From NCBI RefSeq assembly GCF_001625015.1, contig NZ_LVWJ02000014.1:2046001-2110000 (forward strand): a stretch of DNA of 64,000 nucleotides. The letters are read 5' to 3'. A program made the translations under genes and the position numbers. The number at the start of each line of letters is the position of its first letter. Positions within the stretch are counted from its first letter, which is position 1. Of this stretch, positions 1 through 64,000 are shown piece after piece. The stretch comes from Lewinella sp. 4G2. Lineage in GTDB: Bacteria; Bacteroidota; Bacteroidia; Chitinophagales; Saprospiraceae. The notes under the pieces were generated by a model, which was given only the letters and a program-made list of their open reading frames with translations, was not told the origin of the DNA and did not search any database.

Positions 1-2262
1 GCCGCACTGTCCGGCAAAAGGGTATCAATGGAGCGTCGCAACGTCCACTCCGGCGTAGGGTAGCGGAGGCGGTAAACGGCGGCCGTATCGATTCCAGCAT
101 TCTCGAGAAGCCACCTTGAGGCGGTCCCGGTGAATTTACGCTTATAGGTCGCCAACGCATACTTTTGCCGGCGCCGCTGCCGCTTTCTTTTTTTGATATA
201 AGTAGGTAAAGTAACCGGAGAATCTTCAAAACGCGCGTTGTAGGTGCCCGCGCTGAGGCGCACGTTTTGGGCCGGTCGCCCCTTGTGGTCCGTCGCTTTC
301 ACCGCCACCCGCACGGTCTCGCCGGGGCGGACTTCCTCCGGTTGCTCCATCTCCAGGTTCAGTACGTTGGGGTGTTCGGTTTCCCAGTCGTAGCGCGGAG
401 AGGTAGTTGTGAAGGAGGCCGTTCGCCAGACGCCCCCGGCGAGGTACTGGTATTGGAGGGTGTAGGTTTTGCCGGGTGGAAAGCCGGAGAAACGTTGGTG
501 CTTCATATCTCCATCCCACATGTACAATTCGTTCTTTACCCCTTGCCCACTTATCAGTTGCCAATTACTCCGTGGCTGATTATGAGGGTTGGGGATATGT
601 ATTTTTATTGTATCTCTTGACCAGGCCGCTGGTGAACTTGTTGCGGGTCGCAGTTCGGATAAATCCTGGCTAACAATTTGATCTCCAAATTGAAATTCAT
701 ATTTATATAAGAAATGGTTAATGGTCTCCGAGTAAGGCAGCGTAACCACCTCCCGCACAGTATCCAAACGCGGCGATATCCTCAGTAATTCCCCACTCGT
801 AGCGGCGGGTTCCCCCCGGCCACGCAACTGAATTTTCAGCGAATCCGCCGCCACGTTGATGGTGGCGACTTGGGCGTAGCGCCGGTCAATCGTCATCTCC
901 AAACTTTGCTCCTGGTATTCGCCGGAAGGGCCGGTTAGTTGCACTTCCGCCAAAACAGACAATGCATAGCCTACGGGAAAGAGGCTGTCGGGCAGGACCA
1001 GCCGGTGTTCCCGCCGGTTATCCGTCGGTTGCGTAATGGTGATCAAACTATCCGGCAAGGAAATACTTCCCGCCGTATCCACCGCAGCCGTAAACTTATC
1101 CAAATAAAGGGTCAGGCTGAGCTCGGCGTCCGGCAGGGCGAGGCCATTGACGTCCTCGGCCACCACGTCCACGTACGCGGAGTTGGGGAAACGGGTTTCC
1201 TCGGAGGCCTCCGCCGTCAGTTCGTACTCCGCCAACTCGTAATCTTCCAGCTGAAAACTGATCTCGGCGTTGACGTCCCGCTTCATAAAACCCTCCCGAT
1301 CGAAAGAAATGGTGTAGCGTTTGTCCAACGTCCAGTTGGGGTCGATGGGCCCGGCGTAGGTATACCGCCCCTTCTCCGAACGGGGAATATTTTTGATTAA
1401 CACGGGCGCGTAAGACCCCTGTTTCCGAATTACCATTTCCAGCGAATCTGCCCCCAGCGGCCGGCCCTTCGGCGAGGCCACGTAGGCACTCACCCGCAGG
1501 GTATCCCCCGGCCGGTACTTCGGCTGGCTGGTGGTGACGTAGCCAATGGCATTGCGGGGATTTATAATCGGGTAGATGTACCGCTTAAGTGGGTAGTTAT
1601 GAATCCGCCACTGTCCCCAACGAAAACCGTGTTGCACGTATTTATACGTCCGTCGCCCGATCACGTAAGGGTAGGCGATCGTCCGCCCCGGCAGGCTGTA
1701 GCGGGCGCGGCGGAGCAACCACCCGACCTTGGTTTTGTCGATATCTTCCGTAATTCGGTATAGCAACGTATCGGTGTCCACCACTACGGTCAGTAAATCA
1801 ATGTGCCAGTCCCGCCGCACGTAAGCTTGCCGCTTCTTATCGTATCGCACGCGTTTATCATCGGCCAGCACCGTAGCGTCGGCGCGATTCTTTCCATTTT
1901 TGTCAAATATCCGCGCTTCAAATTTGCCCTTCACGCCGTCCACTTGCACGGTGTGCGCATACGTATCGAAATACTGGTAATCCACTTCCGTACCGTATAT
2001 CGCCGCACGCAGGTAGTGCCCGGGCCGTAGGGTATCCCGGAGAGCGCCCGGTGGCAGCGGCGCATCTAATTCGGGGAGCTCGTTGTCAGGCAATTCCCCA
2101 AGCACCAGCTGTCGGGCCAGTTTCGCGGAGATGGCGTAGATCCGCTCCGTCCGTTCCGGAAACAGAAAGGTCGTGTCCACCCCCGGCGCGCGTTGGGCGC
2201 TGGCGCGGGTGCCAAAAAATAGGAAAAGGAACAACAGGAATACGGGTAGACGTAGCTTCATA
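1..2262 (-). CDS. MG2/alpha-2-macroglobulin-like secreted protein, N-terminal part (partial)
   Basis: The frame is open from the ATG at 2262 to the left edge, giving the first 754 residues; the C-terminus is outside the window. Residues 1-23 form a signal peptide (hydrophobic LPVFLLFLFLFF core ending in RASAQ), so the protein is exported. Around residues 246-340 the sequence YRPGDTLRVSAYV followed by extended beta-rich sequence matches the MG2 macroglobulin domain ('YRPGxxV'); further beta-sandwich-like segments follow. Family knowledge: bacterial MG2 proteins are large periplasmic or surface proteins, some acting as protease traps and some, in Bacteroidota, linked to TonB/carboxypeptidase-like surface proteins. 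No thioester motif (CxEQ) is visible, but that would lie downstream of the edge. It is divergent from mutS across a 757-bp spacer. The MG2 call is fairly firm; the exact role is unknown. Confidence 0.75.
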
Positions 2263-2399
2263 AACTGGGTGGTGTCGCTTAGGGATGCTGGGGAAGGCTG
2301 GAATGCATACGGTAGGTACGGAAAAATTGGGGTGGTTGGTTGTCATTGGGGCGACTAGGGGTGACGAAAACCCGAGGTAAGGTCGTTCCGGTCTAACTC

Positions 2400-2550
2400 G
2401 TAGAGTGGGCCACCTGACGGTGTGCCACCGCTACGCAAGCCGGCCCTTCGGGGCGGGTTGAGATAAGTGGTTTAACCTCTTTATCTCCCATTCTCTACCT
2501 CTCCTGCGAAACAAGCGTCGCAGGCCTCCCCAACCTCTCCGACTCCTGCG
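2400..2550. repeat. 151-bp direct repeat, copy 1
   Basis: First copy of a 151-bp sequence repeated at 2661-2811 with only three substitutions by eye. It contains two inverted repeats: GGCCACC/GGTGTGCC near its start and CCTGCG/CGCAGG near its end. It lies in the 757-bp spacer between the divergent MG2 gene and mutS. No coding potential is seen. It is probably a copy of a genome-dispersed intergenic repeat, which one window cannot show. Confidence 0.85.
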
Positions 2551-2660
2551 AAATAATTGCGCCAGCAATCATTAAATCTGCCGAAAGACTGAAGCCAAGC
2601 AGTAGACCTCAGATACTCAAAATCCTCTTCTTCCTCCCCAGGAACCGCCGGAGGCACCGA

Positions 2661-2811
2661 GTAGAGTGGGCCACCTGACGGTGTGCCACCGCTACGCAAG
2701 TCGGCCCTTCGGGGCGGGTTGTGATAAGTGGTTTAACCTCTTTATCTCCCATTCTCTACCTCTCCTGCGAAACAAGCGCCGCAGGCCTCCCCAACCTCTC
2801 CGACTCCTGCG
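2661..2811. repeat. 151-bp direct repeat, copy 2
   Basis: Second copy, shifted by 261 bp from the first. The 110 bp between the copies (2551-2660) are unrelated to the repeat and show no gene. The CCTGCG/CGCAGG hairpin is retained. Confidence 0.85.
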
Positions 2812-2881
2812 TGCACGAAGTACTGCGAAGCAAAAAATATATCGCGAAAATTGGCAATCCGCACAAAAAAAATTAACCAGA

Positions 2882-2955
2882 CTCTCTATCTCTCACTCTC
2901 TACCTCTCCTGCGAAACAAGTGCCGCAGGCCTCCCCAACCTCTCCAACTCCTGCG
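2882..2955. repeat. Partial third copy of the spacer repeat
   Basis: Only the last ~74 bp of the 151-bp repeat are present (pyrimidine-rich CTCTACCTCTCCTGCGAAAC portion and the CCTGCG/CGCAGG hairpin). The copy ends about 65 bp before the mutS start codon, so the repeat reaches into the likely mutS promoter region. Confidence 0.75.
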
Positions 2956-3007
2956 AAATTGATGCCGTAGGCCTGGAACGCGCCCCCGAAATTCTCTCCC
3001 ATTTCCC

Positions 3008-3015
3008 TACCTTCG
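3008..3015 (+). promoter_or_regulatory. Possible -7 box (TACCTTCG) for mutS
   Basis: TACCTTCG resembles the Bacteroidota primary sigma -7 element TAnnTTTG. The same octamer precedes two other genes here (11091 and 24718). It is only 5 nt from the mutS ATG, so it would imply an almost leaderless message. No clear -33 TTG is seen at normal spacing. Confidence 0.3.
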
Positions 3016-3019
3016 CCAC

Positions 3020-5710
3020 ATGGCCAAAACCAAGAAAAAATCCAACAAAACCACCCCGCTGATGGTGCAGTACAACGCTGCCAAAGCCAAGCACCCCGAC
3101 GCGCTCATGCTCATGCGGGTAGGTGATTTTTACGAGACTTTCGGGGAGGACGCCATCCGCGCCGCCACCACCCTCGGCATCCACCAAACGAGTAGGAATA
3201 ACGGGGGTTCCGACGTCGAATTAGCCGGATTCCCCTACCACAGTTTGGAAACCTACCTGCCCCGCCTCATCAAGGCCGGCTACCGCGTCGCGATCTGCGA
3301 ACAACTCACCAAACCGGTGAAGGGAGAACTCGTCAAAAGGGGCGTGACGGAGATCATTACGCCAGGCATCGCCACCAACGATAAACTACTCGAAAACAAG
3401 GTCAATAACTTCCTGGCCTGCGTCGCCTACCGCGGCGGAAAACGGGAACTCTTCGGGCTGGCCCTCCTCGATATCTCCACCGGCGAATTCCTCGTCGCCG
3501 AAGGAGCGGCAGACTACGTCGATAAGCTCCTCCAGAGCTTCTCCCCCAAGGAGATCCTCATCAGCAAGGAACACAAAAAGGACTTCCCCGAGCGCTTCGG
3601 CGACCGCTTCTACCTCACCACCCGCGACGAGTGGATCTTTACCGAGGACTACACCCAGGAAAAGCTTCTCAAGCAATTCAACGCCCTTACGCTAAAGGGA
3701 TTTGGCATCGACGGCATGGTTCAGGCCCAGATCGCCGCCGGGGGCATCCTCCATTACCTGGATACCAACCAGAATAAAAACCTCCAGCACATCACCCGGA
3801 TCAGCCGCCTGGCCAACGACCGGTACGTGTGGCTAGACCGCTTCACCATCCGCAACCTTGAGCTACTGCACAGCCCCCACGACGGCGGCGTGCCCCTCGT
3901 CCAGGTAATGGACCACACCGTCACCCCCATGGGTGGGCGGCTGATACGCAAGTGGGTCGTCCTGCCGTTGTTGGACGGGAAGGCCATCCGCGACCGCCAT
4001 TCAGTAGTCAGCGCCTTCGTGGCCGACCCGGTATTGCTGCAGGACCTCGACGCGGCCCTCCAACGAATGGGCGACCTCGAACGCCTCATCTCCAAGGTGC
4101 CCCTCGGCCGGGTGAACCCGCGGGAGGTTCGGGCGCTGTCGCTCGCCCTCTGCTCCATCGAACCGATCAAGGAACTGATCGCCGGCTCTGGCAACGTCCT
4201 GCTGGAAGAGATCGCTGATAAGCTTGACGCCCTCCCCGCCGTCTGCGAAGCCATCGAGCAACAGGTCAAGGAGAGCCCCGCCGTCAACCTGAATAAGGGG
4301 GGCGTGATCGCCGATGGCTACGACGCCGAACTGGACGACTACCGCGACATCACCCGCAATGGCAAGGGCCGCCTCGCCGCCATCCAGCAACGGGAAGCGG
4401 AGCGGACGGGCATCACCAACCTAAAGATCGGCTTCAACAACGTTTTCGGCTACTACCTGGAGGTCACCAACAAACACAAGAACGACGCCCCGCCTGAGTG
4501 GACACGCAAGCAAACCCTCACCAACGCCGAGCGCTACATCACCGAAGAACTCAAGGAGTTGGAGGACAAGATCCTCAACGCCGAATCCAAGATCGTCGAG
4601 CGTGAGGAACAGCTCTTCGAAGAGCTCATCGTCTGGCTCCAGCAGTACATCGGCCCCGTCCAGCGCAACGCCGCCCAGCTCGCCCGGCTCGATTGCCTAC
4701 TGAGTTTCGCCAAACTCGCTAACCGCAACCGCTACTGCCGTCCGATGCTCGACGATACCCAGGATATCGAGATCGAACAGGGCCGCCACCCCGTCATCGA
4801 AAAGCAACTCGGGGTGGGGGAGCAGTTCGTACCTAACGACGTTAAACTCGATACGGAGGACCAGCAGATCATCATGATCACCGGGCCCAATATGTCCGGT
4901 AAATCCGCCCTCCTCCGCCAAACGGCGCTCATCAGTTTAATGGCGCAAATGGGCAGTTTCGTGCCGGCCAAATCCGCGCGCCTCGGATTGGTCGACCGGG
5001 TATTCACCCGCGTTGGGGCGAGCGACAATATCTCGTCGGGCGAATCCACCTTTATGGTCGAAATGAACGAGACGGCCAGTATCATGAATAATATTACTGA
5101 CCGTAGTTTAATTCTATTGGATGAAATTGGCCGGGGTACGTCCACTTTTGATGGTATATCCATCGCCTGGGCCATTGCCGAATATTTACACAGCAACGGC
5201 CGCGCCCGCCCCAAGACTTTATTTGCGACCCATTACCACGAATTAAATGAATTAGCCGACCGACTGCCGCGGATTAAAAATCATTCCATCGCCATCAAGG
5301 AACACGCGGGGAAAATCATTTTTTTACGTAAGCTCATCAAGGGTGGTAGCAACCACAGTTTCGGTATCCACGTCGCCCAGATGGCGGGTATGCCGAAGGA
5401 GATCGTCCACCGCGCCACCGATATCCTGGCCCAATTAGAAAGCCAACACATCGACGCCGATCATTTGGGTACGGATAATGCGGGCGCTGCCGCAGGTGCG
5501 GAAAAAAAGGAAACGCGCAACGGACCGGCTACACCAAAAGTACAGACCCAAAACTTCTCCCAACCCGCCCCCCAACTCAGTATCTTCGAAACGGTGGACC
5601 CGACGGCCGGCAAACTAAAAGCCATGCTCGAAGAAGTCAACCTCAATTCCATGACCCCCATCGAATGCATGATGAAGTTGAATGAATTGAAGGCGGTACT
5701 GGAAGGGTAG
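3020..5710 (+). CDS. mutS: DNA mismatch repair protein MutS
   Basis: A full-length 896-aa MutS that recognises base mispairs and small loops and recruits MutL. The N-terminal mismatch-binding domain has the Phe-x-Glu motif (F37-Y38-E39 in GDFYETFGED). The connector, lever and clamp regions follow. The ABC-type ATPase has Walker A GPNMSGKS (about residues 622-629), Walker B LILLDE (D701-E702) and the signature region with GESTF and DEIGRGTSTFDG. The GPNMSGKS variant is normal for Bacteroidota. The C-terminal tail carries a short helical segment after a linker rich in Ala and charged residues. The ATG at 3020 is the only start giving the standard MutS N-terminus. It stands alone and is followed within 6 bp by the REP-like hairpin array, which may act as its transcript end. 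Confidence 0.98.
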   Translation: MAKTKKKSNKTTPLMVQYNAAKAKHPDALMLMRVGDFYETFGEDAIRAATTLGIHQTSRNNGGSDVELAGFPYHSLETYLPRLIKAGYRVAICEQLTKPVKGELVKRGVTEIITPGIATNDKLLENKVNNFLACVAYRGGKRELFGLALLDISTGEFLVAEGAADYVDKLLQSFSPKEILISKEHKKDFPERFGDRFYLTTRDEWIFTEDYTQEKLLKQFNALTLKGFGIDGMVQAQIAAGGILHYLDTNQNKNLQHITRISRLANDRYVWLDRFTIRNLELLHSPHDGGVPLVQVMDHTVTPMGGRLIRKWVVLPLLDGKAIRDRHSVVSAFVADPVLLQDLDAALQRMGDLERLISKVPLGRVNPREVRALSLALCSIEPIKELIAGSGNVLLEEIADKLDALPAVCEAIEQQVKESPAVNLNKGGVIADGYDAELDDYRDITRNGKGRLAAIQQREAERTGITNLKIGFNNVFGYYLEVTNKHKNDAPPEWTRKQTLTNAERYITEELKELEDKILNAESKIVEREEQLFEELIVWLQQYIGPVQRNAAQLARLDCLLSFAKLANRNRYCRPMLDDTQDIEIEQGRHPVIEKQLGVGEQFVPNDVKLDTEDQQIIMITGPNMSGKSALLRQTALISLMAQMGSFVPAKSARLGLVDRVFTRVGASDNISSGESTFMVEMNETASIMNNITDRSLILLDEIGRGTSTFDGISIAWAIAEYLHSNGRARPKTLFATHYHELNELADRLPRIKNHSIAIKEHAGKIIFLRKLIKGGSNHSFGIHVAQMAGMPKEIVHRATDILAQLESQHIDADHLGTDNAGAAAGAEKKETRNGPATPKVQTQNFSQPAPQLSIFETVDPTAGKLKAMLEEVNLNSMTPIECMMKLNELKAVLEG

Positions 5711-5715
5711 CCCCC

Positions 5716-6496
5716 GTCGTCGGACGATTCACCAGGGAAATTGCACCGCAATTTTCTTGGCATCGTCCGACGACTTAACGATTGTAGTTACCTGTCCACC
5801 CGCTCCAGAATTCAAAACCTCCCCTGGTTGCACCTTGAGTTTTAGTTCTTAATCCCCCCAGTCGTCGGACGATGCTGGCAATTTTGCGCTGCAAAATCAC
5901 CAGTGAATCGTCCGACGACCTAGACTCCCCCGTCGTCGGACGATTCACCAGGAAAATTGCCACGCAATTTTCTTGGCATCGTCCGACGACTTAACGACAG
6001 TAGTTACCTATTCACTAGCACCAGAATTCAAAGCCTCTTCTGGTTGCACCTTGAGTTTGAATCCTTACCCCCCCAGTCGTCGGACGATTCACCAGGGAAA
6101 TTGCGCTGCAATTTTTTTGGCATCGTCCGACGACTTAGCGACAGTATTCACCTAGCCACCCGCTCCAGATTTCAAAACCTCTTCTGGTTGCACCTTGAGT
6201 TTGAGTTCTTAATCCCCCCAGCCGTCGGACGATGCTGACAATTTTGCGCTGCAAAATCACCAGTGAATCGTCCGACGACCCAGACTCCCCCCGTCGTCGG
6301 ACGATTCACCAGGGAAATTGCACCGCAATTTTCTTGGCATCGTCCGACGACTTAACGATTGTAGTTACCTGTCCACCCGCTCCAGAATTCAAAGCCTCTT
6401 CTGGTTGCACCTTGAGTTTAAGTTCTTAATCCCCCCAGTCGTCGGACGATGCTGACAATTTTGCGCTGCAAAATCGCCAGTGAATCGTCCGACGAC
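5716..6496. repeat. REP-like palindrome array, left block (7 hairpins)
   Basis: Seven 59-bp imperfect palindromes lie at 5716-5774, 5861-5919, 5932-5990, 6076-6134, 6221-6279, 6293-6351 and 6438-6496. Each has 13-bp outer arms GTCGTCGGACGAT / ATCGTCCGACGAC (one copy starts GCCGTCGG) and inner arms around AATTGC/GCAATT or ATTTTGC/GCAAAAT. Two orientations occur: 'forward' (5716, 5932, 6076, 6293) and 'reverse' (5861, 6221, 6438). Reverse-forward neighbours are 12-13 bp apart (spacer like CTAGACTCCCCC). The other gaps are a conserved ~86-bp spacer containing CTGGTTGCACCTTGAG, so the spacers are themselves repeated. The block starts 6 bp after mutS and ends 2 bp before the RAYT stop codon. Confidence 0.93.
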
Positions 6497-6498
6497 TT

Positions 6499-7137
6499 TC
6501 AAGCTTTAGAGTTAGATCTACGTATTCCAATTAATTTCTCAGTCGAGAAATAATTGCAAAGCGTACCTCCCCTCTGCCCAAAATAATCTAACGCAGAAGA
6601 GTAAGGCCAGCTAGTTGAATGGTCAACTATGTTTGCCTTCACAGGATTGTCGTGGATATAGTGAAAGCAGGTTTTTAGATAGGCTTTCAAGTTCTGTGGT
6701 GTCGCCGTGTCTGGTAATGAAAATGAGTTCTGTTCATACATCTTGTGTACTGGAACAACTTTTGTTTTAGGGCGAAATAGGCTACCTCTTCGGCCGTGCT
6801 GTGCATTAAACCCCCTTGTATAGCTACTAAGTAATACCTTGATTTTTTGACTGAATTGTTGCTGAAAATATACGCCTTCGGCCTCACCCGACGATGCCGG
6901 ACGCTGTACCGTACTGTCGGAACAGCCATAGTCATTCGGTACCAGTAGGATGTGAAAATGAGTAGGCATTAAACAGTAACAGAGTATATCACAAACAGGA
7001 AGCAATTCCTTCCTCATCTTCTTGATGAAGTAGAGATAGTTGTCGTCTGATTTAAATAACTTTTCAGAGTTGTTCGTCTGATTGTAGACGTGGTATACTG
7101 TATTTAATGTTAACATAATTGAAGGTATGAATTTCAT
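6499..7137 (-). CDS. REP-associated tyrosine transposase (RAYT, TnpA-REP family)
   Basis: A 212-aa HUH single-strand endonuclease of the Y1/IS200-like group that processes REP hairpins. The sequence shows the HUH motif in PTHFHILL (H60, H62), a Tyr in SSYTRGFN (Y106) as candidate nucleophile, and the RAYT-type tail YIHDNPVKA (160-168) with WPYSS (177-181). The start at 7137 (MKFIPSIML) was chosen because an in-frame upstream ATG at 7266 would translate 43 residues of the hairpin repeats; a GGAAC stretch sits just upstream of 7137. An insertion around residues 70-92 separates the HUH motif from the helix with Y106. It is embedded in 11 copies of a 59-bp palindrome, the genomic context expected of a RAYT and its REP substrates. 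Base composition is more A/T rich than the neighbouring genes, which suggests acquisition. Confidence 0.92.
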   Translation of the reverse strand: MKFIPSIMLTLNTVYHVYNQTNNSEKLFKSDDNYLYFIKKMRKELLPVCDILCYCLMPTHFHILLVPNDYGCSDSTVQRPASSGEAEGVYFQQQFSQKIKVLLSSYTRGFNAQHGRRGSLFRPKTKVVPVHKMYEQNSFSLPDTATPQNLKAYLKTCFHYIHDNPVKANIVDHSTSWPYSSALDYFGQRGGTLCNYFSTEKLIGIRRSNSKA

Positions 7138-7162
7138 GGGTAATAGTTCCTTCGAGCCCCCA

Positions 7163-7509
7163 GTCGTCGGACGATGCTGGCGATTTTGCGTTGCAAAATC
7201 ACCAGTGAATCGTCCGACGACCCAGACTCCCCCCGTCGTCGGACGATTCACCAGGAAAATTGCCACGCAATTTTCGTGGCATCGTCCGACGACTTAGCGA
7301 CAGTAGTTACCTATTCACTAGCTCTAGATTTCAAAACCTCTTCTAGTTACACCTTAAGTTTGAATTCTTACTCCCCCCAGTCGTCGGACGATGCTGGCAA
7401 TTTTGCGCTGCAAAATCACCAGTGAATCGTCCGACGACCTAGACTCCCCCGTCGTCGGACGATTCACCAGGAAAATTGCACCGCAATTTTCTTGGCATCG
7501 TCCGACGAC
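7163..7509. repeat. REP-like palindrome array, right block (4 hairpins)
   Basis: Four more 59-bp palindromes lie at 7163-7221 (reverse), 7235-7293 (forward), 7380-7438 (reverse) and 7451-7509 (forward). They form two reverse-forward pairs with 12-13 bp inside each pair and the same ~86-bp spacer between pairs. The outer arms are unchanged from the left block, so both sides of the RAYT gene carry one repeat family. The block sits 25 bp upstream of the RAYT start and about 80 bp before the next gene. Confidence 0.93.
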
Positions 7510-7590
7510 TTGACATAACTCAACATAACTTTCCTAACCTATTTTTAATCCCAATTTCACAGCACCCGCGCCAGCGCCAAAAAACAACCC

Positions 7591-8721
7591 ATGCTCAACC
7601 GCAGATCATTCAACAAAGCCCTCGCCACCAGCCTTTCCGCCGTAGCCCTGACCGGACTGGCCACCCAGGCCTGCGCCAACCCCGCCGGCAAAGAAGGAAA
7701 ACTGGGCATTGCCCTCGTTGGCCTCGGCAGCTACTCCAAAAATCAACTCGGCCCCGCGCTTAAAGATGCCCAGCATTGCTACCTGGCCGGTATCGTGACG
7801 GGTAGCCCCGATAAGGTGCCCACCTGGCAAAAGGAGTACGGCATTCCCGACGAAAACGTCTATAACTACGACAGTTTTGATGCCATCAAAGACAACGACG
7901 CTATCGACGTCGTCTACGTCGTCCTGCCAAATTCCATGCACGCCGACTTCTGTATTCGGGCCGCCCGCGCCGGCAAACACGTGATCTGCGAAAAACCAAT
8001 GGCTGTCAGCGTGGAGGAGTGCGACGCGATCATTGACGCATGCGCGGCCAACAACGTGAAACTGGGCATGGGCTACCGCCTCCAGTACGAACCTTACACC
8101 CAGGAAATCAAGCGTTTGCGCGAGGCCGGCGACTACGGGAAACCGCTCTACGTGCAGGCGGACGCAGCCTACCGTTCCACCTCCAACCCGGGGCAGTGGC
8201 GGCTTGATAAATCGCTCTCTGGCGGCGGCGCCTTGCTGAATATGGGCGTTTACGCTATCCAGGCGGCGATCTACGCCACGGGGCAGAACCCGACCTCGGT
8301 GAGCGCCCAGGAGTTCTCGACCCGGCCGGATTATTTCAAGGATACCGACGAAACGGTCACCGCCCAACTCACCTTTCCGGGCGACGTTATCGGAAACATT
8401 TTTACCAGCCACAACGTCAGCGCGAACCGCCTGCACGTGGCTACGGATACGAACGCCTGGTACGGTCTCCAACCCGCCACGGGTTACGGACCGCTGGCGG
8501 GCATGACCTCCGACGGAAAAGAAATCAGCTTCCCCCACGAGAGCCAGCAGAAACTGCAGATGGACGGCTTCGCCCGCCATATCCTCGAAGGCATCCCCAA
8601 CCTCGCCCCCGGCGAAATGGGCAAACGTGACATGATCATCTGCGAAGCCATCTACGCTTCCATCGCCGCCGGTGGAAAGCGCATGGACCTCGACCTCGGC
8701 CGGATGGGCATCGTTGCGTAG
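7591..8721 (+). CDS. Gfo/Idh/MocA family oxidoreductase, Tat-exported
   Basis: A 376-aa NAD(P)-dependent sugar or cyclitol dehydrogenase-like protein. Residues 1-30 look like a twin-arginine signal (NRRSF followed by an Ala/Leu-rich stretch and QACAN), so it probably acts in the periplasm with a pre-bound cofactor, as glucose-fructose oxidoreductase does. The Rossmann motif is ALVGLGSYS (41-49). The family EKP motif is E134-K135-P136 in CEKPMAV, and the C-terminal beta-sheet domain includes SGGGALLNMGVY. The substrate cannot be read from the sequence. It begins just after the REP block; the HtrA-like gene follows 83 bp downstream in the same direction. Confidence 0.9.
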   Translation: MLNRRSFNKALATSLSAVALTGLATQACANPAGKEGKLGIALVGLGSYSKNQLGPALKDAQHCYLAGIVTGSPDKVPTWQKEYGIPDENVYNYDSFDAIKDNDAIDVVYVVLPNSMHADFCIRAARAGKHVICEKPMAVSVEECDAIIDACAANNVKLGMGYRLQYEPYTQEIKRLREAGDYGKPLYVQADAAYRSTSNPGQWRLDKSLSGGGALLNMGVYAIQAAIYATGQNPTSVSAQEFSTRPDYFKDTDETVTAQLTFPGDVIGNIFTSHNVSANRLHVATDTNAWYGLQPATGYGPLAGMTSDGKEISFPHESQQKLQMDGFARHILEGIPNLAPGEMGKRDMIICEAIYASIAAGGKRMDLDLGRMGIVA

Positions 8722-8804
8722 CCTTATTCTTGGAGGGATTTGCGCGAATTCATGGAACCTGCGCGGTAACAAAAACAGGCCGCTTTTCGTTAACGGGGTA
8801 GCTA

Positions 8805-9974
8805 ATGCCCCCACGAATGAAAAACCTGTTTGCTGCGCTTTTGATTGTCCTCACGGCTTTCGTCGCCGGAGCCTACCTGGTGCCACAGGAATGGTTGCCG
8901 GGTAAGGACGAATCCTCCGCCCAGCTCAACGTCAGTAACCGCTTTGCGGGCTCCGCAACGCGAGCTGCGACGCTGTCCGAAACGGAGGCGCCGGACCTCA
9001 CGGATGAGGAAATTGCCGCCTACACCGAGGCCGAACTCCACACCATCAACCTCTTCGAACGGGCCAGCCCCGGCGTCTGCTACATCACCACTAAGGTGCG
9101 CCAGCGCAATTTCTGGAGCCGCGACGTGACGGAAGTGCCCTCCGGCTCCGGCTCGGGTTTCGTGTGGGATAAGCGGGGCCACATCATCACCAATTACCAC
9201 GTTATTAAAGGTGCGGCCCAGGCCATCGTGACTTTGGCCGACGGCAACGGTTACCAGGCGTCCCTCGTCGGGGTCGCGAAGGAAAAGGACCTCGCCGTCC
9301 TCAAGATCAACGCGCCGATGGAAGCGCTGCGGCCCATTCCTGTGGGTACCTCGAGCAATATCCGTGTTGGGCAGGCGGTGTACGCCATCGGCAACCCGTT
9401 TGGCCTGGACCAGACCCTTACTACCGGCGTCGTCAGCGCGCTGGGGCGGGAGATCAACAGCCAGTCTAACGTCCCGATTAAGGGGGTGATCCAGTCGGAT
9501 GCGGCCATTAACCCCGGTAATTCCGGTGGCCCGCTCATCAACTCGCTGGGACAACTGATTGGGGTTAATACCGCCATTTACAGCCCGAGCGGCGCTTCGG
9601 CCGGTATCGGCTTTTCTATTCCTATTGATGTCGTCAGTTACGTCGTTCCCGACCTCATTCGCTACGGCGAGGTGCGGCGTGCAACCATTGGCGCCGAGTT
9701 CCGCCAGTTACGTGGGGGGAGCCTAATGTTCTTTAAATTGGATCCCAACGCCTCCGCTGCGCGCTTCGGTTTGCGGGGTTTGTCTCAGGACCAACGGGGC
9801 AACTGGATTTTGGGGGATATTCTGACCGGCATCAACGGTCAGCCCATCTCCAATACCACGGAGCTTTACCTGGAACTGGAGAAGTACCAACCTGGCCAGT
9901 CCGTCCAACTCTCCATCGTCCGCGACGAGCGGGAACGGATCGTTGAAATCGTATTAGGCTCATCGGTTGATTAA
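8805..9974 (+). CDS. HtrA/DegS-like periplasmic serine protease
   Basis: A 389-aa trypsin-fold protease with one PDZ domain. An N-terminal membrane segment (about residues 7-24, LFAALLIVLTAFVAGAYL) has no obvious cleavage site, so it is likely a DegS-style membrane-anchored form. The catalytic triad is visible: H132 in NYHVIKG, D162 in KDLAVLK and S240 in GNSGGPL. The C-terminal ~100 residues form the PDZ domain (ILGDILTGINGQPISN). A second in-frame ATG at 8817 (MKNLFA) would drop four residues and is an equally good start. Family role: envelope protein quality control or regulated cleavage. It converges on the PAP2 gene downstream. Confidence 0.93.
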   Translation: MPPRMKNLFAALLIVLTAFVAGAYLVPQEWLPGKDESSAQLNVSNRFAGSATRAATLSETEAPDLTDEEIAAYTEAELHTINLFERASPGVCYITTKVRQRNFWSRDVTEVPSGSGSGFVWDKRGHIITNYHVIKGAAQAIVTLADGNGYQASLVGVAKEKDLAVLKINAPMEALRPIPVGTSSNIRVGQAVYAIGNPFGLDQTLTTGVVSALGREINSQSNVPIKGVIQSDAAINPGNSGGPLINSLGQLIGVNTAIYSPSGASAGIGFSIPIDVVSYVVPDLIRYGEVRRATIGAEFRQLRGGSLMFFKLDPNASAARFGLRGLSQDQRGNWILGDILTGINGQPISNTTELYLELEKYQPGQSVQLSIVRDERERIVEIVLGSSVD

Positions 9975-10018
9975 AGGTAACACGCAGCAAATTATTTAAA
10001 ACCATACTCCTTACTTCT

Positions 10019-10039
10019 CCCCTCTCCCTCGGAGAGGGG
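10019..10039. terminator. GC-rich inverted repeat between convergent genes
   Basis: CCCCTCTCC-CTC-GGAGAGGGG is a perfect 9-bp stem in the 125-bp gap between the convergent HtrA and PAP2 genes. The position suits a bidirectional terminator. There is no adjacent T-tract, and the G/C-only sequence resembles common dispersed intergenic repeats, so termination is an inference. Confidence 0.4.
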
Positions 10040-10099
10040 CCGGGGGGAGAGGGACACAAAGCGACGGGTTACAACAAAATATATAGACTAGTCTTCCTC

Positions 10100-10972
10100 C
10101 TAAAACGTCAGCGTCATCCCCCCTACGCCGGTGCCATTGTGGTAGGAGCCACCGAGGCTCAGCCGCGTCCGGTGCTTCATCTGCCAGCGCTTGTGCAGGT
10201 GGGGCGTCATAATGCCGAAAAAAGCGCCCACGCCCATGCCCACGACCGTATCGGTGGGGAAGTGCTTCAGGGCGCGGACCCGTTGCACTGCTACGAAAGC
10301 AGGAGGTAGGCTCGCCAGTGTAAAGGCCAGGGCGCGCTGTTTTCCACTCCACTGCGGGTTGTAATCGGAGAGGACTTTCGTGAAGAAAAAGGTCCCCACG
10401 GCCGTTGTACTCACGTGGCCACTGAAGAAACTATTGCGGCTGTTGCCGGTCGCGCGCAGGCCGTCGTCGACGTCTTCGTAGTAGGCCACCGGGCGCGTCC
10501 GGTCGATAAATAAGGGCCCCATCGGCGAGGCGGCGTACGTCAGGCTACTCAGGGCGTGGGTTTCAATGTACAGGGCGGTGATGTCCACCCAGTCCTTCCG
10601 GAATTTCTTATCAATGAATAAGGTCAACGGTAGCAGCACGGAGGTATTAAAAAAGATATCGCTGGAAGCCTCGGCGTCCTCCCGTTGCTCGGCGCTGGCG
10701 GGGAAGGCCCAACGGTCAATACCCGGTACGTCGTCGCGGTCCAGTTCACTCAAATCAATTTTATCCTTGCTTCGCAGCTGGTCGATCAGGGTAGTGGATA
10801 CGATCATCCCCCCGAGGCCGAGGCCGCCTTCCAACCATGGTTTGACGGCGTATACCTTCTCCGTTTTTGGGTCGTAATTGCGGATGTCCGGCCGTTCCTC
10901 TGGCGTCATTTGGGCGCTGACGCAGGTGCTGAGGAAGAGGATAAGGAAGAGCGTGAAGTAATGTTGGGTCAT
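10100..10972 (-). CDS. PAP2-family phosphatase, exported
   Basis: A 290-aa PAP2 superfamily acid phosphatase. The start at 10972 (MTQHYFTLFLILFLSTCVSAQ) gives a clean signal peptide; the longer frame from 11080 adds 36 non-hydrophobic residues. Phosphatase motifs: RTRP (158-161) as the end of KX6RP, with the usual lysine not evident; SGH (184-186); and R231-x5-H237-xxx-D241 in RVRALKHFPTD. Gln replaces the usual Ser before R231. Likely role: dephosphorylation of a lipid (pyro)phosphate, such as a polyprenyl carrier, at the periplasmic side. It is divergent from the GT39 glycosyltransferase (153 bp between start codons), which uses such carriers. The C-terminal part (SLGGSYHNGTGVGGMTLTF, ending in Phe) looks like one or two outer-membrane-style beta strands. 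Confidence 0.85.
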   Translation of the reverse strand: MTQHYFTLFLILFLSTCVSAQMTPEERPDIRNYDPKTEKVYAVKPWLEGGLGLGGMIVSTTLIDQLRSKDKIDLSELDRDDVPGIDRWAFPASAEQREDAEASSDIFFNTSVLLPLTLFIDKKFRKDWVDITALYIETHALSSLTYAASPMGPLFIDRTRPVAYYEDVDDGLRATGNSRNSFFSGHVSTTAVGTFFFTKVLSDYNPQWSGKQRALAFTLASLPPAFVAVQRVRALKHFPTDTVVGMGVGAFFGIMTPHLHKRWQMKHRTRLSLGGSYHNGTGVGGMTLTF

Positions 10973-11090
10973 GACGGGTAAATGGTTGCTCGTTGGAACG
11001 TAGGTTTCCGGGCGGTGTTTGCTGGTGCGTTCGGAAATGGAGTGGACCATCGCCGGGGCAACATTCAGTAAGCAGTGCACGTGAATTGGC

Positions 11091-11098
11091 TACCTTCG
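11091..11098 (+). promoter_or_regulatory. Possible -7 box (TACCTTCG) for the GT39 gene
   Basis: The octamer is identical to those before mutS and the giant adhesin gene, and lies 27 nt upstream of the GT39 start. It is in the gap shared with the divergent PAP2 gene. No convincing -33 element is seen. Confidence 0.35.
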
Positions 11099-11125
11099 TA
11101 GTCGCCTGGTGGCCGACCCGTAGCT

Positions 11126-12565
11126 ATGCCCGATAACCCTAAACGCCTATTCTTTCTCCTTCCTGCTCTGTTGGCCATCCTCCTTGTAGGGTCTGAGATC
11201 GTCGAGCGGAGTATGTACACTGACGGGGTGGCCTACGCGGGTATTTCCAAAAACCTGGCTAACGGCATCGGTACCTTTTGGAACCCGAAATTGAGTGAGG
11301 TCCATAATTATGATTTTCACTCCCATCCTCCGTTGATGTTCGGCCTCCAATCACTCGTCTTTCGGGTTTTTGGAGACGGGCTGGTCTCGGAACGGATTTA
11401 CACTTTGTTGGTCTTTTTGCTCTCCGCCTGGTTGATGATCGTACTATGGCGAGAAGCCCTGCGCGACCGGCCCGGCCTGGCCAAAATTTGGTTTCTTCCA
11501 CTCACCATTTGGCTGGCTAACGAGGTTGTTTACCATTTCTACGCGGCCAATATCCTGGAGCCAACGATGACAGCCTTTACGCTGGGGGCGGTATACCTAG
11601 GGTTGCTAAGTTTACGGGAGAATACCCCACCAAGGTTGACCTACACGCTGGCTTTTGCGGCTGGCCTGCTGGTGTTTTTAGCCACGCTGACGAAAGGAGT
11701 AGTGGGCCTGTTCCCCCTCGCCTTTTACGGAATCCACTGGCTGATCTACCGCCGGCAGTCACTGGCCCAAGCCCTCTTCTGTACGCTGCTGATGGTTTTT
11801 GCCGTAGTTGGGCTGTACGTGGTCCTGTTCCAATTCGCGGCGCCGGCAGAGGCGCTGAGGGATTACTTCTCCACGCAGGTGTTGTCCAGCCTTAACTCGG
11901 AATACGCGCACATGGCTCACCACCGCGCGGACCGTACGTACATCATCCGTAAGGGGCTGGCCATCATTTTACCGGCAGTGGTGATTTCAGCCCTGCTCTT
12001 TTATGCCGGACGGCGAAAGGGGGCCACCTGGCGAGTGGATAGCCCTTCCACCAAAGCCGCCTTTCTATTCCTGACGCTCGCCCTGGCTGCATTTCTTCCG
12101 TTGGCGATTAGTCCGAAACAATCCTTTTACTACCTGCTCCCGTCGATGGCCTACTTCGCCCTGGGCTTTTCCCTTTTCATCGCACCCGCGGCAGCGCATC
12201 TGTATGAATTGAAGCTGAGCCGGAAGTGGCAATTGGCGCTCGTGATCGGCACTGCCTTGCTCGCGGTGGCTGCTACCATAAACACCACCCGCCACTGGGG
12301 CGCGGTAAACAGTCGGGACCGCGTGGTACTCAACGATATCGACGAAATGAATGCCGTGGTGCCCGCAGGGGCTACCATTGGCGCAGTGGGCGATGCGCGG
12401 GACATGGTCAGTTACTTCGCGCGGATCAGTAACGTTTCGCTGGACACTACGCAGTCCACCGCAAAAGATTACGCGTACTTTATCGTACCGATGGATTCCG
12501 TAAATACTACCGGAACGCGGGTGCCTTTACGGACGGAGAAGTACGAATTGTGGCGCAGGCAGTAG
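11126..12565 (+). CDS. GT39/ArnT-like membrane glycosyltransferase
   Basis: A 479-aa polytopic membrane protein of the GT-C fold (PMT/ArnT-like, PMT_2). It has a first transmembrane helix (about residues 8-22) and then a periplasmic loop with the acidic catalytic position in MYTDGVAYAGISKNL (D33; the second acidic residue of the usual DE pair is Gly here). HSHPPLMFGL (65-74) is a typical family motif, followed by about nine more hydrophobic segments and a soluble tail. These enzymes transfer a sugar from a polyprenyl-phosphate donor to lipid A, proteins or polysaccharides on the outside of the inner membrane. The next gene makes GDP-mannose and the divergent neighbour is a PAP2 phosphatase, so mannose on a lipid carrier is a reasonable but unproven donor. 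Confidence 0.85.
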   Translation: MPDNPKRLFFLLPALLAILLVGSEIVERSMYTDGVAYAGISKNLANGIGTFWNPKLSEVHNYDFHSHPPLMFGLQSLVFRVFGDGLVSERIYTLLVFLLSAWLMIVLWREALRDRPGLAKIWFLPLTIWLANEVVYHFYAANILEPTMTAFTLGAVYLGLLSLRENTPPRLTYTLAFAAGLLVFLATLTKGVVGLFPLAFYGIHWLIYRRQSLAQALFCTLLMVFAVVGLYVVLFQFAAPAEALRDYFSTQVLSSLNSEYAHMAHHRADRTYIIRKGLAIILPAVVISALLFYAGRRKGATWRVDSPSTKAAFLFLTLALAAFLPLAISPKQSFYYLLPSMAYFALGFSLFIAPAAAHLYELKLSRKWQLALVIGTALLAVAATINTTRHWGAVNSRDRVVLNDIDEMNAVVPAGATIGAVGDARDMVSYFARISNVSLDTTQSTAKDYAYFIVPMDSVNTTGTRVPLRTEKYELWRRQ

Positions 12566-12655
12566 CTTGCGCGCTGTCACGCGGATGAAGTTCTGTTGTT
12601 AGCCTCAACCTTTGTGTACGGTAGCTTTTTTGACCAACGAAAACCCAATGAACCA

Positions 12656-13738
12656 ATGAACGAACACACCTACGTAGCCATCATGGCCGGAGGCGTTGGC
12701 TCCCGCTTCTGGCCCGCCAGCCGGGAAGTCCGCCCCAAGCAATTTTTGGACATTACCGGCGATGGCCGCAGCCTGCTCCGCATTACCTTCGAACGCTTTC
12801 TGAAGGTGACAACGGCTGATAAGATCTTCATCGTGACCAACGCTAAGTACCAGGCCCAGGTCCTCGAACACCTACCTGAGCTGACGGACAACCAAATCTT
12901 GTGTGAGCCCAGCCGGAACAACACTGCGCCGTGCGTAGCCTATACTGCGTTTAAACTGCGGGCCATCGATCCAGATGCTAACATCGTGATTGCACCGAGC
13001 GATGCCCTTATTCTCAATGAGATGCTGTTCGCGGACAACATCAATAAAGCCCTGGCCTTTACGGCCGAAAAGGACGTCCTCGTTACCCTGGGGATTGCGC
13101 CCGACCGCCCTCACACCGGCTACGGTTACATCCAATTTCTCGGGGAAGAAGGGGATGATGGGATTTACCCCGTTCGCCGCTTCACCGAGAAGCCTGATCT
13201 GACCACGGCCAAGTCATTTCTCACGAGTGGGGATTACCTCTGGAACGCCGGCATCTTCGTCTGGCGCGCCGCCACGGTACTGAACGCCTACGAACAATTC
13301 GCCCCCGAGATCTACGCCCTCCTTAGCCAGGGGACGAGCTGCTACAATACTGCCGATGAACAGGCCTTTATTGACGAGTTCTACCCGCAAACGCCCAGCA
13401 TTTCCGTGGATTATGCCATCATGGAGAACGCCACCAATATCTACACCATTCCCGCCCAGTTTGGGTGGTCAGATTTGGGAGCTTGGGGCGCGCTGTATCA
13501 CGAAAGCCCCAAGGATGACGATGGGAATGTGATCCAGGCCAGCCGGTCGGTAACCGAAGACCTCCACAACTGCTACGTGCGCGGCCCGGAAGGGAAGCTG
13601 ATCGTAGTGGGTGGAGTGGATGACCTGTTGGTTATCGACGAAGGTGACGTGCTCCTGGTTTATCCGCGTAATCGGGAGCAGGAGATCAAAGCGCTCCGTA
13701 CCCGCGCCGAACAGGAATTTGGGGAAGACTACGTTTGA
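12656..13738 (+). CDS. manC: Mannose-1-phosphate guanylyltransferase
   Basis: A 360-aa single-domain nucleotidyltransferase converting mannose-1-phosphate and GTP to GDP-mannose in the cytoplasm. The signature near the N-terminus reads AGGVGSRFWPASRE followed by RPKQF. Other family motifs are EPSRNNTAP, PSDALI, FTEKP, WNAGIFVWR and GWSDLGAW. The length matches Bacteroidota enzymes lacking the C-terminal isomerase domain. The ATG at 12656 was chosen: it starts directly before the nucleotide-binding strand (MNEHTYVAIMAGG), whereas a longer frame from 12596 begins with TTG and adds 20 unlikely residues. It lies 90 bp after the GT39 gene on the same strand, so the two may be co-transcribed. Confidence 0.95.
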   Translation: MNEHTYVAIMAGGVGSRFWPASREVRPKQFLDITGDGRSLLRITFERFLKVTTADKIFIVTNAKYQAQVLEHLPELTDNQILCEPSRNNTAPCVAYTAFKLRAIDPDANIVIAPSDALILNEMLFADNINKALAFTAEKDVLVTLGIAPDRPHTGYGYIQFLGEEGDDGIYPVRRFTEKPDLTTAKSFLTSGDYLWNAGIFVWRAATVLNAYEQFAPEIYALLSQGTSCYNTADEQAFIDEFYPQTPSISVDYAIMENATNIYTIPAQFGWSDLGAWGALYHESPKDDDGNVIQASRSVTEDLHNCYVRGPEGKLIVVGGVDDLLVIDEGDVLLVYPRNREQEIKALRTRAEQEFGEDYV

Positions 13739-13777
13739 TCGTTGTTGAGCTATTCCTGACACCTATTGGCCAAAAAA

Positions 13778-13830
13778 TAATTTTGTCTGATCGGGGGGCG
13801 GCATTTTGTGAACACCACGCGGTTGTTCAC
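13778..13830 (+). promoter_or_regulatory. nhaD leader: TAATTTTG box and short hairpin
   Basis: The 248-bp gap before nhaD holds TAATTTTG at 13778-13785, an exact TAnnTTTG match. 22 nt later a hairpin GTGAACA...TGTTCAC lies at 13808-13830. If transcription starts just after the box, the leader is about 190 nt long, unusually long next to the short leaders elsewhere in this window. No known Na+ riboswitch could be recognised by eye. Confidence 0.35.
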
Positions 13831-13986
13831 CTTAGGTAGTGGAAGCATCCGTTTGGTTCTCTCCTGTGGATTTTGCAGTTTTGCGTCTAGCCTGCGAACC
13901 CTTTGGTTTGCCGGCCCCTTGTTTTTTACTCAGCTTTCGTCATCTAAGCAAACGCGTTCGTCGTTTCCGCTTTCCACCCAGCTACT

Positions 13987-15390
13987 ATGTTATCAGCGGT
14001 CATTGCCTGTTTTGTAATCGGTTACCTCGTGATCGTCTTCGAGCACCCGCTTAAGCTGGACAAGACCGTCCCCGCCCTCCTCATGGGTGCCATCTGCTGG
14101 GCACTAATCAGTCTGGGTTTCCACAGTGGCAGTCTCAACGTCGTGGATGGCCACGAGCACCTCTACGAAGGGGCCAATATGTTGCTGGACCACAGCAGCG
14201 AAGCCTACCACGAAGCCGAAGAAGGCTTCATGGCCAACCTGCTCCACCATTTAGGAAAAACGGCCGAGATCCTCATCTTCCTGATTGGGGCGATGACCAT
14301 CGTCGAAATTGTAGATCTCCACCGCGGTTTCGACATTCTCAAGGGTTACATCAACACGCGTTCCAAGAGTAAACTGCTGTGGATCGTCGGCATTCTGGGC
14401 TTCATCCTTTCCGCCATTATTGATAACCTGACGGCCACGATCGTGCTCGTCACCCTCCTGCGGAAACTGGTTCCGGACCGTGAACTACGGATTTGGTACG
14501 TGGCCATGATCGTCATCGCGGCTAATGCCGGCGGGGCCTGGTCACCAATTGGTGACGTAACGACCACTATGCTCTGGATTGGTGGCCGCGTGGAGGTAGC
14601 CGGCCTGATGGAGTACCTGATTATTCCTTCCCTGGTCTGTTTCGCGCTGCCCTTCATCATCGCTACGACCGTCCTGAAGCCCTTTAAAGGGCAGATCATG
14701 ACCCCGGAGTTGGAGTCCGACGAAGGCGTCCCCGAACCCGAAGAACGGTTGCTCTCCAGTAAAACGATGCTTTTCCTTGGCTTGGGGATGATCGTCTTCG
14801 TACCCGTCTTCAAAGTACTCACCCACCTCCCTCCCTACCTGGGGATGATGCTCAGTTTGGGTGTCGTCTGGTTAGTATCGGAATACATCCACCCAGAAGA
14901 GAATTTCACCGAGGAGCGTAAGAAAGCCTATTCCGCCCACCGCGCCTTGAGCCGAATTGAGATGTCCTCCATCCTCTTTTTCCTCGGCATCCTAATGGCC
15001 GTCGGCGCGCTCGAAACGATTGCGGTTGGTGACGTTGGTGCCCTCCGCGCCGTCGCTGAGGTACTTCAGGACGCCATCCCCAACCAGAACTGGGTGGTCT
15101 TCATCCTCGGCTTCCTATCCGCAATCATTGATAACGTACCGCTGGTGGCCGCCTCCATGGGTATGTACAGTTTGGATGTGTACCCGACTGACGATACCCT
15201 GTGGCACTTCATCGCCTACTCCGCCGGTACGGGTGGTTCCATGCTCATCATCGGTTCCGCCGCGGGCGTGGCCGCCATGGGAATGGAGAAGATCGATTTC
15301 ATCTGGTACCTGAAGAAGATCGCCTGGTTGGCCTTCATCGGTTTTGCCGCCGGCGCCGCCGTATTCATCGCCATTGAAACGTTGTTCTAG
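13987..15390 (+). CDS. nhaD: Na+/H+ antiporter NhaD
   Basis: A 467-aa inner-membrane Na+(Li+)/H+ antiporter of the ArsB/NhaD superfamily, with about 12 hydrophobic segments. Typical conserved blocks are IIDNLTATIVL (about residues 144-154), NAGGAWSPIGDVTTTMLW (179-196) and the second inverted half SAIIDNVPLVAASMGMY (about 378-394). A His-rich loop (about residues 58-90) with EHLYEG and HEAEEGF lies between the first helices. The ATG at 13987 starts directly in the first helix. It suits a marine or saline habitat. The small lipoprotein gene begins 2 nt after its stop. Confidence 0.95.
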   Translation: MLSAVIACFVIGYLVIVFEHPLKLDKTVPALLMGAICWALISLGFHSGSLNVVDGHEHLYEGANMLLDHSSEAYHEAEEGFMANLLHHLGKTAEILIFLIGAMTIVEIVDLHRGFDILKGYINTRSKSKLLWIVGILGFILSAIIDNLTATIVLVTLLRKLVPDRELRIWYVAMIVIAANAGGAWSPIGDVTTTMLWIGGRVEVAGLMEYLIIPSLVCFALPFIIATTVLKPFKGQIMTPELESDEGVPEPEERLLSSKTMLFLGLGMIVFVPVFKVLTHLPPYLGMMLSLGVVWLVSEYIHPEENFTEERKKAYSAHRALSRIEMSSILFFLGILMAVGALETIAVGDVGALRAVAEVLQDAIPNQNWVVFILGFLSAIIDNVPLVAASMGMYSLDVYPTDDTLWHFIAYSAGTGGSMLIIGSAAGVAAMGMEKIDFIWYLKKIAWLAFIGFAAGAAVFIAIETLF

Positions 15391-15392
15391 CA

Positions 15393-15761
15393 GTGCTGAG
15401 ACCCGCCTTCACCCTGATATTACTTTGCTGCTTCCTCGTTACCTGCTCCACGGAGCCCTCACCCCTGATTGGGTCGTGGGAAGCCGTTGAGGTACTGGAG
15501 AACGGTGATACCCTGGCGCTCAACCCCGCCGAGATCGGTTTCACCTTTCACCCCGACCAACGCTACGACTACCGTTCCACCCTTAAGTACCGGGAGGCCG
15601 GCACCTGGAGACACGAAAACGGCCACCTCTACGCGCAGGACACTACGGGCCAGAGTAATGAACCCTACGTAGTCGCAGTCGACCTCATTCGTGCAGACAG
15701 TCTGCGCCTACGCATGCGCGCTGAGACTGGTGAACGGTTAGTCTTACTGATTCGGGAGTAG
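15393..15761 (+). CDS. Small lipoprotein, lipocalin-like
   Basis: A 122-aa protein with a GTG start 2 nt after the nhaD stop, so translation is probably coupled. Residues 1-18 form a lipoprotein signal (LILLCCFLV then TCST, with Cys18 as lipidation site; Thr before Cys is less usual). The mature part is a small beta-rich domain containing GSWEAVEVLENGDTL and GTWRHENGHLY, a pattern like Bacteroidota lipocalin-like or 'DUF' stress lipoproteins. No catalytic residues are recognised. It may simply travel with nhaD. Confidence 0.75.
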   Translation: MLRPAFTLILLCCFLVTCSTEPSPLIGSWEAVEVLENGDTLALNPAEIGFTFHPDQRYDYRSTLKYREAGTWRHENGHLYAQDTTGQSNEPYVVAVDLIRADSLRLRMRAETGERLVLLIRE

Positions 15762-15774
15762 GCACTGGGAACCC

Positions 15775-15816
15775 AGTCGGGAAGCTTGTTAGAGACGATT
15801 AAAGAAGTTCCCGACT
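15775..15816. terminator. Stem-loop between convergent lipoprotein and queA
   Basis: A perfect 9-bp stem AGTCGGGAA / TTCCCGACT with a 24-nt loop lies in the 93-bp gap between convergent genes. There is no T-run, so it may terminate weakly or only protect 3' ends. Confidence 0.4.
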
Positions 15817-15854
15817 ACTTGCTTTATCAACTTGGTATCGATTGTCCTGAATTC

Positions 15855-17111
15855 CTACTTGTTCCACAGGAGGCAACTGTCTCCGTAACTCAAGAAGCGG
15901 AAGTCCTGCTCCAACGCTACTTGGTAAAGCTTCCGCCAGTCCTCCCCCACGATGGCGGCGATGATTAAGAGCAGCGTAGACTTCGGCTGGTGAAAGTTGG
16001 TCATCAATGCGCTGACGGTACGGACGCCGGAGACGGGAGAGAGCAGCACTTCGGTTTGTCCACCAATTACCGTGAGTGCTTCTCGTTCCATCAATCCTCG
16101 CAGGGCGGTGAACGTATCAAGCACGGCCGCCGTGCGAGTGAACTCATCCTCAAAGGCCCACTGGTCCACTGTAAAGTCACGGCTGCCATCTTCTCTGGTT
16201 CCCTGCAGACTTTCCGCCCCGAGGCAGTGCAGGCTCTCCAGGCAGCGGAGGGTGGTCGTCCCGACGGCTACGACGGGCTTCCCGGATTCGTAATTGGCGA
16301 TCAATCGATCGAGTAGTTCCAGGGTGACGGAAAAGGTCTCCCGGTGCATATCGTGCCCGCCGAGGGTAGGGGTAGATACCGGGCGGAACGTCCCCGCACC
16401 CACGTGGAGGAGTACTTCGCCCCAGCCAATACCCCGCTCTTTCATGTCTGCCATCACCGCCGGGGTGAAGTGGAGGCCGGCCGTAGGGGCGGCTACGGAG
16501 CCTTCCGTGCGGGCGAATACGGTTTGGTACCGTTCCTCGTCGGCCGCTTCGGTCTCCCGGCCGAGGTAGGGGGGGAGGGGTAGGGTGCCGGCGGCCTCCA
16601 GGATTTCTCCAAAAGTGTAGTTCGCGTCCTTAGTGGAAGACCAGGAAAAGGCTACCGTAAAGGTCCCTTCCTGGCGCTCGATCCTTTCCGCCATTAGCTG
16701 GGCCGATCCTTGGTTGAGGGGGACGTCCAGCGTTAGCGCGCCCCTTTTCCAGCGGCGGTTGCCACCGATCAGGCATTTCCATTGCACCTGCGTCCGCGCC
16801 CCTAAATTCTGAGCGTGATCGACGGGGACAAGTGGGTCCAAACAGAAGATCTCGATGGGCCGCTTGCCCTCCGCTAACGGAAAGAACAGCCGGGCGTGGA
16901 TGACGCGGGTATTGTTGCCCACGACGAGGGAACCGGGCGGCAATTGCCGGGGAAAATCAGCCACCGTTGCGATTTTGTGCGTGCCGTAGGTACCGTGCCA
17001 GATCAATTGCTTGGCGGCGTCCCGCCGGGCGACGGGATGGCGGGCAATCCGCTCGTCGGGCAGGTCGTAATCGAAGGTGTCGATGGAGATGTCGCGGGCG
17101 GTGGTGAGCAT
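15855..17111 (-). CDS. queA: S-adenosylmethionine:tRNA ribosyltransferase-isomerase (QueA)
   Basis: This enzyme transfers the ribosyl moiety of SAM to 7-aminomethyl-7-deazaguanine in tRNA, giving epoxyqueuosine, the penultimate step of queuosine synthesis. Family blocks are clear: FDYDLPDERIARHP (13-26), VVGNNTRVIHARLF (63-76), IEIFCLDPL (86-94), LPLPPYLGR (177-185), YQTVFA (195-200) and GSVAAPTAGLHFT (204-216). At 418 aa it is longer than the ~350-aa E. coli enzyme. The extra length lies mainly in the central domain and near the C-terminus (GGQTEVLLSPVSGVR, then LLLIIAAIVG). Long Bacteroidota QueA-like proteins exist, so a paralogous role is possible. A TATCTTCG box precedes it on the minus strand. 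Confidence 0.9.
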   Translation of the reverse strand: MLTTARDISIDTFDYDLPDERIARHPVARRDAAKQLIWHGTYGTHKIATVADFPRQLPPGSLVVGNNTRVIHARLFFPLAEGKRPIEIFCLDPLVPVDHAQNLGARTQVQWKCLIGGNRRWKRGALTLDVPLNQGSAQLMAERIERQEGTFTVAFSWSSTKDANYTFGEILEAAGTLPLPPYLGRETEAADEERYQTVFARTEGSVAAPTAGLHFTPAVMADMKERGIGWGEVLLHVGAGTFRPVSTPTLGGHDMHRETFSVTLELLDRLIANYESGKPVVAVGTTTLRCLESLHCLGAESLQGTREDGSRDFTVDQWAFEDEFTRTAAVLDTFTALRGLMEREALTVIGGQTEVLLSPVSGVRTVSALMTNFHQPKSTLLLIIAAIVGEDWRKLYQVALEQDFRFLSYGDSCLLWNK

Positions 17112-17136
17112 TGGCGGGAAGGCGATTTGGGACGGG

Positions 17137-17144
17137 CGAAGATA
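17137..17144 (-). promoter_or_regulatory. Possible -7 box (TATCTTCG) for queA
   Basis: On the minus strand TATCTTCG lies 25 nt upstream of the queA ATG, matching the TAnnTTCG pattern seen before plus-strand genes. The 165-bp gap is shared with the divergent metalloprotease gene, where TACCTACG at 17180-17187 may serve the plus strand. Confidence 0.35.
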
Positions 17145-17276
17145 AGTCGGGGGGCGACAGGGCGACCGTGAAATTCCGTGTACCTACGAACATTGAGGCG
17201 CCGTCTCCCGCTCCATTAGCAACTTTTCGGCCCACGAGTGCGGGCCAGTTTGAGCTAACCTACCAAGCAAAACCAA

Positions 17277-19367
17277 ATGACTAGACTTTACCTACTTCTT
17301 ACGTTTACCCTTGTCACCACCTTTCTTGCCGCCCAGTGCTACAGCCCCATGCAACTGCGTGAACGGCTGGAAGACAGTGACGTCCTCGCCATTGGCCAGG
17401 TGGTGGAATCCGAGCCGTTCTTCAACAATTACGGCGAGATCTACACCAAACATACCCTGGCGGTGGACCGCATCAGCGTGGACCGTGAAGAACCCCGGGA
17501 GGTGATTGATACCCTCTTTTTCTTCACCATGGGCGGCCGGATCAACGAAGAGCAACTGATCGTTTATCCTAGCCTGCGCGGTATCGGCGACGCCGAAGGC
17601 CTCTTCATGTTACGCCGCTACGTCGGTGACCGGGTAGATGGCAGCGAAATGCTCCAGCCCGTAGCCGTCCACGAAAGCCTGTTGCCCTACGACCGCCGGA
17701 TCGGCATGTTCCTGGACGGAACCGACACAATCGGAGGAATGGATGACTTGGTGCAAGTGCTCGGCCTGGACGTCCCGATGACGCAGGTATCCAAACGATC
17801 TTTTCGGGCCCAGACGGCCACTGAGAAAATGATGAACCCCAGCATTACCGGTATCTCGCCGCGCAACGTAAGCGCCGGTATTGGCGACGTGATTACGCTG
17901 ACGGGTACCAATTTCGGAGCCACCCGTGGCGCCGTGTTTTTTGACAGCCCCGACGATGGCCCCGGCGGCTCCTTCACCGGCGCGGGTTCGGATGACATCA
18001 TTTCCTGGTCCAATACCAGCATCCGCGTACGGGTGGTGTCCGAAGCGGGTAGCGGCCAAGTGATTGTGCGGACGGCAGCGGGCGCTCAATCCGGCGCCAG
18101 CCCCACCATCGACGTGGATTTTGCGGTGACCAACCTCAGGATATCCAACGGCAGCGTCGTGACGCCCCTGCTGATTGATGATATGGCCGACGGCGACGGT
18201 GGCTACACTTTCGCGGTCAACAACTCTACGGCCAACGGCGGCCGCTCCCTCGAAGACGACGGCCCCGCCCGTGCCGCCCTCGAACGGGCCATCCGGACGT
18301 GGCAGGTAGCCGGCGACTTCAGTGTTTACCTGGAAGGCACTACTTCCGTTCAACTTCCTGCCCGCGAGGACGGTGTCAACATCGTCTCCTACGGAAGTGA
18401 TGCCTATGATTTTGACCGCGAACTGGGGTCCGGAACGGTGGGCATCGCCTTTAGCTATTACAGCGCCTGCGGTTCCAGCGAATTCGAGACCATCGGCGCC
18501 GACGTGCTGTTCCGCCGCCCCGGCAACCCCAACGGGTTCGGTGGCAGCGTCAACTACAATTTCGGCCCCGGCCAGGGTTTCGGTACGGACTTTGAAAGCG
18601 TGGCTCTCCACGAATTTGGCCACGTCCACCAGCTCAAGCACGTAGCGGACCCCGCGGAAGTGATGTCCTTCCGCACCACCAACGGCACCACGCAGCGCGA
18701 GATCAGCCCCGACACGCGTGCCGGTGCCCAGTTCGTTGCCGATCTTGCCCTGCAGTATAACCCGCCCGTCATTAATTGTGGCGGCGACTTCCCGGAGGAA
18801 CGTGATTACGTGAGTTTCTCCGCCGTAAACGGAAACAGTTTACCCTTGACGTGGAATTATTTCGGCGCTGACGCAGGTGCCAAGAACGTATCCCTAACGT
18901 GGGGCACCTCCGACGAGGTGAACGCCGATTACCACCTGGTGGAACGCTCCGCTGACGGGACCAATTTTCAACCAATTGGGGAAGTAACTCCTACGGGAAG
19001 TGCCACCGAATCCGCTGATTACCTGTTCTACGACGAAGAGCCGCTCCCCGGTGATAACTACTACCGCATTACTCAGGTGGACGTTGACGGTAGTGCCCAC
19101 CGGAGCCCCGTTCGCCAGATCTCGTTCGGGGGTGAGCAGCTGTCCATTAGTGTTTATCCTAACCCGGTAGTTTCTCAGCTCAACGTGCGGAATGCCGCTA
19201 CTACCGATGGTGGTCGACTACGGATCTACAACGCCGCGGGCCGCGAGGTGCGCAGCATAGCCACAGTAGAGAGCCAAGCCGTGCATTCCATCGACGTAGC
19301 GGACCTTGCCGCCGGTCAGTACGTGCTGCGGGATGCTGCCGGTCAGACAATCCGATTCGTGCGGTAA
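17277..19367 (+). CDS. Secreted TIG-domain zinc metalloprotease with T9SS sorting domain
   Basis: A 696-aa exported protein. Residues 1-19 are a signal peptide (LYLLLTFTLVTTFLAAQ). An IPT/TIG immunoglobulin-like domain spans about 185-275 (ITGISPRNVSAGIGDVITL). A metzincin-like zinc motif H445-E-F-G-H449-V-H-Q-L-K-H455 is followed by VMSF as a likely Met-turn; the usual Gly of HExxHxxGxxH is Gln. Before it, CGSSEFETIGADVLF resembles matrixin-type proteases. About residues 530-615 form a beta-sandwich (NYHLVERSADGTNF type). The C-terminal ~75 residues (YPNPVVSQLNV ... LAAGQYVL) are a type A Por/T9SS sorting domain. It is therefore likely secreted through T9SS and either attached to the surface or released. 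A strong terminator follows. The substrate is unknown. Confidence 0.88.
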   Translation: MTRLYLLLTFTLVTTFLAAQCYSPMQLRERLEDSDVLAIGQVVESEPFFNNYGEIYTKHTLAVDRISVDREEPREVIDTLFFFTMGGRINEEQLIVYPSLRGIGDAEGLFMLRRYVGDRVDGSEMLQPVAVHESLLPYDRRIGMFLDGTDTIGGMDDLVQVLGLDVPMTQVSKRSFRAQTATEKMMNPSITGISPRNVSAGIGDVITLTGTNFGATRGAVFFDSPDDGPGGSFTGAGSDDIISWSNTSIRVRVVSEAGSGQVIVRTAAGAQSGASPTIDVDFAVTNLRISNGSVVTPLLIDDMADGDGGYTFAVNNSTANGGRSLEDDGPARAALERAIRTWQVAGDFSVYLEGTTSVQLPAREDGVNIVSYGSDAYDFDRELGSGTVGIAFSYYSACGSSEFETIGADVLFRRPGNPNGFGGSVNYNFGPGQGFGTDFESVALHEFGHVHQLKHVADPAEVMSFRTTNGTTQREISPDTRAGAQFVADLALQYNPPVINCGGDFPEERDYVSFSAVNGNSLPLTWNYFGADAGAKNVSLTWGTSDEVNADYHLVERSADGTNFQPIGEVTPTGSATESADYLFYDEEPLPGDNYYRITQVDVDGSAHRSPVRQISFGGEQLSISVYPNPVVSQLNVRNAATTDGGRLRIYNAAGREVRSIATVESQAVHSIDVADLAAGQYVLRDAAGQTIRFVR

Positions 19368-19397
19368 TTTGGATAAGGACATTTGGCTAACCACAAG

Positions 19398-19436
19398 GCG
19401 CCCCCATCCTGGTCTTCCGGGATAGGGGCGCTTTTT
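19398..19436 (+). terminator. Rho-independent terminator after the metalloprotease gene
   Basis: GCGCCCCCATCC ... GGATAGGGGCGC forms a strong GC-rich stem directly followed by CTTTTT, 31 bp after the stop codon. Confidence 0.85.
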
Positions 19437-19563
19437 GCGTAGGGACATAGGCTTCAGAACGGCAAATGCCCTCTTTTGCTCCATAAAAAGAGACCGTTCA
19501 TCGAAAACGGGGTGTCATTCACCCTGGCCTGGTGTTTCTTTGCGTCAGCATTAAATTAAGATT

Positions 19564-21351
19564 ATGCCCAATTTCATTAAAATCCTCTTCGGCTCCTGCC
19601 TCGGTACCCTTCTCGCGCTCGGCGTCCTGTTTTTCCTGTTCTTCTCCGTGATCGCCGGCCTGGCCAATGCGGACAAGGAGGAGCCCGAAATTAAAGCCAA
19701 TTCCCTGCTGGAACTGGACCTGACTACCGTCCCCGAACTAACGGGTAACCAACCCATGGATCAATTTTCCTTTGAGTTGGACAGCGACGGCGCACTGGGC
19801 CTGCACGACATCGTCCGGGCCATCGAGAAAGCGGAGAAGGATGATGACATCAAAGGCATCTACCTGAACAGTATGACCCAGGCGGGCGGCTTCACTAAGC
19901 TCCGGGCAATTCGGGAAGCACTAGCGAGCTTCCGCGCGGCGGGCAAGTTCGTCGTCAGCTACGCCCCCGCTTACGAGCAAAATGCTTACTACCTGGCCAG
20001 CGCCGGTGACGAAGTATACGTTGGCCCACTCGGCGTGGTGGATTTCCGCGGCCTTGGCGCCGAGATCCCCTTCTATAAAAATATGCTCGACAAGATCGGT
20101 GTTCGCTTCGAGGTATTCTACGCCGGCAACTTCAAGAGCGCCACGGAGCCCTACCGCCTGACGGAGATCAGCGACTCCAACCGCCTCCAGACCCGCGAAT
20201 ACCTGACTGGCCTCTGGAATATGATGAGCGAAGACATCGCCGCAACTCGCAATCTCGAACCCGCCACCGTACGTGGGTTCGCGAACCAGCTAACCGGCTG
20301 GCGTGGCGAGGAAGCCGTTGAGGCAGGTCTGATTGATGGCGTCTTCCGACGCAATGAGGTGGACGCCCGCCTCCGCGAACGCTTGGGCCTCCAAAAGCAC
20401 GAGAAGATCGAGAGGGTGTCAATCGACGACTACTTCGACGCCCGTTTGAAGAAGCTGAAGGGCAAGGACGATGAGGTCGCCGTCCTCTTCGCCGAAGGCA
20501 CCATCATTGACGGTAAAGCCGAGCCCGGTGGTATCGGAGATAAGAACTACGTCAAGGTCATCGACAAACTCGCTGAGGATGATGACGTGAAAGCAGTCGT
20601 TCTCCGCGTCAACAGTGGCGGTGGTAGTGCGAGCAGCTCCGAAAACATCTGGTACGCCTTCGAAAAGCTTAAGGATACGGGCAAGCCGCTCGTCGTTAGC
20701 ATGGGCAGCGTGGCCGCAAGTGGTGGTTACTACATCGCTGCCGGGGCGGATTCAATTTTCGCCGAACCCTCCACCATTACTGGTTCCATTGGGGTATTTA
20801 CCATGTTCCCCATGGTGGACGAGTTGATGAACGACAAGTTGGGCATCAACTTCGATACCGTTAATACCGCTCAGTATTCCAACGCCTTCAGCCCCTTCCG
20901 TCCATTACAGGAGGGCGCCAAGGAGGTGTTGACGGACCGCACAAAAATGATCTACGAGACCTTCTTGGACCGCGTTGCCGAAGGCCGTCCGGGAATGAAC
21001 AAAGAGCAGGTGCGCCGCGCTGCTGGTGGCCGGGTCTACACGGGCGTACGTGCGCTGGAGATCGGCCTGGTCGATCGGCTGGGTGATCTGGACGATGCCA
21101 TTGCCTCCGCCGCCACTCTGGCTGGCCTAGATCAGGACGATATCTCCGTGGGCCAGTACCCGAAAGTAAAGTCGCCCATCGAACAACTTATTGAAACCTA
21201 CCTTGGGGAGGACGCGTTGCCGCCTTCCGTTGGTGCTTCCGTCGTACGCAAGCAGTTGGGCGAGCAAAACTACCAGCACTTTGAGTTGTTGCGGGATATG
21301 AGCCAGATGAATAAGGCTCAGTGCCGTTTGCCGGTGGTGATCAACTTCTAG
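19564..21351 (+). CDS. sppA: Signal peptide peptidase SppA (67-kDa type)
   Basis: A 595-aa membrane-anchored Ser/Lys protease that degrades cleaved signal peptides. The N-terminal membrane anchor spans about residues 8-33. Two tandem ClpP/crotonase-like halves follow, as in E. coli SppA: the first half carries the general-base Lys in AGNFKSATEPYR (K191), the second the nucleophile Ser in GSVAASGGYYIA (S386). The length and spacing match the long SppA form. The ATG at 19564 directly precedes the anchor; TTTCTTTG, close to a -7 box, lies about 20 nt upstream. It is a single gene flanked by terminators. Confidence 0.95.
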   Translation: MPNFIKILFGSCLGTLLALGVLFFLFFSVIAGLANADKEEPEIKANSLLELDLTTVPELTGNQPMDQFSFELDSDGALGLHDIVRAIEKAEKDDDIKGIYLNSMTQAGGFTKLRAIREALASFRAAGKFVVSYAPAYEQNAYYLASAGDEVYVGPLGVVDFRGLGAEIPFYKNMLDKIGVRFEVFYAGNFKSATEPYRLTEISDSNRLQTREYLTGLWNMMSEDIAATRNLEPATVRGFANQLTGWRGEEAVEAGLIDGVFRRNEVDARLRERLGLQKHEKIERVSIDDYFDARLKKLKGKDDEVAVLFAEGTIIDGKAEPGGIGDKNYVKVIDKLAEDDDVKAVVLRVNSGGGSASSSENIWYAFEKLKDTGKPLVVSMGSVAASGGYYIAAGADSIFAEPSTITGSIGVFTMFPMVDELMNDKLGINFDTVNTAQYSNAFSPFRPLQEGAKEVLTDRTKMIYETFLDRVAEGRPGMNKEQVRRAAGGRVYTGVRALEIGLVDRLGDLDDAIASAATLAGLDQDDISVGQYPKVKSPIEQLIETYLGEDALPPSVGASVVRKQLGEQNYQHFELLRDMSQMNKAQCRLPVVINF

Positions 21352-21385
21352 TCTAACGCGCTACAACTTCCAGTATTGAAACACT

Positions 21386-21420
21386 AAGCAGGTGGTTCCT
21401 CCGCGGAGGGCCACCTGCTT
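21386..21420 (+). terminator. Hairpin terminator after sppA
   Basis: AAGCAGGTGG ... CCACCTGCTT gives a perfect 10-bp stem 34 bp after the sppA stop. The T-run is poor (TTATCTTT). The 3' end of the stem overlaps the putative promoter of the next gene. Confidence 0.65.
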
Positions 21421-21427
21421 ATCTTTG
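21420..21427 (+). promoter_or_regulatory. Possible -7 box (TATCTTTG) for the DUF4293 gene
   Basis: TATCTTTG is an exact TAnnTTTG match 23 nt upstream of the start codon and begins on the last base of the sppA terminator hairpin. The -33 region would lie inside the hairpin and shows no TTG. Confidence 0.4.
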
Positions 21428-21450
21428 CGGCCAAACCAAAATTTACTGCC

Positions 21451-21882
21451 ATGCTCCAACGTATTCAGTCCGTATTTCTCTTTCTCGGCGCGGGTTCCGT
21501 CTTTGGCCTTTTCGCGGCAGACGCAGCGGATACGGCAGCTCCCGTACCGGAAAGCACTCTCTTTGCCGATGCGCAGTTTACGCTTTTTGATGACCCGGTC
21601 CTGCTGGGCGTATTCGGTTTAGCTGGTCTTTTATTACTGGTGACGATCTTTCTTTTTAACAACCGGAAGCTGCAAATGAACCTGACTTTGGCGGGTATCG
21701 TATTGGTCCTCATTGGCGCTGCCTACGGTGCCTTCCGGTTCTTTTCCGACGTTGCTGCTGGTAACGCTACGCCGGATTTTGGCCTCGTTTTACCCCTGTT
21801 AGCCATCGTTTTTGCCTGGCTGGCTCGCACAAACATCAATAAGGACGAGAAACTGGTGCGCAGCGCGGATCGGCTTCGCTAA
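21451..21882 (+). CDS. DUF4293-family membrane protein
   Basis: A 143-aa protein with four predicted transmembrane helices (about residues 8-24, 50-68, 76-94 and 107-124). It begins with MLQRIQSVFLFLG, the characteristic start of DUF4293 proteins, which are widespread in Bacteroidota and without known function. The loop after the first helix is acidic (LFADAQFTLFDDP) and the C-terminus is basic and cytosolic. It lies alone between a terminator and mscL. The family call is confident from the N-terminal motif and topology; no function can be given. Confidence 0.85.
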   Translation: MLQRIQSVFLFLGAGSVFGLFAADAADTAAPVPESTLFADAQFTLFDDPVLLGVFGLAGLLLLVTIFLFNNRKLQMNLTLAGIVLVLIGAAYGAFRFFSDVAAGNATPDFGLVLPLLAIVFAWLARTNINKDEKLVRSADRLR

Positions 21883-22063
21883 CCATTTTACGTGCTGGCT
21901 AGGAGCATCTGGCGCTGCCGCGGGTGCCGGGTGAATAGGGTAGGGGAGGCGCGGCCAGCGTAAGACTACATTTTGTTATTTGGCGGGTGTAGTATTAGTT
22001 TTATACGGAACTTTTAACCGTAGTAAAGGGGCTGCTCTCAACCCACTACACAAAACTGATACC

Positions 22064-22474
22064 ATGTTACAGGAATTCAAGGCCTTCATTATGAAGGGCA
22101 ACGTGCTCGAGTTAGCCGTGGCCGTCATCATCGCCGGAGCCTTCGGCGCCATCGTTACCTCCATGACGGCGGACATCATTATGCCCATCGTAGGCCTCGT
22201 AGTTGGCGGTGTTGACTTTACAGAACTGGCCATCCAGCTTTCTCCGGACGTCGTTGCGGCGGACGGCACCGTCACCGAAGGCGCAGCCATTCGCTACGGT
22301 ATCTTCATTCAGCGGGTGATTGACTTCCTGATCGTAGCCTTTATTGTGTTCATGATCGTCCGCAGCTACAATAAGATGACGGCACCCAAGGTGGTGGAGC
22401 CCGCTCCGGACCCCGGCCCCACTGAGAAGGACATTCTGATTGAGATTCGGGACCAATTGGCGAAGCGTCCCTAA
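22064..22474 (+). CDS. mscL: Large-conductance mechanosensitive channel MscL
   Basis: A 136-aa homopentameric inner-membrane channel that opens under membrane tension to release osmolytes. TM1 contains GNVLELAVAVIIAGAFGAIVTS (about residues 12-33) with the conserved hydrophobic gate. A periplasmic loop carries the insertion DVVAADGTVTEGAAIRYG, and TM2 is IFIQRVIDFLIVAFIVFMIVRSYN. The C-terminal helix KDILIEIRDQLAKRP is standard. The ATG at 22064 gives the conserved MLQEFKAFIMKGN start; a longer frame from 21980 adds 28 unrelated residues. A terminator hairpin follows. Confidence 0.97.
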   Translation: MLQEFKAFIMKGNVLELAVAVIIAGAFGAIVTSMTADIIMPIVGLVVGGVDFTELAIQLSPDVVAADGTVTEGAAIRYGIFIQRVIDFLIVAFIVFMIVRSYNKMTAPKVVEPAPDPGPTEKDILIEIRDQLAKRP

Positions 22475-22519
22475 TCGCTTTGCTGGATAAATTCCGGTAA
22501 TTCAAGTTTACGCTTTTAG

Positions 22520-22569
22520 AATGGGCGGTAGACCATGGTTTCGGCCGGTCTTCCGCCCATTTTCATTTT
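22520..22569 (+). terminator. Terminator after mscL
   Basis: AATGGGCGG-T-AGACC ... GGTCT-T-CCGCCCATT is a long stem with one internal mismatch, followed by TTTCATTTTG. It lies 45 bp past the mscL stop and about 100 bp before the ABC transporter start. Confidence 0.75.
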
Positions 22570-22665
22570 GCATCGCACCTGCGGCAGCGCCCAAATTTGC
22601 TTTTGCACGCTTGCCTACCCCGCGCGATGAGCAACCTTTCCGGCGGCTGATCGCTTTACGAGTGC

Positions 22666-24498
22666 ATGGCGAAGCAACGAAAGGGGAAGGACCAGCAGGA
22701 AGCACCTACCTGGCGCGAACAGGCGGCGGCGCTCAAAAACATTCCCCCTTTTCTCAAACTGATCTGGGCGGCGGATGCGCGGCTTACGCTGGCTAACATT
22801 TTGCTGAGGATACTGCAGGCGGCGTTGCCCACTGCTATTCTCTACGTGGGAAAGCTGATCATCGATGAAGTGATCCTGCTACTGGATGGTGGTGGCGACC
22901 TCGACTTCCTGTGGCAGATGGTGGCCGTGGAATTCGCCCTGGCGCTGGCTTCGGACCTGCTTTCCCGCGCCATTACCTTGGTTGACAGCCTGCTGACCGA
23001 TCTGATCAGCAACCGGACCAGCGTCGACATCATGCGCCATGCGGCGACGTTGGACCTCTACCAGTTTGAAGACGCGGAGTTCTACGACAAAATGGAGCGC
23101 GCCCGCCGCCAAACTTCGGGGCGGAGCACGCTGATGAGCCAACTCCTGGCGCAGTTCCAAAGCCTGATCGCCATTGTCGTGCTCGGTGCTTCCGTCATTC
23201 CTTTTAACCCCTGGCTCATTCTGCTACTTATCGTGGCGGTGATTCCAAGCTTCATCCAGGAGAACTACTTCAACCAACGCAAGTACAGCCTGACGCGTAG
23301 CTGGACGCCCGAACGCCGGGAACTGGACTACCTGCGCTACCTGGGTGCTAGCGACATCACGGCCAAGGAGGTAAAGATCTTTGGTTTGGCGGACTTCATC
23401 ACCAATCGCTTCGACGAGCTTTCGATGAAGTATTACTACGCCAACCGCAAACTGGCCGTCAATCGGGCGGGGTGGGGGGCCTTCTTCAGCGGTATCAGTT
23501 CCATCACTTACTACGGGGCCTACGTCCTGATCATTCTCCAGGCGGTGAACGGGCAGATCAGCGTGGGTACGTTGACGTTCCTCGCGGGCGCCTTCCGCCG
23601 GATGCAGCAGGGTTTACGGACGATCCTTTCACGAGTGGCTACCATTGGAGAAAATGCACTTTACCTCCAGGACCTGTTCGATTTCTTTCGGATCGTGCCT
23701 TCCATTAAGGATTTGGAGGGGGCTACATCCTTTCCAGCAACCATCCTTGAGGGCTGGCAATTTGAAAACGTCAGCTTCCGCTATCCGGGGGCGGAGCGGT
23801 ATGCAATCAAGAATTTGTCGTTCGTTTTGCCTGTTGGCACAAAGCTCGCCCTGGTGGGTGAAAATGGAGCGGGTAAGACTACGCTAGTGAAACTGCTGGC
23901 CCGACTGTACGAACCCACTGAAGGCCGCATTCTACTTGACGGTAGAGACCTGAGAGAGTATAAATTGGAAGAGCTACGCGAGCACGTCGGGGTGATTTTT
24001 CAGGACTTTTTTCGGTACCAACTAACCGCTCGGGAGAACATTGCCGTAGGCCGAATTCAGGAATTGGAAAACCAGGAAGCGATCGAGGAAAGCGCCGAGA
24101 AATCGCTGGCCGCTGAGGTGGTGGCCAGCTTGCCGGAGCACTATGACCAGCTGCTTGGCCGCCGTTTCGCCGGAGCTATGGATCTGAGCGGCGGGCAGTG
24201 GCAAAAAGTAGCGTTAAGCCGAGCCTATATCCGCGATGCCAGCCTGCTGATCCTCGATGAACCGACTAGTGCTCTGGACGCCAGGGCGGAGTTTGAAGTG
24301 TTCGAACGCTTTACCGAACTCATCAAAGGGAAAAGCGCCGTCATCATCAGCCACCGCTTCAGTACAGTACGAATGGCCGATAAAATTTTATTCCTGGAGA
24401 ACGGCGGTTTGTTGGAGGAGGGTACCCACGAGGAGCTGACTGGCCGGGGTGGGCGCTACGCCGAACTCTTTGAGTTACAGGCGAAAGGGTACCAATAG
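22666..24498 (+). CDS. ABC exporter half-transporter (permease-ATPase fusion)
   Basis: A 610-aa ABC type-IV exporter half (MsbA/ATM-like) that would work as a dimer. The N-terminal transmembrane domain (about residues 30-330) has six predicted helices. The nucleotide-binding domain has Walker A GENGAGKT (398-405), Q-loop FQDFF, ABC signature LSGGQ (507-511), Walker B SLLILDEPTSALD (D531, E532) and switch His in ISHRF. The substrate cannot be read from the sequence; lipid, peptide or drug export are all possible. The ATG at 22666 lies shortly after the mscL terminator. The giant adhesin gene begins 432 bp downstream, but that gap carries its own promoter-like box, so co-transcription is doubtful. 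Confidence 0.92.
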   Translation: MAKQRKGKDQQEAPTWREQAAALKNIPPFLKLIWAADARLTLANILLRILQAALPTAILYVGKLIIDEVILLLDGGGDLDFLWQMVAVEFALALASDLLSRAITLVDSLLTDLISNRTSVDIMRHAATLDLYQFEDAEFYDKMERARRQTSGRSTLMSQLLAQFQSLIAIVVLGASVIPFNPWLILLLIVAVIPSFIQENYFNQRKYSLTRSWTPERRELDYLRYLGASDITAKEVKIFGLADFITNRFDELSMKYYYANRKLAVNRAGWGAFFSGISSITYYGAYVLIILQAVNGQISVGTLTFLAGAFRRMQQGLRTILSRVATIGENALYLQDLFDFFRIVPSIKDLEGATSFPATILEGWQFENVSFRYPGAERYAIKNLSFVLPVGTKLALVGENGAGKTTLVKLLARLYEPTEGRILLDGRDLREYKLEELREHVGVIFQDFFRYQLTARENIAVGRIQELENQEAIEESAEKSLAAEVVASLPEHYDQLLGRRFAGAMDLSGGQWQKVALSRAYIRDASLLILDEPTSALDARAEFEVFERFTELIKGKSAVIISHRFSTVRMADKILFLENGGLLEEGTHEELTGRGGRYAELFELQAKGYQ

Positions 24499-24504
24499 CA
24501 GGGC

Positions 24505-24538
24505 GTTAAAAGAAATTTTAACTTATGTGGATTTTTAA
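24505..24538 (+). terminator. Weak A/T-rich hairpin after the ABC exporter
   Basis: GTTAAAA-GAAA-TTTTAAC is a perfect 7-bp stem 7 nt after the stop codon, followed by a loose T-rich stretch (GGATTTTTAA). It is weak but well placed. The rest of the 24499-24929 gap holds no recognisable gene and is more A/T rich than its surroundings. Confidence 0.45.
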
Positions 24539-24717
24539 TATATGGTACCAAACGATGTTTGGCCGCCGCTAAAAACGTACAGATTATTGTGAGAATTGTG
24601 CGCTTATCGGGTGACTAAAGTAAGTGGACCCCGTCTCCAGAAAGAAGCAACTGTACAAAAGTCAACGGCAACAATTGGTTATCTAGCCCACGACCTGTAA
24701 GGGTAGCATATTATTGT

Positions 24718-24725
24718 TACCTTCG
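24718..24725 (+). promoter_or_regulatory. Possible -7 box (TACCTTCG) for the giant adhesin gene
   Basis: This is the third copy of the octamer found before mutS and the GT39 gene. It lies 204 nt upstream of the chosen start of the giant frame, leaving a long leader; the exact transcription start is unknown. Confidence 0.35.
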
Positions 24726-24929
24726 TACGGAATTTTTTAGAACAGGTAATCTCTGAAACACGGCACGGGCATTTGGTTCAACTCATAAGCCCAACTTAGT
24801 CAGATTAATTTCACGGTTTTTCTACGATTACACTGCGAATGCCGGGCTTGTCCGGATGTATTGAGACACATGAACAACATCGACTTTAACAACAACGACT
24901 TTCCACATCGTCTACACAACTCTTCTAGT

Positions 24930-27900
24930 ATGAAACCTACGGTACTCCGTCGGCAGGCCCTTCGCCTGCTTTTTGTGTTTGCAGCCTGTCTGTCCGTTTT
25001 TACGGGCCTTGACGCGCAAACCGAGAACAACGCAGCCGCGCAGGATATTGCTCCCGCCGCCGAGCTTAACGAAAGTGTCGCCAGTTTCTACGAGTTCATG
25101 GCGGTGGATGAAAGCCGGCCTGGTGCGCAGGACGACTACGTACGGTTCGAAACTTCCGGTGGTGCGGGTGACTTCGTCACTTTCTCCGCAACGTTCAACG
25201 GAGAGCCCTTCTCGAAGCGGCTACCAGTCAATACTGACGGCCTGGCGATGTGGAAAGCGCCAGAGAACGGTCAGTTTGACGATGTGGTGGTTCGCTTCAA
25301 CGGTGCGACCGTTGTGGAGATGGAGAAGTTGATGGTGATGACGAGAGCTATGCTTTTTGGAGAAGAAAATCCATCCGAATCGCTCCCGGACAATGACGTG
25401 CCCTATACTGGAAAGCCACTGGTGGATGCTGACCCGCTTGTGAAGTCCAGCACACAATGCCAGAACAATAAACTGAGTGACCGTGGGTTTGAGCAACGTT
25501 CCAATGTGTGGTACTTGGGTGGGGCTTCAAAGTTTATCAATTCCGGTCAGGCTGACGAATACGTATACAATGGCTCTTGGGCGGTCAAATTAGACAGCCG
25601 TGGTGACGTTGTTTCTCAAACTTTCAATCTCGGTGCGAATCGCCAATTCTGCTTTTCAGCCTACGCTAAAAACCACTCCAGCGAGGGCACTATGGAAGTG
25701 GGCGTCAAATTTAGAAAGTCGAATAATCAGGTCATTTCTTCGCAACGGGTGGTCGTAAGCCGTCAGAGCGGCTATAACCTGTATAGCCTCGATGGCGTGT
25801 CACCGGCCGAGACCGCAAAAGCTGAGGTCTACTTCTACCGCGACCATTCTACTAATAATAATTCCTGGGTCGACCTGGTTTGTTTTCAGGATAAGGGTAC
25901 CATTATCGACGGTGGCACCCCTCCCACCGATTTCCTGGCTACTTGTGATGAAGGGAAAACGGTGGACGCCTACGTAAGTGACGTCGATTGCTCCGCTAAC
26001 CCAATGGCCGAAACGGTCATTCCTTCCAGCGGCAACGTGTACCAGGTCGTCGTCGAGGTAGTCTACAAAGGGGATAACCCTGGGTCAAGTACTTCCGTGC
26101 TGGCTAGTAACGGTAGCTACTACTTGCTCGAAAAGGTCTTGCTGACCAATAACGGTAACAGCGGCTTCCACGTCTATCGGGGTTTGATCCCAACCGGCGT
26201 CTCCTGGGTCCGGCACAACGCCCTTCCCGGGGATTGTAGCAACAACTACAGTAATAACCACGGCCTTCAGTCACTCGCCAGCTTTGCTTTCCGAAACGTC
26301 AATCAGAACGTTGCCGGATCTGGTACTTTTACGACCCTCACTGGCTATAACAGTATTGCTAGCTTTAATATCGACATTCCTACGTCTACGCTCACGCGTG
26401 ACGTTGAACTTCGTATCCCCTTCTCAGAGATCACCCTTGATGGTCGTTACGTACGTCTTAACGCAAAAGTCAACGGCGTCCAGCTAGCTACTCAAGCCTG
26501 GACATTTACTGACGGCGGTGGCCCCTGTTGTATTGACCTACTGGAACTCTCCGTTCCTAATGTACCTGGGGGAGCCAGCCAAATTGAGGTTGAAATTGAT
26601 ACCCGTAATGGTCGTGGTCCTAATGGTGAAAACGGTCAGTCCTATACTATTGCAGGTCTGGCTTATGCGGACGTAGACTGCCCACAGAACAAAGCGGATT
26701 GTATTCTTTCCTTCCGCGCCAAGGGTGATTGCGGTCACGAACGAGTGGAACTGCGCGTCAACAATAATGCAGTTGGTACCTACGTGCTCTCGACTGGATG
26801 GCAGGAATTTACTTACAATAACTTCACTTCTGGGTCTGACGTAGAGTTACATTTTGTCAACGATGGTAACAACGGTTGTGACCTCAACGTAGCTATCGAT
26901 TACGTTAAGGTTGGCGACGATACCTACCAAACCTCAACTACAGCTACTTCATCTAACCCATCTTGTAACAATCCGGCCCACGAGCGCCTGAACTGTAATG
27001 GCAAGTTTGATTACGGTAAGCTAAATTGTTGTAGCGTTACGGACCCAGGTTCCTTCCTGACCGGTCACTTCACTGTGTGCGTAGCCGATGGCCAGACTTT
27101 CGACGCGCCAGTGATTGACATGACCCGTGGGGCTTGTTCCGACGGAGGCCAGCCTCAATACCAGTGGCAAGAGAAAGCCACGATGGGTGGAAACTGGGTA
27201 AATATTCCTGGCGCAACTGGTGAGGATTACAATCCCCCAGCGCGTGGCATTGGCTCCACTTGGTACCGTCGCTTCATCAAGTGTGCTTGTGAAGATTCCT
27301 TTAAGACGAATGGTGGCACGCGGGACGTACATATCCGCCGCGCTCCCAACGTTCAGATCGCTACCTCTAATGCCACCTGTAATGGCAACGGTAGCATCAC
27401 CTTCTTCTTTGACGAGGATCCTTCCGGAGAATTCACGCAGATCGATCTGAGTATTACCGGTGGTGCAACCCGCCAGCGGGTTAACCTCAGCGCTGGTTCC
27501 TATACCTTTAATAACGTTACTGTCGGCACTTACACTCCCGTGGTACAGTATATAGGTAGTCCCTGCGGTCTTACGCTAGACAACGTAATGATCAGCCAGG
27601 ATGACGGTCCCACTGTCATTGCCTACTGCGGAGATGAGCAACTGTCGAAAGCGGTTCAAAACGATTCCCGGAGTTGTCAGGATGATACACAAAGTAACAT
27701 CTTGCGCGCGTTTTACGCCTACCGACTTTTCCCCGGACAACTGAATGACGTTCAGGGTAAATACTACCGCGCAATCAACGGTACCTTTAAAGAGTATAAC
27801 AATGGTTCTGCACGTCTTCAGTTTGACGTAGTCAACCAGCAAAATGCCAACTTCAAGCTGCGCTTCGACGTGGTGATGACGGGGCGTAGCCAGACGCCGG

Positions 27901-30900
27901 TTGGTGATTCGCCTAAACTGGAAATTTGCGCCACCGCCGCTAAGCCTGATTGGTACTACTACCGAGAATTCAGTGGTAATGTAACCGGACTGAATGCGCT
28001 GGCTGGTTTTAAAATGAATGTCTTCCAGAAAGGAGCTGACTTCCAGGTTGGAACCGGTGGGCATCTCCTGAACCCTAATGTCTTCGGTTTCTCTAGCTGG
28101 GCAAACTACACCATCCTTCAACAGCCTAATAACACTAATATCATTGCCAACGCTGGAGCCAATCTTGACTTCAACGTAAAACTAAACAGCAGCACACTTC
28201 CCCAATTCGGCGGCAACGACACTTGTGGTCCGGTATGTGAAGATGCGACTACGAAACTGACCGCCCAGGGTGCCGGTGGTAAAGCCCCTTACACTTACGC
28301 TTGGAGCAATGGCTTGGGAAGCGGCCAGGTCAAAAATGTATCCCCTAACGTAACGACTACCTATACAGTAACTATCACGGACGCTAACGGCTGTAAGTCC
28401 ACCGACGCTATCCGGGTCGATGTGTACCCCACCGTACCTAATGCGGGCACAATTGCGGCTAACCAGTCTGGATGTGCACCTTTCAATCCCGCGGCCTTCA
28501 CTGGAACCAACCTCGGAGCTGGTGTTTCTTACCGCTGGCAGAAGCAGGTAGGTTCCGGTGCCTGGACGAATATTGGTGGAGCCACCGGCGTGAACTACGA
28601 TTCACCCGCGCTGAGCACGACAACTAAGTTCCGCCGCCAGGCCCGCAAGAATGCTAACTGTGCGTACAAGACCTCTAATGTTGTTACCGTAACGGTCACT
28701 CAGAACGTAACAAACGGTGGTAATCTTTCCGCCAACGAAACGCGGTGTGGCGCTTACGACCCAGCGAACATCACCGGTGCTGCGGCTACCGGCGGTGGTG
28801 GGGCGGCTATCTCCTACCAATGGCAGCGCCGCAATGGCACCTCTGGAAGTTGGGCTAATATCAATAACGCAACGGGTGCTAACTACAATCCTGGGCAGAT
28901 CACTCAAACTACTCAGTTCCGCCGTCTGGCACGTCGAACGGGCGCCTGTGCTTGGGTTGCTTCGAATAATATCATTACGAAAACGGTCAGTACCAACTTC
29001 ACCAATGGTGGCACCCTCACGGGGAACGAGAACCGTTGTGGAGCTTATAACCCTACTCAAATCACGGGTACTGCCGCTAGTGGTGGATCAGGCCCCGGAG
29101 TAGTTTATCAGTGGCTCTCTCGTCCCGGTACTTCTGGTGCATGGGCAATTATTAACGGTGCAACTGGTGCGAACTACGACCCAGGTAACATTACTGCGAC
29201 TACTCAATTCTACCGCCGCGCGCGTCGTAACGCTGCCGGCTGTGGATGGGTAAACACCAACGTAATTACGAAAACCGTCAGCGATAACGTTACCAACCCC
29301 GGTGAAATCTCCGCTAACGAAGCTCGGTGTGAACCCTTTAACCCAGCGCAGATCAACGGTACACCTGCTTCCGGTGGAAGTGGCCCCGCTATCATTTACC
29401 AATGGCAAAGCCGTCCAAACTCGTCCTCCCAATGGGTAAATATTTTGGGTGCGGAGGGTCTTAATTATGATCCGGGTCAGATTACTACTACAACTCAGTA
29501 CCGCCGCGTAGCCAGGCGAAACGCGCTTGGCTGTGCTTGGATTATTTCTAACACAGTTATCAAGTCCGTAAACAGTAACTTCACTAACCCTGGTGCCCTA
29601 ACCGGGAATGAAACGGAATGTGATGATTTTGACCCCGCTAACATCACCGGTACCAACCCCAGCGGCGGCAATGGCGGGTCAACGCGCTACCAGTGGCAGT
29701 CTCGAGTTGGGACTTCCGGCAACTGGGTAAACATCAGTGGCGCTACCTCTAGCTCCTACAATCCAGGACCAATTACTCAAACTACCCAGTACCGCCGTGG
29801 CGCACGCCGGACGGGTGGATGTGGTTTCATTTATTCTGGTGAAGTAACAAAGACTGTTAAGCGGCAACCAACGAATTCTGGTAGTTTGACGGGAGACGAA
29901 ACACGGTGTGGTGCTTACAATCCAACCGCTATTGTCGGTACGCCCGCTAGTGGTGGTGCCAGCGAATTCCCAATTACCTACCAGTGGCAGAGTCTCACTA
30001 CCGGCGGCTGGGTAACTATCGCGAATGCCACCGGGGTTAGCTATGACCCAGGGCAGATTACGGAGACCACTAAGTACCGCCGCCTCGCCCGTCGCGGCAC
30101 TGGCTGTGGCTACTCTCAGACTAATCACATCACTAAAACAGTCAGTGACAACGTCACCAATCCTGGATCGCTTGCTGGCAACCAAACTCAGTGTGGTGGT
30201 TACGACCCCGCCGTAATTACGGGTACTGCAGCCACCGGCGGTAATGGCCCAGCCATTATCTACTTATGGCAACAACGTACGGGAACAAGCGGAAGCTTCA
30301 GTAATATTTCAGGAGCTACCGGTGCTAACTATAATCCTGGTCCTATCACTCAGACTATGCAGTACCGTCGCTTGGCGCGGCGTAACGCACCGGGATGTGC
30401 CTGGATCTACTCTGGAGTAATTACCAAAACAGTTAGCGATAATGTTACCAACCCCGGCGCAATTACGGGGAACGAAACGGAATGTGAAGATTTCGATCCC
30501 GCCGTCATTACCGGTACGGCTGCATCCGGTGGCAACGGCCCCGCCGTTGTATACCAGTGGCAACAGCGCCCCGGTACGAGTGGAGCCTGGAGTAATATCT
30601 CCGGTGCAACTGGTCTGAATTACAATCCTGGTCCAATCACCCAGACTACTCAGTATCGCCGCGTGGCACGGCGTAATGCTACGGGTTGTGCTTGGATTGA
30701 GAGTGGTGTGGTCACTAAGAAAATTATTGATAACGTTACCAACGCTGGTGTGATCTCCGCCAACCAGGCGGGTTGTGATGAACTCGACGTGGCTAACCTA
30801 ACTGGCCCAGCCGCCACTGGTGGCTCGGGTGCTGGCATCCAGTACATCTGGCAGTCACGTGTAGGTACCAGCGGTACTTTCACTACCATCGCTGGTGCAA

Positions 30901-33900
30901 CCGGAACGAGCTACAATCCTGGTGTAATTACTGAAACAACTCAGTACCGCCGCGCAGCTCGCCGTAGTGCCAACTGCCCTTACATCATTAGCAACATAGT
31001 TACGGCCACCGTCCACCCACTACCTCAGGTGACGGCGACCGCTACCAATGCCTCATGTGATACGGATAACGGTACGATCGTCTTCTCCTTCGTGGATGAG
31101 CCTACTCGTACTGGTATCTCCTTCAGTATCGATGGCGGCAATACTTACCCCTACTCTTCCGATGACGACGAGGGAACTTTCACCGCTACCGGCCTGGCAC
31201 CTGGCACCTACGATTTGTGGGCGCGTTGGGGTAATGCCGAATGTCCGGTTGACGTACCAAATGTCACCGTCGGAGGGTCCGATAACATCACGAACCCCGG
31301 CGCGCTTTCGGGCAACGAAACGGAGTGTGATGATTTCGATCCTGCTACTATCACCGGCACCGCTCCCACTGGCGGTTCTGGTGGCGGTATTCGCTACCAG
31401 TGGCAGTCACGCGTCGGTGTATCCGGCAACTGGGTGAACATCAGCGGTGCAACTTCCGCTAACTACAATCCCGGTCCGATCACGCAAACGACGCAGTACC
31501 GCCGTGGCGCCCGCCGTTTGGGTGGCTGTGGATTCATCTACTCTGGAGTTGTTACCAAAACGGTCAAGCGTCAGCCAACTACACCCGGTGCACTTACTGG
31601 CAACCAAACGCAGTGTGGAGCTTACAATCCCTCCATCATCACCGGCACACCCGCTAGCGGTGGCGCCGCTGAGTTCCCTCTGGCCTACACTTGGGAAAGC
31701 CGCCCCGGCACTTCCGGTAACTGGACGGTTATCGCGGGAGCGACCGGCGTGAGCTACGATCCCGGCCAGATCAGCCAAACTACTCAGTACCGCCGCCTGG
31801 CCCGCCGTGGCACCGGCTGTGGATTTGCGCAGACAAACATCATCACCAAGACGGTGAGCGATAACGTTACTAATCCCGGAGCCATTACTGGCGATCAGAC
31901 GCAGTGTGGTGGTTACAATCCCTCTGTCATCACCGGTACGGCTGCTTCCGGCGGCAACGGCCCTGCCATTGTTTACCAGTGGCAGCAGCGCCCCGGTACG
32001 AGCGGTGCTTGGAGCAACATCTCCGGTGCAACAAGCTTGAACTACAATCCCGGTCCAATCACATCAACTACGCAGTACCGTCGCGTTGCTCGTCGCAATG
32101 CTACTGGGTGTGCGTGGATTGAAACGGACGTAGTGACTAAAACCGTTAGTGACAACATCACTGAGCCAGGTGATATTACGGGCAACCAAACTCAGTGTGG
32201 TGGGTACAACCCGGCGAACATCACGGGCACGGCTGCCTCAGGTGGCAACGGCCCTGCAATTGTATACCAGTGGCAACAGCGCCCCGGTACGAGCGGTACC
32301 TGGAGCAATATCTCCGGTGCAACCGGCTTGAACTACAACCCTGGCCCGATCACGGCTACTACGCAGTACCGCCGCGTCGCACGTCGCAATGCTACTGGCT
32401 GTGCATGGGTAGGCACGGATGTCGTAACGAAAACAGTGAGTGACAACATCACCAACCCCGGTGACATTACGGGTAATCAAACTCAGTGTGGCGATTACGA
32501 TCCATCTGACATCTCAGGGACAGCTGCCTCAGGTGGCAATGGACCTGAAATTGTTTACCAATGGCAACAACGCCCAGGTACAAGCGGTGCGTGGAGCAAT
32601 ATATCTGGCGCCACTAGTCTGAACTACAACCCCGGCCCCATTACGGCCACCACTCAGTACCGCCGCGTCGCTCGTCGCAATGCTACTGGCTGTGCTTGGA
32701 TTGAATCAAACGTCATTACCAAAACGGTGAGCGACAATGTAGATGATCCCGGAGCTATCAGTGGCAACGAGACCGAATGTGAAGGTTTCGACCCCGCAAA
32801 TATTACGGGTACGCCCGCAACTGGTGGGAATGGCCCAAACATTCGTTACCTCTGGCAGCAGCGTACGGGTACCACTGGAAGTTGGACTAACATATCCGGC
32901 GCAACTGGACAAAACTACAATCCTGGTCCTATCACGGCTACTACTCAGTACCGCCGCTTGGCTCGTCGCAACGCTACGGGCTGTGCTTGGATCTACAGTA
33001 GCGTAGTCACCAAAACAGTAATCGATAACGTCACCAACGCTGGCGTGATCTCCGCCAATCAGGCGGGTTGTGATGAACTCGACGTCGCTACCCTAACTGG
33101 CCCCGCTGCCACTGGTGGCTCGGGTGCTGCCATCCAGTACATCTGGCAGTCTCGCGTGGGTACCAGTGGTTCTTTTGTAACTATCGCTGGTGCAACCGGA
33201 ACAAGCTACAATCCTGGTGTAATTACTGAAACAACTCAGTACCGCCGCGCAGCTCGCCGTAGTGCCAACTGCCCTTACATCATTAGCAACATCGTAACGG
33301 CGACCGTTCACCCACTACCTCAGGTAACGGCGACCGCTACCAACGCATCTTGTGATACGGATAATGGTACGATTGTCTTCTCCTTCGTGGATGAGCCTAC
33401 TCGTACTGGTATCTCCTTCAGTATCGATGGCGGCAATACTTACCCCTACTCTTCCGATGACGACGAGGGAACTTTCACCGCTACCGGCCTGGCACCTGGC
33501 ACCTACGATTTGTGGGCGCGTTGGGGCAATGCCGAATGTCCGGTTGACGTACCAAATGTCACCGTCGGAGGGTCCGATAACATCACGAACCCCGGCGCGC
33601 TTTCGGGCAACGAAACGGAGTGTGATGATTTTGATCCTGCTACTATCACCGGCACCGCTCCCACTGGCGGTTCTGGTGGCGGTATTCGCTACCAGTGGCA
33701 GTCACGCGTCGGTGTATCCGGCAACTGGGTAAACATCAGCGGTGCAACTTCCGCTAATTACAATCCAGGCCCCATTACGCAAACGACGCAGTACCGCCGT
33801 GGCGCCCGCCGCTTGGGTGGTTGTGGGTTCATCTTCTCTGGCGTAGTTACCAAAACGGTTAAGCGTCAGCCAACTACACCCGGTGCCCTTACCGGAAACC

Positions 33901-36900
33901 AAACGCAGTGTGGAGCTTACAATCCTTCCATCATCACCGGCACGCCCGCTAGCGGTGGCGCCGCTGAGTTCCCACTGGCCTACACCTGGGAGAGCCGCCC
34001 CGGCACTTCCGGTAACTGGACGGTTATCGCTGGAGCGACCGGCGTGAGCTACGATCCCGGCCAGATCAGCCAAACTACTCAGTACCGCCGCCTGGCCCGC
34101 CGTGGCACCGGCTGTGGATTTGCGCAGACGAACATTATCACCAAGACGGTGAGCGATAACGTCACTAATCCTGGAGCCATCACTGGCGATCAGACCCAGT
34201 GTGGTGGTTATGATCCTTCCAACATCACCGGTACGGCTGCTTCCGGTGGCAACGGCCCCGCCATTGTCTACCAGTGGCAAGAGCGTCCTGGTACGAGTGG
34301 TGCGTGGAGCAACATCTCTGGCGCGACTAGCCTGGACTACAACCCCGGCCCAATCACGGCAACTACGCAGTACCGTCGCGTCGCTCGTCGCAACGCTACC
34401 GGGTGTGGGTGGATTGAAACGGACGTAGTGACTAAAACTGTTAGTGACAACATTACTGACCCGGGTGATATCACGGGCAATCAAACCCAGTGTGGTGGTT
34501 ATGACCCCGCAATCATTACCGGCACGGCTGCCTCAGGCGGCAATGGCCCCGCTATCGTCTACCAGTGGCAACAGCGCCCCGGTACTAGTGGTGCCTGGAG
34601 CAATATCTCCGGTGCAACTGGCCTGAACTACAACCCAGGCTCGATCACGGCTACCACTCAGTACCGCCGCGTCGCACGCCGCAATGCCACCGCATGTGCG
34701 TGGATTGGTTCAAACGTAGTGACCAAAACCGTCGGTGAAAATGTCACCGACCCGGGAGCTATTACGGGCAATGAAGCTCAGTGTGAGGACTACGATCCCG
34801 CAGAAATTACTGGCACTCCCGCTAATGGTGGTAGCGGAGCTTCGATCCGTTACCAATGGCAGGAACGTGACGGCGCATCCGGCCCGTGGGTAAACATCGT
34901 TGGAGCCACTAGTGTGAATTTTAACCCTGGCCCCATCACCTCTAGAACTGACTACCGTAGAGCAACTCGCAGAAACGCGACTGATTGTCCGTGGATCTAC
35001 TCTAACGTAGTGGTTAAAAACGTAATTGATAATTACACCAACCCTGGAACGCTCACGGGCAACGAGGCCGAATGCGGTCCTTACGACCCAGCTACGATTA
35101 CTGGGACTGCTCCTACCGGAGGACAGGGCGGATCCACTCGCTACCAGTGGCAGACCCGAACCGGTACCTCCGGTTCTTGGTCCAACATCAGTGGAGCCAC
35201 AAGTGCTAGCTATGACCCTGCAGCCATCACTGCGACTACCCAGTACCGCCGCGGATCGCGCCGCACTGGTGGGTGTCCATTTATTTGGTCTACTCCCGTC
35301 ACCAAAACAGTTGACGTGATTCCTACAGTCACGGTCGCTAACGCTGCAGTCTGTGAAGGCGACAATGTTACGCTTACCGCAACGCCGAATCCTGGCGCTG
35401 CCTCTGAATACGATTACGCTTGGAGTACGGGTGCATCTACTCAGACCATCACGGTTACTGATGCACAGCTGTCTGACGAAGGAACTTATTCAGTGACCAT
35501 CACCAACAAATCCACGGGATGTACCGCAGAGGACGCCGGTTCCCTCGACGTAAAGGAAACTCCCGATGTGGTAGTGACGTCTACTAATCCTACTTGTACA
35601 GAAGATAATGGTACCATCACCTTCTCTTTTGGCCCTCAGGATGGACGGTCCAATATCCAATTCAGCATTAACGGTGGAAGCTTCTCTGATAACAATGCTT
35701 CGGTTGCAAGTGGAAGTTACACAGTAAGTGATCTGGATGCAGGTACTTATACCCTAAGCGCACGCTGGGGTAATGCAGATTGTCCAGTCGATCTTTCACC
35801 CGTGACGCTAACGGATGAACTGGGCCCCCGCCCAACAGCCTCCGGTGCTACCTCAATCTGTGTCGGTGGCAATGCTACCCTAACAGCTACTGCTACCGGC
35901 GGAACCGGTACGGTCACCTACACTTGGAATAACGGCGCCGGCAACGGTGCTAGCGTAACCGTATCCCCCACGGTTACCACTACTTACACCGTCACGGCAA
36001 CGGATGCCAACGGCTGTACCTCTACCGATAACGTCACTGTAACGGTAGTACCCGATCCTGAAGTGACCATCGCCATTACCGGTGATGACGAAGTCTGTGA
36101 AGGCGGTGCCTTCAACTTTACCAGCGATGTTAGCGGTGGCCTCGAATGCCGCGCCGTTCGTTGGCAGCAGCGTAGTGGTACGAGCGGTTCCTTCGCTACG
36201 GTAGCGAACGCCCCTACCTACACTACGGCCGCAAACCTCGCTCCCGGTACTTACCAGGTCCGTGCGCAGTACATCTGCGACGGCACCGGTTGTAACAATG
36301 ACAACTCTAATGTGATCACCATCGAAGTGGTGGAAGATCCTGAAGTAACCATCAGCCTGAGCGATAATGTGCTGTGTCTTGGCGAAACGGCTACTATCAC
36401 GGCTAGCCCAAGCGGTGGCCTTGATTGTCAGGATGTTCGCTACCAACTCCGTTCGGGCACGAGCGGCGCTTGGTCTACGGTCAGTGGTACCGGTAACACC
36501 TTTACCACCGACGGAACGCTCGCGGCGGGTACCTACCAGTACCGTGCTTACCTGCGCTGCTCCGGCACGGATTGCGACCAGGACATTAGTAACGTGGTGA
36601 CGTTAACCGTCAAGCCCGATCCCACCGCCACAATCGCCGACCAGACGATTTGTAACGGTGAGTCCGCCACGCTTACTGCCGTCCCCGTAGTTGGCGACGC
36701 GCCATTCACCTACGTTTGGAGTAACAATGGTGGTACGAGCAATTCGGCAACTTTCAGCCCCAGCGCTACTACTACCTACACTGTAACCTTCACTGATGCC
36801 AATGGCTGTGAAGGAGAAGCTACCGGTCGCATCGTGGTTAAGCCTCAGCCAGTTGCGGATATCTCAGCCGTCCCCGCTACAGTATGTACGGGCGAAACCG

Positions 36901-39900
36901 TGACTTTTGAAGCAGACCTTACGGTTGGTGGCACGGTGTACACTTGGGACTTTGGTATCAACGCCAGCCCAGCTACCGCAACCGGTGCCGGCCCTCACGT
37001 GGTAACCTACACGCTACCCGCGAGTCAGAATGGCAATGGTGCCTCAACGGCCACTTTGACCACAACACGCAATGGTTGCACCGATGAAGATCAGCAAGTG
37101 ATCACCATTTTTGACGAACCTGAAGTGACCAGTATCTCTACCGTGGATCCAACCTGTACGCAGGCCAATGGCTCCATTACGGTAAATTTTGTGAATAACC
37201 CAAGCCGAGTAAGTATCTCCTTTAGCATTGACGGAGGTGTCACGTATCCTTACTCAACCTCAGTTGATCAGGAAAGCATCACCATTACCGGACTTAGCGC
37301 TGGCAACTACGACCTATTTGCTCGTTGGGGTAATGCTAATTGCCCGATCGACATCGAAGACGCTACGCTTATCGATCAATCAGGCCCTGCAGTGACTGCC
37401 TCAAACGATGTAGAGATCTGCGTTGGTGGTAGTACAACCATCTCGGCAACCTCTGCTGGCGGAACTATGCCCGTTTCATTCGTATGGAATATGGGCGCTG
37501 GCGCGGGTGCGAGCGTAAGTGTGACGCCTACTGAAACAACGACCTACACCGTTACTGCGACCGACGCTAACGGCTGTATAAGTACCGATGAAGTTACGGT
37601 AACGGTTAACCCACTTCCGGTTGTTTCGGTTCCTAACCAAACGATCTGCCAGGAAGAGGATGTGACCCTCGTTGCTAATGTCACCGTCGGAGAAGCTCCA
37701 TTTACTTATGCTTGGAGCACTGGCGCTACCTCTAGTTCAGTTACTATTGATAACCTGCAGGCTACCACTAGTTACAGCGTTACGGTAACGGACGCAAACG
37801 GATGTGTAGGTGAGACAAATACAACAGTTACGGTAAATCCCCTTCCGGTTCCGGATCTGAGTGATGACATATCTATCTGCCAGGGAGAGTCTACTACCCT
37901 TTTGGTAGAAGGCGTATTCTTTTCTACGGCGATGCCTTTCACTTATGAATGGTTTAAAGCTGATGCCCCATCCAATATTCTGAGTACAACTACTGAGCTT
38001 ACGGTAACTCCGTCAACGATTGGTGTACACAATTACTTCGTCCGTGTGACTGACGCCAATGGCTGTTTTGAGCGCGACGTAGTAATGGTCACCGTCCTGC
38101 CTCAACCTTCCGTTGAGGTAAATGATGATGAGATCTGTCTCGGAGCTACCGCTACCCTCACCGCAACCGTAACCGGAGGAGATGGTACGATCTCCTACGA
38201 ATGGTCTACTGGAGAAACGACTCAGTCTATCCAGGTATCTCCCCAGACAACTACCGATTACACTGTAACGGTAACTGCTACTTCCGTCAGCTCTGATGGC
38301 GGCGTCACGGAATGTACGGATGAAGCGACCTCAACCGTCACGGTGAATGAGCTTCCGTCTATCACTGTTACTAGCGATGATCCTAACGATACGCTTTGTG
38401 AAGGTGGTTCCGCATCCGTTACGGCAACCGTCAACGGTGGCGCAGCTCCTTACACGTATGTGTGGACGGTAGCTGGCTCTTCGACGGTAATCTCTACTCA
38501 GAATGCCATTGAGGTATCTCCATCATCCACCACTACCTACGAGGTGGTTGTTACGGACAGTAAGGGTTGTGAAAACTCAGAAACCTTTGAACTTGGCGTA
38601 GACGATAAGGAGTGTGCAACGCTCGGAGATCTGGTCTTCCTAGATCGAAACGCCAATGGTCAGCAAGATGCCATGGACGTAGGAATCGAAGATGCGACTG
38701 TTAACCTGCTTTCTGAAGGGACGCTTGTAGCGACAACTCAAACAGACAACGACGGTATTTACGAATTTGACGGCCTGGTTCCAGGCGTTGAATATCAGGT
38801 TGAATTCCCTGCTCCAGCTGGTCTGGAACGTAGCCCCGCCAATACGGGTAATGACGATACGATTGATTCCGATGCCAACATAAACACCGGACTTTCTCCA
38901 ACAATCATCCTCGCTACTGGTGAAACAAACAATACGGTGGATGCAGGCTTCTACGAAACTGCATCTATTGGTGACTACGTTTTCCACGATGAAAACGCTG
39001 ATGGTCTACAGAATGCGACCGAAGAAGGTATTGACAATGTCACTGTCAACCTGCTTGAAGATGGATCTCAGGTAGCCACAACCACAACAGATGCTGACGG
39101 CGCTTACGAGTTTACTGATCTTACACCAGGGGTAGAATATGTCGTGGAGTTTGAAGCTCCCGCCGGCACCGAGCCTAGTCCAGTGAACGTTGGAAGCGAC
39201 GATACTAAAGATTCCGATGCTGATCCAATTTCCGGACGGACAAGCACAATCATCCTAGCTAGTGGTGAAAATGACGAAACCAATGATGCAGGCTTCTTCT
39301 CGACGGCCTCTATTGGAGACTTTGTCTTCCTCGACGATAACGCAAACGGTCAGCAAGATGCCGGTGAAGAAGGTATCGACGATGTAACGGTTAACCTTTT
39401 GGTCGATGGCACCGAAGTGGCATCCACCACAACCGACGCTGACGGTGCTTACCAATTTACTTCTCTTACCCCCGGTGAAGAATATGTCGTTGAATTTGAA
39501 GCTCCAACCGGTTTGCGCGCGGCTCCGCAAAATGTAGGAGGCGACACTACTGATAGCGATGCTGATGAGACAACCGGTCTCAGCCAGACTGTTACCCTAA
39601 TGAGTGGAGAGAATAATCCAACTATTGATGCTGGATTCTTCCAGCCAGGAGTAATTGGCGACTTCGTTTTCCTCGACGAAAATGCTGATGGTATCCAAGA
39701 TCCTGGTGAACGAGGCATTGCCGACGCTACCGTAAATCTATTAGATGAGAACGGAAACGTGGTTGCAACAACCACAACGGACGCAAACGGTAACTATGAA
39801 TTCAGAGATGTCACTCCCGGAGATTACATCATTGAATTTGTTACTCCACTTGGTACCGTCACTTCACCAGTTAATGTCGGTAGTGACGATGAAAGAGACT

Positions 39901-42900
39901 CTGATGCCGATATGACTACCGGCCAGACGTTTGCTTTCACCCTTTCTAGTGGAGAAGAGGATATGTCTAACGACGCTGGTTTCTATGAAACTGCTTCTAT
40001 CGGTGACTTCGTCTTCCTCGACGACAATGCTAACGGCCAGCAGGATGCCGGCGAAGAAGGTATCAAAGATGTGACTATCAACCTATTGGAAGACGGTGCT
40101 CAGGTAGCAACCACTACCACGGATGCCGACGGTGCCTACGAGTTCACGGAACTCACGCCCGGCGTAGAGTACGTAGTTGAGTTCGAAGCTCCAACCGGCT
40201 TCCGCACCGCTCCACAAAACGTGGGCAACGATGCTACGGACAGCGATGCCGACGAAACGACTGGTCTAAGCCAGCCTATCGTCCTTACGAGTGGCGAGGA
40301 CAACGAAACCATCGATGCTGGTTACTTCGAAACTGGTGTGATCGGCGACTTCGTCTTCCTTGACGAAGATGCAGATGGTATCCAAGACCCAACTGAAGAC
40401 GGAATTGAGGGTGTCACTGTCAACCTGCTTGACGAGAACGGTGATGTGGTAGCAACCACGACTACTGATGCTGACGGCGCCTATGAGTTCACGGACGTTG
40501 TTCCTGGTGACTACGTGGTAGAGTTTGAAGCTCCCGCCGGAACCGAGCCTAGCCCAGTTGATGCTGGTGGCGACGACGCAACTGATTCTGATGCTGACCC
40601 AATTACAGGTCGGACGGGTACGATCACGATCACGAGTGGTGAAGAAGACGACACGAACGACGCTGGTTTCTACGAGACCGCCGCAATTGGTGACTTCGTC
40701 TTCCTTGACGACAACGCTAACGGCCAACAAGATGCTGGCGAAGAAGGTATCGAAGACGTAACTGTAAATCTGTTAGCCGACGGCACTCAAGTAGCCACGA
40801 CTACCACTGATGCAGACGGTGCATACGAATTTACCTCCCTCACCCCCGGTGAAGAGTATGTGGTCGAGTTCGAAGCTCCCACTGGCTTCCGTGCCGCCCC
40901 ACAAAACGTAGGCGACGACGCAACCGACAGTGATGCCGACGAGACGACTGGCCTGAGCCAGACAGTAGTCCTGATGTCCGGAGAGAACAACGAGACCATC
41001 GACGCTGGTTACTTCGAGACTGCTTCTATCGGTGACTTCGTCTTCCTCGATGATGATGCGGACGGTGTTCAGGATGCCGGCGAAGAAGGCATCGAAGACG
41101 TTACCGTCAACTTGCTTAACGAAAATGGCGACGTGGTAGCAACGACCACCACCGATGCCGACGGCGCCTACGAGTTCACGGATGTAATTCCTGGTGACTA
41201 CGTAGTGGAGTTTGAAGCTCCCGCAGGTACTGAGCCAAGCCCAGTTAACGCTGGCGGCGACGATGCAATTGACTCTGATGCCGATCCAATTACCGGTCAA
41301 ACTGGTACGATTACGCTCACGAGTGGCGAAGAAGACGATACTAACGACGCCGGTTTCTACGAGACCGCTTCGCTTGGTGATTTCGTCTTCCTCGACGACA
41401 ATGCCAACGGCCAGCAGGATGCTGGCGAAGAAGGCATCGAAGCGGTTACCGTCAACCTACTGGAAGACGGTGCGCAGGTAGCAACGACTACCACTGATGC
41501 TGACGGTGCCTACGAGTTCACCGAACTCACGCCTGGTGTGGAATATGTAGTTGAGTTCGAAGCCCCTCTCGGACTACGCACTGCTCCGCAGAATGTGGGT
41601 GACGATGCTACCGATAGCGATGCGGATGAGACTACCGGTTTAAGCCCAGTAGTTATTCTTTCCAGTGGCGAGAATAATGAAACAATTGATGCTGGTTACT
41701 TTGAGACTGGTTCCATTGGCGACTTCGTCTTCCTAGATATGGATGCCGATGGTGTTCAGGATCCAGGTGAAGAAGGCATCGAAGACGTGACCGTAAACCT
41801 GCTTGACGAAAACGGTGATGTGGTAGCAACTACTACGACGGATGCTGACGGCGCCTACGAGTTCACGGACGTTATTCCTGGTGACTACGTAGTTGAGTTT
41901 GAAGCACCTGCCGGTACCGAGCCTAGCCCGGTTGATGCTGGTGGCGATGATGCAACTGACTCCGATGCCGATCCGGTAACGGGCCAGACGGGTACGATTA
42001 CCATTTCGAGTGGTGAAGACGACGACACGAACGATGCCGGCTTCTTTACGACTGCCGCCATCGGTGACTTTGTCTTCCTTGACGACAATGCTAACGGTCA
42101 GCAAGATGCAGGCGAAGAAGGCATCGAAAACGTAACGGTCAATTTGTTGGTCGACGGCGCTCAAGTAGCAACTACAACAACTGATGCTGACGGTGCTTAC
42201 GAGTTCACTTCCCTAATGCCTGGTGAGGAATACGTCGTAGAGTTCGAAGCTCCGACCGGCTTGCGTGCTGCCCCACAAAACGTGGGTGACGACGCTACTG
42301 ATAGCGACGCCGACGAGACGACTGGCCTGAGCCAGACGGTAGTCCTCATGTCCGCAGAGAACAACGAGACGATTGACGCTGGATTCTACGAGACTGCATC
42401 AATCGGTGACTTCGTCTTCCTCGATGAGGATGCCGACGGCGTTCAGGATGCCGGCGAAGAAGGCATCGAAGACGTGACCGTCAACCTGCTTGACGAGAAC
42501 GGTGATGTAGTGGCAACGACCACTACTGATGCTGATGGCGCCTACGAGTTCACGGACGTCGTTCCTGGTGACTACGTAGTAGAGTTCGAAGCTCCCGCAG
42601 GTACTGAGCCTAGCCCTGTTAACGCTGGTGGCGACGATGCAACTGACTCCGATGCCGATCCGATTACCGGTCAAACCGGTACGATCACGCTCACGAGCGG
42701 AGAAGAAGACGACACGAACGACGCTGGTTTCTACGAGACCGCTTCACTTGGTGATTTCGTCTTCCTCGACGACAACGCTAACGGTCAGCAGGATGCTGGC
42801 GAAGAAGGCATCGAAGATGTCACCATTAATCTGTTGGAAGATGGCGCTCAGGTAGCAACCACTACCACTGATGCTGACGGTGCTTACGAGTTCACCGAAC

Positions 42901-45900
42901 TCACGCCTGGCGTAGAGTACGTAGTTGAGTTCGAAGCTCCAACCGGCTTCCGCACCGCTCCACAAAACGTGGGCGACGATGCTACGGACAGCGATGCCGA
43001 CGAAACGACTGGTCTAAGCCAGCCTATCGTCCTTACGAGTGGCGAGGACAACGAAACCATCGATGCTGGTTACTTCGAAACTGGTGTAATCGGCGACTTC
43101 GTCTTCCTTGACGAAGATGCAGATGGTATCCAAGACCCAACTGAAGACGGAATTGAGGGTGTCACTGTCAACCTGCTTGACGAGAACGGTGATGTGGTAG
43201 CAACCACGACTACTGATGCTGACGGCGCCTATGAGTTCACGGACGTTGTTCCTGGTGACTACGTGGTAGAGTTTGAAGCTCCCGCCGGAACCGAGCCTAG
43301 CCCAGTTGATGCTGGTGGCGACGACGCAACTGATTCTGATGCTGACCCAATTACAGGTCGGACGGGCACGATCACGATCACGAGTGGTGAAGAAGACGAC
43401 ACGAACGACGCTGGTTTCTACGAGACCGCCGCAATTGGTGACTTCGTCTTCCTTGACGACAACGCTAACGGCCAACAAGATGCTGGCGAAGAGGGTATCG
43501 AAGACGTGACTGTAAATCTGATAGCCGACGGCACTCAAGTAGCCACGACTACCACGGATGCAGACGGTGCTTACGAATTCACCTCCCTCACCCCCGGTGA
43601 AGAGTATGTGGTCGAGTTCGAAGCTCCCACTGGCTTCCGTGCCGCCCCACAAAATGTGGGCGATGACGCAAGCGACAGTGACGCTGACGAAACGACTGGT
43701 CTGAGCCAGACGGTAGTCCTGATGTCCGGTGAGAACAACGAGACCATCGACGCTGGTTACTTTGAGACGGCTTCTATCGGTGACTTCGTCTTCCTCGATG
43801 ATGATGCGGACGGTGTTCAGGATGCCGGCGAAGAAGGCATCGAAGATGTAACCGTCAACTTGCTTGACGAAAATGGCGACGTGGTAGCAACGACCACCAC
43901 CGATGCCGACGGCGCCTACGAGTTCACGGATGTAATTCCTGGTGACTACGGAGTGGAGTTTGAAGCTCCCGCAGGTACTGAGCCTAGCCCAGTTAACGCT
44001 GGCGGCGACGATGCAACCGACTCCGATGCCGATCCAATTACCGGTCAAACTGGTACGATCACGCTCACGAGTGGCGAAGAAGACGATACTAACGACGCTG
44101 GTTTCTACGAGACCGCTTCGCTCGGTGACTTCGTCTTCCTCGACGACAACGCTAACGGCCAACAGGATGCTGGCGAAGAAGGCATCGAAGGGGTGACCGT
44201 CAACCTACTGGAAGATGGCGCTCAGGTAGCAACGACTACCACGGATGCAGATGGTGCCTACGAATTCACGGAACTCACGCCTGGCGCGGAGTACGTAGTT
44301 GAGTTCGAAGCCCCCATGGGTCTGCGCACAGCTCCACAAAACGTTGGTGACGACGCCACCGATAGCGATGCGGATGAGATTACCGGTTTAAGCCCGATCG
44401 TAATTCTTTCCAGTGGCGAGAACAACGAGACCATTGACGCTGGATACTTCGAGACTGGTTCCATTGGTGACTTCGTTTTCCTAGACATGGATGCCGACGG
44501 TATCCAGGACCCAAGCGAAGAAGGTATTGAAGACGTGACCGTCAACCTGCTTGACGAAAATGGTGATGTGGTAGCAACTACCACCACTGATGCTGACGGC
44601 GCCTATGAGTTCACGGATGTTGTTCCTGGTGACTACGTAGTAGAGTTTGAAGCACCTGCCGGTACCGAGCCTAGCCCGGTCAATGCTGGTGGCGATGACG
44701 CAACCGACTCCGATGCTGATCCGGTAACGGGCCAGACGGGTACGATCACAATCACGAGTGGTGAAGAAGACGACACGAACGATGCTGGCTTCTTTACGAC
44801 CGCCGCCATCGGTGATTTTGTCTTCCTCGACGACAACGCCAACGGCCAGCAAGATGCTGGCGAAGAAGGCATCGAAAATGTAACGGTCAATTTGTTGGTC
44901 GACGGCGCTCAAGTAGCAACTACAACAACTGATGCTGACGGTGCTTACGAGTTCACTTCCCTAATGCCTGGTGAGGAATACGTCGTAGAGTTCGAAGCTC
45001 CGACCGGCTTGCGTGCTGCCCCACAAAACGTGGGTGACGACGCTACTGATAGCGACGCCGACGAGACGACTGGCCTGAGCCAGACGGTAGTCCTCATGTC
45101 CGCAGAGAACAACGAGACGATTGACGCTGGTTTCTACGAGACTGCTTCTATCGGTGACTTCGTCTTCCTCGACGACAATGCTAACGGCGTTCAGGATGCC
45201 GGCGAGGAAGGCATCGAAGACGTGACTATCAATCTGCTTGACGAGAACGGTGATGTAGTGGCGACCACGACTACTGATGTCGACGGTGCCTACGAGTTCA
45301 CGGATGTTGTTCCTGGTGACTACGTAGTAGAGTTTGAAGCACCTGCCGGCACCGAGCCTAGCCCAGTTAACGCTGGTGGCGACGATGCAACCGACTCCGA
45401 TGCTGATCCAATTACCGGTCAAACCGGTACGATTACGATCACGAGTGGCGAAGAAGACGATACTAACGATGCTGGTTTCTACGAGACCGCTTCGCTCGGG
45501 GATTTCGTCTTCCTCGACGACAACGCTAACGGTCAGCAGGATGCTGGCGAAGAAGGCATCGAAGATGTCACCATTAATCTGTTGGAAGATGGCGCTCAGG
45601 TAGCAACCACTACCACTGATGCTGACGGTGCTTACGAGTTCACCGAACTCACGCCTGGCGTAGAGTACGTAGTTGAGTTCGAAGCTCCAACCGGCTTCCG
45701 CACCGCTCCACAAAACGTGGGCGACGATGCTACGGACAGCGATGCTGATGAAACGACTGGTCTGAGCCAGCCTATCATCCTCACGAGTGGTGAGAACAAC
45801 GAGACCATCGACGCTGGCTACTTTGAGACTGGTTCTATTGGTGACTTCGTCTTCCTAGACATGGATGCCGACGGCGTTCAGGACCCAAGCGAGGAAGGCA

Positions 45901-48900
45901 TCGAAGACGTGACCGTTAACCTGCTTGACGAAAACGGTGATGTGGTAGCAACTACTACGACGGATGCTGACGGCACCTACGAGTTCACGAACGTGGTTCC
46001 TGGTGACTACGTAGTAGAGTTTGTAGCACCCGCCGGTACCGAGCCAAGCCCGGTCAACACTGGTGGTGATGACGCAACCGACTCCGATGCTGATCCTGTA
46101 ACGGGCCAGACGGGTACGATCACGATCACGAGTGGTGAGGACGACGATACGAACGATGCTGGCTTCTTTACGACTGCCGCCATCGGTGACTTTGTCTTCC
46201 TCGACGACAACGCCAACGGCCAGCAAGATGCTGGCGAAGAAGGCATCGAAGACGTAACGGTCAATCTGTTAGTCGATGGCGCTCAAGTTGCCACGACTAC
46301 CACTGATGCTGACGGTGCCTACGAGTTTACTTCCCTAATGCCAGGTGAAGAGTACGTAGTTGAGTTCGAAGCTCCGACCGGCTTCCGTGCCGCGCCACAA
46401 AATGTGGGCGATGACGCAAGCGACAGCGACGCTGACGAAGTGACTGGCCTGAGCCAGACGGTAGTCCTGATGTCCGGCGAGAACAACGAGACGATTGACG
46501 CTGGTTTCTACGAGACGGCTTCTATCGGTGACTTCGTCTTTCTCGATGAGGATGCGGACGGCGTTCAGGATGCTGGCGAAGAAGGCATCGAAGACGTAAC
46601 CGTCAACTTGCTTGATGAGAACGGTGATGTAGTGGCAACGACCACGACTGATGCTGATGGTGCCTACGAGTTCACGGACGTCGTTCCAGGTGACTACGTA
46701 GTGGAGTTTGAAGCTCCCGCGGGTACTGAGCCAAGCCCAGTTAACGCTAGTGGCGACGACGCAACTGACTCTGATGCCGATCCAATTACCGGTCAAACTG
46801 GTACGATTACGCTCACGAGCGGTGAAGAAGACGATACGAACGACGCCGGTTTCTACGAGACCGCTTCACTTGGTGACTTCGTCTTCCTCGACGATAATGC
46901 CAACGGTCAGCAGGATGCTGGCGAAGAAGGCATCGAAGCGGTTACCGTCAACCTACTGGAAGACGGTGCTCAGGTGGCAACCACTACCACGGATGCTGAC
47001 GGTGCTTACGAGTTTACCGAACTCACGCCTGGCGTAGAGTACGTAGTTGAGTTTGAAGCTCCAACCGGCTTCCGCACCGCTCCACAAAACGTGGGCGACG
47101 ATGCTACGGATAGTGATGCTGACGAGACGACTGGTCTGAGCCAGCCTATCATCCTCACGAGTGGTGAGAACAACGAGACCATCGACGCTGGCTACTTCGA
47201 AACTGGTGTGATCGGCGACTTCGTCTTCCTCGATGAAGATGCGGACGGCGTTCAGGACCCAGGTGAAGAAGGCATCGAAGACGTGACCGTCAACCTGCTT
47301 GATGAGAACGGTGATGTGGTCGCAACCACGACTACTGATGCTGACGGCGCCTACGAGTTCACGGACGTTGTTCCTGGTGACTACGTGGTAGAGTTTGAAG
47401 CTCCCGCCGGTACCGAGCCTAGCCCGGTAAACGCTGGTGGCGATGACGCAACCGACTCCGATGCTGATCCGGTAACGGGTCAAACGGGTACGATCACGAT
47501 CACGAGTGGGGAAGAAGACGACACGAACGACGCTGGCTTCTACGAGACGGCTTCTATCGGTGACTTCGTCTTCCTCGACGACAATGCTAATGGTCAGCAA
47601 GACGCTGACGACGAAGGCATTGAAGGCGTAACAGTTAACCTACTGGTCGATGGCGCTCAAGTTGCCACGACTACGACGGATGCTGACGGTGCTTACGAGT
47701 TCACGGATCTCACCCCGGGTGAGGAGTACGTAGTCGAGTTTGTCGCTCCTGCTGGCTTAGAAGCTACGCCTCAGGATGCGGGCGATGACGCTACGGATAG
47801 CGACGCTGACGAAGTGACTGGCCTGAGCCAGACGGTAGTCCTGATGTCCGGCGAGAACAACGAGACGATTGACGCTGGTTTCTACGAGACGGCTTCTATC
47901 GGTGACTTCGTCTTCCTCGATGAGAATGCGAACGGCGTTCAGGATGCCGGTGAAGAAGGCATCGAAGACGTGACCGTCAACTTGCTTGACGAGAACGGTG
48001 ATGTAGTAGCAACAACCACGACTGATGCTGATGGTGCCTACGAGTTCGCGGACGTTGTTCCTGGTGACTACGTAGTGGAGTTTGAAGCTCCCGCGGGTAC
48101 TGAGCCAAGCCCAGTTAACGCTGGTGGTGATGATGCAACTGACTCTGATGCCGATCCAATTACCGGTCAAACTGGTACGATCACAATCACGAGCGGAGAA
48201 GAAGACGATACTAACGACGCTGGTTTCTACGAGACCGCTTCACTCGGTGACTTCGTCTTCCTCGACGACAATGCCAACGGTCAGCAGGATGCCGGCGAAG
48301 AAGGCATCGAAGCGGTTACCGTCAACCTACTGGAAGACGGTGCTCAGGTGGCAACGACCACCACGGATGCGGATGGTGCTTACGAGTTCACCGAACTCAC
48401 GCCTGGCGTGGAGTACGTAGTTGAGTTTGAAGCTCCAACCGGCTTCCGCACCACTCCACAAAACGTGGGCGACGACGCTACGGATAGTGATGCTGACGAG
48501 ACGACTGGTCTGAGCCAGCCTGTCGTCCTCACGAGTGGTGAGAACAACGAGACCATCGACGCTGGCTACTTCGAAACTGGTGTGATCGGCGACTTCGTCT
48601 TCCTCGATGAGGATGCGGACGGTGTTCAGGATCCAGGTGAAGAAGGCATCGAAGACGTAACCGTTAACCTGCTTGATGAGACCGGTGATGTGGTCGCAAC
48701 CACGACTACTGATGCCGACGGCGCCTACGAGTTCACGGACGTTGTTCCTGGTGACTACGTGGTAGAGTTTGAAGCTCCCGCCGGTACCGAGCCTAGCCCG
48801 GTAAACGCTGGTGGCGATGACGCAACCGACTCCGATGCTGATCCGGTAACGGGTCAAACGGGTACGATCACGATCACGAGTGGGGAAGAAGACGACACGA

Positions 48901-51900
48901 ACGACGCTGGCTTCTACGAGACGGCTTCTATCGGTGACTTCGTTTTCCTCGACGAAAATGCTAATGGTCAGCAAGACGCTGACGACGAAGGCATTGAAGG
49001 CGTCACCGTTAACCTACTGGTCGATGGCGCTCAAGTTGCCACGACTACGACGGATGCTGACGGTGCTTACGAGTTCACGGATCTCACCCCTGGTGAGGAG
49101 TACGTAGTCGAGTTTGTCGCTCCTGCTGGCTTAGAAGCTACGCCTCAGGATGCGGGCGATGACGCTACAGATAGCGACGCTGACGAAGTGACTGGCCTGA
49201 GCCAGACGGTAGTCCTGATGTCCGGCGAGAACAACGAGACGATTGACGCTGGTTTCTACGAGACGGCTTCTATCGGCGACTTTGTCTTCCTTGATGAAGA
49301 TGCCAACGGTGTTCAGGATGCCGGCGAAGAAGGCATCGAAGACGTAACCGTCAACTTACTTGACGAGAACGGTGATGTAGTGGCAACGACTACGACGGAT
49401 GCTGACGGTGCCTACGAGTTCACGGATCTCACCCCCGGTGAAGATTACGTAGTTGAGTTCGAAGCACCTGTCGGTACTGAGCCTAGCCCAGTAGATGCTG
49501 GTGGCGACGATGCAACTGACTCCGATGCCGATCCGGTAACGGGGCAGACGGGTACGATCACGCTCACGAGCGGAGAAGAAGACGACACGAACGACGCCGG
49601 TTTCTACGAGACCGCTTCGCTCGGTGACTTTGTCTTCCTCGACGACAATGCTAATGGGCAGCAGGATGCCGGCGAAGAAGGCATCGAAGATGTTACCGTC
49701 AACCTATTGGAAGATGGTGCTCAGGTAGCAACGACTACGACGGATGCCGACGGTGCTTACGAGTTCACCGAACTCACACCTGGTGTAGAGTACGTGGTTG
49801 AGTTTGAAGCTCCAACCGGCTTCCGCACCGCTCCACAAAACGTGGGCGACGACGCTACGGATAGTGATGCTGACGAGACGACTGGTCTTAGCCAAACGGT
49901 AGTCCTCATCAGTGGTGAAAACAACGAAACGATTGATGCCGGTTACTTCGAAACTGGTGTGATCGGCGACTTCGTCTTCCTCGATGAGAATGCGGACGGT
50001 GTTCAGGATCCAGGTGAAGAAGGCATCGAAGACGTGACCGTCAACCTGCTTGATGAGAACGGTGATGTGGTAGCAACCACGACTACTGATGCCGACGGCG
50101 CCTACGAGTTCACGGACGTTGTTCCTGGTGACTACGTGGTAGAGTTTGAAGCTCCCGCCGGAACCGAACCTAGCCCGGTAAACGCTGGTGGCGATGATGC
50201 AACTGATTCCGATGCTGATCCGGTAACGGGTCAAACGGGTACGATCACGATCACGAGTGGGGAAGAAGACGACACGAACGACGCTGGCTTCTACGAGACG
50301 GCTTCTATCGGTGACTTCGTCTTCCTCGACGACAATGCTAACGGTCAGCAAGACGCTGACGACGAAGGCATTGAAGGCGTAACCGTTAACCTACTGGTCG
50401 ATGGCGCTCAAGTTGCCACGACTACCACGGATGCTGATGGTGCTTACGAATTCACGGACCTAACTCCCGGTGAGGAATACGTGGTCGAGTTTGTCGCTCC
50501 TGCTGGCTTGGAAGCCTCACCCCAAGATGAAGGCGATGACGCTACGGATAGCGACGCTGACGAAGTAACTGGCCTAAGCCAGACGGTAGTCCTGATGTCC
50601 GGCGAGAACAACGAGACGATTGACGCTGGATTTTACGAGACTGCAACAATCGGCGACTTCGTCTTCCTTGACGAAGATGCGGACGGCGTTCAGGATGCCG
50701 GTGAAGAAGGTATCGAAAACGTAGTCGTCAACTTGCTTGACGAGAACGGTGATGTAGTGGCAACCACTACGACAGATGCTGATGGTGCCTACGAGTTTAC
50801 AGATCTCACCCCCGGTGAAGATTACGTAGTTGAGTTCGAAGCACCTGCAGGTACTGAGCCTAGCCCAGTTGATGCTGGTGGCAACGATGCAACTGACTCC
50901 GATGCTGATCCAATCACCGGTCAAACCGGTACGATCACGCTCACAAGCGGTGAAGAAGACGACACGAACGACGCCGGTTTCTACGAGACCGCTTCGCTCG
51001 GTGACTTCGTCTTCCTCGACGACAACGCCAACGGTCAGCAGGATGCTGGCGAAGAAGGTATTGAAAACGTAACCGTCAACCTGCTGGAAGATGGTGCTCA
51101 GGTAGCAACCACTACCACGGATGCCGACGGTGCCTACGAGTTCACCGAACTCACGCCCGGCGTAGAGTACGTGGTTGAATTCGAAGCTCCAACCGGCTTC
51201 CGCACCGCTCCACAAAACGTGGGCGACGACGCTACTGACAGTGATGCAGACGAGACGACTGGTCTAAGCCAGACAGTAGTCCTCACGAGCGGCGAGAACA
51301 ACGAGACCATTGACGCTGGTTACTTCGAAACTGGTGTGATCGGCGACTTCGTCTTCCTCGATGAGGATGCCGACGGTGTTCAGGATCCAGGTGAAGAAGG
51401 CATCGAAGACGTGACCGTCAACCTGCTTGATGAGAACGGTGATGTGGTCGCAACCACGACTACTGATGCCGACGGCGCCTACGAGTTCACGGACGTTGTT
51501 CCTGGTGACTACGTAGTAGAGTTCGAAGCACCTGCCGGAACCGAGCCTAGCCCGGTAAACGCTGGTGGCGACGACGCAACCGACTCCGATGCCGATCCGA
51601 TTACGGGCCAGACGGGTACGATCACCATTACGAGCGGTGAAGAAGACGACACGAACGACGCTGGCTTCTACGAGACGGCTTCTATCGGTGACTTCGTTTT
51701 CCTCGACGACAATGCTAACGGTCAGCAAGACGCTGACGACGAAGGCATTGAAGGCGTCACCGTTAACCTACTGGTCGATGGCGCTCAAGTTGCCACGACT
51801 ACGACGGATGCTGACGGTGCTTACGAGTTCACGGATCTCACTCCCGGTGAGGAGTACGTAGTCGAGTTTGTCGCTCCTGCTGGCTTGGAAGCTGCTCCTC

Positions 51901-54900
51901 AGGATGAAGGCGATGACGCTACGGATAGCGACGCTGACGAAGTGACTGGCCTGAGCCAGACGGTAGTCCTGATGTCCGGCGAGAACAACGAAACGATTGA
52001 CGCTGGTTTCTACGAGACGGCTTCTATCGGCGACTTCGTCTTCCTTGACGAAGATGCGGACGGCGTTCAGGATGCCGGCGAAGAAGGTATCGAAGACGTG
52101 ACCGTCAACCTGCTTGATGAGAACGGTGATGTAGTGGCAACAACTACGACGGATGCTGATGGTGCCTACGAGTTTACTGATCTCACCCCCGGTGAAGATT
52201 TCGTAGTGGAGTTCGAAGCTCCTGCGGGTACTGAGCCTAGCCCAGTTAATGCTGGTGGCGATGATGCAACTGACTCTGATGCCGATCCAATTACCGGTCA
52301 AACGGGTACGATCACGCTCACGAGCGGCGAAGAAGACGACACGAACGACGCTGGTTTCTACGAGACCGCTTCACTTGGTGACTTCGTTTTCCTTGACGAC
52401 AATGCCAACGGTCAGCAGGATGCTGGCGAAGAAGGCATCGAAGCGGTTACCGTCAACCTACTGGAAGACGGTGCTCAGGTGGCAACGACCACCACGGATG
52501 CTGATGGTGCTTACGAGTTCACCGAACTCACGCCTGGCGTGGAGTACGTAGTTGAGTTTGAAGCTCCAACCGGCTTCCGCACCGCTCCACAAAACGTGGG
52601 CGACGACGCTACTGATAGCGATGCAGACGAGATGACTGGTCTAAGCCAGACAGTAGTCCTCACGAGTGGTGAGAACAACGAGACCATCGACGCTGGCTAC
52701 TTCGAAACTGGTGTGATCGGCGACTTCGTCTTCCTCGATGAGGATGCGGACGGTATTCAGGATCCAGGTGAAGAAGGCATCGAAGACGTGACCGTTAACC
52801 TGCTTGATGAGAACGGTGATGTGGTCGCAACCACGACTACTGATTCCGACGGCGCCTACGAGTTCACGGATGTAATTCCTGGAGATTACGTAGTCGAATT
52901 TGAAGCACCTGCCGGAACCGAGCCAAGCCCGGTCAACACTGGTGGCGACGACGCAACTGACTCCGATGCCGATCCGGTAACGGGCCAGACGGGTACGATT
53001 ACGATCACGAGTGGAGAAAAAGATGACACGAACGACGCTGGCTTCTACGAGACGGCTTCTATCGGTGACTTCGTCTTCCTCGACGACAATGCTAACGGTC
53101 AGCAAGACGCTGACGACGAAGGCATTGAAGGCGTTACCGTTAACCTACTGGTCGATGGCGCTCAAGTTGCCACGACTACCACGGACGCCGACGGTGCTTA
53201 CGAATTCACGGACCTGACTCCTGGTGAGGAATACGTGGTCGAGTTTGTCGCTCCAGCTGGCTTTGAAGCCTCACCCCAAGATGAAGGTGATGACGCTACG
53301 GATAGCGACGCTGACGAAACGACTGGCCTAAGCCAAACGGTAGTCCTCATGTCCGGAGAGGACAACGAGACAATCGATGCTGGTTTCTACGAGACTGCTT
53401 CTATCGGTGACTTCGTCTTCCTCGATGAGGATGCGAACGGCGTTCAGGATGCCGGTGAAGAAGGTATCGAAAACGTAGTCGTCAACTTGCTTGACGAGAA
53501 CGGTGATGTAGTAGCAACCACTACGACTGATGCCGACGGTGCCTACGAGTTTACGGATCTCACCCCCGGTGAAGATTACATAGTTGAGTTCGAAGCTCCC
53601 GTGGGTACTGAACCTAGCCCAGTTGATGCTGGTGGCGACGATGCAACTGACTCCGATGCCGATCCAATCACCGGTCAAACGGGTACGATCATGCTCACGA
53701 GCGGAGAAGAAGACGATACGAACGACGCTGGTTTCTACGAGACCGCTTCGCTCGGTGACTTCGTCTTCCTCGACGACAATGCTAATGGGCAGCAGGATGC
53801 CGGCGAAGAAGGCATCGAAGATGTAACCGTCAACCTGCTGGAAGATGGTGCTCAGGTAGCTACCACTACCACGGATGCAGACGGTGCCTACGAGTTCACC
53901 GAACTCACACCTGGTGTAGAGTACGTGGTCGAGTTTGTTGCTCCGGCTGGGTTTGAAGCTTCTCCACAGGACGAAGGCGACGATGCTACAGATAGCGACG
54001 CCGACGAGACGACTGGTCTGAGCCAGCCTATCGTCCTCACAAGTGGTGAGAACAACGAGACCATCGACGCCGGTTACTTCGAAACTGGTGTGATCGGCGA
54101 CTTCGTCTTCCTCGATGAGGATGCGGACGGTGTTCAGGATCCAGGTGAAGAAGGCATCGAAGACGTAACCGTCAACCTGCTTGACGAGAACGGTGATGTG
54201 GTCGCAACCACGACTACTGATGCCGACGGCGCCTACGAGTTCACGGACGTTGTTCCTGGTGACTACGTGGTAGAGTTTGAAGCTCCCGCCGGAACCGAGC
54301 CTAGCCCGGTAAACGCTGGTGGCGACGACGCAACCGACTCCGATGCTGATCCGGTAACGGGTCAAACGGGTACGATCACGATCACGAGTGGGGAAGAAGA
54401 CGACACGAACGACGCTGGCTTCTACGAGACGGCTTCTATCGGTGACTTCGTCTTCCTCGACGACAATGCTAACGGGCAGCAAGATGCAGGCGATGAAGGC
54501 ATTGAAGGCGTTACCGTTAATCTACTGGTCGATGGCGCTCAAGTTGCCACGACTACCACGGATGCTGATGGTGCTTACGAGTTTACGGATCTCACCCCTG
54601 GTGAGGAATACGTGGTCGAGTTTGTCGCTCCATCTGGCTTCGAAGCCTCACCCCAAGATGAAGGCGATGACGCTACAGATAGCGACGCTGACGAAGTAAC
54701 TGGCCTAAGCCAGACGGTAGTCCTGATGTCTGGCGAGAACAACGAGACGATTGACGCTGGTTTCTACGAGACTGCATCAATCGGCGACTTCGTCTTCCTC
54801 GATGAAAACTTGGATGGTATCCAAGATGCCGGTGAAGAAGGTATCGAAGACGTAACCGTCAACCTGCTTGATGAGAACGATGATGTGGTAGCAACCACGT

Positions 54901-57900
54901 CCACCGATACTGATGGTGCGTACGAGTTCTCCGGCCTGACTCCTGGCGAGCAGTACGTAGTAGAATTTGAAGCACCTACAGGATTTGAAGGTTCTCCTCA
55001 AGATATTGGTGATGATACTCTGGATAGTGATGCTGATCCTGTCTCTGGACTCAGCCAGTCAGTAGTTCTCTCGTCTGGAGAGAATAATGAAACGGTAGAT
55101 GCAGGACTGTTCGAATCCATCTATGACCTATCACTAGATAAGTCTGTAACATCTGTTGGCCCATACACTCAAGGCTCTGTTGTCTCCTACGACATTACTG
55201 TTTCTAACGACGGAAATCTTGATGCCAACTTGGTTGTTGTCGAGGATCGTCCAGCCATCGGACTAACCTTCGTTAGCCTCAACAGCGGAGATGTAACTGA
55301 TAACGGTGATGGTACTTTTACCTTAAACAATACTCTTGTACGTCGGGACCAAATCACCTTCAACGTGAGCTACGAGATCAGCGCGACCTTCCAGGGCACC
55401 AGCCTTGCGAACGTAGCCGAGATCACGGAAGATGATGGTGACGACAACGACTCTACGCCGGACAACGACATACCGACTGAAGATGATCAGGACGATGAGA
55501 CGATCACGGTGGATCAGGTATACGACCTGTCCCTCACCAAATCTGTCACTTCTTCCGGTCCTTATGCCCAAGGCTCCACGGTTTCTTACGATATCGTCGT
55601 AACGAACGACGGTAGCCTCGACGCCAACCTGGTAGTAGTAGAAGATCGCCCAGCTGCTGGCCTGACGTTCACCAGCCTCAACGGTGGTGATGTAACGGAC
55701 AACGGTGACGGCACCTTCACGCTCAACAACACGTTGGCCCAGGGTGAAAGCCTGACCTTCAACGTGAGCTACGAGATCAGCGCGACCTTCCAGGGCACCA
55801 GCCTTGCGAACGTAGCCGAGATCACGGAAGATGACGGTGACGACACCGACTCTACGCCGGACAATGACGTTCCGACGGAGGACGATCAAGACGACGAGAC
55901 GATCACGGTAGATCAGGTTTACGACCTGTCCCTAACTAAGTCCGTCACTTCTTCCGGTCCTTACGCCCAAGGCTCCACGGTTTCCTACGATATCGTCGTA
56001 ACAAACGACGGTAGCCTCGACGCCAACCTGGTAGTAGTAGAAGATCGCCCGGCTGCTGGCCTGACGTTCACCAGCCTCAACGGTGGTGATGTAACGGACA
56101 ACGGTGACGGCACCTTCACGCTCAACAATACGTTAGCTCAGGGTGAGAGCCTGACCTTTAACGTCAGCTACGAGATCAGCGCGACCTTCCAGGGCACGAG
56201 CCTTGCGAACGTAGCCGAGATCACGGAAGATGATGGTGACGATACCGACTCTACGCCGGACAACGACGTACCGACGGAAGACGACCAGGACGACGAGACG
56301 ATCACGGTAGATCAGGTCTACGACCTGTCCCTAACCAAGTCTGTCACTTCTTCCGGTCCTTATGCCCAAGGCTCCACGGTTTCTTACGACATCGTCGTAA
56401 CGAACGACGGTAGCCTTGACGCCAACTTGGTAGTAGTAGAAGATCGCCCGGCTGCCGGCCTGACGTTCACCAGCCTGAACGGCGGTGACGTAACGGATAA
56501 CGGCGACGGCACCTTTACGCTCAACAACACGTTGGCCCAGGGTGAGAGCCTGACCTTCAACATCAGCTACGAGATCAGCGCAACCTTCCAGGGCACCAGC
56601 CTTGCGAACGTAGCCGAGATTACGGAAGATGATGGTGACGACAACGACTCTACGCCGGACAACGACGTACCGACGGAAGACGACCAGGACGACGAGACGA
56701 TCACCGTAGATCAGGTTTACGACCTATCCCTGACTAAGTCCGTCACTTCTTCCGGTCCTTACGCCCAGGGCTCCACGGTTTCCTACGACATCGTCGTAAC
56801 GAACGAGGGTAGCCTTGACGCCAACTTGGTCGTAGTAGAAGATCGCCCGGCTGCCGGCCTGACGTTCACCAGCCTCAACGGTGGTGATGTAACGGACAAC
56901 GGTGACGGCACCTTCACGCTCAACAACACGTTGGCTCAGGGTGAGAGCCTGACCTTCAACGTGAGCTACGAGATCAGCGCAACCTTCCAGGGCACCAGCC
57001 TTGCGAACGTAGCTGAGATCACGGAAGATGATGGTGACGACAACGACTCTACGCCGGACAACGACGTACCGACGGAAGACGATCAGGACGACGAGACGAT
57101 CACGGTAGATCAGGTCTACGACCTGTCCCTCACCAAATCAGTCACTTCTTCCGGCCCTTATGCCCAAGTCTCCACGGTTTCCTACGACATCGTCGTAACG
57201 AACGACGGTAGCCTCGACGCCAACCTGGTAGTAGTAGAAGATCGCCCAGCTGCCGGCCTGACGTTCACCAGCCTCAACGGTGGTGATGTAACGGACAACG
57301 GTGACGGCACCTTCACGCTCAACAACACTTTGGCCCAGGGTGAAAGCCTGACCTTCAACGTGAGCTACGAGATCAGCGCAACCTTCCAGGGCACGAGCCT
57401 TGCGAACGTAGCTGAGATCACGGAAGATGATGGTGACGACAACGACTCTACGCCGGACAACGACGTACCGACTGAAGACGATCAGGACGACGAGACGATC
57501 ACGGTGGATCAGGTCTACGACCTGTCCCTCACCAAGTCCGTCACTTCTTCCGGTCCTTACGCTCAGGGCTCTACGGTTTCTTACGATATCGTCGTAACGA
57601 ACGACGGTAGCCTCGACGCCAACTTGGTAGTAGTAGAAGATCGCCCGGCTACTGGCCTGACATTCACCAGCCTCAACGGCGGTGACGTGACGGACAACGG
57701 CGACGGCACCTTCACGCTCAACAACACGTTGGCCCAGGGTGAAAGCCTGACCTTCAACGTGAGCTACGAGATCAGCGCAACCTTCCAGGGCACGAGCCTT
57801 GCGAACGTAGCCGAGATCACGGAAGATGATGGTGACGACAACGACTCTACGCCGGACAACGACGTACCGACTGAAGATGATCAGGACGATGAGACGATCA

Positions 57901-60900
57901 CGGTAGATCAGGTATATGATCTATCCCTTACTAAGACGACACTGAATGGTGGGCCTTTCCAGCCTGGTAACATTGTATTCTACGCACTCGTAGTCACCAA
58001 TGAAGGAAGTCTGGATGCTACTCAGGTTGAGGTGACGGATGATCCACAATCAGGATTAGTGTTTACTTCTATGACCTCAAATCCTAACGTAACCAACAAT
58101 AATGATGGCACCTTCACGATCGCCTCTCTACCTCAGGGAGCGACCGAGACGATCATCATTACCTACGTTATTGATGCGACCTTCACTGGAACAAGTCTGA
58201 CGAACTACGCTCAGATTACTGAAGATGATGGCGATGATGTTGACTCGGACCCAGATAGTGGAAACTTCGACGATGACTTTAACGATGGCGTTGAGGACGA
58301 CGATGAAGATGAAACTACCGTCACGATCAATCAAACTCCCAGCATTGAAATCGAGAAGGCTACTTTCGATCCGATGAGCGGTATGTTCATGGATGCGGAT
58401 ACGTACAATCCAGCCAACCCAATGGGAGTTCCGACTTACGTTTACGTACGTCAGGTAGGTGCTACGGTCTCTTGGGAGTACACCGTATGCAACAACGGAA
58501 CTCAGGATTTGGTGAATGTAGATGTTGTCGATGACCGTGAAGGATTCATTGGTACGATCATGAACCTGCCAGTAGGAGAATGTACCACGCTTAATGCATC
58601 GGCACCAGCTCAACCTACTAATCCAAACTACCGTAACGAAGCAACTGCGACTGGACAACCCGTCGATCAGTTTGGCAACCCATCCGGTAGCCCGGTCTCT
58701 GATTCAGATCCTTCGAACTACGTAGGTATTGAATTTAACGTAGAGAAAGTGGCGAGCCAGGATACTGTTTGTGCAGGAACGGAAGTCGAGTACTCGATTT
58801 TCCTCCGGATCAACGGCCCGTCAGGTACCAATGCTCGCCGGGTAATGCTGACGGACAATATGTTCCCCAACGTCGAGGACCAGTTCATTGAGTCTACGGA
58901 CGTCAACATGAACAACCGTCTGGATGATATGGAAGAGTGGACTTACCGCTACTCCGTGATTCTGGACGAGACACGGACCAACATCGCCACGGAGATGTTC
59001 AATATCTACATCGGTGACCAATTCATCACAATGATCGAGAATGACTTCGAGACTACGGTTACCGTTCTTGATGGTCCTGAAGGCGTTGCTGCTGATGCGG
59101 ATATTGATGGAAGTATCTCCTGCAACGGAGCCGAAGATGGCTCTGCCACGGTTACTGTAAGTGGCGGTACTGCGCCATACTCAATTACTTGGGATGCCGC
59201 TACGGGTAACCAAATGGGTGCAACCGCTACTGGCCTCGGTGCCGGTACGTACGAAGCCATTATTGAGGATGCAAACGGATGTAGAGATACCGCTACCGTC
59301 ACGCTCATTGAACCAACCGTCCTAGAAACAGAAGTAGTAAACGATACCCTACCTTGCTTCGGTGATGTAGGTACGGTTACAGTTGCTGCCACGGGTGGTA
59401 CGGAAGATTACACGTATGCTTGGTCTTCCGGAGAGACAACTGCTACGATTAGTGATAAGACCGCAGGTGATTACATAGTCACCGTCACGGACGCTAACGG
59501 CTGTACCTCACTCGACACGGCAACTATCGTTCAACCTGCAGCTCCACTCTCTGCTACGGTTGAAAGCACTTCCGCAAACTGTGAAGGCTCCATTGATGGC
59601 ACCCTTACGGTAATTGCTGAAGGAGGTACTCCAGACTACACGTACCGTTGGGCTACCATCCCCGTACAGACAACTGCGACCGCAGAAAATCTGACGGCTG
59701 GTACCTACTCAGTGACAGTGACCGATGCAAACGACTGTGAATTTGTTACAACCGGAACAGTGGCTGAGCCTGGTGGCTTGACTGTTTCTGTTGTCGATGC
59801 CACCGTCGAATGTGCCGGTGACGCCACCGCTACCCTTACCGCTATGACCAGTAGTGGAACGGAGGCTTACACCTACGTATGGAGCAATGGTGAAACATCC
59901 CCGAGCATCAGCGACTTAGCTGCTGGTACTTACGGTGTTACCGTTACTGATGCAAACGGCTGTGATGCGGAAACAACGGCATCGGTAACTGAACCACCCG
60001 TACTGACAGTAACTGTAGAAATCACGGAACTGGAATGTAACGAGGTGAACGCAGGTATCATCGAACTATCCATCATCGGAGGCACTGAGCCTTATGCCAT
60101 CGACTGGGCAGATATTGATGGGACGGACGACCCTGCACTGAGAACTGACCTAGCTGCGGGAACCTACTCAGTTACAGTATCCGACGCTAACGATTGTACT
60201 TACGAAGATGATATCGTGATCGCCCCCGCACCCACACTGGTAGCTAGTGTCGCCAATGACACTATTTGTGTCGGTGCTGGAGATCAGGGTGAGCTCACGG
60301 TTGAAGCAGTCGGCAGTGGCACGTACACTTACCTTTGGAGCGATGGACAAACGGAGCAGACTGCTACCAACTTGGTAGAGGGCACTTACACCGTTACGGT
60401 CACGGATGAAATGTCCGCCTGTAGCGTTGAAGTAACCGCTCAAGTTGTAGAGTCTGAACTGGCTTGCAACGAACTAGGTAATTACGCTTGGTTCGATGCT
60501 AACCAAAACGGTATCCAGGACAACCTTATGTCAGGTGCTCCTGAGATGCCGGTTGCTGGCCTGGTTGTAGACCTCTACACAAGTGATGACGTACTCGTCG
60601 GCTCCGAAACAACTGACGAAGACGGATTCTACCTGTTCACTGGCCTGCCGAATGGTGACTACTACGTAACCTCCGATGGCCTACCAGTCCCTGCCCAGGG
60701 CCAGCCATTTACGGTAACGATCGAAAACCAGGGTGGTGATGATGAACTCGATAGTGACGTCATTCGCGTAACTGGACGTACCGAAGTAATTAACCTCGGT
60801 CCGAACGAAAGTGACCTGACCTGGGATATTGGCTTCGTACGCAGCTTCGATGGAGAGATCTCCGATCCTTGTAATTGCTTGAACGATGCTACTAACGCAG

Positions 60901-63900
60901 TGAACGGACGCTTTACCGATGTAGTCGAAGTAAACGGTATCCCCGGTGATACTTGGACCATTGTGGAGCAGTCCGGAATGATCCTACTCGATGTAGCTAC
61001 GTCAACTGAATTCCAAACGCCAGTTCCAATTGGAACCGTTATCCCTGAACTCACGCCAGGTACTTACCAGGTTACACAAGATGATGGTACGGTAGAAACC
61101 AGAGTGATTGGCCCCGGTACTTTCGAGTATGACTTCATCCACCTACAGGACGTAGGCTACGAGGTAACTATCGTTAACACCGGCGGAGATACACTCCGTA
61201 TCGACAACCGCTGCTCTTACCCAGAGATAGAGATCGTCGGGATTCCGCTGGAATTCTGTCTCTACGCTGGGCCGGTAGTAATTGAAATCGACGTTACGGA
61301 CTTCGAAGGCATGGAAGGTGAATTGTTCACTGAAATTGCTATACCCACATCAGTAAACGGACCCGCCGATACCATTGAAGTAGATCCATCGAATATCGAT
61401 CCTTTCGCCCTTGGGGTAGGAGAGTTTGAAGTGATCATCACCTTCGTTCCCGAAGATACATTTGAATGCTTCTCTTACCGCTTTGAGTCCCTCACCATCT
61501 TTATTGACGGTGACTGCGCCCCAGGCCAAATCGGAGATTACGTTTGGACGGATACCAACAACAACGGTCTACAGGATGATAATGAAACAGGTGTAGAAGG
61601 CGTGACCGTCTACCTCCTCGATTCTCTTGGATCACCTATTGATACGGTAGTTACTGATCAGGATGGTATGTATGCATTCACTGGCTTAAGCGCTGGTGAT
61701 TACAGCGTCCAATTTGTACTACCTGACGGTGAACTTTGGACCGTGCCAAACGCCGGTGATGATGAACTAGATAGTGACGCTGATCCGCTTACCGGTATTA
61801 CACCCGTAATTACGCTGGCAGTCGGTGAGACTAATAATTCTATCGACGCTGCAATTGCCGGTCCCGTCTGTGATGCAATCGTCACTGTCATGGATGCGCA
61901 GGTAGAGTGTAACGGTGATCAGACCGCTACGCTTACCGCTGAGGTAACTGGAGGTCTTGCACCTTACAGCTATTTGTGGAGCACGGGAGACGTCACTGAA
62001 ACGGTTTCTGGCCTTGGCGCCGGCACTTACGGTGTTACGGTAACCGATGCTAACGGCTGTGACACGACTACAACCACTGCGATGGTTACTGAACCACTTC
62101 TCTTGGAACTTGCCGCTACGACGACAGACGTTGATTGTAATGGCGGCGCAACGGGAACAATTGATCTCGTAGTTTCCGGCGGTGTCCTGCCGTACACCTA
62201 CAGCTGGACGGGTGCTGGCGTCGTAGCAGACGCTCAGAATCAATCTGGTCTTGCCGCGGGCAGCTACGATGTAGTTGTAACTGACGCCAATGATTGTACG
62301 GTGGATTCCACGATTGTCATTGAAGAAAGTTCTTCACTAGTGGCCGATATCATCAACGCTACTGTCGGTTGCGCTGGCGATGCCACTGCATCTCTCACCG
62401 TAACGGTGACGGGTGGTGCTGAACCATATGCTTACAACTGGAGCAATGGAGAAGCTACTGCAACAATCACTGACCTTACGGCCGGAACGTATGAAGTGAC
62501 GATCACCGACGCTAACGATTGTGAAACCGTTACCTCCGGTAGTGTAACCGAGCCTGATGCCCTTACGGCGGAGGTCTCTACTGCTACCGTCGCTTGTGCC
62601 GGTGATGAGACAGCAAGCCTCAATGTGACCGTCACGGGTGGAACGGAACCTTACTCCTACAACTGGAGTAATGGTGCTGGCACCGCCACTATCGGTGACT
62701 TGGCTGCCGGAACGTATGAAGTAACGATCACCGACGCCAACGACTGTGAAACGATTGCCTCCGGAAGTGTAACTGAACCTGATGCGTTTACCGCTGAAGT
62801 CACCAATGCTACCGTTGACTGTGCGGGTGACGCCACGGCTAGCCTTACTGCAGAGGTCAATGGCGGAACGGAGCCCTACTCCTACAATTGGAGCAATGGT
62901 GCCACTACCGCAACGGTTACTGACCTTGCAGCTGGCCTCTACGGTGTAACCGTTACTGATGCCAATGATTGTGAAATCATTACGGATGGTACGGTAACCG
63001 AACCAGAAGTGCTTGACCTCACGGTATCAACTTCCGATGTTGATTGTAATGGCACGGCCTCTGGCACCATCGAATTGACGGTCTCCGGCGGTGAAACGCC
63101 CTACACCTTCGCTTGGACTGGAACTGGTGTCGTTAGTGACGCTCAAAACCAGACCGGATTAGCTGCTGGTAGCTACGACGTTGTCGTTACGGATGCTAAC
63201 AATTGTACGGTGGACTCCACTATCGTTATCGAAGAGAGCGCTGCACTAGTAGCCGAAGTGGCTAACGCCACCGTTGATTGTGCTGGCGATGCCACGGCTA
63301 GTCTGACTGCCTCAGTAACTGGCGGAACTGAGCCTTACTCCTACGATTGGAGCAATGGCGCGTCAACCGCTACGATTACGGAGCTGACCGCTGGCACTTA
63401 TGATGTCACCATCACTGATGCTAACGACTGTGAAACAATTACCTCCGGTAGTGTCATCGAACCTGATGCCCTTACTACTGAAGTGATTAACGCTACCGTT
63501 GAGTGCGCGGGCGATGCTACGGCTAGCCTGACCGTTATGGTAACGGGTGGTACCGAGCCTTACTCCTACAACTGGAGCAATGGCGCTACAACCGCTACCA
63601 TCAGTGAGTTGACTGCTGGCACCTACGACGTGACGGTTACGGATGCTAATGACTGTGAGATTATTGGTGGAGGTTCCGTCACCGAGCCGGATGCCATCGA
63701 GCTTACTGCCGTTACCAGCGATGTCGAATGTAACGGAACGGCTTCCGGAACGATCGACCTCACCGTTACGGGTGGTGTTGCTCCCTACACCTATGCTTGG
63801 ACCGGTGACGGTGTCGTTACGGACGCTCAGAATCAGTCTGACTTGGCCGCTGGTAGCTACAATGTTGTAGTAACGGACGCTAACGATTGTACGGTAGACT

Positions 63901-64000: not shown

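What the first reader, a model, noticed from the sequence alone, without database searches (positions are those of the whole stretch)
40002..55121. Higher-order repeat inside a coding gene: 11 units of four distinct modules (A-B-C-D)
Neighbouring SdrD-B modules differ from each other, but every fourth module is nearly the same. Unit starts step by 1374 bp (then 1377 bp) eleven times. This is the organisation of alpha-satellite DNA, yet it encodes protein. It implies that growth occurred by four-module steps, or that selection keeps the A-B-C-D order, for instance to avoid misfolding between identical neighbours.
Basis: seen in the sequence. Interest (0 to 1): 0.85.

Follow-up and report, generated by a model that had tools for sequence, protein, structure and literature searches.

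The report
Giant protein with four-domain super-repeat
A 16,096-residue bacterial protein, predicted to sit on the cell surface, carries 48 similar domains whose DNA repeats in an A-B-C-D order that was likely built by copying blocks of two, then four, then eight domains; the pattern is real, mostly old, and resembles the super-repeats already known from the muscle protein titin.

Summary
Eleven units of four SdrD_B modules start at 39999 and step 1374 bp six times, then 1377 bp four times; all 43 modules from 39999 to 54779 have their closest relative at a multiple of four modules, none next door. The array is larger (48 modules, 38622-55121) and nested: DNA identity 67.5% at lag 1, 80.7% at 2, 89.0% at 4, 90.5% at 8. 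Same-letter modules have synonymous divergence 0.5-0.7 and dN/dS about 0.06: mostly old and conserved, not freshly homogenised. Best account: nested duplication, then recombination in four- or eight-module register, since neighbours share only short identical runs (median 17 nt against 39 at lag 4). Misfolding avoidance is not needed for the order of four: in the DUF11 array of the same protein five of seven neighbour pairs are 93-95% identical in DNA. Two other giant frames of this genome show orders of five and two; 34 of 107 surveyed SdrD_B arrays are higher-order. Known kind (titin, nebulin, NBPF); a clean bacterial case.

The parts
24930..64000 (+). Reading frame of the giant protein, from an ATG followed by a hydrophobic stretch read by eye as a signal peptide; it runs on beyond the window to a stop at window-frame 73218 (16,096 aa)
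28458..35348 (+). Ig-like (YQWQ) repeats of about 97 aa; one block of about 2.3 kb is present twice (three of its four matched pairs 92-96% DNA identity, the fourth 82%)
38622..39998 (+). Modules m00-m03, diverged leading SdrD_B modules (mean 66-69% DNA identity to the units)
39999..41372 (+). Unit 1, A-B-C-D (m04-m07)
41373..42746 (+). Unit 2, A-B-C-D (m08-m11)
42747..44120 (+). Unit 3, A-B-C-D (m12-m15); 96% DNA identity to unit 1
44121..45494 (+). Unit 4, A-B-C-D (m16-m19); 91% DNA identity to unit 2, so 39999-42746 and 42747-45494 look like an eight-module duplication
45495..46868 (+). Unit 5, A-B-C-D (m20-m23), mosaic: nearest relatives of its modules lie in different units
46869..48242 (+). 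Unit 6, A-B-C-D (m24-m27)
48243..49619 (+). Unit 7, A-B-C-D (m28-m31), first unit with the extra codon in D
49620..50996 (+). Unit 8, A-B-C-D (m32-m35)
50997..52373 (+). Unit 9, A-B-C-D (m36-m39)
52374..53750 (+). Unit 10, A-B-C-D (m40-m43)
53751..55121 (+). Unit 11, A-B-C plus a diverged last module m47 (54780-55121) that groups with the A/C side in the nucleotide tree; its A module m44 has a C-like stretch
55122..57914 (+). Seven DUF11 modules of 399 bp, a single-module array with near-identical neighbours (internal control); an eighth, diverged copy follows
60471..61856 (+). Two further, isolated SdrD_B modules (60471-60836 and 61527-61856)

Best explanation
This is a 48-module SdrD_B stretch of a 16,096-residue protein that is predicted to be exported by the type IX secretion system, and its A-B-C-D order was likely built by nested duplication (one module to two, two to four, four to eight), after which recombination would have paired mainly same-letter modules because neighbours share too little identical DNA. 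Shown: the nested lags, the eight-module block, the diverged ends, strong conservation of the protein in every letter class, and the difference in identical-run length between neighbours and same-letter modules. Inferred: that homologous recombination (unequal exchange and conversion) is the process, that the array works as a long stalk or spacer, and that the order of four is mostly history while the odd/even difference may still be held by selection.
For: Mean DNA identity by lag for modules 4-46: 1 .675, 2 .807, 3 .673, 4 .890, 5 .676, 6 .807, 7 .675, 8 .905. Raw-DNA autocorrelation without any module parsing has its three highest values at 687 (.715), 1374 (.654) and 2748 bp (.636), the latter two diluted by the later 1377-bp steps. 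Longest identical run: lag 1 median 17 nt (max 32, none >=40), lag 3 median 17, lag 4 median 39 (max 213), lag 8 median 46 (max 278). Diverged ends: modules 0-3 and 47, as expected where exchange is rarer at array ends (recalled). Same-letter modules dS .51-.71, dN/dS .055-.072; neighbours are nearly saturated at synonymous sites: codon identity at same-aa sites .476 against .436 expected from codon usage. Class-crossing exchange is rare: by 60-nt windows 1 of 43 modules (m19) is clearly closer to another class, by 30-nt windows 2 of 43 (m19, m31). Same genome: a 27-module array with period 5 (25 of 27 nearest relatives at multiples of five; 1000 shuffles at most 14) and an array of which 22 of 23 modules were analysed, with lag-2 identity .82 against .61 aa at lag 1. 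Within-class dN/dS by site: shared residues .019, odd/even-distinguishing .094 (95% .047-.161), other class-differing .211 (.139-.297).
Against: The held genomes are one per species, so no change of unit number between strains could be seen; the recombination events are read from identity patterns only. Some class-crossing exists: m19 carries B-like sequence, and m44 (A) has a stretch closer to C (.84) than to A (.70), just under my threshold. dS values near or above 1 rest on a simple correction (Nei-Gojobori counts, Jukes-Cantor). Several branches of the module tree have low support. The parity count of the order-two array (19 of 22) was reached by the best of 1000 shuffles, so its period rests on the lag means. 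Export and stalk function are predictions; the structure model was poor (mean pLDDT 51).
Confidence: 0.72

Rival explanations
1. Selection against identical neighbours keeps the A-B-C-D order: adjacent modules must differ so that they do not misfold together.
For: Neighbours are 69% identical in protein while lag-4 modules are 94%. [quoted passage not shown] Residues separating odd from even modules are constrained (dN/dS .094). In the first survey near-identical (>=.95) pairs are about ten times rarer at lag 1 than at lag 2.
Against: In the DUF11 array of the same protein five of seven neighbour pairs are 98.5-100% identical in protein; seven Thiothrix SdrD_B-like modules in a row have neighbours 97.7-100% identical; in the orthologous array of a same-genus relative (G015) modules 2 and 3 are 94.8% and 6 and 7 are 87.9% identical. 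SdrD_B neighbours above 70% mean identity occur in 10 of 107 surveyed arrays. Misfolding avoidance needs only two alternating types, not four. The lag-1 deficit did not repeat in the 45 arrays found only by the single-module query (>=.95: lag 1 .007, lag 2 .006).
Confidence: 0.17
2. The four positions have different jobs (for example partner sites spaced every fourth module), as proposed for titin super-repeats, and selection keeps all four types apart.
For: Four distinct module types are kept over eleven units while synonymous sites have diverged.
Against: The 17 columns that differ between classes without separating odd from even are the least constrained kind (dN/dS .211), and B and D differ on average at only 9% of residues. 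Orthologous arrays in same-genus species do not carry the same four types, and one orthologue (G006) has a single SdrD_B module at this place.
Confidence: 0.12
3. Assembly artefact: the periodicity comes from mis-joined or duplicated reads.
For: Assemblies of four relatives end inside the orthologous SdrD_B stretch and a fifth has a gap there, which shows the region is hard to assemble.
Against: Units 1-11 differ from each other at 13-60% of synonymous sites within an open frame of 16,096 codons and with dN/dS far below one; the window and the own-genome pieces checked hold no N. The exact unit number could still be off where copies are very alike (m05 and m13 99.7%).
Confidence: 0.03

Closest known systems
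Titin A-band super-repeats
   Different: Eukaryotic, units mixing Ig and FnIII domains (7 or 11 per unit, recalled), with thick-filament partners proposed per position; here one domain family, four per unit, in a bacterium, and no known partner.
Nebulin and other domain repeats that expand by several domains at a time
   Same: Expansion by several domains at a time is common and single-domain duplication less common; a unit of two is the most common overall, seven in nebulin (passages of PMC1553488).
   Different: That survey is mainly eukaryotic and finds few prokaryotic repeats; here the hierarchy is nested two-four-eight and orders differ between proteins of one genome.
NBPF (Olduvai) triplet higher-order repeats
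   Same: A higher-order repeat in protein-coding genes (abstract of PMC11675761).
   Different: Three-module units built of repeats of about 1.6 kb in primate genes, with tandem copy number that differs strongly between human and great apes; here four modules in 1374-1377 bp in an intron-free gene.
Alpha-satellite higher-order repeats
   Same: Diverged neighbours, alike units (recalled).
   Different: Coding, conserved by purifying selection, and units 1-11 are only 78-96% identical.
Periscope proteins (Rib, SHIRT, SasG stalks)
   Same: Long bacterial surface stalks of tandem domains (passages of PMC8201768).
   Different: Those have high DNA identity between repeats and varying copy number; here neighbours share 67.5% and copy-number variation could not be tested.
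Staphylococcal SdrD B repeats
   Same: Same domain family: an A-B module pair aligns over residues 1-227 of 229 with SdrD (10ps_A, E 2e-43).
   Different: Two to five such repeats in Sdr proteins (start of an abstract listed) against 48 here, and a Gram-positive wall anchor (recalled) against a type IX signal.

Membership tests
SdrD B-like domain (PF17210) | profile match above the curated cut-off | tested here: met
   48 of 48 contiguous modules are in the own-genome hit list with 114.8-137.6 bits against a cut-off of 29.7.
Type IX secretion type A cargo | C-terminal sorting domain | tested here: met
   TIGR04183 36 bits against cut-off 23, residues 995-1070 of the C-terminal piece; PF18962 32.5 against 27.
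Type IX secretion type A cargo | signal peptide | not tested
   Read by eye; no predictor was run.
Titin-like super-repeat | equal positions in successive units more alike than neighbours | tested here: met
   43 of 43.
Titin-like super-repeat | position-specific binding surface | not testable with these tools
   No partner known and no usable structure model.
Alpha-satellite-type higher-order repeat | neighbours diverged | tested here: met
   Lag 1 mean DNA identity .675.
Alpha-satellite-type higher-order repeat | units almost identical through recent homogenisation | tested here: not met
   Units 1-11: identity .78-.96, synonymous pS .13-.60.
Periscope protein | high identity between tandem neighbours | tested here: not met
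   Lag 1 .675 DNA.686 aa.
Periscope protein | copy number varies among strains | not testable with these tools
   One genome per species is held; relatives' contigs end or have a gap in the array.
SprB-like gliding adhesin | SprB repeats (PF13573) | tested here: met
   31.5 bits against cut-off 28 in window:31881-38621; the later SprB-like region was read by eye only.
SprB-like gliding adhesin | orthology to SprB and a role in gliding | not tested

The most novel reading that the evidence does not exclude
SdrD_B rods have a two-module structural period: odd and even modules are distinct, complementary types, arrays grow in even steps, and higher orders such as four and eight are neutral doublings of that functional pair. 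In this reading the array is a mutational record that separates a selected period (two) from a purely historical one (four) inside one gene.
Probability: 0.15. Interest if true: 0.65.

Novelty: new member of a known kind. Interest (0 to 1): 0.48.

Why it matters
It gives a bacterial, intron-free case of the super-repeat organisation known from titin and nebulin, with enough copies (11 units, 43 modules) and enough synonymous divergence to separate copying history from selection. The same genome holds arrays of the same domain with orders of two, four and five, and a single-module DUF11 array in the same protein, so the old question of why neighbouring domains of large proteins differ could be tested on natural variants.

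Tried and rejected
Even-step rule for the whole domain family: in the first survey (107 non-redundant arrays) near-identical pairs at >=.95 were .004 at lag 1.046 at lag 2.007 at lag 3.046 at lag 4. That query was itself a four-module unit, so I repeated the search with one diverged module. Per array, the lag richest in >=.9 pairs is even in 28 and odd in 17 of the 45 arrays (of 143) with at least two such pairs at one lag (two-sided p .135); one search recounted the same arrays by a slightly looser rule (50 arrays: 30 even, 20 odd). In the 45 arrays found only by the second query the pooled pattern was gone (.007.006.015.021 for lags 1-4). Period five in this genome also speaks against it. 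I keep it only as the novel case.

DUF11 as an outside control: 107 proteins, 95 arrays of at least five modules (nine were asked of SdrD_B), 79 non-redundant; >=.9 pairs .019 at lag 1 and .019 at lag 2; only 7 arrays had two or more such pairs (best lags 1, 1, 2, 2, 4, 5, 5), too few for a firm contrast.

Shared A-B-C-D across species: rejected. In the joint tree the window's four classes have no counterpart in the same-genus relatives, whose modules fall partly beside the window's A/C side and partly elsewhere. In one search four truncated modules were skipped and two that began before a contig edge were left out.

Structure: one AlphaFold job on five modules with 11 rows gave pLDDT 51 and pTM 0.24; not used.

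A search of the named genome collection gave 4 distant loci only; records near the window may be left out there.

It sharpened the neighbour identities in DUF11, Thiothrix and G015, so I lowered the misfolding rival from 0.20 to 0.17 and the novel case from 0.17 to 0.15, and it showed the C-like stretch in m44, now told under evidence against.
Full report
What is there. The window is G000:C14:2046001-2110000 of a 5.21-Mb genome in 21 contigs. From an ATG at 24930 one frame runs 16,096 codons to a stop at window-frame 73218, beyond the window. The protein has, in order, an N-terminal hydrophobic stretch (by eye), a CBM60 match, Ig-like repeats, 48 contiguous SdrD_B modules, DUF11 modules, SprB-like repeats (by eye) with further SdrD_B modules, and a type IX sorting domain at the C-terminus. 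The genus is probably Lewinella: relative G015 has a contig of 49,155 bases carrying the orthologue, and the protein search lists a partial SdrD_B protein of Lewinella sp. W8 on a contig of the same length. No call named the species of the window itself.

The repeat. Module starts lie 114-116 codons apart. Unit starts step 1374 bp six times and 1377 bp four times; the change is one extra codon in the D modules of units 7-10. DNA identity by lag for modules 4-46 is .675.807.673.890.676.807.675.905 for lags 1-8. All 43 of these modules have their nearest relative at a multiple of four, 22 of 43 at a multiple of eight, none next door; 2000 shuffles of the order gave at most 23. Autocorrelation of the raw DNA, without cutting modules, is highest at 687, 1374 and 2748 bp; the two-module lag comes first, in part because the later 1377-bp steps dilute 1374 and 2748. 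In the nucleotide tree A and C lie together, B and D together, with one D module (m19) at the base of B. Units 1 and 3 are 96% and 2 and 4 are 91% identical, so 39999-42746 looks duplicated as a block of eight; unit 5 is a mosaic. The first four modules and the last are diverged.

Age and selection. At sites where the residue is the same, neighbours use the same codon in .476 of cases, against .436 expected from codon usage: they are close to saturation. The figure is .589 at lag 2 and .747 at lag 4. Same-letter modules have dS .51-.71 and dN/dS .055-.072. The array is therefore mostly old, and the modules are held by purifying selection. Sorting sites by what they distinguish, dN/dS within classes is .019 at 70 shared columns.094 (.047-.161) at 26 columns that separate odd from even modules, and .211 (.139-.297) at 17 other differing columns; 3 gap columns were left out. 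The intervals of the last two overlap slightly. Sites that differ between classes are by definition more changeable, so I read this only as a hint that odd/even identity is held more firmly than the four-fold identity.

Why four. Identical runs long enough for homologous pairing are scarce between neighbours (median 17 nt, at most 32; 10% of pairs reach 25 nt) and common at lag 4 (median 39, at most 213; 82% reach 25 nt). That some 25 nt are needed for efficient recombination is recalled, not from a call. Exchange would thus run in four- or eight-module register once A, B, C and D had diverged. Class-crossing is rare but present: m19 (D) has B-like sequence, m31 a short B-like stretch, and m44 (A) a stretch closer to C (.84) than to A (.70). 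All this is inference from pattern; no event was observed.

Same protein, same genome. The DUF11 array next door is a plain single-module array: its seven neighbour pairs are .767.942.932.942.950.937 and, to the diverged eighth copy.484 identical in DNA. The Ig-like array has one large block present twice. Two other giant reading frames of this genome carry SdrD_B arrays with orders of five (27 modules; 25 of 27 nearest relatives at multiples of five) and two (22 of 23 modules analysed; lag 2 .82 against lag 1 .61 aa). A third SdrD_B stretch (L032, nine modules analysed) has no such order: neighbours are the most alike there (lag 1 .58, lag 2 .50 aa). So the order is a property of each array, not of the domain or the organism.

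Orthologues. The N-terminal unique part has strong matches (E at most 1e-98, 42-60% identity) in 8 of 20 same-genus relatives. In G002, G005, G011 and G014 the orthologue's contig ends inside SdrD_B sequence; in G015 a scaffold gap lies in it; in G006 there is one SdrD_B module followed by DUF11-like repeats; G010 and G018 were not read. G015 has lag-4 pairs of .905-1.0 for five of six pairs, with its own types, two of which are alike and adjacent (.948 and .879). G002 has its best pair at lag 2 (.96) and G011 at lag 4 (.95), both involving a module cut by the contig end. The window's modules are closer to each other (mean .79) than to those of the relatives compared (means .44-.65): arrays in the same place have evolved separately.

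Survey. Of 2002 proteins found with a four-module query I analysed the 120 listed, taking the longest array in each; 107 remain after merging near relatives. 34 of 107 are higher-order by a fixed rule (period 2 in 23, 8 in 6, 4 in 4, 3 in 1; eight was the longest period tested), and in 26 of 107 lag 1 is the best lag. A second search with one diverged module (120 listed of 268) brought the set to 195 proteins, 180 with arrays of at least nine modules, 143 non-redundant. Multi-module steps dominate among arrays with near-identical copies: the richest lag is 1 in 8 of 45. The even-lag excess seen in the first set was not repeated in the arrays new to the second (see Tried and rejected).

What is known. 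Expansion by several domains at a time, with two the most common unit and seven in nebulin, was reported in 2006 (passages read). Titin A-band super-repeats show the same position rule, minor at the ends (passages read). NBPF genes carry three-module higher-order repeats (abstract read). Divergence of neighbours as protection from misfolding was proposed from titin (passages), and Periscope proteins break that rule (passages). Very large surface proteins with many imperfect repeats and frequent recombination are described in Apilactobacillus kunkeei (passages). In the titles and abstract starts listed I saw no paper on a higher-order repeat in a bacterial adhesin gene; that is a statement about those eight searches of one open-access library only.

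Verdict. It is best read as a bacterial member of a known kind of protein evolution, with an unusually clean nested record.

Noticed in passing
window 5700-6500: Intergenic tandem set of long hairpins (GTCGTCGGACGAT...ATCGTCCGACGAC) behind mutS (3020-5710); an 18-base core pattern occurs 33 times in the genome, partly in clusters, and 0 times in the reversed control: an interspersed palindromic, REP-like family. No Rfam family matched the window.
   Followed up: partly
L029 (G000:C14:95000-113000), L030 (G000:C14:2612000-2631800): Two other giant frames (6465 and 6052 codons) with SdrD_B arrays of order five and order two.
   Followed up: yes
window 28458-35348: Ig-like array with one block of about 2.3 kb present twice, three of four matched pairs at 92-96% DNA identity.
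   Followed up: partly
L009, SprB-like region (genome C14 about 2108300-2111800): SprB-like repeats look ordered in threes (one CNG type, two CAG types); seen only in motif positions.
   Followed up: no
G000:C14:2121502-2126169: A paralogue of the C-terminal part lies about 2.3 kb behind the gene's stop (37-41% identity, one TAA inside the longer match).
   Followed up: no
L011 (Thiothrix fructosivorans): Seven SdrD_B-like modules 131 residues apart with neighbours 98-99.5% identical in DNA, beside a block repeated ten modules away.
   Followed up: partly
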